From positions 1 through 64,000 of the forward strand of contig JARUPY010000126.1 of assembly GCA_029817715.1 (NCBI GenBank): a stretch of DNA of 64,000 nucleotides, given 5' to 3'. Position 1 is the stretch's first letter, and every line of letters begins with the position of its first letter. A program made the translations under genes and the position numbers. The notes beneath the pieces were generated by a model that had not been told where the DNA came from, did no database searches, and worked only from the letters and a program-made list of their open reading frames with translations. The stretch is from Melastoma dodecandrum. Its lineage: Eukaryota > Streptophyta > Magnoliopsida > Myrtales > Melastomataceae. Below, piece by piece: positions 1-64,000 of the stretch.

Positions 1-22
1 TGGTGTCATGCAGAGTCCAGTG

Positions 23-1648
23 TGTTAGTTTTAGGGCGCAGTGGAGATAAAAATAATTATATTTTAGCCCAAATCAACTCGCAGTACGTATAATATAATT
101 AAAATAAACTGTAAAATAACCTTACCTGGAAACTATTTGGTAAATAAAAATTGTAGCGAACGATCAAGAGCCCCACGTGTGACTCCTCTAGCGGTATCCA
201 CGCGCATGCGATCACGAACATTTGACGATCCGGTAGGTGCGAGCCTCTTGGATCCGTCTAGACTCAAAATCGGAAGCTCACAAAAACTTCCTTTTCTGTT
301 TTGCCAAGCAAAAAACTCTCTGGGATTTTCAATCTCACTAGGTTTTCTATCGTTCTTTCTTTTTAAACTTTCAGAATAGACAATCTGACCACTTGATTGC
401 CTATTTACTTTCCATTTCAATCAGGTCATTAACCAAAATAAACGTCACAGGAAACTAATTTGTTTCCCAAAATGTAACGTATCATCCTTTAGTAAGAATA
501 AAAAATATTGAATAAAATAATACAAATAGATTTAGATTTAACCCATAAAATATATTATTAACTTTAATCAAATATTAATTTACTCAAATAAAATATCAAA
601 TACTTATTTCATATCCTTTATCTATTAGAAAAGAATCGAATAAATCCATATTTGATCTTGGTCTATTTATTTGCTTCCGATATTTCTGAATAAATTAATA
701 ATCTAATTAATTCTAATTCTGAAATAAAATGATTAATTTTAGTATCCACTAAAATAATCAAAATATAATGTTAGTGTCGACGTGTTATGCGTGTGACCCT
801 CTAAGTCCTATACACGAAGGCAGTGTATATCCATACAAAAACTAAGATAACCGTCTAGCAACAGTTTTTAGTCACCCAACGTGTTAGGATAACGATCATA
901 AATCATAAACTACTATGAACCGATTACTGTGTAATTCAATCTCTTCATCTATCCGACATCTCAATTAATTCGGCGTAAAATACAACATCACCAAATTATT
1001 ATTTTTTACTTGATTACCAAGATATAATAGACTCTCTTGAATGTAAAACATTGCTCCCATGGCCATGGTTTTAGAGTCATTAATATCTCTATCAAGTGGC
1101 CTAGATGTCAACTCTCTAATATAAGAGAGCGATGAATCATATATTGACTCAACACTATTCTCTCTACGCTTTGTCACACACCCAACAATCGTATTGCTCA
1201 CAATCTGGTTAAAGATTGCTTTTTAACGACGTCAAAGTGTGCAAATCTCCACGCATAGAATAAATGAAGGTCTCAAGTCAAAAGATCAATTACTCTCGTC
1301 CATAAAGGGGATTGACCAATGATGTTCAATATGTGGTATCCTCTTAATCGGGTCGTGTCCAGTAACCCTAATCTCAGGGTACCCCTAAGTATAACTTAGA
1401 TATACAATCCCTCGGTTTATCTTGACCTTAGTTATACTAAACGATGATCTAGATGTCCATGTCCCCCTCTAAATATCTATCCGATCACAGACAATTTCAT
1501 ATTAGTATTCTCATTAATCTGTGGGACTTTATCATTAATAATTTTACGTGCAGAAAAGTAAAATAATCAATGATAAATACTCGCCTTTATTAATTATTTA
1601 TCCACAAATACAATAAAGTGTCTTGGCACATAAGTGCACACTCTAACA
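23..1648 (-). repeat. Copia 3' LTR
   Basis: This 1626-bp LTR runs from TGTTAG to CTAACA. It is about 100 bp longer than its partner at 6729-8254; one visible difference is extra sequence around 135-190. Both LTRs share the A+T-rich middle and the block starting near 770. The length difference and many substitutions point to an old insertion. Confidence 0.93.
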
Positions 1649-1661
1649 GTCTCCCACTTGC
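1649..1661 (-). other. Copia polypurine tract
   Basis: Directly inside the 3' LTR the minus strand reads GCAAGTGGGAGAC, a purine-rich run ending next to TGTTAG. This is the expected position and character of the primer for plus-strand DNA synthesis. Confidence 0.75.
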
Positions 1662-2100
1662 ATTACCAAGCACTATGAACTCGAAGTCCGAGGCTCCTCA
1701 CATGGGTCTCATGAATCTGCAGAGGTAAGGCCTTTGTGAGTGGATCTGCGATATTCTTGCTCGTATGAACTCTGCTAACCAACACGTCACCCCTCTGAAC
1801 AATCTCTCAGAGGATGTGATATTTCCGTAGTACGTGCTTGGATCGTTGGTGAGACCTCGGCTCCTTGGCCTGCGCTATGGCTGTATTGTTGTCACAGTAC
1901 AATGTCACTGGGTCAACAATGCTCAGAACCACTTCAAGCTCCGCTATGAAGTTCTTGATCCACACAGCTTCCTTTGCCGCCTCAAAAGCTGCAATGTACT
2001 CAGACTCAGCTGTATAATTTGTAACTGTCTCCTGCTTGGAACTCCTCCAACATACAGCTACACCATTTAAGCAAAACACATAACCCTGCTGCGATTTCAA
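1650..2100 (-). pseudogene. Copia RNase H domain (broken)
   Basis: The open stretch 1807-2100 encodes copia-type RNase H. Seen in it are the WRSSKQ motif, the acidic TAESEY motif, the EAVW segment, the YCDNN motif and the SQRSKH-type histidine region (here SHQRSKH). RNase H removes the RNA template during reverse transcription. The frame is closed upstream by stops, so it is no longer joined to the RT domain and no intact polyprotein can be made. It sits between the polypurine tract and the RT remnant, as in an intact copia element. Confidence 0.88.
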
Positions 2101-2489
2101 ATCATCCCGATCTGTCTGGAAGCTAGCGTCAGTAAATCCTCTGACAACTAACTCCTCATCTCCTCCATAAAATAAGAACGTGTCGTTTGTTCTTCTACGA
2201 TACTTGAGGATAGTCTTTACTCAGTCCAATGACCCTCTCCAGGATCTAACTGATATCTACTTGTCATGCTCAAATCATACGAAACATCGGGTCAAGTGCA
2301 AATCATGGCATACATAATGGACCCTATAGCTGATGCATAAGGTATGTTGCCCGTCCTTCCTCTCTCCTCCTATGTCTTCGGACACATATACTTGGAAAGA
2401 TGTACACTATGTGACATTGGCAAGAATCCTCTCTTGGAATCTTGGATGCTGAACCTATTCAGCACCTTATCAATATAGATATTTTGACT

Positions 2490-3071
2490 CAAACCCGGCA
2501 ACCTATTTTGTCTATCTCAGTATAATCTAATACCTAAAACATAAGTCGCTTCCCCATGATCTTTCATAGAGAAACACTCTCCCAGCCAATTCTTGGTAGA
2601 CCCTAGGCTAGGGATATCATTGCCTATCAGAAGTCTATCATCAACATACAGCACTAGGAACGAAATCTTGCTCCCACTAACCTTTTTGTAAACGAAAGTT
2701 CCTCTGGATTCTTGACATAGCCAAAATCTTTGACCGCTTCGTCAAATCACAGATTCCAACTGCGAAATGCTTGCTTTAGCCCATAAATAAAACTCCCAAA
2801 TTTGGTTGGTATACATGGAGTCCATCTCTGATTTTATGGCTTCTAGCCATTTCTCGGAATCATTTGAAATGATTGCTTCCTCATAAGTCGACGGTTCATC
2901 ATCCTCGACGAGCAGTACTTCCTCATGTTGGGTTATTAGCCAACCATATTTGTCAGGCTCTCGGTGTACTCTTGTCGACTTACGTTGATCTTGCGTTCCT
3001 TGAACATTTTTAGAAGTTGGAATCGCTTGTACTAGTTGTACCGATTCCCTATCTAAATGTTCAGATTCCAA
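2490..3071 (-). pseudogene. Copia reverse transcriptase remnant with internal deletion
   Basis: The first part (2742-3071) has the start of copia RT, with the EAIKSEMDSMYTNQIWE segment. At about 2790 the sequence jumps straight to the motif YGLKQAF, which normally lies well over 100 residues further on, so the middle of the catalytic fold is missing. Downstream, the YVDD catalytic box is still readable at 2637-2648, followed by LGECFSMKD- and YVLGI-like motifs at about 2520-2600. Frameshifts separate the pieces. The element cannot encode an active polymerase. Confidence 0.88.
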
Positions 3072-3154
3072 CCAGTTTGCAGAGTCTGAAATTTCTTCAG
3101 GACTTACTTTACTCCCACTACTCTATTTAGAAATGAATTCTCTTTAGAAATGAA

Positions 3155-3860
3155 TTATCTTTCCAAGAAAGTAGCATATCGAGCAACGATAACTTTGTGC
3201 TCGCTTGGGAGATAAAAATAGTATCCCTTTATTTTCTTGGGATAACCTACAAACATATACTTAGTGGATCCTGCCGCAAGCTTATCAGAATTTTCATTCT
3301 TCACATAAGCCTCACAACCCCATATCTTAAGATAAGACAAGTTTGGTTTCTTCCCAAACCATAATTCATAAGGAGTCTTATCTACTGACTTGGTTGGAAC
3401 TCGGTTAAGCATGTATGCTGCTGTCTCTAAAGCGTAACCCCAAAATGACAACGGAAGACTTGCATGACTCATCATTGATCTAACCATGTCCATGAGTGTG
3501 CAGTTCCTCCTTTCTGAAACACCATTCAACTCCGGTGTTCTAGGAGGTGTGAGTTGTGAAATGATCCCACACTGTTTTAGGTAATCAATGAACTCTTGGC
3601 TAAGATACTCGCCGCCTCAATCACTCCGAAGGGCTTTTATCTTCTGCCCTCATTGATTTTCTACCTCGTTCTTAAACTCTTTAAACTTTTCTAGAGTTTC
3701 AGACTTGTGTATCATTAAGTAGACATATCCATATCTACTTAAATCGTCGGTGAAAGTCACGAAGTAGTTATACGCTCCTCTGGCCTGAACCGGCAACGGC
3801 CCACACACATCACTATGTATGTGAGTTCTAGTAGTTCCTTGGCCCTTTCACCTATCTTGG
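3155..3860 (-). pseudogene. Copia integrase (broken)
   Basis: The 124-residue open stretch 3155-3529 begins at NGVSERRN, the conserved end of the integrase catalytic core, and runs through [17 protein letters not shown] and YELWFGKKP to the C-terminal GCEAYV motif. Upstream (3530-3640) the frame continues with a [13 protein letters not shown] segment, but the usual SDR-GGEY arginine codon has become TGA. Integrase would insert the DNA copy into the genome; this copy is interrupted and inactive. Confidence 0.88.
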
Positions 3861-3898
3861 TAAAAGGCTTCTTAGTCATTTTTCCTTGTAAACACGCT

Positions 3899-4261
3899 TC
3901 ACATGTATCTATGGGCTCTTAACTCAAAAGAGTCCAAATACCCAATACTCAGTAACCTTGCGATGCGTTTCTCGTTTACATGACCAAGTCTACAATGCCA
4001 GAGATATGTTAAGTTTGAGTCACGCGTTTTCTGTTTCTTCCCTTCAACACAGTAAATCGGCTCATCCAAATTAAGAACGTACAAACCATTATTCAATGAA
4101 CCATTTCCATAGAACATCCCATTCAAATAAAAGGAACACAACTTGTCCTTAAATTCAAATACAAATCCCTTGGCGTCTAAACTCCACACCGAAATGATTT
4201 TCTTGGAAAAACTAGGAACGAAGTAACAGTTCTCCAAATTTAAATCAAATCCACTGGACAA
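3899..4261 (-). pseudogene. Copia GAG-pre-integrase domain remnant
   Basis: The frame contains the HCRLGHVNEKRI motif of the GAG-pre-integrase (zinc-binding HHCC) domain. Before it is a beta-rich stretch with a NCYFVPSF-type motif, typical of the protease to integrase junction of copia polyproteins. It lies directly upstream of the integrase remnant on the same strand. Confidence 0.85.
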
Positions 4262-4489
4262 CTTTATTACATACGTTCCTACAGCTAATGCAGCAACTCT
4301 AGCTCAATTCGCCACTCGTAGGTCCATCTCGCCCTTGGACAGTCATCTGCAGTCACTTAGACCCTGCAAGTCCGCACAAATGTGAGAACTACTTCCGGAG
4401 TCTATAACCCATGACGAAGAAACAGAAAGATTGCATTCAATCACAAAGATACATGAAGCATCTACTCCACTGGTATTCTTCTTCATGAT

Positions 4490-5178
4490 TGGAAGCAATT
4501 CTTCTTCTAATGGCCTTTCTTGTCATAATGAAAGCATATAGCCTCATTCTCATCAGACTGGGATACATGCTGCCCTTTCTTAAGCCTCTTTTGAGCTGGA
4601 GGTCCGGCGCTCTTAACTACTTGGCCTTGGGATTGAATTTTCCAGTGCTAGGACGCTTGTTGGTATGTCTGACCATCATTGCTCGAAGTGTAGGATTCAC
4701 ATTCATGTCTTCCTCAGCAGTTTTCAGCATTGCCATCAGATCAGTCAAACTCTTCTCCGTACTGTTCATGTTGAAGTTCAATACAAACTGAGAAAATGAT
4801 GGTGGGAGTGAAGACAAAACTAGGTCAACAGCTAAGTCCTGGTCCAGCTTGAAAATCCAAGCTCTCGAGCCTCTCGATGTACCCTATCATCTTGAGTACA
4901 TGTGGCCCAACTGGGTTTCCCTCCACCAGCATTGTTCGAAACAGTGCCCGAGAGGTCTCATACCTCTCAACTCTGGCACTCTCTTAGAAGAGCTCACGTA
5001 AGTGCTGATCAATCTCCCTAGCACTCATGTTCTCATGCTGCCTCTGTAACTCGAGAGATATATAAGACAACATGATACACTGAACATCCAGTGCATCTTC
5101 CAAGTATTGACTGTAGTAAGACTGATCATCCTCAGAAGCATCAGGTGTAGGTTCTTTAAGTGGTTCATCCTCTAGCAC
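4490..5178 (-). pseudogene. Copia gag remnant with damaged zinc knuckle
   Basis: Two open pieces (4984-5178 and 4617-4817) resemble copia Gag, including the segment SLTDLMAMLKTAEEDMN. A CCHC zinc knuckle can be read at 4495-4536 (CFHYDKKGH, then KKNC). Its second cysteine is now tyrosine and a codon inside it is TAG. Gag would package the RNA into virus-like particles; this copy is broken in several places. Confidence 0.82.
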
Positions 5179-5179
5179 A

Positions 5180-6714
5180 TAAATCTTTCTCTCGTGCCTT
5201 AGGACAATTTTTAGTTTTCTATACCAATCCAGGTAGTTGGAACCGATGAGGATATTCTCTTTCTCGAGAATGCTTCGCAGCGAAAGGGTGTTTGTGTTTG
5301 CAATCTCTACAAAATAATTTAAAGTAGAGTTTTAATATTTGTGGAATATTAATTAATAAAGGACTTTATTATATCTCCCACTATTTTATTCAAAAACAAC
5401 AGCCCCCACTGTTGAAATCGGGAATTTGTTGGTAAAAATTCCTAGTGGGACTGAAATCTTGAAACATGAAGTATGCACATAGCTGAGCTGTACCTACACA
5501 CCACACGAAACAAGTAGGCCTTAACTCGCCAATCACAATTATCTATGTGACTTTCGGTATTTTTACATTGAGTCTAATAACTCTTAAAATCAACACTTGC
5601 CCCTCAAAAAGCTAACCTTAGCTGAGCCAAACAAGTTAACTAAATTGAGTTAAGTCGACCCATTAATTTTGTAGAATAAATTACAGATGTTCTACCAGAA
5701 GTCCACTAAGCTGTACCGACTCAAGGAAAAAATCCGACTATTATAATAAATAATAATGGAGGGCCTTTATTTTATAATATTGACTTAATATTTAGGGGAT
5801 TTTATTTATCATTATTGTCTCACCATTAAAATCATTCAAAAGGACATGATATTCCTTTTAGCCGAACCTCGTAATAAAGATAATAATAATATCATTATTA
5901 TTTCTATCTTTAAACTTCTAAAATTAATTATTAACATTTGAATTAATTTCGGTCGACTTTTAATTTGAGGATTAAATCAAATCTATTTCTACATTTATTT
6001 CCTTTTAGATCATTTTATGGTCCCTCAATAATTTTAAAATCTTGAAGGATATTCAATCTACTCTCTCTGCCCAATAGAATATACGTTGGATTTTAAAATT
6101 ATAGTTGCCTTTAATAGATTCGACATTAGGAGTTAAAATATTTGACCAAAATCTCGAATTTAATAAAATTAATCTTGTACAAATATATATATATTAAATT
6201 CTTTTCAGTCATCCGCAAATTTGGAAACCTTTTATAACTAATGTAAATTATTTATGTAAATTAATTAGTAAATAATTATAATTTGGTTTTCAAATTTTAT
6301 TATCTGGAATCAATTATAACCTTTTATTTTAATTCCTCTCTTGCCGAAGTTCTTCTCCCTTTTTTTAATAATAATTCATCTTAGGCAATATTACTATATT
6401 TAAAATATAAATAATTGCCCATTTGACAATTCTGGAATTATTTAGGAACAGTTTTATTTCTGGAATAGTCACGGGAAAAATAATTATTAATAATTATAGC
6501 TTGCTGTTCATCGTTATAATATCACTTGAGATTAAATCCATTCTCATCTTTGAGATTTCTAATGAGATAAAACAGTCTTAATTTTTATGGACAAAAATTA
6601 TAAAACGAAATCCAAAAATATCATCTTGTAGAATTTAGCATTATGTAGATTCTGATTTCGTTTATAATAACATCAAAAACAAATATCAGAATAATACGTT
6701 CCAGCCGCAAGTAA
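5180..6714 (-). other. Copia 5' untranslated/internal leader
   Basis: This is about 1.5 kb of A+T-rich sequence between the gag remnant and the primer-binding site. I see no open frame or recognisable domain in it. Confidence 0.6.
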
Positions 6715-6726
6715 GCTCTGATGTCA
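6715..6726 (-). other. Copia primer-binding site
   Basis: On the minus strand, two bases inside the 5' LTR, the sequence reads TGACATCAGAGC. This is a near match to the initiator-tRNA-Met complement TGGTATCAGAGC used by most plant copia elements (two mismatches). Confidence 0.85.
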
Positions 6727-6728
6727 AT

Positions 6729-8254
6729 TGTTAGTTTTAGGGCGTAGTAGAAGATAAAAAAATTATATTTTAGCCCAAATAAACTCATAGTACGTATAAT
6801 ATAATTGAGAAAAACTATAAAATAACCTTACCCGGAAATTGTACCTCGACTATAGCGGTATCCAAGCGCACGCAATCACGAACACTTGACGATCCGGTAG
6901 GTGCTAGCCTCTTGGATCCGTCTGGTCTCAAAACCGGAAGCTCACACAAACCTCCTCTTTTGTTTTGCCAAGCAAAAAACTCTCTGGGATTTTCAATCTC
7001 ACTAGGTTTTCTATCGTTCTTTCTTTTTAAACTTTCAGAATAGACAATCTGACCACTTGATTGCCTATTTACTTTCCATTTCAATCAGGTCATTAACCAA
7101 AATAAACTTCATAGGAAACTTAATTTGTTTCCAAAATGCACCGTATAAGAATAAAAATATTGAATAAATTTAATCAAATATTAATTTACTCAAATAAAAT
7201 ATCAAGTACTTATTTCATACCCTTTATCTAATAGAAAAGAACCGAATAAATCCATATTCGATCTTCGTCTATTTATTTGCTTCCGATATTTTAGAATAAA
7301 TTAATAATCCAATTAATTCTAATTTTGAAATAAAATGATTAATTTTAGTATCCACTAAAATAACCAAAATATAATATTCGTGTCGACGTGCTATGCGTGA
7401 AACTCTCTAGGTCATATAGACGACGGCAGTGTATATCCATACAAAAACTAAGGTAGCTGTCTAGCAACAGTTTTTAGTCACCCAACGTGTTAGGATAATG
7501 ATCATAAATCATAAACCACTATGAACCGATTATTGTGTAATTCAATCTCTTCATCTATCCGACATTTCAATTAATTCGGCGCAAAATACATAATCACTAA
7601 ATTAATTTTTGTTTTACTTGATTACCAAGATATAATAGACTCTCTTGAATGTAAAACATTGCTCCCATGGCCATGGATTTTAGAGTCAATAATATCTTTA
7701 TCAAGTGGCCTAGATGTCAACTCTCTAATCCAAGAAAGCGATGAATCCTATATTGACTCAACACTATTCTCTCTACGCTTTGTCACACACCCAACAATCG
7801 TATTGCTCACAATCCGGTTAAAGACTGCTTTTAACGACGTCAAAGTGTGCAAACTCCACGCATAGAATAAATGAAGGTCTCAAGTCAAAAGATCAGTTAC
7901 ACTCGTCCATAAAGAAGATTGACCAATGATGTTCAATATGTGGTATCCTCTTAATCAGGTCGTGTCCAGTAACCCTAATCTCAGGGTACACCTAAGTATA
8001 ACTTAGATATACAATCCCTCGGTCTATCTTGACCTTAGTTATACTCAACGATGATCTAGATGTCCATGTCCCGTCTAAACATCTATCCGACCACGGACTG
8101 TTTCATATTAATATACTCATTAATCTGTGGGATCTTATCATTAATAATTTTACGTGCAGAAAAGTAAAATAATCAATGATAAATACGCGCCTTTATTAAT
8201 TATTTATCCACAAATACAATATAGTGTCTTGACACATAAGTGCACACTCTAACA
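6729..8254 (-). repeat. Copia 5' LTR
   Basis: This 1526-bp LTR starts TGTTAG, ends CTAACA and is followed by the CAGTG target duplication at 8255-8259. It would have supplied the promoter of the element. Confidence 0.93.
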
Positions 8255-9144
8255 CAGTGGTCCTACTCTTTTTAATATATTTGGAGAAGATTTATTTATT
8301 GATGATTAAATCCTTTTGATCCTTCAATTTAGATATGAGAAATCCAATGGGGACTCGAGCATTGCAACTTCAACATACCCAGCCCGTTATAGGAGCATGC
8401 AAACTAGTCCATCTGAAAAGATTGAATAGGAGTCAAATGGGAGAAGTATCGAAGGCCTTGGTGTTGTTTCTTACAAGACAAGAGGGGGATGTATAACTAG
8501 TAACTTGCCTGATCTCTCAAATTCCATTAGTCGAATTGAAAGGTGAGGCGAGACCAGCTCAGTGCTTTGTGGTTGTTTCAGTCATTCTGTTTCATGTCCA
8601 CGGCACATTATCTATGTATTATATGGCTGCAGATGGTGTGCTTCCTTGGTTATGTCTAGTCCCTATTGTCAATTGTCATGGTCGAATAGATTATGACTTC
8701 CTTCAGGTGGTTACGGCCTTCTTTCTGACGTACTTTTTAGTAAATGTACCAGTGAAAAATATCTTAGTCATCTTCAAATAGCGCCAAACGAAAATGTTGC
8801 GACTGTAGCTGAGGCCGAAGATTCAGTCTCAGAACTCCCTCCAAGAGCTTTCAAGTCTTCTCGTATTTTTCTAAGACATCTGACTCTATTGTTCAATGAT
8901 CATGGGGTAATGGTACACTATGTTCATCCCCTAATCCGGCCTTCCATTAATGTCACAGCAAGTGGTGAGGATCTTGTGGAGAAAGGGAAGCTGCCTGTTG
9001 TATAACAAAAAGGACGTTTCAAAGTGACCTCCGAGAATGTTGACCTTCATAAAGTGCTCGGCAAATCTTTTCTGTAGTTTGCTGTTGGTGGCTGCATAAA
9101 TTGATTGCTGGCAGTTTTTTCGCTTTCAAGTTTCTCCATCATCC

Positions 9145-9464
9145 ATACCTTCGACCACACTCCGTCCACCATGCCCCAGCGTCCAGATTCCACCGACCAA
9201 GTTCGCAAGTCTACAGTGCCCAACAGCAAGTCTACGGCGCCACCACCATCCAAGTTCGCGAGTCTACAGCGCCCAGTAGCAAGTCTACGACGTTGCACCA
9301 TCGTCTTTACTTTATTTTTCATGGCTGTAAGCTTTTCACTCTTATTGTAAGACTTCGTTTGATCAGTTCAATTCATTTCTTTTTACTTACTTGCGACCAC
9401 ATCTGAAACCCTGTGAGTACTGTTGCCAAATATTTCCAACGTGATCCGTTTCGACGTGAAAACA
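9145..9464 (+). repeat. Truncated 5' LTR of the gag-only element
   Basis: It matches 10884-11203 of the right LTR and ends in AACA just before the TGGCGACC motif. Its first ~510 bp are absent, so the promoter part of the upstream LTR is lost. Confidence 0.9.
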
Positions 9465-9468
9465 TTTT

Positions 9469-9485
9469 TGGCGACCACAGTGGAA
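9469..9485 (+). other. Primer-binding-like site of the gag-only element
   Basis: Four bases after the left LTR the sequence reads TTGGCGACCACAGTGG. Plant gypsy-type and related non-autonomous elements carry TGGCG-type primer sites at this place. I cannot assign the tRNA. Confidence 0.6.
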
Positions 9486-9510
9486 TGATGAGAAAGATTA
9501 AAGCCCACAG

Positions 9511-9918
9511 ATGGCGAAGAATACCAGGAGTGGGGTTAATCGCGACCCTCCACCTCCATTAGATGGAGACGGTCAGTTGATAGCAGGAGACGCAAATGTG
9601 GAGACCGCGACTCTAGGAAGCCAAGAAACAACAACTCAACTCGATCCCGGGGCACATACCCCTTCTGAGTTCATATCTAGGCTTGAGTTCCATAAAGAAT
9701 TCAATGATATGAGGAACCTGATGGACAGACGTATCACTGGGTTGCAAGATAATATAACTCAGATACCGGAGCAACTTAGCGCTTTAAATAGGCCAAACGC
9801 CGCTGCAAAGCCAAACGTCCCCGTAGACAGGGAGAATTCTTTTATGGGAGATGCCCGACGCACAGAGAGGCGCAATGTGACATTCCAAGAGGATGAACCC
9901 TGGAACGGCGCTAATTAA
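9511..9918 (+). CDS. Gag-like N-terminal fragment (135 aa)
   Basis: The start at 9511 gives MAKNTRSGVNRDP, the kind of basic opening seen in Gag of plant gypsy (Tat/Ogre-like) elements. A short helical segment follows (residues 52-80, EFISRLEFHKEFNDMRNLMDRR without the first residues) and then a polar tail. A stop comes before any capsid core or zinc knuckle. It lies about 40 bp after the primer-binding site, the normal place for gag. It is either a truncated gag or a peptide kept by a gag-only (TR-GAG-like) element. The family call rests on position and composition and is moderate. Confidence 0.6.
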   Translation: MAKNTRSGVNRDPPPPLDGDGQLIAGDANVETATLGSQETTTQLDPGAHTPSEFISRLEFHKEFNDMRNLMDRRITGLQDNITQIPEQLSALNRPNAAAKPNVPVDRENSFMGDARRTERRNVTFQEDEPWNGAN

Positions 9919-10357
9919 TGCACTACAGAGGTTTGCAATAGAGACAGGATGTCCCCCCCAAAGCCTACTTCCTCTCGGTCTCCCACATCTTGGAGGTCAA
10001 ACGCTGTGTATGCAATGAGCCCGGTAGACGATGATTGCGAAGCTCAGGGTAAAACAAACAGGTATGCAAATTACGTACCCCTCGCCGACCTGGTAAAGCA
10101 CCCGTAGAGGAGATATCGCCAGGGGAACCCGTTGTCGCCAGTCTAGACCACGCCAGAGGGACCAGCACATTGAGTGTGCCATTGGAAGGTTGCGCAGGAA
10201 GACATGATCAAGAAGGAGAGATAGGGTTTTCAGAAAGGACCGAGAGAGTTCAGGAAGAAGGAGCACTCGAAGGATAAGTGAAGGGAGGGAAACGAAAGGT
10301 TTTCTTTAAAAATCCCCAGAGACTGACAAATGTAGTAAGGCGACAGAGGTCACCTCC
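9919..10357 (+). other. Remaining internal region of the gag-only element
   Basis: About 440 bp between the gag stop and the polypurine tract. Only short shadow frames occur here. No protease, RT, RNase H or integrase motif is visible on either strand. Confidence 0.6.
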
Positions 10358-10376
10358 GCAAAAAGAGGAGGAGTTA
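10358..10376 (+). other. Polypurine tract of the gag-only element
   Basis: The run GCAAAAAGAGGAGGAG lies directly before the right LTR start TGTTGACATG, as required for plus-strand priming. Confidence 0.75.
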
Positions 10377-11203
10377 TGTTGACATGACAGATTATCTTGG
10401 GCCTATTTTCGGACGGGTTAAAGCCCACGAGAGTAATATAAGGGATGAGAAGAGATGTGGGCTCGTACCAAGTCTACAGCCCATGTCTGCGCAAGTCACA
10501 CGTCTTAGGAGAACGGTTTGTTAACTCCGAGATCTACGGAAGGTAGTTTAGATTGGGCGGATCTTCGGAGAACGTGACAAACATCTCAGGCCCGTAAGAT
10601 CGAATATAAAAGGAATGAGGTCTTCCCAAAGAGGACACGATCAATTCAGCCAACAGAAGCTCTATTTGCTCGTCACCCCATAGTTGTTAGGATTCCCCGG
10701 CCTGGGCGAACTCGCGAGAGTTCATTGGTCTTCACTTCCACCGCCAGAGCAAGCAACCGTAGCTCTGGTAACCAAACTCCGTCAGCATTCCACCGTCGGG
10801 ACGAGCAACCGTAGTCCCAGCAACCAATTCCGCCTTCGTTCCGCCACCAGGGTGAGCAACCGTAGCCTTGGTATCCACATCGCCCATTACCTTCGACCAC
10901 ACTCCGTCCACCCTGCCCCAGCGACCAGATTCCACCGTCCAAGTTCGCAAGTCTACAGTGCCCAGCAGCAAGTCTGCGGCGCCACCACCATCCAAGTTCG
11001 CGAGTCTACAGCACCCAGCAGAAAGTCTACGACGTTGCACCATCGTCTTTACTTTATTTTTCATGGCTGTAAGCTATTCACTCTTATTGTAAGACTTCGT
11101 TTGATCAGTTCAATTCATTTATTTTTACTTACTGGTGACACATCTGAAACCCTATGAGTACTGTTGCCAAATATTTCCAACGTGATCCGTTTCGACGCGA
11201 ACA
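10377..11203 (+). repeat. Complete 3' LTR of the gag-only element
   Basis: An 827-bp LTR bounded by TGTTG and CGAACA. A TATAAAAG box at 10605-10612 fits a Pol II promoter. Two short tandem arrays lie inside: about three ~48-bp units around GAGCAACCGTAG at 10740-10870, and two ~54-bp units around AAGTTCGC.AGTCTACAG at 10936-11040. Confidence 0.88.
10605..10612 (+). promoter_or_regulatory. TATA box in LTR
   Basis: TATAAAAG lies about 230 bp into the LTR, the usual place for the promoter of an LTR element. Confidence 0.55.
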
Positions 11204-11940
11204 GTCAGCAAGTTTTTGCTAAAGAAATTCTTTTCTCCTGTGAATAATATCATTCTCCTTTTAAAAAATATATTGCATTCTGGAAACCGACTTGACCGAG
11301 GAGTCTCTGGATTATTTCCGAGCGTCTTTTATTGAAAGCTTGTGTCAATACATACTTTTCCCTTTTGGTGAATTTTCCAGGTCATAAATCAGATGTCAGC
11401 AATATCCGATTTGTCGTTGCAGTCACCTACAGAGGTACAACCAGCCACGCATGCCCTTCTTTCAGTATGGCATGCTATGTTGCAGACAAACATCGTTCGA
11501 AGGGTATGGTATTGGGGACTGAATAATGCATCTCGATGGTAATGTGCAACTCTCCTCACTATGAGGTTGTTGCTCCCCCTCTCAGGACTAAACCTTGAGC
11601 TCTATGAGGCAAGTCACTAACGTGAAATTCGCAGGTAACAAGCATCTTGATATCTTCTTCATCTTGGCCTGCATAGCATTCTATGCGACACCACCTAATC
11701 CTCCTCTCCCTCTAACACCAGTTCCACGTTCTGCCGAAAACTCTGTCAATCAGGCACTTCCCTTGATCAGCGAAATATATCTGGTAACATTGCAGCTGTC
11801 CATTCTCCTTCTTGAGATCCGTGAGCATGTCTTTTAAATATGGAAGACAAAAATAAAACCCTCCGGTGTGTTCAGCTCGAAGCAGCTCATGACAGAGAGA
11901 AACAACTGCTTCACGAGTTAACAGAACTGCAGTGGAAGTA

Positions 11941-13768
11941 ATCTTTCTGTGCATGCCTTTTCCATCTTGGAGAGGATTTAATCGATTGTTTTGTGAATCA
12001 ATTCTGCTGGAATTCTGGGAAGGCTCATACGGGCGCAGGACAAACTTCAGAAACTAAAGCTTCCTTTATCCATTGCTAATGACGGATAGGCTCAAACTTC
12101 CTGTTGTTGTTTTTCCTTCTGTTTCTAGGTATAACATTGTAATATCCATCCATTCACATGGAGATTTGTACAGAAATTTCCCTCAAGGACGGATTTTTGA
12201 GGCATTTGGGGGCACCATGAAAGAAAAAAACAGGGAAGAACCTTTTACTGTTTGGTCGGTTCCTTCCTCTGATAACAAATGGGGAAGAGGGGGGGGGGGG
12301 GGGGGGGGGGGGGGTTGACTTAGGTTGTCAACGAGGTGCTCTGCTCCAATGCCCTTTCATATGCAAACTCATTGGCCAACTTCTGAATTATCAGGAGTCA
12401 AATGGGACCATGTCTCTTGGAGAAAAGGGAGGATGAGATGGGCCAATTCTATTCCATGTCTTCACATTGACTTGAGTTGGGGCTTTCAAATTCAAGCTTT
12501 TGCAGCCTCCAAATCTACAATTTTAGGGTCGATCGATTTGTAGAAACACATGCGTCAAATTGGGGGGCAATCCAGGACAGAAGGCATGACTTAGGATTTG
12601 GGATGAATGGGGGGGAAGCACGACAAAAGGGTCATCCCCCTTTTACTCCCAGTTCGGACAGGTCCCAACTCTCCCAGAATTAGAAGCTTCCATGACCACA
12701 CCAACCCCAATAAAATGTATGCATTGTTTTCTGTTCAATTACCCTTTTCGCCACTTAGATTCCCCCCAAAAATCGGGTGGGAATAGAGTAAGAACAGAGA
12801 GATTTCGAGGGCCAAACTTACATTTTAGGAAAAAGCATAAGCGAGTCTGTAAAATTAGTTTTCTTTTTGTCCGGACAGTCCCCAACCCCGAAGAGAGAGA
12901 GAGAGGGAGAGAGAATAGTAGAAAGAGAGTCAGTATGAACTCACGAACCTCGGGGGGTCGCGGTTTGCAGTAGGAGTGGAAGTACTGGCAGGAGAAGGAA
13001 TCCCAACTCACTCTTCCTCACCGTCGGAAGCGGGAAGCCATGTTGAGGGATCCCCATTTGAGGCAACTGCGAGATAAGAAGCGTCGGAGGAAGAAGACCA
13101 CGCTACATCAATGCGACAGCTCCGCCACCCTCTCCTTTCCCAACCCCTGCTTCTCCTCTTGCTCCGCCCTTCCTAACTCCCTCCTCGACCCCTCAATTCC
13201 GCCGCCCCCGTTCGATTCCGACTCCCTTTGTGCAAAGTTCGGTGCTTTCCTGCTACCCATCGTTTGCTTGAGTTGGGGTGTTCTTGGGTGCGGTTCCTCT
13301 GTGCTGTAAGCGTAATTGGATAAGTTTTTTATGGGGAGGGGGTGATTCTGTCCTGTCCGATTGCTGATCCGAAAAGCGTGATCCGGGGTAAGGTTTTCTT
13401 TTTGTTGGTTCTGCTAAGCTGCCCTGTGATCAGATTCAGGAGTGAGTTGAGTGTCTAGAATTTGGGTGGATTGTGGAGGAGTTCAACCTGAATGCGTGAA
13501 TAGTTTTGGGGTGTTGGGGGTTGGTGTTCATTTGGATTTGGAAGTTTGCAGAATCTTTTAGTATCGTCAAAGTTTGTCAAAAAAAGGGTCCATTCTTGGA
13601 GTTGCAAGACGTTACATCTCTTAGTGATTGGTCCAACCCTAGCTTTTTATTGCTTCCGTTTATGCGGTCGAAGTGTTTGGCCCGGCGGCGGGAAGTAGAA
13701 TTCGGTTGCCATTTTCCGGGAAACTGATGATTTAGTTGCAGTATTTGGAAAAAAAAGTGGGGGTAGAG
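11941..13768 (+). other. Copy of the kinase-ADA1 intergenic region and ADA1 5' leader
   Basis: This aligns with 54469-56278. It holds a 26-base G run (12289-12314, 8 bases in copy B), a GA-rich microsatellite near 12893-12915 and the duplicate of the ADA1 leader with its putative 5'-UTR intron. No separate gene is evident. Confidence 0.7.
12289..12314 (+). repeat. Poly-G tract (26 G)
   Basis: An uninterrupted run of 26 G. The same position in copy B (54814-54821) has 8. Confidence 0.95.
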
Positions 13769-13907
13769 ATGCGTGCACCCCACCAGCAATCACGAGACAG
13801 TTTAGTCGAGTTACGGGCACTGATAGTGAAAAGGGTTGGATTGGAGAGATCGGAACTGTACTTTCACTATGTAAACAGGTTTTTGGGTTTGAAGCTTGGG
13901 AAGGCCG
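13769..13907 (+). pseudogene. Truncated ADA1 (SAGA subunit) 5' fragment
   Basis: The ATG and the following 46 codons match the intact gene at 56279 almost base for base, starting MRAPHQQSRDSLVEL. Similarity ends at 13907 after GGGAAGGCCG, and unrelated sequence follows. It lacks most of the N-terminal domain and the whole C-terminal half. The upstream leader is retained, so it could still be transcribed, but it cannot make a functional SAGA subunit. Confidence 0.93.
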
Positions 13908-13926
13908 GTTAGCATTGAGCTAACCG
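13906..13926. repeat. Short perfect hairpin at the duplication breakpoint
   Basis: CGGTTAGC and GCTAACCG form an 8-bp stem around the loop ATTGA. It begins exactly where similarity to copy B stops. Confidence 0.85.
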
Positions 13927-14228
13927 ATAAAATCACCAGTGAAATATGTACTTCGTTCATGAGGATGATGATGAAGAGGATGACGAAGACATGATTTAAG
14001 TGTTATGACTTTGGAATTTTGTGGGATTTTTTATAACTTTGATGGTTATGTTCGTGACTTTGTCATTTCTTTGGATTATGACGAGTGATAACTTCATTAT
14101 ATGGGGATACATAAACTAAGTGTAAAAATTATTATGCACATGACGCATTGATCGCCTTTTTAGCGCCTTAGCGTCTCCGGCGATATGAGACCTTATCGCC
14201 TTGGGGTGCCTCAGTGCCTTAACAACAC
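13927..14228 (+). other. Possible transposon-end fragment with acidic frame
   Basis: A short frame at about 13948-13998 ends in an Asp/Glu run (HEDDDEEDDEDMI then stop), like the tail of some hAT transposases. Later sequence (14148-14220) has GCGCCTTAGCGTCTCCGGCG-like repeats often seen at hAT element ends. The evidence is thin and no catalytic domain is visible. Confidence 0.25.
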
Positions 14229-14944
14229 TTCTTACTCGTTGGCGGTCTGAATTTGTCTCGGGACATTTTCTGAATAGATGATTGGCCATGTAGTAATTTC
14301 GGGAACAACGTCTTCCACGTAAGACAAATTCTTCTTATTCTCCTCTAGGATGACACTAAGACTCTCAGCACATGTTTGTGCAAGCGTTTTCTGCCTCGGA
14401 AACTTTTTTGACATGCCGCCGACTGTATGTAGTATGAGTATCTCTCGCGATACAAAGTTTGTCACCTGCAATGTCCAATGGGTTTCGGAAACACAAACCG
14501 GTAGGAAGATGTGTCGTACCAAATGATTGGCGCAATGTGGGTACATCCATAAATAATACTTTAATTGACGCATATCCAAAAATCCAAATGAGCAGCGTAT
14601 GTACCATGTCCACTTCCTCATTGTTTCCCAACTGTGTTGCATACATAGTTGAAATGTTAAGCATGTTATCGACATTGTATTGTCTTGCAACTAACGCCTC
14701 TCATGTGTAAATGTATAAATTTTACAACACATGTATGACCGTTACTTAACATATATAAGATAACACAAAATCCTTCGCATAACGCTTCACTAACCCCCGA
14801 CCAACTTATTAAATACCATGTCCTTGTAGGCATATTCTATCATTCACTATTTAGGATAAGTTCATGGAAGTCGATAATTTGCAATTGAACGCATTCAACG
14901 AATGGAAAAGAAACAACTGATTAACCTTGGATGAAGACATGGTT

Positions 14945-15008
14945 TCATTACAAGTCTAGAAATTCAATGGTTTCTCTAGATCCCATTGAATTTCTAGACT
15001 TGTAATGA
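14945..15008. repeat. Perfect 26-bp inverted repeat (hairpin)
   Basis: The arms 14945-14970 and 14983-15008 are perfect reverse complements separated by 12 bases. They lie inside the protease pseudogene region. Confidence 0.95.
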
Positions 15009-15233
15009 TTGATTCTTACATCATTATTAATTCATTGTGTAGGTCTGAGGGACATCATAGCTTGCCTCGATATAGTAACAACATCCGGAAAGCACAGGAC
15101 CTCACTGCATGAGAAAGCGTATATATTGTACCAATTCATAAAGAATGTAACAACCTACATAATACGAGAATAATTGAGAACAAAAAGATAAACCTAGGCA
15201 GGAACCCCTCATTCCAAGCATAACTAAGAATAT

Positions 15234-15430
15234 CCCAATCTGTCTTCGAGAAACATTTAATGTTTGACGGTGGAATATCATTTTGCAATAGTTTGTCCAC
15301 TACCTGATTACACACACAATCATAAATCATATCCCAACTTGTCTTCGAGAAACATTCAATGTCTGACGGTGGAATATCATTTTACAAATGTTTGTCCACT
15401 ACATGATTACACACAATCATAGATAATATC
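15234..15430 (-). repeat. Tandem duplication, two ~99-bp units
   Basis: Units 15234-15332 and 15333-15430 share CTTCGAGAAACATT, GACGGTGGAATATCATTTT and TTTGTCCACTAC in the same order. The duplication lies in the minus-strand pseudogene and encodes a repeated NDIPPSNIKCF-like peptide. Confidence 0.92.
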
Positions 15431-17396
15431 ACAAGCCTAAAACTGGCCATGGACTAGATACGTCTATATCTATTTTAGCCATTTATACTCCGGTATGACT
15501 GTAGCCATCTGTTTTCTCCGACACATTCTTTTGTGGATTGATCCAGGGCGATGTTGTTAGAGCACACGACCTCCTCTCCGCAGAGCGCCTAGTGTTGATG
15601 TTCCTGCCCTTTTTCCCCTGATTTTTTGATGATATGCTTTCATGAATCATCCACATAAAAATTAACACTATCTTTCATCAGTGCATTCCAGTGAAACACT
15701 TAACATCACAGGCTTTATAAGCAAAGCTCACTATACAAACTACACGGTTGTCGCCACTTGGTTCGACCTCATTATGCTTGAAATTATCTTTTTGACACTA
15801 GGATATCCGTCGGTATTTTTGGCTCGACATCATGCTTCGTAATCGGCAATATAGCTGTCGGAATGACATCTTCGTGGGCTGAATTCTCGTGCCGCACCAT
15901 GGGGAGGTAGACATTCCTTGTACATGTTGTATTTCATTATCACGACAACAGGGAGTATCTCCGAGAACTTCATCGTTAAGAGCCTGTTGTGAATCGTCAT
16001 GACGGATTGAGCACAACAAGGAGCCAATTTCTACACCCATGTTCTCATGTGCAGTTAGTATAGGTGGATCTCTTACATTATCCTCCATTTCGCCCATTTA
16101 TATGTCCACACGTGGGAATGACGAAGTCTTCAACATGTTTTCATCGTCAGCAAAAGATGAACCCACCTCCCTAGTTCCGTTATTACGATGGTCCTCGTGT
16201 TCCCAATTGTTGCCATTCTTTGTACCGTGACATTTCCCATTTCTTACCTCCTCAAGGAAGTGCTCGACTTTTGCAACCAAATCAAGAAAAATTTCTCCAA
16301 GTTCAACATCGGAGCATCCAAATGCTATGCGCAAATGTTCAATTACCAGAAGTTCACATCGCTACGATTGACAACATACTTAAATAAAAAGATACACCGA
16401 GTGTAAAACGTACCTTTAACTGCATGTACTCCCAATCATTGTGCCCCTCCTCACTACATGGGTGCGTCGGTACATTGCCATCTGTTTCAATGGTTTTACG
16501 AGGCTGTAAAACATGGACAAATAAGGATGAACATTTTGACAGACGACCCATTCGTAGCTTTGTGCCATCTGAATATGTAATTCGTTAGATGTTGCATACT
16601 TTTCGGGAGTTTCCCACTTTAAACCAATAAGTGTTTTATGCAGCCGAGCATCGTCCCAAACAACACATATCGATTTTTCTCTTCTCGCATAAAATTGTCT
16701 TGATTCATCGCCTCTACACTTCTCTACAGCAAAAAACTAAAAAAGCAACCGTTGAAAATTGTCATGCCGGTCATGTATCCATGAATATAAAATATCACAT
16801 TCATGAAATGTTGTTAACATAGCGATAAGATTATTACTAGCAATCTTTGTCCCTTCTCTTTAAACATCCCTGTTGATATGGTTTTGATGATGTCTCACAC
16901 AGCAGGTTTGATCTGCTATGAGTTTACAGAAGCTGTAACTTCCTGTAACGATGATATGCTTCCTAATAAAGGAAAAATATCATGAAAATATTTTCTTCAT
17001 GATCATTTCAGATCAAATGATGTAATTAGAAAATATTTTCATAATTAGATATTTTAATAATTAATAATTAATTATCTTAATTAGTTTATTAATTCAAAAT
17101 AAGAATATTCCTAGGAATATTATTTGAATTAATATTAAAATGATTATCTAGAAAGATAATACATTAAAAGTCAAAAATAATATAATTCTCCTATTTACGA
17201 AAATTATATTATTAAAGTTGGAAATTTCTTATTGACCTTCTGTAAGGAGATTACGTGAATAAGAAACATCCACCAAACATTCAAATCACATGAATTTCGT
17301 CCAAATACAATGATTTACTAATCTGAAACGAATCAATTATTTTTTGGAATAAATCGTTGATTATATTTCCTTATATAGAAGGTTACGTTATTGTTC

Positions 17397-17401
17397 TGAC
17401 C
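17397..17401. repeat. Target-site duplication, left (TGACC)
   Basis: TGACC directly precedes the first LTR base and is repeated at 37177-37181 right after the last LTR. Confidence 0.9.
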
Positions 17402-20400
17402 TGTACGCGCGCGGCGGTTCGGACGACCCGAGGATCCGGGCCCGCTCCCCTAGAGTCTTCCGGTCGGCGTCGCGACTCGAGCATCGAACGCTTCGGAAAA
17501 GACCAGGGTGGTCCCTACTTCGATTCCTGATCGGGTCTGCCCAGACTCTTCGCCGATCGTCTCCATGCTCCTTAAGAGGCGACGGGCGAAAAGAAGCGCA
17601 TGGCCCGAGGAGGAAGCTTCAGGAGGTTCCAAGAGCGGCTCGTGTCGTCAGTCCCTCATCCAAGATGACTTCGTAAAAAAATGTGTTGTTGTTTAACCTA
17701 GGTAAACTATTACGGAGTCGCCACCGACTTATTTAAAAGCTTGGTTTAAGTCGGAAAACCAGCCTAGATTCGGGGTTCCTAATTACTAACTCTTACATCT
17801 AAACATGCGAAGAGATGGCGTTTGCTCCAAAAGTTTACTTTTGGTTAACGGGCGTTGGACCCGATTCAGGCTTTTTGGGCCCGAACTCATGTTTATTTGT
17901 TTTACAAACCGCATGCGACGATAAACCTATGGGCCTAAAGCATACGGACATGCACAGACAATTATTGAGATCAAAGGGAGCGGGGAAGGGGCGGTGATTG
18001 CGGGCCTATGCACTTGGGTCCGCAATCCGTTACAAGTGGATTGAATAAAAATTCAAGGAGGCCCGCACCTCCTCCCCTTTGTACCTTAGATTGAAGGTTG
18101 GGGTCGCTTTGTCTTCGAGCCCGCGGTTTTTAGGCCGGGGTGGATCCCGTGGTTTGATACACGCGCCTTCGAGTTAATCTTCGAAATTTTGATGTTGGTT
18201 TTCCGAGATTAAGTGCTCGATGTACATGTCAAAGAAAATGTAAACGTGCTTAGTATTGTTGAATAAAATTCAATCAATTAAAAGGAATGTAAGGCATGTC
18301 TTACTATTCTAATTTTTAATAAAAAATCATTTTAGTGTCGATCTTTCATATATGTTGTCAAAAAAAATAAAACTTTACGAATAATTAACAATTTTACCTA
18401 AAAAAAGAAGTTGTTACATAAAACTTGAAATCTCAAATTTTAAAAGAACATATACGTAACACAGTCGAACAATGATCAATCAAACAAAATACATGCGTAG
18501 TCAAATGGCGATTAAAATGGGTAAAGGGGCGATCATTCATTCGTAGTAATCTCAAGTTATCGTCACTATCCTAAATGCTAACGTCAACCTAATACAAATC
18601 ACAGAAATTGAACGGCACGATTAAATCTCCAAGGCAAAAGTCAAAATCGAAGGAAACTTTTACCTCTCACACGAGCTGCATAGGAATTGTCGCGGGGGAG
18701 ATCTTGGAAACCACGGGGAGCTTCTGCTCGGAATGGGGACGAGAAGGAGGCCACTTTGAAGTCGCCCGCTACCGATTCCACGAACCCAGGGCACGCTCAG
18801 GAAGATGGATCTGCCATCACGGTCGAATCCAAATAAGCCCGTCGCCGGAGGAGCTGCTGGTTCATCGCCGGCTGCTGAGGATCTGTAGAAGCCACGGTTA
18901 GGGGGACGCGGGTTGCCGCCGCCGTGGGATGTCAGGGACGTCGGGAGGAGATGGAGCCACCACTTTGGTTGGATCTGAGGCGATTGCTGCTGGAGGGCCG
19001 TCAGGGACGAGCTGCCACCGTTGGGAGGCGCCGGAGGGGAGAATGGCCGTGCTAGGAGAACGCCGGGGTCGGAAGAGGGAGGTCTCGTTGCCCAAGCCGA
19101 GGAAGGTTGTAGAGAAACCGGCCGGAGCTGCGGGCTACTCGTTGCCGGGCTGGATGTTGCCGAAGGAGACGTAGATCCACCACTTCCATGTCTGGGGAGG
19201 CCACCGGAGAGCGCGAATCGCCGGCGGGCTGCCGTCGTGAGTCTTGGAAATGCCGGAGAAGAAGTGGGTCGCCACCACTGGAGGAGGGTCGAGGAAGCCG
19301 GACATGGTGGCATTGTAGGGGATGGTTGCTGTACGTGGATGAATCCGAGGCGGGATGATTGCCAGGATGGACTGTGGAGGAGCATTCGACGGGGCTGCAG
19401 CGAGGTTGTTGGAGAAAGGGGAGTGCCGGAGAAGGGGACCTGCTAGGTTGGGGAACGTCGGAGGAGAGGGGACCACCGCTGCAGGCTTGCTGCTGGTCTT
19501 TAGAGGAGCTGGGGGGGATGGCAGGGGAGGTTGATCCGTCGTCATGGGAGGTGCCGTGGAGAGGCTGATGCCGAGGGAGCAGTTGTGGGTCGCCGGGAAG
19601 GTTGTGATCCCCGCTGCGGCTGGTGGCGGCGGCATTGGGAATGGATGTCCATCACCGCCACTGATTGAAAGGACGTTGGAAGGAGCATGGGTTAGCCGTC
19701 TTCTCTGGGAGCACCACCTTTCAAAGGTTAGTGGAGACCTGGCGTTGGTGAGCCTGATCTGGGACGTCGGGGAAGACGGCATGCGGACGTTGAGGAGAGG
19801 CAGGGGAGACAGGAATTGAGGGATATGCTCTCGCTGCGGCTACAAGCGTCGGGAAGAAATGGGTTTGCCGCGGCTGGGCGTCCAGGGGTATGCGAAAGGG
19901 CAGCTCTTTGGGAGTGTTTGGCCACTAGTTGTCGAGGGATGCGGTCATTTGTCATTGCTGTCAGTTCAGAACAGGGGAGACCAGTGAGACTAGTTCGTTG
20001 GTACCGGCTTTTGGGGAGATCGGAGAAGGTTGTCGAGAGCGTCGTTGGGAACAAAGGAGATGGGAGGAGGCTTTGGCTTTATGTGAGATTAGGCTGATTG
20101 CTGAGTGTTTAAGGTTAAGTGGGGAACGCGACCGTGAGGCTGAAAAGAGAGAGAATCTTGGGAAGGGTTGGCTTTGGAAAGTTGGCTTTGGGAGAACGTG
20201 GGAATACATGAACAAAGGAAAGAAAGGGGGGAAGCTGTTGTTGTTTGGAGAATGAACGCAACCGTGGCGAGGCCATCATCTCCATGGCGTGTTCCTGCAC
20301 GTAAAAGGAAACAAATCAAAGCACAAGGAGGGCTTCCCGGGACGAGACTGATGTTGTCCATGTCGCATCCAGGAAGGCCGAAGTCTGTCGCCGCTTGAGG

Positions 20401-20760
20401 TATGACTCTCCGCTGTTATTGTGGACTGTTTGCTTGGGTTGTCGAGGGGGTTCCCATTAACGTTTTCTTCCTCTTACCTTGGTGAGGAGATTGTAGGAGA
20501 TGACGCTCGTCCAAAGGTCAAGGCTGTGAGGATCCCCCTTTTCATTGTCTTTTTGTGTGTGTCTTCTATCTAGGGAAGTAGAATATAACGTTTGCAAGTA
20601 GAAACGTTTAAAGGGAGAAACGTTTCAATCTATCTCTGCAACTGTAATGTGTGTATGTGCTTCCATTTAGGAAGGGAAATTTAGTGAATGCAAGGAATCA
20701 AAAGAAATATTCTTGAAAATAGGAAAGGTAATTTCTAGCCTAGATATTTGAGGTATTACA
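17402..20760 (-). repeat. LARD LTR1 (3' LTR of the array)
   Basis: 3359 bp. It alone keeps a 268-bp segment (18408-18675) missing from LTR2 and LTR3. It lacks about 21 bp just inside its plus-strand start and about 79 bp that LTR3 has at 35999-36077. The GC-rich half (18680-20100) has few stops in all frames, which explains long apparent frames there. Its TATA position reads TATCTAG instead of TATATAG. Confidence 0.93.
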
Positions 20761-20785
20761 GTTTGCCCCTTCTTGTGGGGGAATC
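20761..20785 (-). other. Polypurine tract of LARD unit 1
   Basis: The minus strand reads CACAAGAAGGGGCAAAC directly before the LTR start TGTAATACC. Confidence 0.8.
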
Positions 20786-22159
20786 TGGAAAGATTTTCTC
20801 ACAAGGATATTAGGAATACCTCAAATTATGTTTTGAAAACATCTTTGTTCAGCATGCACCTAAAAAGCTTATCAAGAAAACTCAATAGTCACAACGAAAA
20901 CAAAAACAAGAACAGCTAAATGTACATGCACATTATACTTCGTTTTGTTTTCTTTTTAAGAGTATGTTTCCCAGCGAGAGCAGAAAAGGTTTGTCGATTT
21001 CTCTCGTGTTTCACTCTCACTTCTGAAAGCCGCTTCAGTTGGATTTCGGAATTCCTTTGACTTGGATGCTCATGTACCAATCGAAGGAGTCTTTGTTGGG
21101 GTTATAATGTGGCTTCGACATAAGGCCTTTAGACTGAAAGTTTGAATTCGTCATCTGAAAGAAAAAGTTTACGGACCTCATCGAAAGCTACTGGATCGTA
21201 GAGGTTCCACCATTCAAGCAAATTTTCCATCCATTAGACAGGTCACCAGTTGACATGTTCTGTTGGGGGATGAATAAATGGTTTACTGGCAGGTGTGATC
21301 AATCCACTTCGGGAAAAGCTTTGTTTTAGAAGGGTAGCATCTTTGCTTTTGTGACCGTCAATGTCAGTCCCGATGCTTTGTTTTTGCTCTTTTGATTTTC
21401 ATCTTGCGCTTTGCTTTTTCTTTACTGGATCATAGGGATTTGCCCCACTTTGTTTTCTGGTACTTTTCTTTGGTATCTGTGCTCTTTGGGAAATTCTTTG
21501 AGAAATTTGATCTTCAGGAATGACTCAACTGGTAGGCCTAATTGTCGATGATGTATCTTTGCCTGAATCTTAAGGAAGTATAGCCTCTACGATCCGTTGC
21601 TTCCGGTTTCTAGCTACAAGATCTCCCTTTTTAACCTCGATGTGAGGCGGTCCTTAGACTTGTTAGGTGTAGTGTATATGAAAACTTCAACTTTGGCTCG
21701 AAAGGGGCTAGTAATAGTTGATGTTCCGTGTTTGGGATAGAGAAGAAGTGCTCGATCTCATTCCGGTTTAGAGCAACTTTTGTCAAAGGACTCGTCATCC
21801 GCCTGAATGCTTGTGTATGAATTTTTATAGTGTTTGCACTCATCACTCTGGGTAAGTGTTTGGGGATAGGCTTGCCTTCTCCACTCTCGTTCAGAAACAT
21901 TTTTATTAAAGATAATTTCAAATTATATGCAAATGAGCACACAAATGCTTAAGAAAATAAACAGGTTTAGGTATTCAAACCTCGGTGGTGCTCTTGTCCA
22001 AACTTCGAGGGGGAAAGTGTTTGCACTTTCATGCCCCAGTCATGTTCTTTTGAGATTAGAATCAAACAGCTTCCACCCGACCACCCACGCCGTTGCCTAG
22101 GAGTTTGTACCGTACTGTGTGGATGTCCATGTACCTACACAGTTGATAACAGACAAAGA

Positions 22160-23743
22160 CGAAGTTAGTTCATGTACTTCGACTCTTGTTTGGGGAGATA
22201 ACAATGAAATGAAGTATCCGCTGGGGAGATGAGGTGGATATGTCCGTCTCAATGATAGTTCTGGAGGAATATGCTTGTATGTTCGATCCTTGTTGAGGAA
22301 TGCGATGCATGTAATCAACTCTAGCTTGAACGAAGGCAGGACTCCAGCTGGGGAAACGGAGATACGACTCCATCTTTGGTGATGACAAAGGCAATTTCGA
22401 AGCTTTGATTCGAAATTTTCCACCCAACCGCCCGCGCCTATGTCTTTAATGTAGGATGCTCATGTACTTACACTAGGCAAAGGACAGACAACAAGTGAGC
22501 TCATGTAACTTGTTTCTTTTAAAGTAAGAATGAAGTTTGCTCATGTAACTTCATTTATATGAAAAGTGAAGTAGAGTTTGGATACTTCCCTCTTGTATGA
22601 TCTCGTCATTGCGTCTTCGTCTGATGGAGTACAAGGTTTGACGAAATTGCTTTCGCTTGGCGTCTGTTGTGTAAGGAAGTTCATGTACCTATTAAAAGAT
22701 GACGAGAAACAAGTGAGTTCATGCGACTTGTTTCTGTTAGTGTATGAATGAAGTTTATTCATGTAACTTCATTTGTAATGAAGGTGAAGTAGAGTTTTGG
22801 TACTTCCTTTTTGTATGATCTCGTCATTGCATCTTCGTCGAATGGAATCGAATGATTGACGAAATTGCAACAAGACTTTCGCTTGAAGCTTTGCCGCCCT
22901 ACCACCCTCGCCTTTGCCACAGGAGTTTTGTACCATTCGTGTGAGGAGCTCTTGTACCTGCCCACGAGACAAAGGACGTTAATGAAATGAGCTCATGTAA
23001 TTTCACTTAGCTCGATGAAGAGAGTAATATTTGTATGATTCTCCCTTTTCATGTTTATTGTCAGTGTTCTTTGCCCACTTGACTCCCTAGGGATATAAAG
23101 AAGTTTGCTGACGAAGATTGTTCTGAAGCTTTGGTTTGAAACTTCATCGTTTGTCTTTGTTGTCTGCCAAGGGCGTACATGTACCCCTTTCACGTAATTT
23201 GTGGTGTTGTTGATGACATATCGCTCCGAATCTTTGGTTTGAAATTTATTGATTGTCTGTCTAGGATGTTCATGTACTTCCAAGATTGCTCTGTCTTGTC
23301 CCTGGATAGCTTGGAGGTATGCCCCAGGATTGTTCAAGATCTGTCCCATGATCGCTTAGAGATTTCCCCATGGATCACATGGAGATTTGCCCCGGATTGT
23401 TCACGCAGTGTCTTCTTCGTTGTTTTGCCAATGAAGGCTGTTTTGAAACTTTGGCTCGAAACTTTTCAACCCTACCACCCTCACCTTCGTCGTCTGTCTA
23501 GGATGTTCATGTACCTATAAGACAAACCGAAGAGCAAAACAGGTAAGTTCATGTAACCTGTTTTGCGAAGAAAGCATTTGTTAAGAAATGAATACTCCCT
23601 CTTCATGTAGATCATTGTTTTGTTGACAGAGCATTCTCCAAGATTGCTCGGAGTTGCCCCAATATTGCTTGTCTGTTTAGGATGCTCCTGTACCTATGAG
23701 ACGAATGCATGGTGAAAATAAGTAAGCTCATGTAACTTATTTT
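22160..23743 (-). repeat. Array of eight hairpins with variable stems and constant loop (copy 1)
   Basis: Eight short inverted repeats enclose a near-constant 10-11-base loop ending TCATGTA (plus strand). Positions and 5' stem arms are: 22160-22181 CGAAGT; 22490-22514 AACAAGT; 22529-22555 AATGAAGT; 22705-22735 AGAAACAAGT; 22747-22773 AATGAAGT; 22983-23005 TGAAAT; 23534-23566 GCAAAACAGGT; 23715-23743 AAAATAAGT. Each 3' arm is the exact complement. Stem bases change between copies with matching changes on the other side. The hairpins sit in a longer diverged repeat unit that also has a GGATGYTCATGTAC motif. Confidence 0.9.
22393..22417. repeat. Additional hairpin in LARD internal region
   Basis: AATTTCGAA and TTCGAAATT form a 9-bp stem around the loop GCTTTGA. 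It lies between hairpins 1 and 2 of the array and has a different loop. Confidence 0.8.
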
Positions 23744-25791
23744 TGCAGAGAAGCACTATTCAGGAACCAATACTCCCTTTTATGTGATTTCAATGTCTAA
23801 GAGCGTCTACGTCAATTGTTTATGACGGTTCTCTCCGATAAGATGATTGACTCCGATTGAATGTCCCGGATGTGCAAAGTTGGTAGCTCTTTGTGGTGCG
23901 CGTGGGCGATGACCGCAACTGTGGTGGGCGGGCTAGGGAATTGGCCGCTCATGTGGTGGACCGGGGTGCTTGTTTCTCGTCAATGCGTGAGGCGGTGACT
24001 GACCTTCTCCTCTTTCCTTTGATGAGACAAGGTGGTTGACTACTGTCGGGATGACCGCTTGGGTGCCGTAAGGAATTCAAAGGGAATTGCCCCAGTCGAA
24101 GTATGCGTCGTCGTTTGGTAGACATCATGTTCTTTGGTATTTTGTAAGTTGTTGTGTGAGCCCCAGACGAGACATCATATACCTGCGAGGTAAAAATGAA
24201 TGTCTTGGTGTTAGATGTTTAAATATCGATAAGTTCATCATGTATGTTTTGAACTGTTGGAAGGCGAATAGTGCGAATGGGAGTTTCTAATGCCAGCCGC
24301 GCTATGTGTTCGCCGTCTCTTGAAGAATCTCGTCCATGTTCTTGTTTTTATCGTCGGGATACTGTGGATCCGACATTCGTCAAGTTCTTGTCGTCGGAGA
24401 AACGATGTGGTTGAATGAAGTGTTCATATTTGGGGTTTGATTGCTCGCAGCTGTCCTGATCTCGCGGTGCCGTTGTGAATGATGGGGTTTGCCCCTTGTG
24501 CTGGATTATGTTATTGAGTTGTAAGCTGGGGAATTGCCCCTGTTTGGATTGATGTTTCCGTTGGTGCCGAGGTTGTGGCGACTGATGACGTAGTGAGATT
24601 GCATCTGTTTCTTTGGAGCGGTTGTCGGATCAGTAGGGGCGTGATGTTCCCAGTGTGTCCGATTGTAGCATGTCCGTGAATGGCTCTATGGGCTTGTCAT
24701 TAGCTCTGATGTTGACTGTGGTTGGCTGATGAGATGTAACCTCCTTGGGGTTTTCATGTTGTTGTAGATTCGACTTTGAACTTTGGTAGCCATTGGGTGA
24801 TATTTGGTGTTCGTGCTCAGATGTTCGACTTCAGGCCTTGGTACCCGTCAATGGATCTCGTGTTGTTGCATGTCTGGCCATAACTTTGGTCTTTGATAGC
24901 GACCAGGAAATCCTTGGTCTGAATTGTTGTTCATCTGGTTTTGGACTTTGACAGTCGTCGAGCACCTTTGGCCTGCATGTTGTTGAATGCTTTGGTAGCC
25001 GTCGAGTAATCCCTGGTGTTCTTGTGCTTGTAGATTTGTAATGTCATGTTTTGTCCCTAGTCCCGTTCGAGGAGCCATGTTGGAGAATTAAACTTCGGAA
25101 GGAAAATAGAGAGAATGCAATAATGTAATCGATGCATGATAAGTTTTGTTGTTGCTTAATCGCACTCATATATGTGTATGCATTTACAAATGAAATGCAA
25201 TAATGTCATGAAACAATTATTGTAAATGATTTGTTAATTTGAAAACTGTAATTAGACAGACACTCATGTGGTTGCCCAAATGTATGATATGCAATTGGCG
25301 GTAACATTAGGTAGGGTAATAAGACAAAAGAGGCTTCTTGAAGCCCATTGTAATAAGCTCGAACTAACTGCAAAACGAGCATTGTTAGTTTTACAGTTAT
25401 AGCAGACAAAGCGTACCTGACACCTGTCCCTGCACAAGTAGCAGTCACTCAGTAACAGACAAATGCACGTGCGGCGTCTGGTACCTGTAGTGGGCAATCA
25501 ATGCTAGACTCTCGGATGAAGGTTTCTAAACCTCCCTTGGACTAAGGGAGGCGGGGCCCCGGCCAAAAACCATACTGCAAATAGCAACAGGCTGAGCCCT
25601 TCGGTGACCCCTCTAAAAATCCTAGCCCCGGGTTCGGGCACACCTGGATATGTCTAGGAAAGCAGTAAACAAACATAACCATGAGAGCATACAAAGGGCA
25701 CCGAGCCAAGCAATTACACACGCAAACAAGAACTCCTCTCCGCATGTGGATTAAAAATGTAAGAGCGTTCGAAAAGAATCCACATGCAGTT

Positions 25792-25809
25792 TCCCCAGCG
25801 GAGTCGCCA
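25792..25809 (-). other. LARD primer-binding site, unit 1
   Basis: The minus strand reads TGGCGACTCCGCTGGGGA a few bases after the LTR end. This TGGCGACTCCG-type site is common in plant gypsy-related and LARD elements. Confidence 0.82.
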
Positions 25810-25816
25810 TCCGGGA

Positions 25817-28800
25817 TGTACGCGCGCCTTCCGGCCTAGCACGCGTGCGGCGGTTTGGACGACCCGAGGATCCGGGCCCGCTCCCCTAGAGACTTCCGGT
25901 CGGAGTCGCGACTCGAGCGTCGAACGCTTCGGAAAAGACCAGGGTGGTCCCTCCTTCGATTCCTGACCGGGTCTGCCCAGACTCTTCGCCGATCGTCTCC
26001 ATGCTCCTTAAGAGGCGACGGGCGAAAAGAAGCGCATGGCCCGAGGAGGAAGCTTCAGGAGGTTCCAAGAGCGGCTCGTGTCGTCAGTCCCTCATCCAAG
26101 ATGACTTCGTAAAAAAATGTGTTGTTGTTTAACCTAGGTAAACTATTACGGAGTCGCCACCGACTTATTTAAAAGCTTGGTTTAAGTCGGAAAACCAGAC
26201 TAGATTCGGGGTTCCTAATTACTAACTCTTACATCTAAACATGCGAAGAGATGGCGTTTGCTCCAAAAGTTTGCTTTTGGTTAACGGGCGTTGGACCCGA
26301 TTCAGGCTTTTTGGGCCCGAACTCATGTTTATTTGTTTTACAAACCGCATGCGACGATAAACCTATGGGCCTAAAGCATACGGACATGCACAGACAATTA
26401 TTGAGATCAAATGGAGCGGGGAAGGGGCGGTGATTGCGGGCCTATGCACTTGGGCCCGCAATCCGTTACAAGTGGATTGAATAAAAATTCAAGGAGGCCT
26501 GCACCTCCTCCCCTTTGTACCTTAGATTGAAGGTTGGGGTCGCTTTGTCTTCGAGCCCGTGGTTTTTAGGCCGGGGTGGATCCCGTGGTTTGATACACGC
26601 GCCTTCGAGTTAATCTTCGAAATTTTGATGTTGGTTTTCCGAGATTAAGTGCTCGATGTACATGTCAAAGAAAATGTAAACGTGCTTATTATTGTTGAAT
26701 AAAATTCAATCAATTAAAAGGAATGTAAGGCATGTCTTACTATTCTAATTTTTAATAAAAAATCATTTTAGTGTCGATCTTTCATATATGTTGTCAAAAA
26801 AAATAAAACTTTACGAATAATTAACAATTTTACCTAAAAAAAGCTGCATAGGAATTGTCGCGGGGGAGATCTTGGAAACCACGGGGAGCTTCTGCTCGGA
26901 ATGGGGACGAGAAGGAGGCCACTTTGAAGTCGCCCGCTACCGATTCCACGAACCCAGGGCACGCTCAGGAAGATGGATCTGCCATCACGGTCGAATCCAA
27001 ATAAGCCCGTCGCCGGAGGAGCTGCTGGTTCATCGCCGGCTGCTGAGGATCTGTAGAAGCCACGGTTAGGGGGACGCGGGTTGCCGCCGCCGTGGGATGT
27101 CAGGGACGTCGGGAGGAGATGGAGCCACCACTTTGGTTGGATCTGAGGCGATTGCTGCTGGAGGGCCGTCAGGGACGAGCTGCCACCGTTGGGAGGCGCC
27201 GGAGGGGAGAATGGCCGTGCTAGGAGAACGCCGGGGTCGGAAGAGGGAGGTCTCGTTGCCCAAGCCGAGGAAGGTTGTAGAGAAACCGGCCGGAGCTGCG
27301 GGCTACTCGTTGCCGGGCTGGATGTTGCCGAAGGAGACGTAGATCCACCACTTCCATGTCTGGGGAGGCCACCGGAGAGCGCGAATCGCCGGCGGGCTGC
27401 CGTCGTGAGTCTTGGAAATGCCGGAGAAGAAGTGGGTCGCCACCACTGGAGGAGGGTCGAGGAAGCCGGACATGGTGGCATTGTAGGGGATGGTTGCTGT
27501 ACGTGGATGAATCCGAGGCGGGATGATTGCCAGGATGGACTGTGGAGGAGCATTCGACGGGGCTGCAGCGAGGTTGTTGGAGAAAGGGGAGTGCCGGAGA
27601 AGGGGACCTGCTAGGTTGGGGAACGTCGGAGGAGAGGGGACCACCGCTGCAGGCTTGCTGCTGGTCTTTAGAGGAGCTGGGGGGGATGGCAGGGGAGGTT
27701 GATCCGTCGTCATGGGAGGTGCCGTGGAGAGGCTGATGCCGAGGGAGCAGTTGTGGGTCGCCGGGAAGGTTGTGATCCCCGCTGCGGCTGGTGGCGGCGG
27801 CATTGGGAATGGATGTCCATCACCGCCACTGATTGAAAGGACGTTGGAAGGAGCATGGGTTAGCCGTCTTCTCTGGGAGCACCACCTTTCAAAGGTTAGT
27901 GGAGACCTGGCGTTGGTGAGCCTGATCTGGGACGTCAGGGAAGACGGCATGCGGACGTTGAGGAGAGGCAGGGGAGACAGGAATTGAGGGATATGCTCTC
28001 GCTGCGGCTACAAGCGTCGGGAAGAAATGGGTTTGCCGCGGCTGGGCGTCCAGGGGTATGCGAAAGGGCAGCTCTTTGGGAGTGTTTGGCCACTAGTTGT
28101 CGAGGGATGCGGTCATTTGTCATTGCTGTCAGTTCAGAACAGGGGAGACCAGTGAGACTAGTTCGTTGGTACCGGCTTTTGGGGAGATCGGAGAAGGTTG
28201 TCGAGAGCGTCGTTGGGAACAAAGGAGATGGGAGGAGGCTTTGGCTTTATGTGAGATTAGGCTGATTGCTGAGTGTTTAAGGTTAAGTGGGGAACGCGAC
28301 CGTGAGGCTGAAAAGAGAGAGAATCTTGGGAAGGGTTGGCTTTGGAAAGTTGGCTTTGGGAGAACGTGGGAATACATGAACAAAGGAAAGAAAGGGGGGA
28401 AGCTGTTGTTGTTTGGAGAATGAACGCAACCGTGGCGAGGCCATCATCTCCATGGCGTGTTCCTGCACGTAAAAGGAAACAAATCAAAGCACAAGGAGGG
28501 CTTCCCGGGACGAGACTGATGTTGTCCATGTCGCATCCAGGAAGGCCGAAGTCTGTCGCCGCTTGAGGTATGACTCCCCGCTGTTGTTGTTGACTGTTTG
28601 CTTGGGTTGTCGAGGAGGTTCCCGTTGACGTCTTCTTCCTCTTACCTTGGTGAGGAGATTGTAGGAGATGACGATCGTCCAAAGGTCAAGGCTGTGAGGA
28701 TCCCCCTTTTCGTTGTCTTTTTGTGTGTGTCTTCTATATAGGGAAGTAGAATATAACGTTTGCAAGTAGAAACGTTTAAAGGGAGAAGCGTTTCAATCTA

Positions 28801-28928
28801 TCTCTGCAACTGTAATGTGTGTATGTGCTTCCATTTAGGAAGGGAAATTTAGTGAATGCATGGAATCAAAAGAAATATTCTTGAAAATAGGAAAGGTAAT
28901 TTCTAGCCTAGATATTTGAGGTATTACA
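25817..28928 (-). repeat. LARD LTR2 (shared middle LTR, mosaic)
   Basis: 3112 bp. Its left part matches LTR3 (keeps the ~21-bp start segment, lacks the 268-bp segment). The middle (to about 28560) matches LTR1, lacking the 79-bp segment. Around 28565-28800 it matches LTR3 again, including the TATATAG box. The last ~100 bp agree with LTR1. It serves as the 5' LTR of unit 1 and the 3' LTR of unit 2. Confidence 0.92.
28734..28741 (-). promoter_or_regulatory. TATA-like box in LARD LTR2
   Basis: CTATATAG lies about 190 bp from the LTR start in the sense (minus) direction. LTR3 has the same box at 36982-36989; LTR1 has CTATCTAG at about 20566-20573. Confidence 0.5.
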
Positions 28929-30327
28929 GTTTGCCCCTTCTTGTGGGGGAATCTGGAAAGATTTTCTCACAAGGATATTAGGAATTCCTCAAATTATGTT
29001 TCGAAAACATCTTTGTTCAGCATGCACCTAAAAAGCTTATCAAGTAAACTCAATAGTTACAACGAAAACAAAAACAAGAACAGCTAAATGTACATGCACA
29101 TTATGCTTCGTTTTGTTTTCTTTTTAAGAGTATGTTTCCCAGCGAGAGCAGAAAAGGTTTGTCGATTTCTCTCGTGTTTCACTCTCACTTCTGAAAGCCG
29201 CTTCAGTTGGATTTCGGAATTCCTTTGACTTGGATGCTCATGTACCAATCGAATGAGTCTTTGTTGGGGTTATAATGTGGCTTCGACATAAGGCCTTTAG
29301 ACTGAAAGTTTGAATTCGTCATCTGAAAGAAAAAGTTTAAGGACCTCATCGAAAGCTACTGGATCGTAGAGGTTCCACCATTCAAGCAAATTTTCCATCC
29401 ATTAGACAGGTCACCAGTTGACATGTTCTGTTGGGGGATGAATAAATGGTTTACTGGCAGGTGTGATCAATCCACTTCGGGAAAAGCTTTGTTTTAGAAG
29501 GGTAGCATCTTTGCTTTTGCGACCGTCAATGTCAGTCCCGATGCTTTGTTTTTGCTCTTTTGATTTTCATCTTGCGCTTTGCTTTTTCTTTACTGGATCA
29601 TAGGGATTTGCCCCACTCTGTTTTCTGGTACTTTTCTTTGGTATCTGTGTTCTTTGGGAAATTCTTTGAGAAATTTGATCTTCAGGAACGACTCAACTGG
29701 TAGGCCTAATTGTCGATGATGTATCTTTGCCTGAATCTTAAGGAAGTATAGCCTCTACGATCCGTTGCTTCCGGTTTTTAGCTACAAGATCTCCCTTTTT
29801 AACCTCGATGTGAGGCGGTCCTTAGACTTGTTAGGTGTAGTGTATATGAAAACTTCAACTTTGGCTCGAAAGGGGCTAGTAATAGTTGATGTTCCGTGTT
29901 TGGGATAGAGAAGAAGTGCTCGATCTCATTCCGGTTTAGAGCAACTTTTGTCAAAGGACTCGTCATCCGCCTGAATGCTTGTGTATGAATTTTTATAGTG
30001 TTTGCACTCATCACTCTGGGTAAGTGTTTGGGGATAGGCTTGCCTTCTCCACTCTCGTTCAGAAACATTTTTATTAAAGATAATTTCAAATTATATGCAA
30101 ATGAGCACACAAATGCTTAAGAAAATAAACAGGTTTAGGTATTCAAACCACGGTGGTGCTCTTGTCCAAACTTCGAGGGGGAAAGTGTTTGCACTTTCAT
30201 GCCCCAGTCATGTTCTTTTGAGATTAGAATCAAACAGCTTCCACCCGACCACCCACGCCGTTGCCTAGGAGTTTGTACCGTACTGTGTGGATGTCCATGT
30301 GCCTACACAGTTGATAACGGACAAAGA

Positions 30328-31914
30328 CGAAGTTAGTTCATGTACTTCGACTCTTGTTTGGGGAGATAACAATGAAATGAAGTATCCGCTGGGGAGATGA
30401 GGTGGATATGTCCGTCTCAATGATAGTTCTGGAGGAATATGCTTGTATGTTCGATCCTTGTTGAGGAATGCGATGCATGTAATCAACTCTAGCTTGAACG
30501 AAGGCAGGACTCCAGCTGAGGAAACGGAGATACGACTCCATCTTTGGTGATGACAAAGGCAATTTCGAAGCTTTGATTCGAAATTTTCCACCCAACCGCC
30601 CGCGCCTATGTCTTTAATGTAGGATGCTCATGTACTTACACTAGGCAAAGGACAGACAACAAGTGAGCTCATGTAACTTGTTTCTTTTAAAGTAAGAATG
30701 AAGTTTGCTCATGTAACTTCATTTATATGAAAAGTGAAGTAGAGTTTGGATACTTCCCTCTTGTATGATCTCGTCATTGCGTCTTCGTCTGATGGAGTAC
30801 AAGGTTTGACGAAATTGCTTTCGCTTGGCGTCTGTTGTGTAAGGAAGTTCATGTACCTATTAAAAGATGACGAGAAACAAGTGAGTTCATGCGACTTGTT
30901 TCTGTTAGTGTATGAATGAAGTTTATTCATGTAACTTCATTTGTAATGAAGGTGAAGTAGAGTTTTGGTACTTCCTTTTTGTATGATCTCGTCATTGCAT
31001 CTTCGTCGAATGGAATCGAAGGATTGACAAAATTGCAACAAGACTTTCGCTTGAAGCTTTGCCGCCCTACCACCCTCGCCTTTGCCATAGGAGTTTTGTA
31101 CCATTCGTGTGAGGAGCTCTTGTACCTGCCCACGAGACAAAGGACGTAAATGAAATGAGCTCATGTAATTTCACTTAGCTCGATGAAGAGAGTAATATTT
31201 GTATGATTCTCCCTTTTCATGTTTATTGTCAGTGTTCTTTGCCCACTTGACTCCCTAGGGATATAAAGAAGTTTGCTGACGAAGATTGTTCTGAAGCTTT
31301 GGTTTGAAACTTCATCGTTTGTCTTTGTTGTCTGCCAAGGGCGTTCATGTACCCCTTTCACGTAATTTGTGGTGTTGTTGATGACATATCGCTCTGAATC
31401 TTTGGTTTGAAATTTATTGATTGTCTGTCTAGGATGTTCATGTACTTCCAAGATTGCTCTGTCTTGTCCCTGGATAGCTTGGAGGTATGCCCCAGGATTG
31501 TTCAAGATCTGTCCCATGATCGCTTAGAGATTTCCCCATGGATCACATGGAGATTTGCCCCGGATTGTTCACGCAGTGTCTTCTTCGTTGTTTTGCCAAT
31601 GAAGGCTGTTTTGAAACTTTGGCTCGAAACTTTTCAACCCTACCACCCTCACCTTCGTCGTCTGTCTAGGATGTTCATGTACCTATAAGACAAACCGAAG
31701 GGCAAAACAGGTAAGTTCATGTAACCTGTTTTGCGAAGAAAGCATTTGTTAAGAAATGAATACTCCCTCTTCATGTAGATCATTGTTTTGTTGACAGAGC
31801 ATTCTCCAAGATTGCTCGGAGTTGCCCCAATATTGCTTGTCTGTTTAAGATGCTCCTCCTGTACCTATGAGACGAATGCATGGTGAAAATAAGTAAGCTC
31901 ATGTAACTTATTTT
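30328..31914 (-). repeat. Array of eight hairpins with variable stems and constant loop (copy 2)
   Basis: The same eight hairpins as in copy 1 are shifted by +8168 (the first seven) or +8171 (the eighth, at 31886-31914). All stems are intact. This is a recent duplicate, so it is not independent evidence for conservation. Confidence 0.9.
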
Positions 31915-33961
31915 TGCAAAGAAGCACTATTCAGGAACCAATACTCCCTTTTATGTGATTTCAATGTCTAAGAGCGTCTACGTCAATTGTTTATGACGGT
32001 TCTCTCCGATAAGATGATTGACTCCGATTGAATGTCTCGGATATGCAAAGTTGGTAGCTCTTTGTGGTGCGCGTGGGCGATGACCGCAACTGTGGTGGGC
32101 GGGCTAGGGAATTGGCCACTCATGTGGTGGACCGGGGTGCTTGTTTCTCGTCAATGCGTGAGGCGGTGACTGACCTTCTCCTCTTTTCTTTGATGAGACA
32201 AGGTGGTTGACTACTGTCGGGATGACCGCTTGGGTGCCGTAAGGAATTCAAAGGGAACTACCCCAGTCGAAGTATGCGTCGTCGTTTGGTAGACATCATG
32301 TTCTTTGGTATTTTGTAAGCAGTTGTGTGAGCCCCAGACGAGACATCATATACCTGCGAGGTAAAAATGAATGTCTTGGTGTTAGATGTTTAAATATCGA
32401 TAAGTTCATCATGTATGTTTTGAACTGTTGGAAGGCGAATAGTGCGAATGGGAGTTTCTAATGCCAGCCGCGCTATGTGTTCGCCGTCGCTTGAAGAATC
32501 TCGTCCATGTTCTTGTTTTTATCGTCGGGATACTGTGGATCCGACATTCGTCAAGTTCTTGTCGTCGGAGAAACGATGAGGTTGAATGAAGTGTTCATAT
32601 TTGGGGTTTGATTGCTCGCAGCTGTCCTGATCTCGCGGTGCCGTTGTGAATGATGGGGTTTGCCCCTTGTGCTGGATTATGTTATTGAGTTGTAAGCTGG
32701 GGAATTGCCCCTGTTTGGATTGATGTTTCCGTTGGTGCCGAGGTTGTGGCGACTGATGACGTAGTGAGATTGCATCTGTTTCTTTGGAGCGGTTGTCGGA
32801 TCAGTAGGGGCGTGATGTTCCCAGTGTGTCCGATTGTAGCATGTCCGTGAATGGCTCTATGGGCTTATCATTAGCTCTGATGTTGACTGTGGTTGGCTGA
32901 TGAGATGTAACCTCCTTGGGGTTTTCATGTTGTTGTAGATTCGACTTTGAACTTTGGTAGCCATTGGGTGATATTTGGTGTTCGTGCTCAGATGTTCTAC
33001 TTCAGGCCTTGGTACCCGTCAATGGATCTCGTGTTGTTGCATGTCTGGCCATAACTTTGGTCTTTGATAGCGACCAGGAAATCCTTGGTCTGAATTGTTG
33101 TTCATCTGGTTTTGGACTTTGACAGTCGTCGAGCACCTTTGGCCTGCATGTTGTTGAATGCTTTGGTAGCCGTCGAGTAATCCCTGGTGTTCTTGTGCTT
33201 GTAGTTTGTAATGTCATGTTTTGTCCCTAGTCCCGTTCGAGGAGCCATGTTGGAGAATTAAACTTCGGAAGGAAAATAGAGAGAATGCAATAACGTAATC
33301 GATGCATGATAAGTTTTGTTGTTGCTTAATCGCACTCATATATGTGTATGCATTTACAAATGAAATGCAATAATGTCATGAAACAATTATTGTAAATGAT
33401 TTGTTAATTTGAAAACTGTAATTAGACAGACACTCATGTGGTTGCCCAAATGTATGATATGCAATTGGCGGTAACATTAGGTAGGGTAATAAGAAAAAAG
33501 AGGCTTCTTGAAGCCCATTGTAATAAGCTCGACCCAACTGCAAAACGAGCATTGTTAGTTTTACAGTTATAGCAGACAAAGCGTACCTGACACCTGTCCC
33601 TGCACAAGTAGCAGTCTCTCAGTAACAGACAAATGCACGTGCGGCGTCTGATACCTGTAGTGGGCAATCAATGCTAGACTCTCGGATGAAGGTTTCTAAA
33701 CCTCCCTTGGACTAAGGGAGGCGGGGCCCCGGCCAAAAACCATACTGCAAATAGCAGCAGGCTGAGCCCTTCGGTGACCCCTCTAAAAATCCTAGCCCCG
33801 GGTTCGGGCACACCTGGATATGCCTAGGAAAGCAGTAAACAAACATAACCATGAAAGCATACAAAGGGCACCGAGCCAAGCAATTACACACGCAAACAAG
33901 AACTCCTCTCCGCATGTGGATTAAAAATGTAAGAGCGTTCGAAAAGAATCCACATGCAGTT

Positions 33962-33979
33962 TCCCCAGCGGAGTCGCCA
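33962..33979 (-). other. LARD primer-binding site, unit 2
   Basis: The minus strand again reads TGGCGACTCCGCTGGGGA directly inside LTR3. Confidence 0.82.
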
Positions 33980-33986
33980 TCCGGGA

Positions 33987-36900
33987 TGTACGCGCGCCTT
34001 CCGGCCTAGCACGCGTGCGGCGGTTTGGACGACCCGAGGATCCGGGCCCGCTCCCCTAGAGACTTCCGGTCGGAGTCGCGACTCGAGCGTCGAACGCTTC
34101 GGAAAAGACCAGGGTGGTCCCTCCTTCGATTCCTGACCGGGTTTGCCCAGACTCTTCGCCGATCGTCTCCATGCTCCTTAAGAGGCGACGGGCGAAAAGA
34201 AGCGCATGGCCCGAGGAGGAAGCTTCAGGAGGTTCCAAGAGCGGCTCGTGTCGTCAGTCCCTCATCCAAGATGACTTCGTAAAAAAATGTGTTGTTGTTT
34301 AACCTAGGTAAACTATTACGGAGTCGCCACCGACTTATTTAAAAGCTTGGTTTAAGTCGGAAAACCAGACTAGATTCGGGGTTCCTAATTACTAACTCTT
34401 ACATCTAAACATGCGAAGAGATGGCGTTTGCTCCAAAAGTTTGCTTTTGGTTAACGGGCGTTGGACCCGATTCAGGCTTTTTGGGCCCGAACTCATGTTT
34501 ATTTGTTTTACAAACCGCATGCGACGATAAACCTATGGGCCTAAAGCATACGGACATGCACAGACAATTATTGAGATCAAATGGAGCGGGGAAGGGGCGG
34601 TGATTGCGGGCCTATGCACTTGGGCCCGCAATCCGTTACAAGTGGATTGAATAAAAATTCAAGGAGGCCTGCACCTCCTCCCCTTTGTACCTTAGATTGA
34701 AGGTTGGGGTCGCTTTGTCTTCGAGCCCGTGGTTTTTAGGCCGGGGTGGATCCCGTGGTTTGATACACGCGCCTTCGAGTTAATCTTCGAAATTTTGATG
34801 TTGGTTTTCCGAGATTAAGTGCTCGATGTACATGTCAAAGAAAATGTAAACGTGCTTATTATTGTTGAATAAAATTCAATCAATTAAAAGGAATGTAAGG
34901 CATGTCTTACTATTCTAATTTTTAATAAAAAATCATTTTAGTGTCGATCTTTCATATATGTTGTCAAAAAAAAATAAAACTTTACGAATAATTAACAATT
35001 TTACCTAAAAAAAGCTGCATAGGAATTGTCGCGGGGGAGATCTTGGAAACCACGGGGAGCTTCTGCTCGGAATGGGGACGAGAAGGAGGCCACTTTGAAG
35101 TCGCCCGCTACCGATTCCACGAACCCAGGGCACGCTCAGGAAGATGGATCTGCCATCACGGTCGAATCCAAATAAGCCCGTCGCCGGAGGAGCTGCTGGT
35201 TCATCGCCGGCTGCTGAGGATCTGTAGAAGCCACGGTTAGGGGGACGCGGGTTGCCGCCGCCGTGGGATGTCAGGGACGTCGGGAGGAGATGGAGCCACC
35301 ACTTTGGTTGGATCTGAGGCGATTGCTGCTGGAGGGCCGTCAGGGACGAGCTGCCACCGTTGGGAGGCGCCGGAGGGGAGAATGGCCGTGCTAGGAGAAC
35401 GCCGGGGTCGGAAGAGGGAGGTCTCGTTGCCCAAGCCGAGGAAGGTTGTAGAGAAACCGGCCGGAGCTGCGGGCTACTCGTTGCCGGGCTGGATGTTGCC
35501 GAAGGAGACGTAGATCCACCACTTCCATGTCTGGGGAGGCCACCGGAGAGCGCGAATCGCCGGCGGGCTGCCGTCGTGAGTCTTGGAAATGCCGGAGAAG
35601 AAGTGGGTCGCCACCACTGGAGGAGGGTCGAGGAAGCCGGACATGGTGGCGTTGTAGGGGATGGTTGCTGTACGTGGATGAATCCGAGGCGGGATGATTG
35701 CCAGGATGGACTGTGGAGGAGGATTCGACGGGGCTGCAGCGAGGTTGTTGGAGAAAGGGGAGTGCCGGAGAAGGGGACCTGCTAGGTTGGGGAACGTCGG
35801 AGGAGAGGGGACCACCGCTGCAGGCTTGCTGCTGGTCTTTAGAGGAGCTGGGGGGGATGGCAGGGGAGGTTGATCCGTCGTCATGGGAGGTGCCGTGGAG
35901 AGGCTGATGCCGAGGGAGCAGTTGTGGGTCGCCGGGAAGGTTGTGATCCCCGCTGCGGCTGGTGGCGGCGGCATTGGGAATGGATGTCCATCACCGCCGG
36001 CTTTGGAAGACGTCCCGGAGAACTGTGGCCTGTCACGGGTGCGGTCAGGGGCATCAAGAGGATGGAGATCCGTTGCCACTGATGGAAAGGACGTTGGAAG
36101 GAGCATGGGTTAGCCGTCTTCTCTGGGAGCACCACCTTTCAAAGGTTAGTGGAGACCCGGCGTTGGTGAGCCTGATCTGGGATGTCGGGGAAGACGGCAT
36201 GAGGACGTTGAGGAGAGGCTGGGGAGACAGGAATTGAGGGATATGCTCTCGCTGCGGCTGCAAGCGTCGGGAAGAAATGGGTTTGCCGCGGCTGGGCGTC
36301 CAGGGGTATGCGAAAGGGCAGCTCTTTGGGAGTGTTTGGCCACCGGTTGTCGAGGGATGCGGTCATTTGTCATTGCTGTCAGTTCAGAACAGGGGAGACC
36401 AGTGAGACTAGTTCATTGGTACCGGCTTTTGGGGAGATCGGAGAAGGTTATCGAGAGCGTCGTTGGGAACAAAGGAGATGGGAGGAGGCTTTGGCTTTAT
36501 GCGAGATTAGGCTGATTGCTGAGTGTTTAAGGTTAAGTGGGGAACGCGACTGTGAGGCTGAAAAGAGAGAGAATCTTAGGAAGAGTTGGCTTTGGAAAGC
36601 TAGCTTTTGGGAACGTGGGAATACATGAACAAAGGAGAGAAAAGGGGGAAGCTGTTGTTGTTTGGAGAATGAACGCAACCATGGCGAGGCCACCGTCTCC
36701 ATGGCGTGTTCCTGCACGTAAAAAGAAACAAATCAAAGCACAAGGAGGGCTTCCCGGGACGAGACTGATGTTGTACGTGTCGCATCCAGGAGGGCCGAAG
36801 TCTGTCGCCCTTGAGGTATGACTCCCCGCTGTTGTTGTGGACTGTTTGCTTGGGTTGTCGAGGAGGTTCCCGTTGACGTCTTCTTCCTCTTACCTTGGTG

Positions 36901-37176
36901 AGGAGATTGCAGGAGATGACGATCGTCCAAAGGTCAAGGCTGTGAGGATCCCCCTTTTCGTTGTCTCTTTGTGTGTGTCTTCTATATAGGGAAGTAGAAT
37001 ATAACGTTTGCAAGTTGAAACGTTTAAAGGGAGAAGCGTTTCAATCTATCTCTGCAACTGTAACGTGTGTATGTGCTTCCATTTAGAAAGGGAAATTTAG
37101 TGAATGCAAGGAATCAAAAGAAATATTCTTGAAAATAGGAAAGATAATTTTTAGCCTAGATATTTGAGGTATTACA
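33987..37176 (-). repeat. LARD LTR3 (5' LTR of the array)
   Basis: 3190 bp. It lacks the 268-bp segment of LTR1 but has a 79-bp segment (35999-36077) absent from LTR1 and LTR2, bounded by GCC on both sides. It carries the intact TATATAG box. In the element's orientation it is the outer 5' LTR and so the likely promoter for a full-length transcript. Confidence 0.92.
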
Positions 37177-37181
37177 TGACC
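37177..37181. repeat. Target-site duplication, right (TGACC)
   Basis: TGACC directly follows the ATTACA end of LTR3 and matches 17397-17401. Confidence 0.9.
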
Positions 37182-37669
37182 AAACCTTCTGTAGTGCTCT
37201 ATTGTGGATTTAAACATCCAATTAACACAAAATTAATTTTGGATAGTCCTTAACAGATATATGCACGAGTCCAAGATCAGATTTCTCAGGTTGGAAATAA
37301 AATATTTTTTCTTTTCAACTATAGAAGGTTGGTGACAGAATCTCGCTCCAACCTCCTGTAATGCGATAACTTGAGATTGGATGATCCGATTGATGCGAAA
37401 TCAATCAGAGATTGTTCCCAATCATCTTATTCATTGTGGGAATGAATCTGGTAGTATTTTGATTTTTTTATAAAAATAGATTTCCCTAAATAGAAGGACA
37501 GAATCGCTGTATAAAAGAAAAACAAAAACAACTTATTCTGAATTATTGTAATTGAGCGTGATAAGTCTTGGCATTCGTAATGTTATTGGAGCTTTAGCGT
37601 GTGTGTGAGTGTGCATGATGTATTCTCCAGGTGAGCGTTCTCGCTGGAGGTGACTACAACGGGTTGAGC

Positions 37670-38085
37670 GTGGGTGAAGCCGCTCCGGTGACGTCTGTGA
37701 TTACGGATCCGAGGGACTCAACCGGAACTTTGTCCGTAACGTCGGACTGCGTGCACCAGGGCCTGGGGAGAAGGTTGGTTGGTTGGCAAGTCGCGTACAG
37801 AGTTGGTCGAAGAGAAAGAATCCGTAGCAGGCATTCAGCGGTGAGGGACCTCCAACCTTCTGTAGTTGGTTATTTATTTGTCTGTTTGTTTGCAGCAGGT
37901 GTTCATTGGTGAAGCCACTCCGTAGGCGTCGTTGGCTGTGAATCCAAAGGACTTGGTCGGGAAAGCTATTCGTAATGCCAGGTAGGCGTACAACAGGTCC
38001 AAGAGAAGGTTTCTGCAGCAGGCGCAAGTGGTGAGGAACTGCAACCTTCTGTAGACGGTTATTTTCTTTGTTTTGCAGATTATAT
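37670..38085 (+). repeat. Two diverged ~220-bp tandem units inside the copia-like LTR
   Basis: Both units share GGTGAAGCC.CTCCG, GTGAGG.AC, CAACCTTCTGTAG and a pyrimidine stretch ending TTTTGCAG or TTTGCAG, in the same order. Part of the element that hosts the LARD tandem. Confidence 0.65.
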
Positions 38086-38587
38086 CAAAAATACAAAAAG
38101 AGAAGTCCACCAGACGACGTCCGAACATGTTGAGAAAGCGTCATCAAGTCTGATTGCGGATCCACAGAGAAGACAGCCCGCTACTACGTCATAGAAGGCT
38201 GAAGCCAAGGTTCTATGCTCATCAAGTCTGTTGATTTCTTCGTGATTCGACCTAGACTCATTCTAAACTCAGCAAGAGAGTGTCTTGTATTGGTTAAGTG
38301 AATCTTACCATTCCATGGTTAAAGGAACTATTTTCTTTCACCATAGAAGGTTCAACCTTCTACAACCGTAATCACTACTTACAAGTATTAGTGAAAGCGA
38401 CCGAAAGTGGACGTAGGTATATTCAGCGAACCACTATAAAACATTGTGTTGTGATTTGTCTTTAAGTTTCTGTAAACCACATAAACTAAGCCTTCCGCTG
38501 TGAGGGTTCCGTGAGTTTGTCGCGAAAGTTCTATTCGAACGAAAAGACTAATTCACCCCCTTCTTAGTCACAATCAAAGGGCCAACA

Positions 38588-38745
38588 ACCACCCTTGCTC
38601 GCGTTGCGGGATCAAAGCTACCTATGACATTTCTTAAACCTCTGTGATTAATATTCTTCATTGATACACGAAGAAGGCTCCCAAAACCGATTTCCCTCGG
38701 AGCATTTCTTTCTTCATCGTCGAATGTTTTAAACAAACTAATCAT
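38588..38745 (-). pseudogene. N-terminal fragment of an Ulp1/plant-mobile-domain type protein
   Basis: The minus-strand frame starting at 38745 contains IGFGSLLRVSMKNINHRGL followed by FDPATRARVV. This resembles the GFGSLL...FDP region found ahead of Ulp1-type proteases in plant transposons. It is cut off at the copia-like LTR edge, and the C-terminal part of a similar protein lies on the same strand at 14229-16850. The two may be halves of one interrupted gene; this is an inference. Confidence 0.4.
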
Positions 38746-39530
38746 CTTCTTCGTACTACATCTCGTTTGGATGTAATCTTATAAGTATACAGCCCGTTAT
38801 ATGCATTAATTACAGTTTCTTTTGAAATAGGGAAAAGCCACTATGAAGAAGCACTACTTGTTAATCACATCCTGCCGCTCCTTTCCTCTTTTCGATTGAC
38901 TCCCCCCCCCCCCTGCATTGTTCGTACTATCCAAACCAATTTCCACATTTTCTTCAACATCAACATTACCCATTTCATCCTCGACTTGGGCATTTTGCTT
39001 GTTGTTTGGCCCATTCCGGTTGCGAATAAAACAAAATTTATTGGCAAGAACAATTACAGCTTAATCGAGACTCTGAACCTTGAATGCGTTTGGATAGTAA
39101 TTCTGAAATATGTCCACAAACTAAGATTAGATCATTTCGTGTCCAGACAATGGCAGCCAACTAAAGGTTCTTGTAGGAAGGTTTAAATCTAATGGCCTAA
39201 TCGATTTGCTCTTTTTCTGTACCGACTGGAGACAAATTCGTTGGCTGAGAAAGCCAGAAACTTCGACAACACCGGTGCCCACCACATTCCGAACTCAAAT
39301 CCTAAACATTAATATCATTTTCGTCGTCAGCCATAATCAGAATAAACAATCGCTTACCTGGCAGGACGGGAAGAACAGTCGCAGACCTCTGATGGGATGC
39401 TTACGTTCGTTGCGCCTAGGGTTTCTTCTTCCCGTCGATTTAGGGTACGAATGAAGTCATGGAGTCGAAGAGAGTCAGTGAGAACGAATTAAAAAGGAGA
39501 CAAAGCAAAAGGGCTGAGCCTCCGAGGCAC
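38746..39530 (-). other. Possible upstream part of the interrupted Ulp1-like gene
   Basis: No firm coding feature. On the minus strand a sequence near 39410-39425 reads AAACCCTAGGCGC, like a plant 5' leader, and a GTAAGC splice-donor-like site follows at about 39358. A run of 12 C occurs near 38902-38913. I cannot prove a gene here. Confidence 0.2.
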
Positions 39531-39539
39531 TGCGAATTG

Positions 39540-39990
39540 TTTCAAAACTCAGTACGAAGTACTCTTTCATATTCGGTATTAAACTATTTATTCCGGTACA
39601 AAACTCTCTCGTACTCTGGTACGATATTCCCCCGTACAGTATGAAACCCTCTCGCACTCTAGGACAAAAAATATGTCGTACAGTACGAAACTCTCTCGTA
39701 CTCGATACGAAATAATTTCGTATTACACGAAACTCTTTCTTACTCCGGAACGAAACTATGTCGCACCTCCGTACGACACTATTTCGTACTTGTTTAGAAC
39801 AATACGAAACTATTTAATACCGGGGTACTAACTCTTTTGTATAGTACGAAACAACGAAAGGGTGCGAAATAGTTTCGTACTATGATATGAAAGAATTTTG
39901 AACCGTATGAAATAGATACGAAAGGACTCGAAAACATTTCGTATAGTACAAAACTGGGCGAAAGTTTCACACCGAATGGAAGCTTCCGTG
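39540..39990. mobile_element. Partial MITE-like element of GTACGAAA dyads
   Basis: Filled with alternating GTACGAAA and TTTCGTAC words. Its right end (AAAGTTTCAC..., then GAAGCTTCCGTG) is similar to the right end of the next element at 40904. A matching left end is not visible, so it seems truncated. Confidence 0.55.
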
Positions 39991-40068
39991 AGGGAAAATT
40001 TAGCCTTTTCCGTTGTTCATCCCCTATTTTCGTCCCTAACAACAATCGGACTAGGCTAAAGTTACTCT

Positions 40069-40904
40069 TAGGGATAGTTCCGTCTAATATGAAACTTTAG
40101 GGGATTTTGCGTACTTTTGTAAGAAAATGTCCCCTATTTTCGTAATGTAGTACGAAATTATTTCGTACCAATATGAAACTATTACATAGTACGAAACAGT
40201 TTCGTATAGTACGAAAGTAGTTCGTATTTAAGTACGAAACCTTTTCATAGCATACGAAGCTATTTTGTATTAAGTACGAATTACTTGCGTACAAAGAAAA
40301 GCTATTTCGTATTAAGTACGAACTATTTCGTATAGTACGAACCTATTTCGTACGGTACGAAATAGTTTCCTAATTTTAGCTGTTTCATATTGTAGTACGA
40401 AAAGGTTTGTGGGCTTCGTACGTACGAAGCCCATGTGAAACTCTTTCGTATTATTACAAAATAATTTGAAATACGAAATAGTTTCATATTATTCCGATGA
40501 ATACGAAGTCCACCAACCTTTTTGTACTTTAATAAGAAACGACTAAAAAGTACGAAATAATTTTGTACTATTCTAATGGGCTTCGTTCTAAAATACGAAG
40601 TCCATCAATCTTTTCATACTTTAATATGAAACGGTTAAAAAGTACAAAATAATTCCGTACAGTACAAAACATCTTCGTACTTTAGTACGCAAACATTTCG
40701 TGCTCTACGAAACTATTTCGTCGAAAGTAGTTTCGTACTCTAGTACGAAATAGTTTTGTACACTACGAAAGTAGTTCGTACTTTAGTGTGTAATAGTTTC
40801 GTAGAGCACAAAATAATTTCATACTATAGTACGAAAATGGAGTGATTTTTCGTACAAAAGTACGAAAAGCCCCAAAAGTTTCATACTCGATAGAAATATC
40901 CGTG
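40069..40904. mobile_element. Foldback/MITE-like element of GTACGAAA dyads
   Basis: The left end (GGGATAGTTCCGTC, then ATATGAAACTTTAGGGG and CGTACTTTTGTAAGAAAAT) matches the reverse complement of the right end (40820-40904) over at least 80 bp. The interior is a degenerate array of GTACGAAA/TTTCGTAC palindromic words about every 20 bp. Similarity extends outward to GGCTAAA and AACAAC motifs, so the true ends may lie about 30 bp further out. No coding sequence is present. Confidence 0.65.
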
Positions 40905-41023
40905 ACTTGTCTCGTCCAACAACAACCGTATACATCCCTACAAACAAATATAACTAATAACTCTATGAAAGTAGAGTAATTTAGATCAATTTCATACTTA
41001 GATTATGTTCAATTTATAAAATA

Positions 41024-42060
41024 TTGCGTTCATTGCATAATATTTTTTTGATATTTCACATTACTCACGAAAAGTTTGGATACTGTCGAATTTTGGGTTT
41101 ATTTTATGATAAAAGCGAAAACAACAAGATTCGGCCGTATCTAAAGAGACTCCGTGCAGCTGCAAAGGACTTTGGTGCCGCTGCACGACAGGAAGGAAGA
41201 AAGGACACGGATTATCGCCGAAACTTGGTGTAGCTGCACTGGAAGGTGTTGCAGCTGCATGATGTAGTCAGAAGTTGGACAGAGACTTGGTGCAGCTGCT
41301 CCAGAAAGTCGTGCAGTTGTATGAACGGGAGAAAAAAATTTTATTCCAAATTTTCTTAGATTTTCTAGGTTTTATTTTTAGGCTTTATAAAAGCTCTTTA
41401 TTTACTTCTTGTGAGGGGAGGACGAATTTCATCAAGGAGAGAAAGGGAGATAGGCTATCATTTAGGATGCTTCTCTTTTCTTTGATTTGTGCTCCTAAAG
41501 CTAAGATTATGTTGAACCGGATTGCGTAGTTGAATTTCCTGAACTCGTTTTAGAGCAAATTCGTGTTTTGGATGTTTACATATTTCGTTGGATCTTAATA
41601 CATGCAATTTGTTTGATCAACGAATTGTAGTGATTTGTTATCTTAATTTAAACTCGGAAGAGAAATTTTGGGAGAGAACAAGAACGGAATACCCTTGATT
41701 AATATCGCATGAGCGAATTAACTTGTAAGTAGTATCGGGAGGTATACTTCTAAGCAACCATCAAAGGATCAAATCTTAACGCGTTTCTTGCCTTCGTAAT
41801 TCATTGTAGGAATATAGGTTTTGTGGTGATTTGGAATAGTTTTTTGTAACATCAGGAGAGGCACTCAGGGACATGAGAATCCGGTTAGTAACAGTACTAG
41901 TGTGAATTTGGGATAAACGAGTAAAGTGATTTAACGAAACAAGAAGGATATACGTAATCTTAGGCTTTTCCGACCGATTGAATTTGGATTCTTTACTTTG
42001 ATTTTTGTTCTTCATTTGGTTAGCTTTCAAATTTAAAAACACATTTTTTTATTGGTTTGA
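41024..42060 (+). other. Possible LTR-type repeat remnant
   Basis: Repeated GCAGCTGC words (41150-41320), a TTTATAAAAG box near 41384, and a stretch reading GAACAAGAACGGAATACCC then TTGCCTTCGTAATTCATTG. Such text is frequent in plant LTR retroelements. No ends or coding domain were found. Confidence 0.3.
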
Positions 42061-42781
42061 GTACATAAATATTATATTGTGTACGTTAAAAAGTTATATT
42101 TGCTATACTAACGAGAACTATATTATTTAATGCGATCCGTATACTTTGACTGTCCGACGACCAGCAACCAGAAGGGGACGACGGCATCTCGACGACCTTG
42201 GTTCCTTCAATTCTCCGATTTTGCGGTGCGAGCTAGATGCCTACGGGGGAGATGGGGTTTTAGTTTTCCTGGAGATGATTCATTGACCGCTCAAGTACTA
42301 TTAGCAACGCGGAGAAAGCAAGGACTCTCTGGGAAGGAAGGATCTTCCGCTTTTAGATTCCCCATCAATTATTGCCGTGTGTATAGAGGGGGATGGCCGT
42401 CGTAGTTTGTTTTGACAATGTAATTTATGCCCCTCCTGAAACTGGGATTTTGCTTGAGAAATGGGATTGGACTGCTTGCTGTGTCAGAATCAGAACCCTC
42501 CTGCCATTTCTTGTTGACCAAAGAGGATCAAACCGCAGAAATCAAGCATGGTTTTGTTGGATGATTGGGCTGGGAAACTTGTAATGCTTGAGTCTTGAAG
42601 CCCATCGATAAATCTCGTCTCCGTGCTGATGATAAGGCGCAATAGAAGCCAAATAGAACGAGTGGCTCTCAGGTTCTGGTTATAGAGGTGATTGCTCTCC
42701 TCTTCCTATGGCTTCCCCACTAGATTTTGGTAAAGGTACTCACGGCTCTTGTTTCTGGCCTGGTGTCGCCTTACTGAAACC

Positions 42782-44869
42782 ATGGCCAGCGCTGTGACGC
42801 AACTCTCCTCGCCCCACCACCGCGGTTTTTGCACTCTCCTGAGGAAATCGTCCAAACCCACCTCAAGTCTCTTGTTCCCCTCGCCCAAGTTGTCTAGAGT
42901 GATGGCCATGTCGGCCGCCACCACCACTAGGGTGGTACCTGCGGTGATTGTGGGCGGTGGGAGAGTGGGCAGGGCATTGCAGGATATGGGAGAAGGGAGG
43001 GACGTCTTGGTCAAGAGGGGAGAGCCTGTCCCCTCCGATTTCGAGGGACCCATTTTGGTTTGTACCAGGAATGATGACCTAGAGGCTGTCCTCGATGCCA
43101 CCCCTAGTTCCCGGTGGAGAGGTTTGACCGTCTTGGCGCTCGTTTCTGACTATTTGCTTCTATTCTCTGTGGCTGCGGCTGAGTTAGTGATGGCGTTAGT
43201 AGCTGGATTGAGTTTTGAGGAATGAATTCTTGTATAGGTCGACCATGTGCGACTTGCTGATCAATGGGTTGATTTCTCTTCGTAATACTTTATTCAATTT
43301 TAGGTTTTAGTTGTATGTAGGGAACATGGCTTTAGTTGGTTTTCGCGGGTGGTGCTTATGTTGCATCCTGCCTAAGAAGAAGCAGCCATTATTTTTTCAG
43401 TGAGACTGTCGTAAGTATTCTTTGTCATGGGGGTTGTGAAATTTCTTTGGATCCACCTTTTGTACGTTGTCTCCACTGAAAGTGGCTTGCATAAATATTT
43501 GGCGGTTGTCTTGTTGGTGTGTGAGTTAAAAATGCTGCAGATTTGGTCTTTTTCCAGAATGGAATGCTGGATCCTTGGCTTGAAAGTAAAGGCTTGAGTG
43601 GCGCAGACCAAGTTTTGGCATATTTTGCTGTTTCAAAGCTAGGAGAACCACCAATTGATGGCAAGACAGATACAAATCCTGAAGGATTGACCGCTGCTTA
43701 TGGGAAATGGGCATCTGCGGTAGCTGGAAGACTTCAAGCCGGAGGACTGTCTTGCAAGGTATTAGGATTTAGCATGCATTTCATAGTGGGACTGTCGTTG
43801 TTCCCCCCTCCCCCAAACCCCCGGCTCCCCACTTCCCAATAAAAAGATAAACAATTGGAGCAACGCTGTCGAAGTTCATACTAACTTGCTTATTTTGGTG
43901 CATATCTAAGGTTCTCGGGAAGGAAGCATTTCAAAAGCAGATGCTGGAGAAACTCATCTGGATTTCAGCATTTATGCTTGTTGGAGCTCGCCATCCTGGT
44001 GCCAATGTTGGTGCTGTTGAGAAGGAGTTCCGCTCTGAGGTGAGATTGTCCAACCGTCATTTCTGTCATTTTTTATGACTTGTAATTAGTCCATAACATC
44101 TTGATTGGAGAAAATCGTGAAAAAATGAATTAAACTGCACTGTTATTAGAAGAAAACATTACAATATAGAGGCCTGCCATACAATTCTTCTCTTTATTCA
44201 CTGTTTGTTCCCTTGATTGCCATTGGAAGGGCCAATTTCAAAATGTTACTCGTATGAAGGAGCCAGTATTGATGGGACATTCTCTTCTAAGTAAACAAAT
44301 TCGGGTTGTCTGTTTATTAAGTCCACTAGTTGTACTTCTTCTAAGTACGGTCAAACAATATGCGCTCGTGGCCAAGCAATGGTGTTATTTCTTTATCGCC
44401 GTGATTTTTCTCTTATTGATTAAATTACTCGAATCTATTGGGAATCTAAGAGTATAATTTATTCCTACAGATTTCATTGTTGCCTTGGAGAAAAATTAGT
44501 GATATGTTCCGAGTCATGCCCATTGTGCGTTTGTTTTAGGTGGCTAGCCTCATCGGAGAGCTCGCATCCGCCGCTGCCGCCGAGAAAGGGCTTGTATTTG
44601 AAGAAGGAATGGAGGACAGATTGTGCGCTTACTCCCGAGCTGTAGCACACTTCCCAACTGCCGTAAAAGAGGTTTAACAGCATTCCTGATATTCGTCTTT
44701 TAACTGCGTGACTAATGAACAGTTTCTGACCAAAGAAATTGTCTGTGATGGCCAGTTCAAGTGGAGGAATGGATGGTTCTATTCTCTGTCCGAGAAGGCG
44801 ATCGCTTCTGGGAAACCAGATCCGTGTCCCCTTCATACAGCTTGGCTCAAAGAGTTAAAGATTGTCTAA
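42782..44869 (+). CDS. Predicted plastid Rossmann-fold protein, five exons (310 aa)
   Basis: Exons 42782-43121, 43541-43758, 43911-44039, 44540-44671 and 44756-44869 join in frame with GT..AG introns and end at TAA. Residues 1-45 are rich in Ser, Thr and basic residues and look like a plastid transit peptide. A dinucleotide-binding motif VIVGGGRVGRAL follows (residues 55-66), then LVCTRNDDL. After this come conserved blocks LVFFQNGM, KTDTNPEGLTAAYGKWA, KLIWISAFMLVGARHPG and FKWRNGWFYSLSE. The layout (N-terminal Rossmann, helical C-terminal half) resembles ketopantoate-reductase-like proteins, but I cannot assign a reaction or substrate. Start chosen at 42782 because an upstream ATG (42749) adds no transit-like sequence. 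Looks intact. Confidence 0.9.
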
Positions 44870-45989
44870 ATCACCAGGATGTGTACTTGGATGTCAATTT
44901 GGAAATCAAACAATTGATCCCGAAGGCTACTTAGCCTCTCGGTTCTACATGCTCTCCTTCCGATAACTGAGCAATGCTGAGTAGATGGATAACCCCACGG
45001 GCTTTGTAGAATAAGAGGTGTGCCTGTTATTGCAGAAAAATGCTGGCCAGAAGCTTGTGACTGAAGAAAATTGTTGCCTTTTTTGGGGCTTAATTCATTT
45101 TTACGACCACACTGAGATATGAGAGGATGTGATGAGGTATCTTCTGAAATAAAGTTCAGCGAAAAATATTTTGCAGGCAATAACTTTCAAAATTTATCAA
45201 ATAACGCCCTAATCGTTGTTAGAAACAACAAAAAGAATTCGGTGTTTTTATTATCGAGTTCACTTAAGAAAAATCGTATTTTTTGGTGTTTTTAACGTCA
45301 AGTTCATTTAAGAAAAAATCGTATTTTTTATGAACCGAATTTGGTGTTTCTAACCCCGAATTAGAGGTATTAGATGATAAATTTCGAAACTTATTATTCA
45401 TTTCGCAAAATATTTCATCGTCTTACGTTATTTTGGAACAAAACTGATATGTGCTGCATCACTCTATTTGCTCAAGTTTCATATCATTTCCAAGATCGGG
45501 CTGCCTTTCCTGTTTATCTTGTGTACTTGGACTGTGGAATGGGAGACGAGTCATAAAGGCTACATAGTGGATGTGCTGCAAGAGAATCACGTGACATCGA
45601 CATTGCCAACTACCAGATGCAATGAATGGCAAGAAACGTGGTTTTCTCGGTTTCCATCTTATGATGGAGCAGAGTTTGAAAATGGTGTAATAACCAGTTT
45701 GACCTGAAACCGACCAAGATTGAAACCTGTATGAAAAGGATGATGGACACAGAATGTTTACAGAGACTCCCGTCAATAGCTGCAACATATATGCAGACAG
45801 ATGAATTCCATGAGTTGCTCCAAGAATATTGTACTTCCCGAAGGATATAAGCCCTTACTTATTCGTGACTCGGAACCAACAAGAGACTCCAAGAAGACAG
45901 AACAAAAATCGAGGCTTATACTACTACAATAATGATATTAAATCAACTGTACCCTCAGTTTGCTGAGAAAATACACAGGAAAAGGATAA
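44870..45989 (+). other. 3' flank of the Rossmann gene and intergenic sequence
   Basis: No gene seen. 45235-45345 holds two ~55-bp direct repeats around TTCA.TTAAGAAAAATCGTATTTTTT. Confidence 0.5.
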
Positions 45990-46041
45990 GTCAGAGTCAG
46001 CCACTTTTGCGCGCCGCGGGGAGGGGAGGTATCAGTGAAAC

Positions 46042-46311
46042 CTAAATTTTGCCAGTGGATGAAGAGAGCTTGGAAAGACATGCATCCCTCTGTGTGCTCG
46101 TGAGGCCACTGCAAGGTCTGCCCGATCCCAACGTTACCGCGAAATACAGGTAGACAGTACAGAGGAAAGCAAGTAGCACAAGAGCCGTCAGCAAACATTG
46201 ATGTCTTCGAGCAAGCGTTGACCAGCTACCCAATTCATCGTGAGCAAACTGCTTCCTCAAGGATGTAGACCTCCGATGAGGAGAGGATACTGTGCTGTCA
46301 AGAACCATCAC
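46042..46311 (-). CDS. Small single-pass membrane protein (89 aa), unknown function
   Basis: The frame starts MMVLDSTVSSPHRRS. It has a basic, polar N-terminus with LRKQFAHDELGSWSTLARRH, one strongly hydrophobic segment (about residues 39-62, LLTALVLLAFLCTVYLYFAV) and a short polar tail with two cysteines. The pattern looks like a conserved small plant membrane protein rather than a chance frame, and there are no frameshifts. I do not recognise a function. No splice site inside the frame is needed; a 5'-UTR intron further upstream is possible. The second Met is an equally plausible start. Confidence 0.6.
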   Translation of the reverse strand: MMVLDSTVSSPHRRSTSLRKQFAHDELGSWSTLARRHQCLLTALVLLAFLCTVYLYFAVTLGSGRPCSGLTSTQRDACLSKLSSSTGKI

Positions 46312-48505
46312 TCAGTTTGAACTGTTCCTGGATCTGGCTTCAAAGAAGACAATGGTAAAAATGAGTAAGCTAATGTTTCCGAAATAGAACAGAACTGGAA
46401 TGCTATTCAAGACTAAAAACTGATCATTTCCCCATCCAAATAACGACACATGAGAGAAGAACTAACTATGTCCCCGAGCCAAAACAGGCCTTAGCTGGCA
46501 ATATAACAATCAGGTAGATGCTGATTCAGGCTCTCTTGCTCCAGATTTTCTCTTGTTTTCTAACTAAACAGGTGGCGGAGTACCTGCCTTAACCCAGAGA
46601 ATGAATGGGATTCATGAAGTATGGAAACTGGGTACAGATGCCATCGCTTTGAACATCCACGAGTGAATTCGTCCTATCATTAGCCAACTAAACCTATTCC
46701 AAGGAAACTAGCGGGTGAGAACAACAGGCCGAATAGGAATGAAACAAACTCCTAACTACAAATGGCGAAGTCGGGCTGAAAGTAGACGACGAGCTACTTA
46801 GACTGACACAGAAGCATCACAAAAGGAAGCTAACCCATCTGCAGTGGAATTTCACCAATCTCATTCCACCAGCTGTAATTTACGAAGAGGGGAAAAAGAA
46901 AGAATCAATCTTCACCGGATAAAACACTAACCCAAAAATCCTTGCAGACCGGGGGTTGGGATCAGATCTGAGAATAAACGTGCAGAGAGATTATTATTAG
47001 GATCGTCCGGAGGGGGGGAGGGGTGCAGTGAAGGGTAAAGGAATAGGGCGTCCCTGTTTGATCAAGAGAATCAAAAGGGACACGGACATAAATTGGTTCG
47101 AGAAAGGGAGGCTAAACGCGTGAACTGGCAACTTCTTGCTGTAAGTGGTATGACCAAGGAAGTTGATTTTGCAGAGTTTTTCTATTGCATGTGAACCCAC
47201 TCTTTCACCTTATCTTAGGAGGAGGAGAAAGTGGGACTCGAAATTGTAGCTTAAGAAAGGAAGAACTAAAGCAGGGACCTTTCGATGGATGCTAAAGCTA
47301 CTGCAGGAGGATGAAGTATCCGGGGAAGGCGATGAAATGAGTGTGCTCAAGCCCAAGCCTTCCTACTTCCGGGTTGTGATGAACTCAAAGGGAGGTCCAC
47401 GTCTGAACTCAAAGGGGGGAGCCAATCACAGGCCGAGAGAGGGAGGCTCGCACGAAGGAAGTTGCCTGGCATAAGTAAAGTGGACGAACCAAGTGTCCCT
47501 GTCATTTTTCCCTTGGTTAGATGGGGAATGCTCGTTCCGGTGTCCATTCTCACGAATTACTTCGAAAGTGACCGCGGACAAGTCGGATCCAAATACGACG
47601 GAATTCGGAGGTTCGTTGAAATATGTGGTTGCCGTATGAATAAAGAAAAAGGGGGAGAAGTCTGGGGATAGACACTCTTAAGCGGAAAGATGTAGATAAA
47701 AAGACAATATGTCTGTCAGGTATCTCTATATAATACATAAGAACATCTATTTATATTAAACTAGCCCTATGTATGAACGGTAACGAAATATTATATATAT
47801 ATTACGTATTCTTGTTGACAGTCTTCGTGGAATATCTTCTTTCAATTTGAGCAAACTTGGCAACAGTTTCCTCCAAAGTCATGAGACCGTCTGGAATCTT
47901 CCCATAACAGCTACTGATCGACAGAATCGCCCATTAGCCTTCTTCCTCACTCGCCAGTTGAGCGTTGCTTGATCACCTTTTTAACCCTTGTCGCCTGGTA
48001 GCCCTGTCGTCGTCTTTCCACAATTACCTCCTTACTGAGCTTATCGTATTTTGAACATGTATTCTGAACCATTGATCCACAGATGAGATTGAGATCTGTG
48101 GTTCGGAATTTCTATTGCTAAAGACACGCATCCCCGAAAGTGATGGAGCTCGAGGAAAAAGCAGAACAGAGACACGTTGCTTCTGATATATAAATGCAGG
48201 GGAACATGACTCGCGAGTGAACAGCCCACCATGCTGGGCCACTTTCAGGTCATTGGCAATCCGCAAGAACGTAAATATGGAGTTAATGACGAACAGAGAA
48301 GATCGCGCAATTATTCCACCACCATTCGTCAGATCCGGAGGAAGTAGACGTAGGATTGGAAAGGGGACAAGGAAAGGCGTGACATGAACTTACGTGGGAT
48401 ATCTGAATTTTGGACGAAGAGAAAAGGACACCCAAGGAAACTCCAAAGATCCTCTCTTTTTTTTTTTTTGTCTCTGTACTTCTTTTGGGAGGAAGAGAAC
48501 ATGTC
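46312..48505. other. Intergenic / putative upstream region of the small membrane gene
   Basis: About 2.2 kb without a supportable coding region. Scattered short frames have no recognisable domain. A run of 12 T lies near 48458-48469. Confidence 0.5.
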
Positions 48506-48513
48506 TTTGCACC

Positions 48514-49728
48514 GGGAGAGGCTATCGAACCACACACGGATCTTCCGTTAACTTTATTAAATTTTCGGGATTTTTAGTAAAATTTTAACCCTCTTTTTAG
48601 TAAATTGTCCGCTAAGATTTAGTAACGGGCCCTTGGACTTAATAAAAGCTTAATATTGGTGTACAAACTTTTATTAAACTCTTGTAATGGGCCCGTAAAA
48701 ATTACTAAGTAGATGAACAATATTTTATTAAACATTTTATTTTATTAAAAAGGCCATTAAGCTTTGTACTTTTTACTAAGAAAAATGACTCAAGTTTAGT
48801 AAACTTCACGAAAATTTGGAAGAACTTTTAGTAGATTTACTAAAATACTAAAAATTTACTAAACATTTTATAAATCTACAAATAAGTTTAGTAAAAACTT
48901 ACTAAACATGTCCGTAGTAATGTACAAAATTTCCACCATTTCATATTAGTAAAATGTACAAAGCCTATTATTGTTTATTAGTCTCATGATTTACTAAGCT
49001 CAATGGCCTATTACTAAGCCACGTTACTGTTTAGTAAATTACTAAAAATTCTTCAACAATTTTAGTAGAGTTCACAAAATTTTAATTGTTTCGAATTAGT
49101 AACTGTTAGTAAGCTACGCTACTGTTTAGTAAATTACTAAAACTTCTTCGACAATTTAGTAAAGTTTACAAAATTTTAACTGCTTCGTATTAGTAAAATG
49201 TACAAAGCTTATTATTGTTTATTAGTCTCACGATGTATTAAACTCATCGGCCCGTTACTAAGCCACATTACTTTTTAATAAAGTTTACTAAACTTGAGTC
49301 CCTTCTCTTAGTAAAAAATGACAAGCTTTTACTGGTCATTTTAGTGAAATACATTGTTTTTTTTTGTTGCCCGCCCGGTTTTCGGAGCTTCGCTCCGACT
49401 AATCCGGACTCGACCCGGGTAGGACACCTGGCTATAGTAGGTGAGTCTACCAATAGGAATGGCTGCGTATGGTAGGTTTCGAACCCGAGACCTCCTTAAG
49501 CGAATTCCTTACCACTTGGACCAATCTCATGTTGGTAGTGAAATACATTGTTTAATAAAACATTATTCGTCAACTTAGTAAATTTTACAAGTCTATTATA
49601 CGAATTTACGAAACTTCGTCCAGCAAATTACTAAGAAAATGGTACTATTTAATAAAATTTTACTAAAAAAGGCGAAAATTTAGTGAACTTCACGGGAAGT
49701 CCCGTGGATGGGATTTTAGCCTCATCCC
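48514..49728. mobile_element. hAT-like MITE with TTTAGTAAA dyads, carrying a SINE
   Basis: The left end (GGGAGAGGCTA, then CACACGGATCTTCCGTTAAC) matches the reverse complement of the right end (GGGATGAGGCTAAAA, then CCACGGGACTTCCCGTG), and the inverted repeats run on through TAAATTTTCG and TTTTTAGTAAAATTTTA. The flanks TTTGCACC (48506-48513) and TTTGTACC (49729-49736) make an 8-bp TSD with one mismatch, the length used by hAT elements. The interior is packed with TTTAGTAAA and TTTACTAAA words. No transposase. Confidence 0.8.
49360..49535 (-). mobile_element. tRNA-derived SINE
   Basis: Read on the minus strand it has a Pol III A box (GGTCCAAGTGGTAAGG, rightmost part), a B box (GGTTCGAAACC, 49475-49485), a hairpin GTCGGAGCGAAGCTCCGA-like 3' part and a short A tail (T run on plus). 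The exact 18-bp direct repeat TAGTGAAATACATTGTTT lies on both sides (49342-49359 and 49536-49553) as the target duplication. It is inserted in the MITE above. The length of 176 bp is normal for plant SINEs. Confidence 0.95.
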
Positions 49729-49781
49729 TTTGTACCAAAAAAAAATGAAGAATAGAAGAAGAGAAGAAATGCTTGCAATTA

Positions 49782-50593
49782 AGGGTGAGCATTCGGACAA
49801 AACTCGAATATCCGAGACCGAATTTCATCCAAGTCCGAACTTCTGAATTATATTTTTTGAAATCCGAGTCCGAGTCCGATTATATATAATTTCGAATTTC
49901 CTAGTATGGATAATCCAAAATTTCGAATTTCAAGCCGCTCCATAAATCACAGCTGCTCCACAAATCACAATAGTCACACTTTCTCCGTCACCCAAACTCA
50001 GAAAGAAGAACGAACCAAATACGACGCCATCTACGCAACAAAACCCCGATAGACAAGCAACTCAACCATAACAACAGACTAAGTACCTACGGTCGGCGAG
50101 GAGGAAGAGGACGGATAAACAGTGGGGAGGAGAACGAAACGGTGGCGGCGATAGGAGGAGGAGACGACAACAGGCTGCTGAGGAGAAGGACAACAAGGGA
50201 GGGAACAAATAAATTATGGCAGGGTGGGGAGGAGCACGGAATGGTGGCGACGGGAGGAGGAGATGATGACAGGGTACTGAGGTGAAGGGCAATAGGGGAG
50301 GGAAGAAAGAAATTCGGGCACGGTGGGGAGGGGGACGGAACGGTGGCGACGGGAGGAGGACGGACTGGCGGAAGGAAGAAAGAAATTAGGGCACTGTGGT
50401 CTGATAAAACATTAATCGGAATTTCAGACTATTCGAATTAATATTTTAAAATCCGAATCCGAGTCCGAATCCGAATTTTAATTTTTCGCCAAGTCCGATT
50501 TCGAGTCCAAAATCTAAACTATCCGAATCCGATTCCGAAAATAAAATCGGATTTCGAACTCGGATTTCAGACTTCGGATTTTTTGCTCACTCT
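49782..50593. mobile_element. hAT-like element with CCGA-rich ends
   Basis: The ends AGGGTGAGCA and TGCTCACTCT are inverted repeats. Both subterminal parts are full of TCCGA/TCGGA words (TCCGAATCCGA type), which pair across the element. The middle (about 50095-50400) is a GC-rich tandem array of two to three ~125-bp units around GTGGGGAGG. The 8-bp flanks do not match clearly, so the TSD is unproven. No coding capacity is evident. Confidence 0.65.
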
Positions 50594-50795
50594 TACCACA
50601 ATGCCGACAAGAATCCAGCCAAACACCCAGACAATCTTAATCTCGTATTTATGTCTACTAACATAGTATTTGATATGATTAGCGTTAGGCAGAGGGTATC
50701 TGAATCCTAAATCCCAATCCCTCCCCTTCCCACGACATGCAACAAACTTCTTAAATGCGTGTGCCGAAAAGACATGAAACAAGCATGCATGTCGA

Positions 50796-52099
50796 CAGTA
50801 GCGAAGTCAGAAAATTTACTTAATTTTTGGGGGCCAAATTAAAATCGTATAAACTTTTAAAGGGCTAAATATTAAAGAGTAAAAAATTTAAAGGTAAAAT
50901 TTAATAATTTCTAAAATCCAGGGGGGCCATGGCTACCTCGGTCCCTCGTAGGGGTGACAATTTCAGACACGGACAGGTTAACACGGTTTAAATAAATGTC
51001 TTTTATTTAAACGGGTCAAGACCTGATTAGACATGACAAAATCTGTGTCCCGGGTTCGGGTTTTAAAATTTGATACGTTTATAAACGTGTATAACCCGTA
51101 TAATTTTTAACAAAATAATATTTTTAAATTATTTTTATTTTATTTTAAGCTCAATCCGTTTCATATTAAATTGATGTAGCTCAAACAAATAAATACATTA
51201 GGGTTCTGTTCTCATCACCATTTCAAAACAGTTTATTTTTGTTATCGTCTTGTCGTCGTTTCACTGAATAAAATCAAAGTGTTTGTAAACCATAAGTATG
51301 TAATATAATTTCAATTTTTATTTTTGAACTATTTTTAATTGAAAATATTCTAATATGTTTTTTTGTTTGTCTATTCTAGATTTTTTATTTTCCTGATGGA
51401 AAGTTTAGCCCAAACCCTAAATTTAGGGTCAGATTTGCCGAGACTTTGATGGGATTGAAAAATTAGGGGATGAGAATAAAGTTGATGATGTGAGTGAAAG
51501 ACAAACATAGTCACAAGAAACGAAAATAAATAGTAGTCAAGTGTATCATGGCTTTAGAATCAGCATTTAGTTTTACAGGTCGAATCCTAGACCAATATCG
51601 GAGTTCATTAAAATCAGAAGCTGCTTAGGCAATTCTTTATACAAATGATTGGCTTTTTGAAGAATGTAATTAATAAATATTTAATTTATTTTAATGTAAA
51701 TTTTGTTTTTTCAAAGATTTCAACAACATTTCTTAAAGACTTAACCGGTGATGTATGGGTTTGGACATTGAAAATGTTGTCCCGTCAAATGTTGATTTAA
51801 GTTGAAAGACTAAGTGAGTGATATTAGACATCTTTTTAGTAATTTTTTAATATAGAATGCATGAATTTTGAATGAATATAATTTTTTATATTACATTATA
51901 GTATTTATTTAAAATTTTTACGAGTTAACACGTTCTATTAATTGTGTTAGTTTCCAGATTTTATTTGAAGAGACGGTTAGTTAAACGGATTGTGTCCCGT
52001 TTTTGAAGTTTTGATACACGAACTCGCAAAATACTCGACTCGTTTAAGACACGTTCAACACGAATTGCCACCCCTGGTCCCTCTGGCTCCGCCTCTCTG
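50796..52099. mobile_element. Outer MITE (CAGTAGCGAAGTCAG ends)
   Basis: The left end CAGTAGCGAAGTCAG and right end CTGGCTCCGCCTCTCTG are imperfect inverted repeats of the common plant type GTGGCGGAGCCAG. The flanks CATGTCGA and CATGCAGA are a possible degenerate 8-bp TSD (6 of 8). It is split by the hAT element 50949-52076; joined, its own length is about 175 bp. Confidence 0.65.
50949..52076. mobile_element. Non-autonomous hAT element nested in a MITE
   Basis: The ends TAGGGGTGACAATT and AATTGCCACCCCTG are inverted repeats of the hAT type. The flanks GTCCCTCG (50941-50948) and GTCCCTCT (52077-52084) form an 8-bp TSD with one mismatch. Subterminal ACGGGT/ACCCG-like words recur. No intact transposase frame was found. 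Confidence 0.85.
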
Positions 52100-52162
52100 C
52101 ATGCAGAGTGAAATATTCACTCCCTCTGTGTCTCTCTTGTTTTCATATTTTCTTTTCTATAG

Positions 52163-54468
52163 AATTTGGTCTCTCGGGAAGCACGGACAATGGTGCTGGT
52201 CGATCACCCCCAACGTACTCAAGTCTCACTGGTGGCTCTTGCCTTCACATTTTGGAAGCCGAATATCATGATGGGTTGGAAGATAATGTTATGGTAAGCA
52301 TACTGCATGAAGTATTGAAGGGTTTGGAGTATCTCCATCAGCAAGGACACATACATAGAGATGTTAAGGTGAGAAACTTACCCCGAGCTATAACAAGGTC
52401 TTCTTTTGTGGTCTCGGTGGAATGATGTCTTTTATCCATTTTGGAACCTGCTGGTTTTACTGCTTAGTCCTCAGTCCCCGTGTTGACCTGGAGGAACTCT
52501 ATTACTTGATGGAGTAGCAAAATGGATATAATAGGAGAAATCATTGAAAAACTAGATGAAAACGAACGGGGCTGAAGAGAACAAAAAGAGAATTCTAGAC
52601 TTTGTAAGAAAATTTCGAGAAAATTTTAAAATTAGATAACAGGCGATTAGAACCTCCACACCCTTCCATGAGCCACTTACGAGAAGTGACAAAATTCTTT
52701 AACTTGGGATGGTCTGGAAATTCAGGCTTGTATATTTTGTTTCTACGAGAAGGTTAAAGCTATTTTGGACGTGTTCTGTAGGAAGAGGAGAATGGTGTCC
52801 TGCAGAGTCCAGTGGTCCTACTCTTTTTAATATATCTGGAGAAGATTTATTTATTGATGATTAAATCCTTTTGATCCTTCAATTTATATATGAGAAATCC
52901 GATGAGGACTCGAGCACTGCAACTTCAACAAACCCAGCCCGTGATAGGAGCATGCAAACTAGTCCATCTGGAAAGATTGAATAGGAGTCAAATGGGAGAA
53001 GTATCGAAGGCCTTGGTGCTGTTTCTTACAAGAGAAGAGGCGGATCTATAACTAGTAACTTGCCTGATCTCTCAAATTCCATTAGTCAAATTGAAAGGTG
53101 AGGCGAGACCAGCTCATTGCTTTGAGGTTGTTTTAGTCATTCTGTTTCATGTCCACGGCACACTATCTATGTATTATATGGCTGCAGATGGTGTGCTTCC
53201 TTGGTTATGTCTAGTCCCTACTGTCAATTGTCATGGTCGAATAGATTATGACTTCCTTCAGGTGGTTGGTGCCTTCTTTCTGACGTACTTTTTGGTAAAT
53301 GTACCAGTGAAAAATATCTCAGTCATCTTCAAATAGCGCCAAACGGAAATGTTGCGACTGCAGCTGAGGCCGAAGATTCAGTCTCAGAACTCCCTCCAAG
53401 AGCTTTCGAGTCTTCTGGTATTTTTCTGAGACATATGACTGTACTGTTCAATGATCATGGGGTAATGGTACACTGTTTTCATCCCCTAATCCGGCCTTCC
53501 ATTAATGTCACAGCAAGGGGTGAGGATCTTTTGGAGAAAGGGAAGCTGCCTGTTGCACAACAAAAAGGACGTTTCAAAGTGACCTCCGAGAATGTTGACC
53601 TTCATAAGGTGCTCGGGAAATCTTTTCTGCAGTTTGCTGTTGGTGGCTGCATAAATTGATTGCTGGCAGTTTTTTCGCTTTCAGGTTCCTCCATCACCCA
53701 AATACAAAAGAGTCAAAGTATGCAGCTGTGTAGGTTTGAGGTCAGCAAGTTTTTGCTAAAGAAATTCTTTTCTCCTGTGAATAATATCATTCTCCTTTTA
53801 AAAAATATATTGCATTCTGGAGACCGACTTGACTGAGGAGTCTCTGGATTATGCCCGAGCTTCTTTTATTGAAAGCTTGTGTCAATACATACTTTTCCCT
53901 CTTGGTGAATTTTCCAGGTGTCAGCAATATCCGATTTGTCGTTGCAGTCACCTACAGAGGTACAACCAGCCACGCATGCCCTTCTTTCAGTATGGCATGC
54001 TGCGTTGCAGACGAATATCGTCCGAAGGGTATGGTATTGGGGACTGAATAATGTATCTCGATGGTAATGTGCAACTCTCCTCACTATGAGCTTGTTGTTC
54101 CCCCTCTCAGGACCAAACCTTGAGCTCTATGAGGCAAGTCACTAACGTGGAATTCGCAGGTAACAAGCATCTTGATATCTTCTTCATCTTGGCCTGCATA
54201 GCATTCTATGCGACACCACCTAATCCTCCTCTCCCTCTAACACCAGTTCCACGTTTTGCTGAAAACTCTGTCGATCAGGCACTTCCCTTGATCAGCGAAA
54301 TATATCCAGTAACATTGCAGCTTTCCATTCTCCTCTTCTTGAGATCCGTGAGCATGTCTTTTAAATCTGGAAGACAAAAATAAAACCCTCCGGTGTGTTC
54401 AGCTCGAAGCAGCTCATGACAGAGAGAAACAACTGCTTCACGAGTTAACAGAACTGCAGTGGAAGTAA
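52163..54468 (+). pseudogene. Ste20/GCK-type (BLUS1-like) kinase pseudogene, copy B
   Basis: An exon-like piece (52163-52368), preceded by a pyrimidine-rich AG acceptor and followed by GTGAG, encodes SREARTMVLVDHP, then after a frameshift and loss of a short segment GGSCLHILEAEYHDG...VLKGLEYLHQQGHIHRDVK, i.e. kinase subdomains IV to VI with the HRD motif. Further pieces are QQKGRFKVTSENVDL at about 53559-53604 and the C-terminal coiled coil REKQLLHELTELQW ending at TAA 54468. The N-lobe, DFG loop and much of the C-lobe are absent. It lies upstream of ADA1 on the same strand. No functional kinase can be made. Confidence 0.82.
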
Positions 54469-56278
54469 TCTTTCTGTGCATGCCTTTTCCATCTTGGAGA
54501 GGATTTAATCGATTGTTTTGTGAATCAATTCTGCTGGAATTCTGGGAAGGCTCATACGGGCGCAGAACGAACTTCAGAAACTAAAGTTTCCTTTATCCAT
54601 TGCTAAAGACGGATAGGCTCAAACTTCCTATTGTTGTTTTTCCTTCTGTTTCTAGGTATAACATTGTAATATCCATCCATTCACATGGAGATTTGTACAG
54701 AAATTTCCCTCAAGGACGGATTTTTGAGGCATTTGGTGGGACCATGAAAGAAAAAAACAGGGGAGAACCTTTTACTGTTTGGTCGGTTCCTTCCTCTGAT
54801 AACAAATGGGGAAGGGGGGGGTTTGACTTAGGTTGTCAACGAGGTGCTCGGCTCCAATGCCCTTTCATATGCAAACTCATTGGCCAACTTCTGAATTATC
54901 AGTAGTCAAATGGGACCATGTCTCTTGGAGAAAAGGGAGGATGAGATGGGCCAATTCTATTCCATGTCTTCACATTGACTTGAGTTGGGGCTTTCAAATT
55001 CAAGCGTTTGCAGCCTCCAAATCTACAATTTTAGGGTCGATCGATTTGTAGAAACACATGCGTCAAATTGGGGGGCAATCCAGGACAGAAGGCATGACTT
55101 AGGATTTGGGATGAATGGGGGGGAAGCACGACAAAAGGGTTATCCCCCTTTTACTCCCAGTTCGGACAGGTCCCAACTCTCCCAGAATTAGAAGCTTCCA
55201 TGACCACACCAACCCCAATAAAATGTATGCATTGTTTTCTGTTCAATTACCCTTTTCGCCACTTAGATTCCCCCCAAAAATCGGGTGGGAATAGAGTAAG
55301 AACAGAGAGATTTCGAGGGCCAAACTTACATTTTAGGACAAAGCATAAGCGAGTCTGTAAAATTAGTTTTCTTTTTGTCCGGACAGTCCCCAACCCCGAA
55401 GAGAGAGAGAGAGGGAGAGAGAATAGTAGAAAGAGAGTCAGTATGAACTCACGAACTCCTCGAGGGGTCGCGGTTTGCAGTAGGTGTGGAAGTACTGGCA
55501 GGAGAAGGAATCCCAACTCACTCTTCCTCACCGTCGGAAGCGGGAAGCCATGTTGAGGGATCCCCATTTGAGGCAACTGCGAGATAAGAAGCGTCGGAGG
55601 AAGAAGACCACGCTACATCAATGCGACAGCTCCGCCACCCTCTCCTTTCCCAACCCCTGCTTCTCCTCTTGCTCCGCTCTTCCTAACTCCCTCCTCGACC
55701 CCTCAATTCCGCCGCCCCCGTTCGATTCCGACTCCCTTTGTGCAAAGTTCGGTGCTTTCCTGCTACCCATCGTTTGCTTGAGTTGGGGTGTTCTTGGGTG
55801 CGGTTCCTCTGTGCTGTAAGCGTAATTGGATAAGTTTTTTATGGGGAGGGGGTGATTCTGTCCTGTCCGATTGCTGATCCGAAAAGCGTGATCCGGGGTA
55901 AGGTTTTCTTTTTGTTGGTTCTGCTAAGCTGCCCTGTGATCAGATTCAGGAGTGAGTTGAGTGTCTAGAATTTGGGTGGATTGTGGAGGAGTTCAACCTG
56001 AATGCGTGAATAGTTTTGGGGTGTTGGGGGCTGGTGTTCATTTGGATTTGGAAGTTTGCAGAATCTTTTAGTATCGTCAAAGTTTGTCAAAAAAAGGGTC
56101 CATTCTTGGAGTTGCAAGACGTTACATCTCTTAGTGATTGGTCCAACCCTAGCTTTTTATTGCTTCCGTTTATGCGGTCGAAGTGTTTGGCCCGGCGGCG
56201 GGAAGTGGAATTCGGTTGCCATTTTCCGGGAAACTGATGATTTAGTTGCAGTATTTGGAAAAAAAAGTGGGGGTAGAG
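54469..56278 (+). other. Upstream and 5'-leader region of ADA1
   Basis: Holds an 8-G run (54814-54821) and a GA microsatellite (55400-55422). A donor-like GTAAGC at 55816 and an acceptor-like TTTAGTTGCAG ending at 56251 suggest a 5'-UTR intron, leaving 27 bases before the ATG. A long frame at 55484-55819 is probably leader sequence with upstream ORFs. This is an inference. Confidence 0.5.
55400..55422 (+). repeat. GA microsatellite
   Basis: A run of GA dinucleotides with one GG interruption, also present in copy A. Confidence 0.9.
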
Positions 56279-57304
56279 ATGCGTGCACCCCACCAGCAAT
56301 CACGAGACAGTTTAGTCGAGTTACGGGCACTGATAGTGAAAAGGGTTGGATTGGAGAGATCGGAACTGTACTTTCACTATGTAAACAGGTTTTTGGGTTT
56401 GAAGCTTGGGAAGGCCGAGTTTGATAAGCTCTGCACAAAGGTTCTGGGAAAAGAGAACTTGAGACTTCATAATCAGCTCATACATGCGATTCTGAGAAAC
56501 GCTAGCTGCGGAAAAGGCCCCCCGGCATCTCCGGTTACGCATGAATACAAACCATTGCCTAACGGGGATGTTCACCATTTATCTTCTCCGAGAACATCGA
56601 TAGCGATCCATAGACATCGAAATGGGATAATTAAGGTTTCCACGAGCCGGCCAGTGGATGAGGATGATAGAGTGGACGAGAATGGGACTCTCGGGGTACA
56701 TGATTCGGTGCAGCATTCTCGAGAAGCCACAAGAGACATCTCCCTGAGTAGCAAAACCCAGCGCAGATTGCAGAACTCCGGGTATCCGGCATATGGGAGA
56801 AATCAAATGAATGCCATGCTTGGACTTCCATTTTGCGCTGTTGGTTCAGCTGATAGGGCCCGTAAGACAATTCTGGGCGAGAGCTATTATCAGTGTTCTG
56901 GTGGTACAGGACTGCTGGACTCACAGACTCTCAGAGATCGGATGCAGCATTTTGCTTCAGCTCAAGGGCTGGAAGCAGTGTCCATGGAGTGCGTGAATTT
57001 GTTGAACAAGGGCCTGGACTCTTACCTGAGAAGGCTGATTCATTCTTGCTTTGCAGTGACGAGAGCTAAACATAGGGATGGTTTGACGGTAGGTGGTCTC
57101 CACTCTGGTTTCTCTAATCAGCGGACTCAGCTTCAGGATAATGGCAGGTCCTTGGATTACAGGAAATCAGACAGGTCTCCTATCCGGATGACAATGTCGG
57201 ACTTTAAGGTCTCAATGGAGTTAAATCCTCAACAACTTGGCGAGAACTGGCCGCTGCAAATGGAGAAACTTTGTGATAGCTTGTTCGACTGGCAGAGTAA
57301 CTGA
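56279..57304 (+). CDS. ADA1: SAGA co-activator subunit ADA1/HFI1 (TADA1-like), 341 aa
   Basis: A single-exon frame. Residues 1-80 form the plant ADA1 N-terminal domain (QQSRDSLVELRALIVKR, YFHYVNRFLGLKL, KENLRLHNQLIHAILRNA). Residues 212-265 (LLDSQTLRDRM...LEAVSMECVNLLNKGLDSYLRRLIHSC) match the C-terminal histone-fold-like region of SAGA-Tad1 proteins. ADA1 is a nuclear core subunit of SAGA, which acetylates and deubiquitinates histones at active genes; the histone fold is known to pair with TAF12. Start 56279 is used because the domain begins there; an in-frame ATG 11 codons upstream (56246) overlaps the putative intron acceptor. Length is normal for plant homologues, with no breaks. A truncated duplicate lies at 13769. 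Confidence 0.93.
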   Translation: MRAPHQQSRDSLVELRALIVKRVGLERSELYFHYVNRFLGLKLGKAEFDKLCTKVLGKENLRLHNQLIHAILRNASCGKGPPASPVTHEYKPLPNGDVHHLSSPRTSIAIHRHRNGIIKVSTSRPVDEDDRVDENGTLGVHDSVQHSREATRDISLSSKTQRRLQNSGYPAYGRNQMNAMLGLPFCAVGSADRARKTILGESYYQCSGGTGLLDSQTLRDRMQHFASAQGLEAVSMECVNLLNKGLDSYLRRLIHSCFAVTRAKHRDGLTVGGLHSGFSNQRTQLQDNGRSLDYRKSDRSPIRMTMSDFKVSMELNPQQLGENWPLQMEKLCDSLFDWQSN

Positions 57305-58200
57305 AGCCCTCAAGAACAGTATCCTTCTTGTCAATTTTGTCAGCCAAAAAGACCTCAACATACTTGACAGCTAGGTTAGATGATAACTTCGTCCAGAGTG
57401 AATTCTTTTGCAAAGTCTCGATCTCCCTGGGATGATTCTCTACTTATATTCAATATAGCACATGGGAAGTCGAATAATCCTTCAGTCCTGAAGAAAGTTC
57501 TGGGATTTGGCAAACCTTACCGAAGTACTGAGGGAATCTTTGGATTTATTTTCTGTATCAATTGATTTCTTTTCTCGCTTTTTCCTGCCTTCCTCTCTGT
57601 AATTTATAGCTTCCGAGATAGCCAACTGTTTTCTTTTTTTTTTTGAGGTAACATATTGACTAGTTACTGTGCATTCAAAGGGATGAAGAGTCTAGTGTGT
57701 GAGAACTTACTGTTGTTGGAATGGATCAATGTAACTTGTTGTTGATGAGGGACAAAGAAAGATCATGTTACTGTTACATTGGGTTACAGACTCTCTTCTG
57801 ATGATTGGGAATTGTAGCTATTAAAAAGTTGATTGTATATGTTTTCACTTTGGCAATGGGGTTACAGGCAGCCATGCCATGAAATTATTTACATCACTTG
57901 AGCCCATATGTTCATAATCCAAAAGAAAAAGGGGAGAATTTCAGGTGATTTCCCCAGGTACGTCTTATTTGCTGTGACTTTTATACGGCCGATTCCATGT
58001 TTTACCATTTTCAGATGCAGGGAGTCAACATCCGTGGATCCTCGGACGAAGATGGGGCACTGGCTCTGTTACCACGGTTCGTCCAGACGAGGATCCTCCA
58101 GGGAGGTCGTGGCTTGCGCGTGTTGGGATCGGGATTGGCAGTGATCGGCTCGGGCCCTGGTCGGCGGAGCATTTCCCACATCACCTGAACATCCTGGTAT
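57305..58200 (+). other. ADA1 3' region
   Basis: Probable 3' UTR and flank with T-rich stretches (57632-57646). No further gene is supported. Confidence 0.5.
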
Positions 58201-58537
58201 TCACAGGTCTGTACATGGTCGCGTAGTTTGAGTAGCCCGTCACCTGCGATGGAAAAGAAATTGTGATTCGAGCAGCGTATCTGGAAAACAAGAAACGGAG
58301 GAGGCTGGCGGCACTTATAATCCAGTCAAGGGATAGGTGGTGGTCGGGGGTACTTGGAAGAAAAAACTGCCAGGCAATTAGTGCTCCTTGTTTTATTTTT
58401 TGTACTGTCGGAATCAACCAAACCATTGAAAGGGATGGAACAAAAGTGAAAGAGGGAGGCAAATACAGGCATAATGACCTCCTCCCCTTCCTTAGTAACA
58501 GAGCATCGGCACAACCACTTCCTTTTATTTTGCAGGA

Positions 58538-58553
58538 GGGGGGGGGGGGGGGG
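58538..58553 (+). repeat. Poly-G tract (16 G)
   Basis: An uninterrupted run of 16 G, preceded by GGA. Confidence 0.95.
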
Positions 58554-59338
58554 TTGGATCCAGTCTAATCCGAATGTATAAGGTTAAAATCAAAAGCAAG
58601 GGGGTACAAAGGAACAGTGACAGTATGGAAAACCAAAAAGGTTATGCATGTCTTCCCCTTCCGGAACAAAGAGAATCCTCCGGGGACTCTCGAATGAGTG
58701 GAAGGTAAAGAGGGAGAAGGACCAACCAGTTTTGGTAGATCTGAAGAAGCGGGAGGAAACAGCAATCCAGGCTCTCTTGACAGGATAAATCATCTTTCTC
58801 CACCACTCCATCTCTCTGTCTGTCTCTCTGTCTCTGTTGAGGAGAACAACAACAAGCCAAAGCTCAAAGGGAAACCCCCCCCACTTCTTTATATTCCCAT
58901 TTCCTAGTCCCAAAATGGTGGTTTCTTCTCTCTTTCTTTCTGGGGTGTTCCTTTTATTTTTCTCTTAAGAAACAGCACTCGAATAACGCAGGGGAGTCAG
59001 AAAAGTGAGACGCAGACGCAGAGGGATATCTCCTTTTCTTTTCGGTTATTACATCACTTTCCCAATCCTGAGTTAAGGACTGAGATGGAATGTCGTTGAC
59101 GGAGGTGTGTGGTGGCCAAATGGGTTTTACATCCCATTTACTACCTTGACCCTGTATTAATTGCCCAAGACCCGCACACACACAAAAAGGGGAGGGATGT
59201 CATTGTTGCTGGCGGTGTAAAAATGGAAACCCAGAAACACCCCCAACTTCACCTCCACCTCCACTTAAGCTTTCCCCGTGGTGTGTGGTGGTATATTTGA
59301 CTGACGAATCCTCTCACGTATTTCTTTTTTTCCTTTAT

Positions 59339-59359
59339 CTTATTATTATTATTATTATT
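59339..59359 (+). repeat. TTA microsatellite
   Basis: About six TTA units. Confidence 0.85.
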
Positions 59360-59430
59360 TAAAGAAAAAAAGAAAGAAAGGAAGAAGAAACAGCCCCTCC
59401 TCGTCTTCTTCTCTTTAGTTGATCTTCTAC

Positions 59431-59453
59431 ATAGGATAGGATAGGATAGGATT
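59431..59453 (+). repeat. ATAGG-type pentanucleotide microsatellite
   Basis: Four ATAGG/AGGAT units in a row. Confidence 0.9.
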
Positions 59454-60805
59454 AGGACCACCCGATATACATGCTAATCTTCGTACCCCAACCCAAGTCA
59501 TAACCCATGTCCTAAATTAATTGCTTTTCTTTGCTTGCAGTCAATCCTTTCAAGCAACAGTTGGGAGGGGTTGGTTCGTTCGTTAGTTGTCCCCAGAACC
59601 AATCAATCAGTCTTCCCGACCATCATTAGGTCTAATCTTCATCTTCTTAAATTATCAAATCATTATTATCATCGTGGTTCTACGGATGGCCATTGATTGG
59701 CCAGTCACTTCATCCCGCTCCCATTCTTTCTCCCTAATCATGTGGACCCTCCCTGCTCGAGAAAGCCCTTTTTCTTTTTCTGGGTTTCAAGCAACACCCC
59801 CTCATTCCCAAGAAAAATCACCCGAATGGGTGGTCGACTTCAAATCCAACCTAACCATCTTGCCGACTTGTGTGATTTCAAGTACGTGTGCACTTGGGGG
59901 ACCCCCACCACCGTGGTGGAAGACATTCAAAAACAGTAGCCTCAACCAGGCACGGCCCGCCATTCTAGTATTATTCCTCGGATCAAAACTACCTGTGCTG
60001 ACAGGAGCTCCAACATTTGTAATATGACATGCAATTTAGGCTTAAAGAAACAAGATGCATCCAGCTAGGTGCAAGGAGTGGACCGCCTCCGATGTCGATC
60101 TTGGTGGATTCCTCCATGCCATGCCTTCTTTGGTTAGTAGCATTTCAGTTACTTACCAAGCCACCTACTAGAGTTCCTGGGACCAAAACCCATGTCCTCC
60201 GTGATCTTTTATCGGGGAATCATACATAAACTACAAATTTTACAAAAATACGATTTCTCTCTCGAAATAACGCCCTTATAATTTTAAACCGTACCTCTCA
60301 GTTTATAAATACGAGGTTCTCAATCACCTAATTGGGGGAGATGGACAAATGACAGGGTTAGGAATTGCATTTCTGACCCTAACTTATTGTTGTAATTTCG
60401 AACCCACGTTGACACACTAGAAGAAATTTTTTTCTTAAGTTCATGAATGGCGGGATTACCGTCACTCACACCTAATGCGTGGTTAGAAAACTGTCTTCTT
60501 TGTAAATTAAGTGACGCGATTTCCAACTGCACCTTCAAGGCGATATTTTACGAGTTTTACACACTCGAACATCATTTTCAAAATTTCCTATTTATTGCCT
60601 CCTCTCCACCCGTAAAGCATCCAATCCCTTCCAAAGAGAATGAGTGCTTAATATATATAGAACGAACGAACATGCTTCAACGATGAAGGAGCTTAACAGG
60701 GATAGCCACTCGACCCCACATTTGCACGTTCACAAGTCAAATAAAAACCACTGCTTCTTTATCTGTCACTAACACAGAGCATAAATGGGGTTTATTGCAT
60801 GATGA

Positions 60806-60881
60806 CAGTGATGATACCAGCACCCCTTGGCTATATGTCCAGGCAGTGATGATACCAGCACTCCTTAGCTATATGTCCAGG
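60806..60881 (+). repeat. Two 38-bp tandem units
   Basis: Units 60806-60843 and 60844-60881 begin CAGTGATGATACCAGCAC and end GCTATATGTCCAGG, differing at only two positions. Confidence 0.95.
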
Positions 60882-61430
60882 CTTACTTTCTAAGCTTAAA
60901 GTGTAGGTGCAATATCATATCATAGGCACAGTATAAAAACCAACATGCTCATGATGAAAGAACTGCTGCCACTGCCTCATCTACTATCGCTACTTCCAGT
61001 TAAGAAAGTCCCACCAAATGCCACGCCCGGCCACATTTGACATTGTTAGTAATTGAAACAGACCGGAAAATTCATAGATAGCAGATAACACTGATGAAGT
61101 CACAAGAACAACTTTCGAGAAAAGGAAATGGATTCTCACTCGGCTCACAAGTAGGGAAGTGACCCGCTTCTAACATGAATGCGGCCGTCTTACCATTTTC
61201 AAGCCATGGGCGGGCCTCTCCCCTGGATACGGGAAAATCCTTGGCAACAACTATCGTCATCATACCGTGGAAATTCTTCCTACCAACAAGATGACAATAT
61301 AATATCCATAATGTCCATCCTCAGCGTTTCCATTTTACTTTGCAAATGCCTTTTTCCAAAGGGTGAAAGCTTTTGTCCAAAGCAGAGAAAACATGTAACA
61401 TATTAACCCATGATGAACCCCCATATCAGA

Positions 61431-62184
61431 TTCATTTATAAACTTTGAGTGATCTCAATGCACATAGCACTCTTGACTTGTAACGAGACAGTGGGAGGAC
61501 AGACAGACATGCACTTAACCTCACTATAACAAAGACCTGAAGGGATATCATTTTCATGAATCAGATCAGTGTTCCTATCATCGAAAAAGCGACTCCAACA
61601 CTGTGCCAAAGCTCATCCTCAAGATCGGTAACTCTATTATATGAAAGACAAGAACAGCTAAAACACGTTACTAATGAGAGTAGTTTTACAAGTACTAATG
61701 AGAGAGTTCATCAAGTAAAAACCATAATCAGTGGCGTACCAAAAGGCATATCAGAAGGACGGCAACCAACAAATCTTTCCATCATTAGTCTGCCGAAGAG
61801 CAAGAGTAAGAGTTATCATAATTTACCGTACTCTCTCAAGCGACCCCCATCAAAGGACACGGAAAAACTGCAAACTTTACAAGAGAACATAGTGAGCAAA
61901 CAGTAATCGGCATGCCGGAGCATGTTCTAGTGACACATTCACAATCATCGGACCCTCCATAAGTCCCCCTCTCCCTCCCACCGCCATGAGTCTCTTCAGT
62001 AATGCTCCATCCTTGAAATGCCCAATTGCCTTGAGAGTTAAGGAGCAAACACGGAGAAAACTACACCCCGCCAGGAATAGCAAATGCAACTACTGAAGGA
62101 ACCATCAAGCAAGAAAACAATGTCTCCAGAGAACCAGGGTGAGAAGAAAGAACCTGAACACTGCAACACTGGATGAGCAGCTGA
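61431..62184 (-). other. Probable 3' region of the MKK gene
   Basis: Lies downstream of the MKK stop on the minus strand. A plus-strand frame (61556-61906, 116 codons) has no recognised domain and is probably fortuitous. Confidence 0.5.
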
Positions 62185-63363
62185 CTAAGACGAATGCGGG
62201 CGGGGCGGGGGAAGCAGCTGATGGAGATTCTGTCCCTGCCCATTATTGGCCATCGTAATGAAAGGGTGCCTCAAGAGCTGTGCTGCAGACCACCTCTTTG
62301 AGGGGTCCCTCTGCAGGCAATGACTCACGAAATCCCTAAACTCCCTGGAGGCCTCTGGGGGTGCCTCGGGTGGGTCAGTCAGGCAAATTGCACACATCAG
62401 GCTGGCCCAATCCCCCTGCCGTCCGACAGTGAGGGGGAACCTCCCAAGGTAGAACTCGAGTATGCTAACCCCAAAGCTCCAGATGTCGCCAGCATAGCCA
62501 TTGTACTGGCCCTGGTTGAGGTCGGTGTTGATCCTCTCAGGAGACATGTAGGCGATGGTGCCGACAGAGGAGTTGCAGGGGTCCATGGTCTGCGAGAGGA
62601 CGCGGGAGACCCCAAAGTCGGCTATCTTGACCCGCTTCTTCGAGTCCACGAGGAGGTTGGAGGGCTTGATGTCGCGGTGGACAATCTTGCGCCGATGGAG
62701 GTAGGCGAGGCCAGAGAGGATCTGATAGGTCAGGTGGGAGAGGTGGAGCTCGTTGCTGACATGGATGCCCTCTAGGGAGCCGCCGTCCATGAGTTCCAGC
62801 AGGACCTGGATCTCACCATTGTGGTCGTACATATCGTGGCACCGGACCACGTTGGGGTGGTTGACGTCGCGGAGGATCTCAATCTCCCGGCAGATCTGGA
62901 GGCGGACCGAGTCCTCATGGTGGTCGCCGTAGATAACCTTGAGGGCAAAGAGCCGGGATGACGGCCTATGGAGGACCTTGTAGACGGTGCCGCCTGCACC
63001 GCTTCCAATGCGAGTAACACGCTCAAGCTCATTGAAGTGGATGCTAACCGGAGTGGGGGCCGTGGAAGCAGGGGTGGAGGGAGGGGTGGCGGAGAGGGAA
63101 GAGGGGGCCGAGGAGAGGGAAGAAGGGCCGGAGGAGAGGGAAGAGGGGGCAGAGGAGGGAGGGAGAGGGAGGGGAACAGCAAGGGAGGGGTCGCGATGGG
63201 GGAGGGGGAGGGTTAGGTCGGAGCGGCGGCGCCTACCTATAGAACCCTGGCTGCTGCTGCTGACGCTGGTGACGCCGCCGTAGCTGTTGGGGAGGGGGTG
63301 GACGGAGTTGTTAGGGCTGCGATTGGGGCCAGCGCTGGGTGGGGTTGTCGGGTTGCGTCTCAT
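62185..63363 (-). CDS. MKK4/5: MAP kinase kinase, group C (MKK4/MKK5 type), 392 aa
   Basis: An intronless frame, as usual for group C plant MAPKKs. Residues 44-54 ([11 protein letters not shown]) are the MAPK docking site. A Ser/Pro-rich linker follows (70-105). The kinase domain starts near 115: glycine loop GSGAGGTV (120-127), catalytic Lys142 in FALKV, HRD 229-231, DFG 249-251. The plant activation-loop motif S/T-x5-S/T is present as T259 and S265 in TMDPCNSS. The protein phosphorylates MAPKs of the MPK3/MPK6 class in immune, stress and stomatal signalling, in cytosol and nucleus (family knowledge). Start 63363 is chosen because homologues begin with a short MRP/MRR peptide; an upstream in-frame ATG at 63396 would add 11 residues. 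All catalytic residues are present. Confidence 0.96.
63050..63165 (-). repeat. Minisatellite inside the MKK linker
   Basis: Imperfect repeats of about 24 bp (plus-strand core GAGGAGAGGGAAG) encode the repeated peptide [16 protein letters not shown] at residues 71-92, without a frame change. Confidence 0.85.
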
Positions 63364-64000
63364 GTTAGATAGAAGGCACGGTTTCTTTCTCTTCAAGAAA
63401 AGCTAGAGGAAGAGGATAAGGAGGAGACGGAAAACTGTCGGAGGCGATCGCTTCGTGGAAGGAGGAGGAGGGGCTAGCGGTGTTGTTGGGAGGGGCGGAG
63501 GAGACGCTGAAATGAGAAGAACACACCCTCCTCGATACCCATTCCCATTTGCCCAAAAGGGGAAAGCTTTCTTCTTTCTTTCCCTCCTTGCTTTTTGAAG
63601 TTCTGGGATTTGTGAAAAAGTCAAGCTGGGTAAGATCAACCAGATTTGGGGTTGGGGTTGGAATCTGCTGTTTGGCTATTCGGGAGGATCCGGGGAAGTC
63701 CTCTTTCTATGTCCCTCCCTCTTCTTCTCCTGGGAGCTGAGCTTTCGGCCTTTTCCTTGATTATTACTTCATTTGACAGACCAAAACTTCACTTACCTTA
63801 CCCCCTCACGAGACTCCCTTTCATCCCTAACACTCACAAGATAAACACCACCTGTGGGAAGTATACATACATGTTCATATACATGCATATAATTAGACCG
63901 AGTGAATCACAGACAGAGAGTGTACACAAATGAATGTGGGAGGGGAGAGTCAGGTGGCAAGGTGAGACGAGGCTGGGGTTCCGTACGAGTACCTCCATTC
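63364..64000 (-). promoter_or_regulatory. MKK upstream region (5' leader and promoter)
   Basis: The leader of the minus-strand MKK gene is purine/pyrimidine biased (63400-63600). Further upstream is A+T-rich sequence with TATACATACATG/CATATA-type words near 63861-63895. No other gene is seen up to the window end. Confidence 0.45.

Follow-up and report, generated by a model that had tools for sequence, protein, structure and literature searches.

A hairpin array with covarying stems and a shared loop in a non-coding LTR retrotransposon of Melastoma dodecandrum and in a pol-bearing relative

How LTR elements without proteins are recognized by a helper, and what role the long post-pol region of Tat elements plays, are open questions, and both are addressed by a locus in the 64,000-nt stretch of Melastoma dodecandrum DNA analyzed here (the window). 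An initial annotation, made from the sequence alone, had reported eight hairpins in a retrotransposon lacking protein genes, with an almost invariant loop on stems that differ from copy to copy, and had proposed that they are under selection for structure. The hairpins lie in an LTR-internal-LTR-internal-LTR tandem (17402-37176) flanked by a single outer 5-bp target-site duplication, TGACC (17397-17401 and 37177-37181). LTR 1 (17402-20760), recognized by its TG...CA ends and by repeats, is in the sense direction the 3′ LTR of internal copy 1 (20761-25816), and repeat comparison places LTR 2 at 25817-28928 and LTR 3 at 33987-37176, on either side of internal copy 2 (28929-33986), which is 99% identical to copy 1; all five segments read on the minus strand, and the LTRs, which end in TG...CA, are 3.1-3.4 kb long. 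The primer-binding site (PBS; TGGCGACTCCGCTGGGG in the sense direction, 25793-25809, minus strand) lies 7 nt off LTR 2 and shows no change in its 17 columns among 14 copies, and the polypurine-tract (PPT) side (20761-20785, minus strand; sense ...AAGAAGGGGCAAAC) adjoins the LTR at the opposite end. The sense strand is thus the minus strand, as the initial annotation had it.

Its claim that protein genes are absent also held, since a Pfam search of the six frames of the 5,056-nt internal region at E ≤ 1 returned no family. With no such match, and with a longest stop-to-stop frame overlapping internal copy 1 of 126 aa, we classify the element as a LARD. Like other LARDs, it combines LTRs, target-site duplication, PBS and PPT with an internal region above 4 kb (5,056 nt) without protein domains or coding capacity, and it belongs to an amplified family, as sequence similarity to all 20 fetched copies of about 8 kb extends over most of the internal region; it differs in that its hairpin array is shared with a pol-bearing relative, described below. 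The original barley LARD paper reportedly described conserved RNA structure. Several features of the surroundings were also noted. Paired array matches at 8-15 kb spacing occur at C133, C601 and C479 as well, and at C13, the cluster of the pol-bearing relative, they are paired likewise, about 12.3 kb apart. In the flanking region of the window, 8255-9145 matches 52810-53700 (95% identical) and 11204-13907 matches 53741-56417 (97%), about 44 kb apart; these stretches are perhaps the LTRs of an older element that hosts the tandem insertion. A GC-rich part of the LTR (18660-19782 and its copies) contains proline-rich sense-strand frames of up to 241 aa that are conserved between LTR copies and are probably not genes. 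A SAGA-Tad1 gene and a protein kinase gene lie nearby in the window.

All eight hairpins were recovered in place, with perfect stems of 6-11 bp, and the loop endings and stem differences that had been reported for them are correct. On the minus strand, these strong hairpins, here called B, span 22160-22181 (stem of 6 bp, loop of 10 nt), 22490-22514 (7 bp, 11 nt), 22529-22555 (8 bp, or 9 with an extra inner pair, 11 nt), 22705-22735 (10 bp, 11 nt), 22747-22773 (8 bp, or 9 with an extra inner pair, 11 nt), 22983-23005 (6 bp, 11 nt), 23534-23566 (11 bp, 11 nt) and 23715-23743 (9 bp, 11 nt). Read on the plus strand, the loop is N4-TCATGTA, 11 nt long, the exceptions being the shorter loop of the first hairpin and TCATGCG in the fourth. 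The count of eight stands for the strong hairpins but not as a total, as the array also holds nine weaker A-type loops that share the 11-nt geometry on shorter, bulged or interrupted stems. These are found, likewise on the minus strand, at 21066-21076 (outer stem bulged), 22123-22133 (core CCATGTA, one bulge in the stem), 22450-22472 (a hairpin with TGTAGG/CCTACA in several copies and the paired variants TGCAGG/CCTGCA and ATAGG/CCTAT elsewhere), 22677-22687 (short stem), 22946-22956 (TCTTGTA, interrupted stem), 23173-23183 (ACATGTA, which reads TCATGTA in copy 2), 23266-23276 (weak stem), and 23499-23517 and 23678-23696 (both hairpins with TAGG/CCTA, the latter with TCCTGTA); four of the nine thus carry single-base variants of the core.

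The closing pairs are ...AAGT/ACTT... or a variant in B hairpins and GG/CC in most A loops. Six of the eight B hairpins are preceded by an A-type loop, whose core lies 38-43 nt before the B core, and the six A-B units align with one another as a diverged tandem repeat; the B hairpins at 22529 and 22747 instead trail another B hairpin by 40 nt. The whole array recurs at 30328-31914 (minus strand) with 99% identity, and because this is the tandem copy of the same element in internal copy 2, it is not independent evidence. Rfam 15 gave nothing at gathering score in 17000-38000, with two sub-threshold matches only. We also observed a third type of hairpin at 22393-22417 (AATTTCGAA-GCTTTGA-TTCGAAATT); diverged units of its sequence (GAAGCTTTGGTTTGAAA) occur again at 23117, 23220 and 23437.

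The eight hairpins are genuine and greatly exceed chance expectation. Perfect stems of at least 8 bp number six in 22001-23800, five of them in the hairpin family, where 0.3 would be expected and none of 40 dinucleotide shuffles gave more than 2, and TCATGTA occurs 38 times in the window against 8.2 expected, counting both strands and both array copies. When arms were exchanged among the 14 exact-core sites of the internal region, paired positions fell from 5.43 to 3.17 of 8, and none of 20,000 permutations reached the observed value; among the B hairpins of the window alone, they fell from 5.38 to 3.86 of 6 (P = 0.0007). For the A loops of the window, ungapped exchange gave no signal (P between 0.33 and 0.69), and exchange with bulges allowed was marginal on the two strands (P = 0.045 and 0.021).

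From the genome to which the window belongs (373 Mb in 607 contigs), we retrieved another 38 copies: 20 are about 8 kb long, with 71-99% identity per block above 150 nt over most of the internal region, and 18 shorter ones (nine of 2.5-3.2 kb and nine of 1.2-2.3 kb) span the array or part of it. Two more, fetched among the 40 matches listed in a search with the leader, are of the same non-coding type and also match the internal region. One leader-found copy, L170, has open frames of up to 235 aa, and L171, which was fetched together with the pol-bearing relative described below, represents another subtype, for which a Pfam search of its three sense frames over 2500-9901 returned nothing. A tree was built from columns outside the hairpins for 29 of 40 sequences, 11 near-identical ones being dropped. 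Depending on the B site, 26, 21, 28, 27, 27, 29, 23 and 13 of the 29 rows were used (in coordinate order), as rows with indels or diverged flanks, or outside the fetched stretch, were left out; events were counted in this gapless, flank-checked set. The core hairpin pattern AAGTNNGYTCATGTAACTT has 1,320 exact matches in the genome and its reversed form none. Scans of viral and prokaryote collections with the hairpin patterns returned 2, 0 and at least 120 matches; the two viral ones are a lone core without an array, and those in prokaryotes were taken as chance.

Covariation among genomic copies, which the initial annotation had suggested examining, took the form of compensatory changes at orthologous sites. 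Changes at partner columns fell on the same branch of the tree nine times in 69 pairs, and all nine led from one pair to another, whereas partners slid by 1-4 columns gave 17 such coincidences in 392 pairs, only two of them pair to pair. Joint-state parsimony identified G-C to A-T at position 2 of site 22541 (6 of 28 copies), A-T to G-C at position 7 of site 22993 (8 of 29) and A-T to G-C at position 4 of site 23728 (4 of 13). In a set of 16 natural B hairpins, hand-chosen from the window and its copies, seven of ten stem columns have changed on both sides, the covariation score is 0.53 (0.19 when shuffled and at most 0.11 when slid), and on four of five measures the set lies above nearly all shuffles; the remaining one, which counts further pair types, is not above them (178 of 500 reach the observed value). 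Such changes bear on the idea that the array arose by duplication of one ancestral repeat unit, without structural selection. The alignment of the A-B units is what duplication would leave, but their stems differ by paired changes that include transversions (G-C, C-G and U-A are all present in column 6 of the chosen set), so that duplication alone is insufficient; this explanation, contradicted by the covariation and by the branch tests below unless template switching supplies every paired change, appears extremely improbable.

Hairpins that have no function could also be made, and kept perfect, by template switching at quasi-palindromes while the element is reverse transcribed or replicated. 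Such switching can create or repair stems and make paired changes (PMC8794818), and six of the nine paired changes lie on terminal branches. It does not, however, lead one to expect a common core in loops of exactly 11 nt, nor hairpins shared with a pol-bearing relative, and the one-sided stem changes via sense G.U intermediates that parsimony suggests at several sites (22719, 22993 and 23549) would run against it. It also does not predict a difference that we observed between branch types, of which the internal reflect the active lineage and the terminal include post-insertion decay. Stem events that keep or restore pairing in the sense RNA make up 17 of 21 on internal branches and 44 of 94 on terminal ones (P = 0.007), and the 138 stem columns underwent 0.167 internal and 0.732 terminal changes per column, compared with 0.454 and 1.070 in 1,011 background columns (P = 0.007), with the reservation that neither pairs from the same site nor sites from the same copy are independent. 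The share of transitions is similar on the two branch types (0.64 and 0.67), so the mutation spectrum does not explain the contrast in pairing. Palindrome-making at the DNA level, which the initial annotation had raised as an alternative, may thus supply paired changes but on its own leaves the internal-terminal contrast unexplained, and we consider it very unlikely as a full account. Selection for structure is what these data support: the stems changed in compensatory fashion along the tree, were conserved on internal branches and decayed on terminal ones. Low internal-branch rates are not confined to the hairpins, as 22000-23000 as a whole has among the lowest of the internal region (0.08-0.14 substitutions per column, where other parts reach 0.43), and 23400-23599 and 24200-24399 are equally low.

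The stems present a loop whose sense consensus is UACAYGARC followed by two more nucleotides (seven B sites, 168 sequences). C3 is kept in 167 of the 168, A4 in 166, A7 in 165, G6 in 159 and C9 in 157; at position 5, 120 sequences have U and 37 have C. Loop size is exact: in 14 non-redundant long copies, the window included, 85 core motifs sit in a loop of exactly 11 nt with at least six of seven Watson-Crick pairs, and other loop sizes gave 0-9, apart from a count of 78 that represents the same stems counted one pair further out. The shuffled-core control gave a mean of 0.7 of 199 motifs, with one value of 71 that is taken to be a permuted motif still matching TCATGTA. "Almost invariant," as the loop had been called, is therefore approximately right for the core, but some sites carry further substitutions, and the loop alone fails the branch test, its nine-base core being below background on both branch types without differing between them (P = 0.44). 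This variation matters for the proposal that the loops are kissing-loop contacts that dimerize genomic RNAs. Dimerization of Ty1 via kissing loops is known (PMC5454406), and the core CAUG, as well as GAGCUC or AGCU in many B loops, is self-complementary; at site 22759, however, CAUG has become CACG in at least 14 of 27 copies, at site 22719 at least 20 of 27 have either CACG or CAAG instead, and the A-loop bases beside CAUG are not palindromic, which leaves this role quite improbable.

The selected molecule might also be single-stranded cDNA or an antisense transcript. When the one copy in the window was folded, the plus strand was weakly favored (mean z difference of -0.84 for the nine A and -0.64 for the eight B hairpins; 11 of 17 point this way), and a loop mini-helix of two pairs (GY-UCAU-GU) is paired in all 14 cells when read on the plus strand, compared with 6 of 14 when read on the minus strand. 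This hint that the plus strand is the structured one lost support once copies were compared, because most wobbles across copies would be G.U pairs of the sense RNA (93 cells; 28 for the antisense). As events, the sense-to-antisense ratio is 7:1 on internal and 28:24 on terminal branches, a difference not significant alone (P = 0.12). The sense RNA is moderately favored as the selected molecule, and we see only a slim chance for the antisense or cDNA alternative.

A related element of autonomous type with the same hairpins, another point raised by the initial annotation, was found at one locus, L172 (cluster G000:C13, together with L173), among pattern matches with a different spacing. A single open frame of 1,194 aa contains, in order, RVT_1 (3e-29), RT_RNaseH, RVT_3 (1e-18), Integrase_H2C2 and rve, and the pol stop is at L172:633. 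In Ogre and Retand elements, a second RNase H (aRH) lies between RNase H and integrase (PMC6317226), and the same arrangement in L172 identifies it as a Tat element of this type. L172 has the same PBS as the window element, a leader that is 81% identical, and six blocks colinear with 20746-22515 of the window (70-81%). Judged by these three similarities, and given that it lacks pol domains of its own, the window element would be a relative of Tat elements. Directly downstream of pol, L172 carries two B hairpins, one at 564-594 with a score of 46.0 bits and the other at 227-257 with 42.0 bits, under a model built from the non-coding family only; two weaker ones score 29.1 and 19.7 bits. At this one locus, two B hairpins have perfect stems of at least 7 bp (9 bp each), compared with a mean of 6.1 per non-coding copy at a similar cut. 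As the hairpins are common to L172 and the non-coding element, they likely predate the divergence of these two elements. Between PBS and pol, at about 4789-4902, L172 also has a sub-threshold G-patch match (21.6 bits; cut-off 22).

That a relative encoding the copying enzymes bears the same hairpins suggests that they are likely a tag through which helper proteins would recognize and copy the RNA of the non-coding element. Selection for many copies of one loop on freely changing stems, shared with an element that can supply proteins, is most simply read as a set of docking sites. We thus tentatively propose, at somewhat less than an even chance, that the array is a repeated docking site in the sense genomic RNA for a protein of a helper element, predicted to be Gag, which is the likely candidate because such a parasite needs capture into particles. 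The non-coding element would have arisen by loss of gag-pol, with retention of the LTRs, the leader with the PBS, and the post-pol array with the PPT. The loop motif UACAYGARC would be the contact and the stem would merely present it, so that stem sequence could drift as long as it stayed paired. Several sites per RNA may allow multivalent capture of the parasite RNA into helper particles, and having more strong sites than the helper, whose number comes from the one pol-bearing locus, would let the parasite compete. More broadly, Tat-lineage elements may bear a post-pol multivalent packaging code of identical loops on free stems, which protein-less parasites amplify and thereby out-compete the helper for Gag; this is possible, but we lean against it. 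Known packaging and dimerization signals of plant retroelements sit in the 5′ leader, and the location of the array in the middle to 3′ half counts against a packaging role. The array could alternatively serve the export, stability or processing of the genomic RNA through binding of a host protein, like the 3′ transport elements of simple retroviruses. Its position downstream of pol in L172, selection on the sense RNA, and the need of a non-coding genomic RNA to be exported too would all fit. No host partner is indicated, however, and retroviral transport elements usually form a single complex fold, not a series of small hairpins that share a loop, which makes this explanation unlikely.

The docking-site reading has parallels and differences in other systems. 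The non-autonomous BARE2 is a copia element, unlike the window element. It resembles the latter as a plant LTR element that uses a relative's Gag: BARE2 is packaged by BARE1, and conserved dimerization and packaging signals are mentioned, with no hairpin array in these passages of the source (PMC3735527). Dispersed packaging signals of single-stranded RNA viruses consist of many stem-loops with a shared recognition motif in variable surroundings (excerpts of PMC6281560), and the array likewise has many stem-loops that share a loop motif on variable stems under selection; the viral signals contact coat protein, whereas here the array is clustered and contact with Gag is only predicted. In LINE/SINE pairs, parasite and helper share a 3′ stem-loop thought to be recognized by the helper protein (excerpts of PMC5135761), a sharing similar to that seen here, in a different class of element, by a different mechanism and with one loop instead of many. 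Post-pol repeat arrays of Tat elements are known, with their function stated as unknown in the part of PMC11963269 concerned and similar arrays described in PMC7004042; passages of a soybean minisatellite paper (PMC3305785) give related background on such repeats. The window array has in common with the post-pol region of Ogre and Retand its position between pol and the 3′ LTR, its richness in repeats and its diverged tandem units, and differs in that its repeats encode covarying hairpins with one loop. In the searched parts of these three papers, no mention of hairpin or secondary structure was found by term search, and among titles and abstract openings in the literature, a search with most subscription papers outside it, none described such an array. 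We therefore provisionally regard a covarying one-loop hairpin array in a post-pol or LARD context as new. One small loop motif, with more than 1,000 occurrences in the genome and statistical marks of RNA selection, is common to the parasite and its likely helper, so that one protein and one 31-nt RNA would be enough to test both questions raised at the outset, and the covariance model is available to seek the same code in other plants. One diverged copy, L155, has an extra hairpin on its reverse strand (about 2385-2415) with the same loop on an unrelated stem (CTCGGT versus ACCGAT, with five inner pairs); its surroundings have no equivalent in the window, and it looks as though the loop had gained a new stem.
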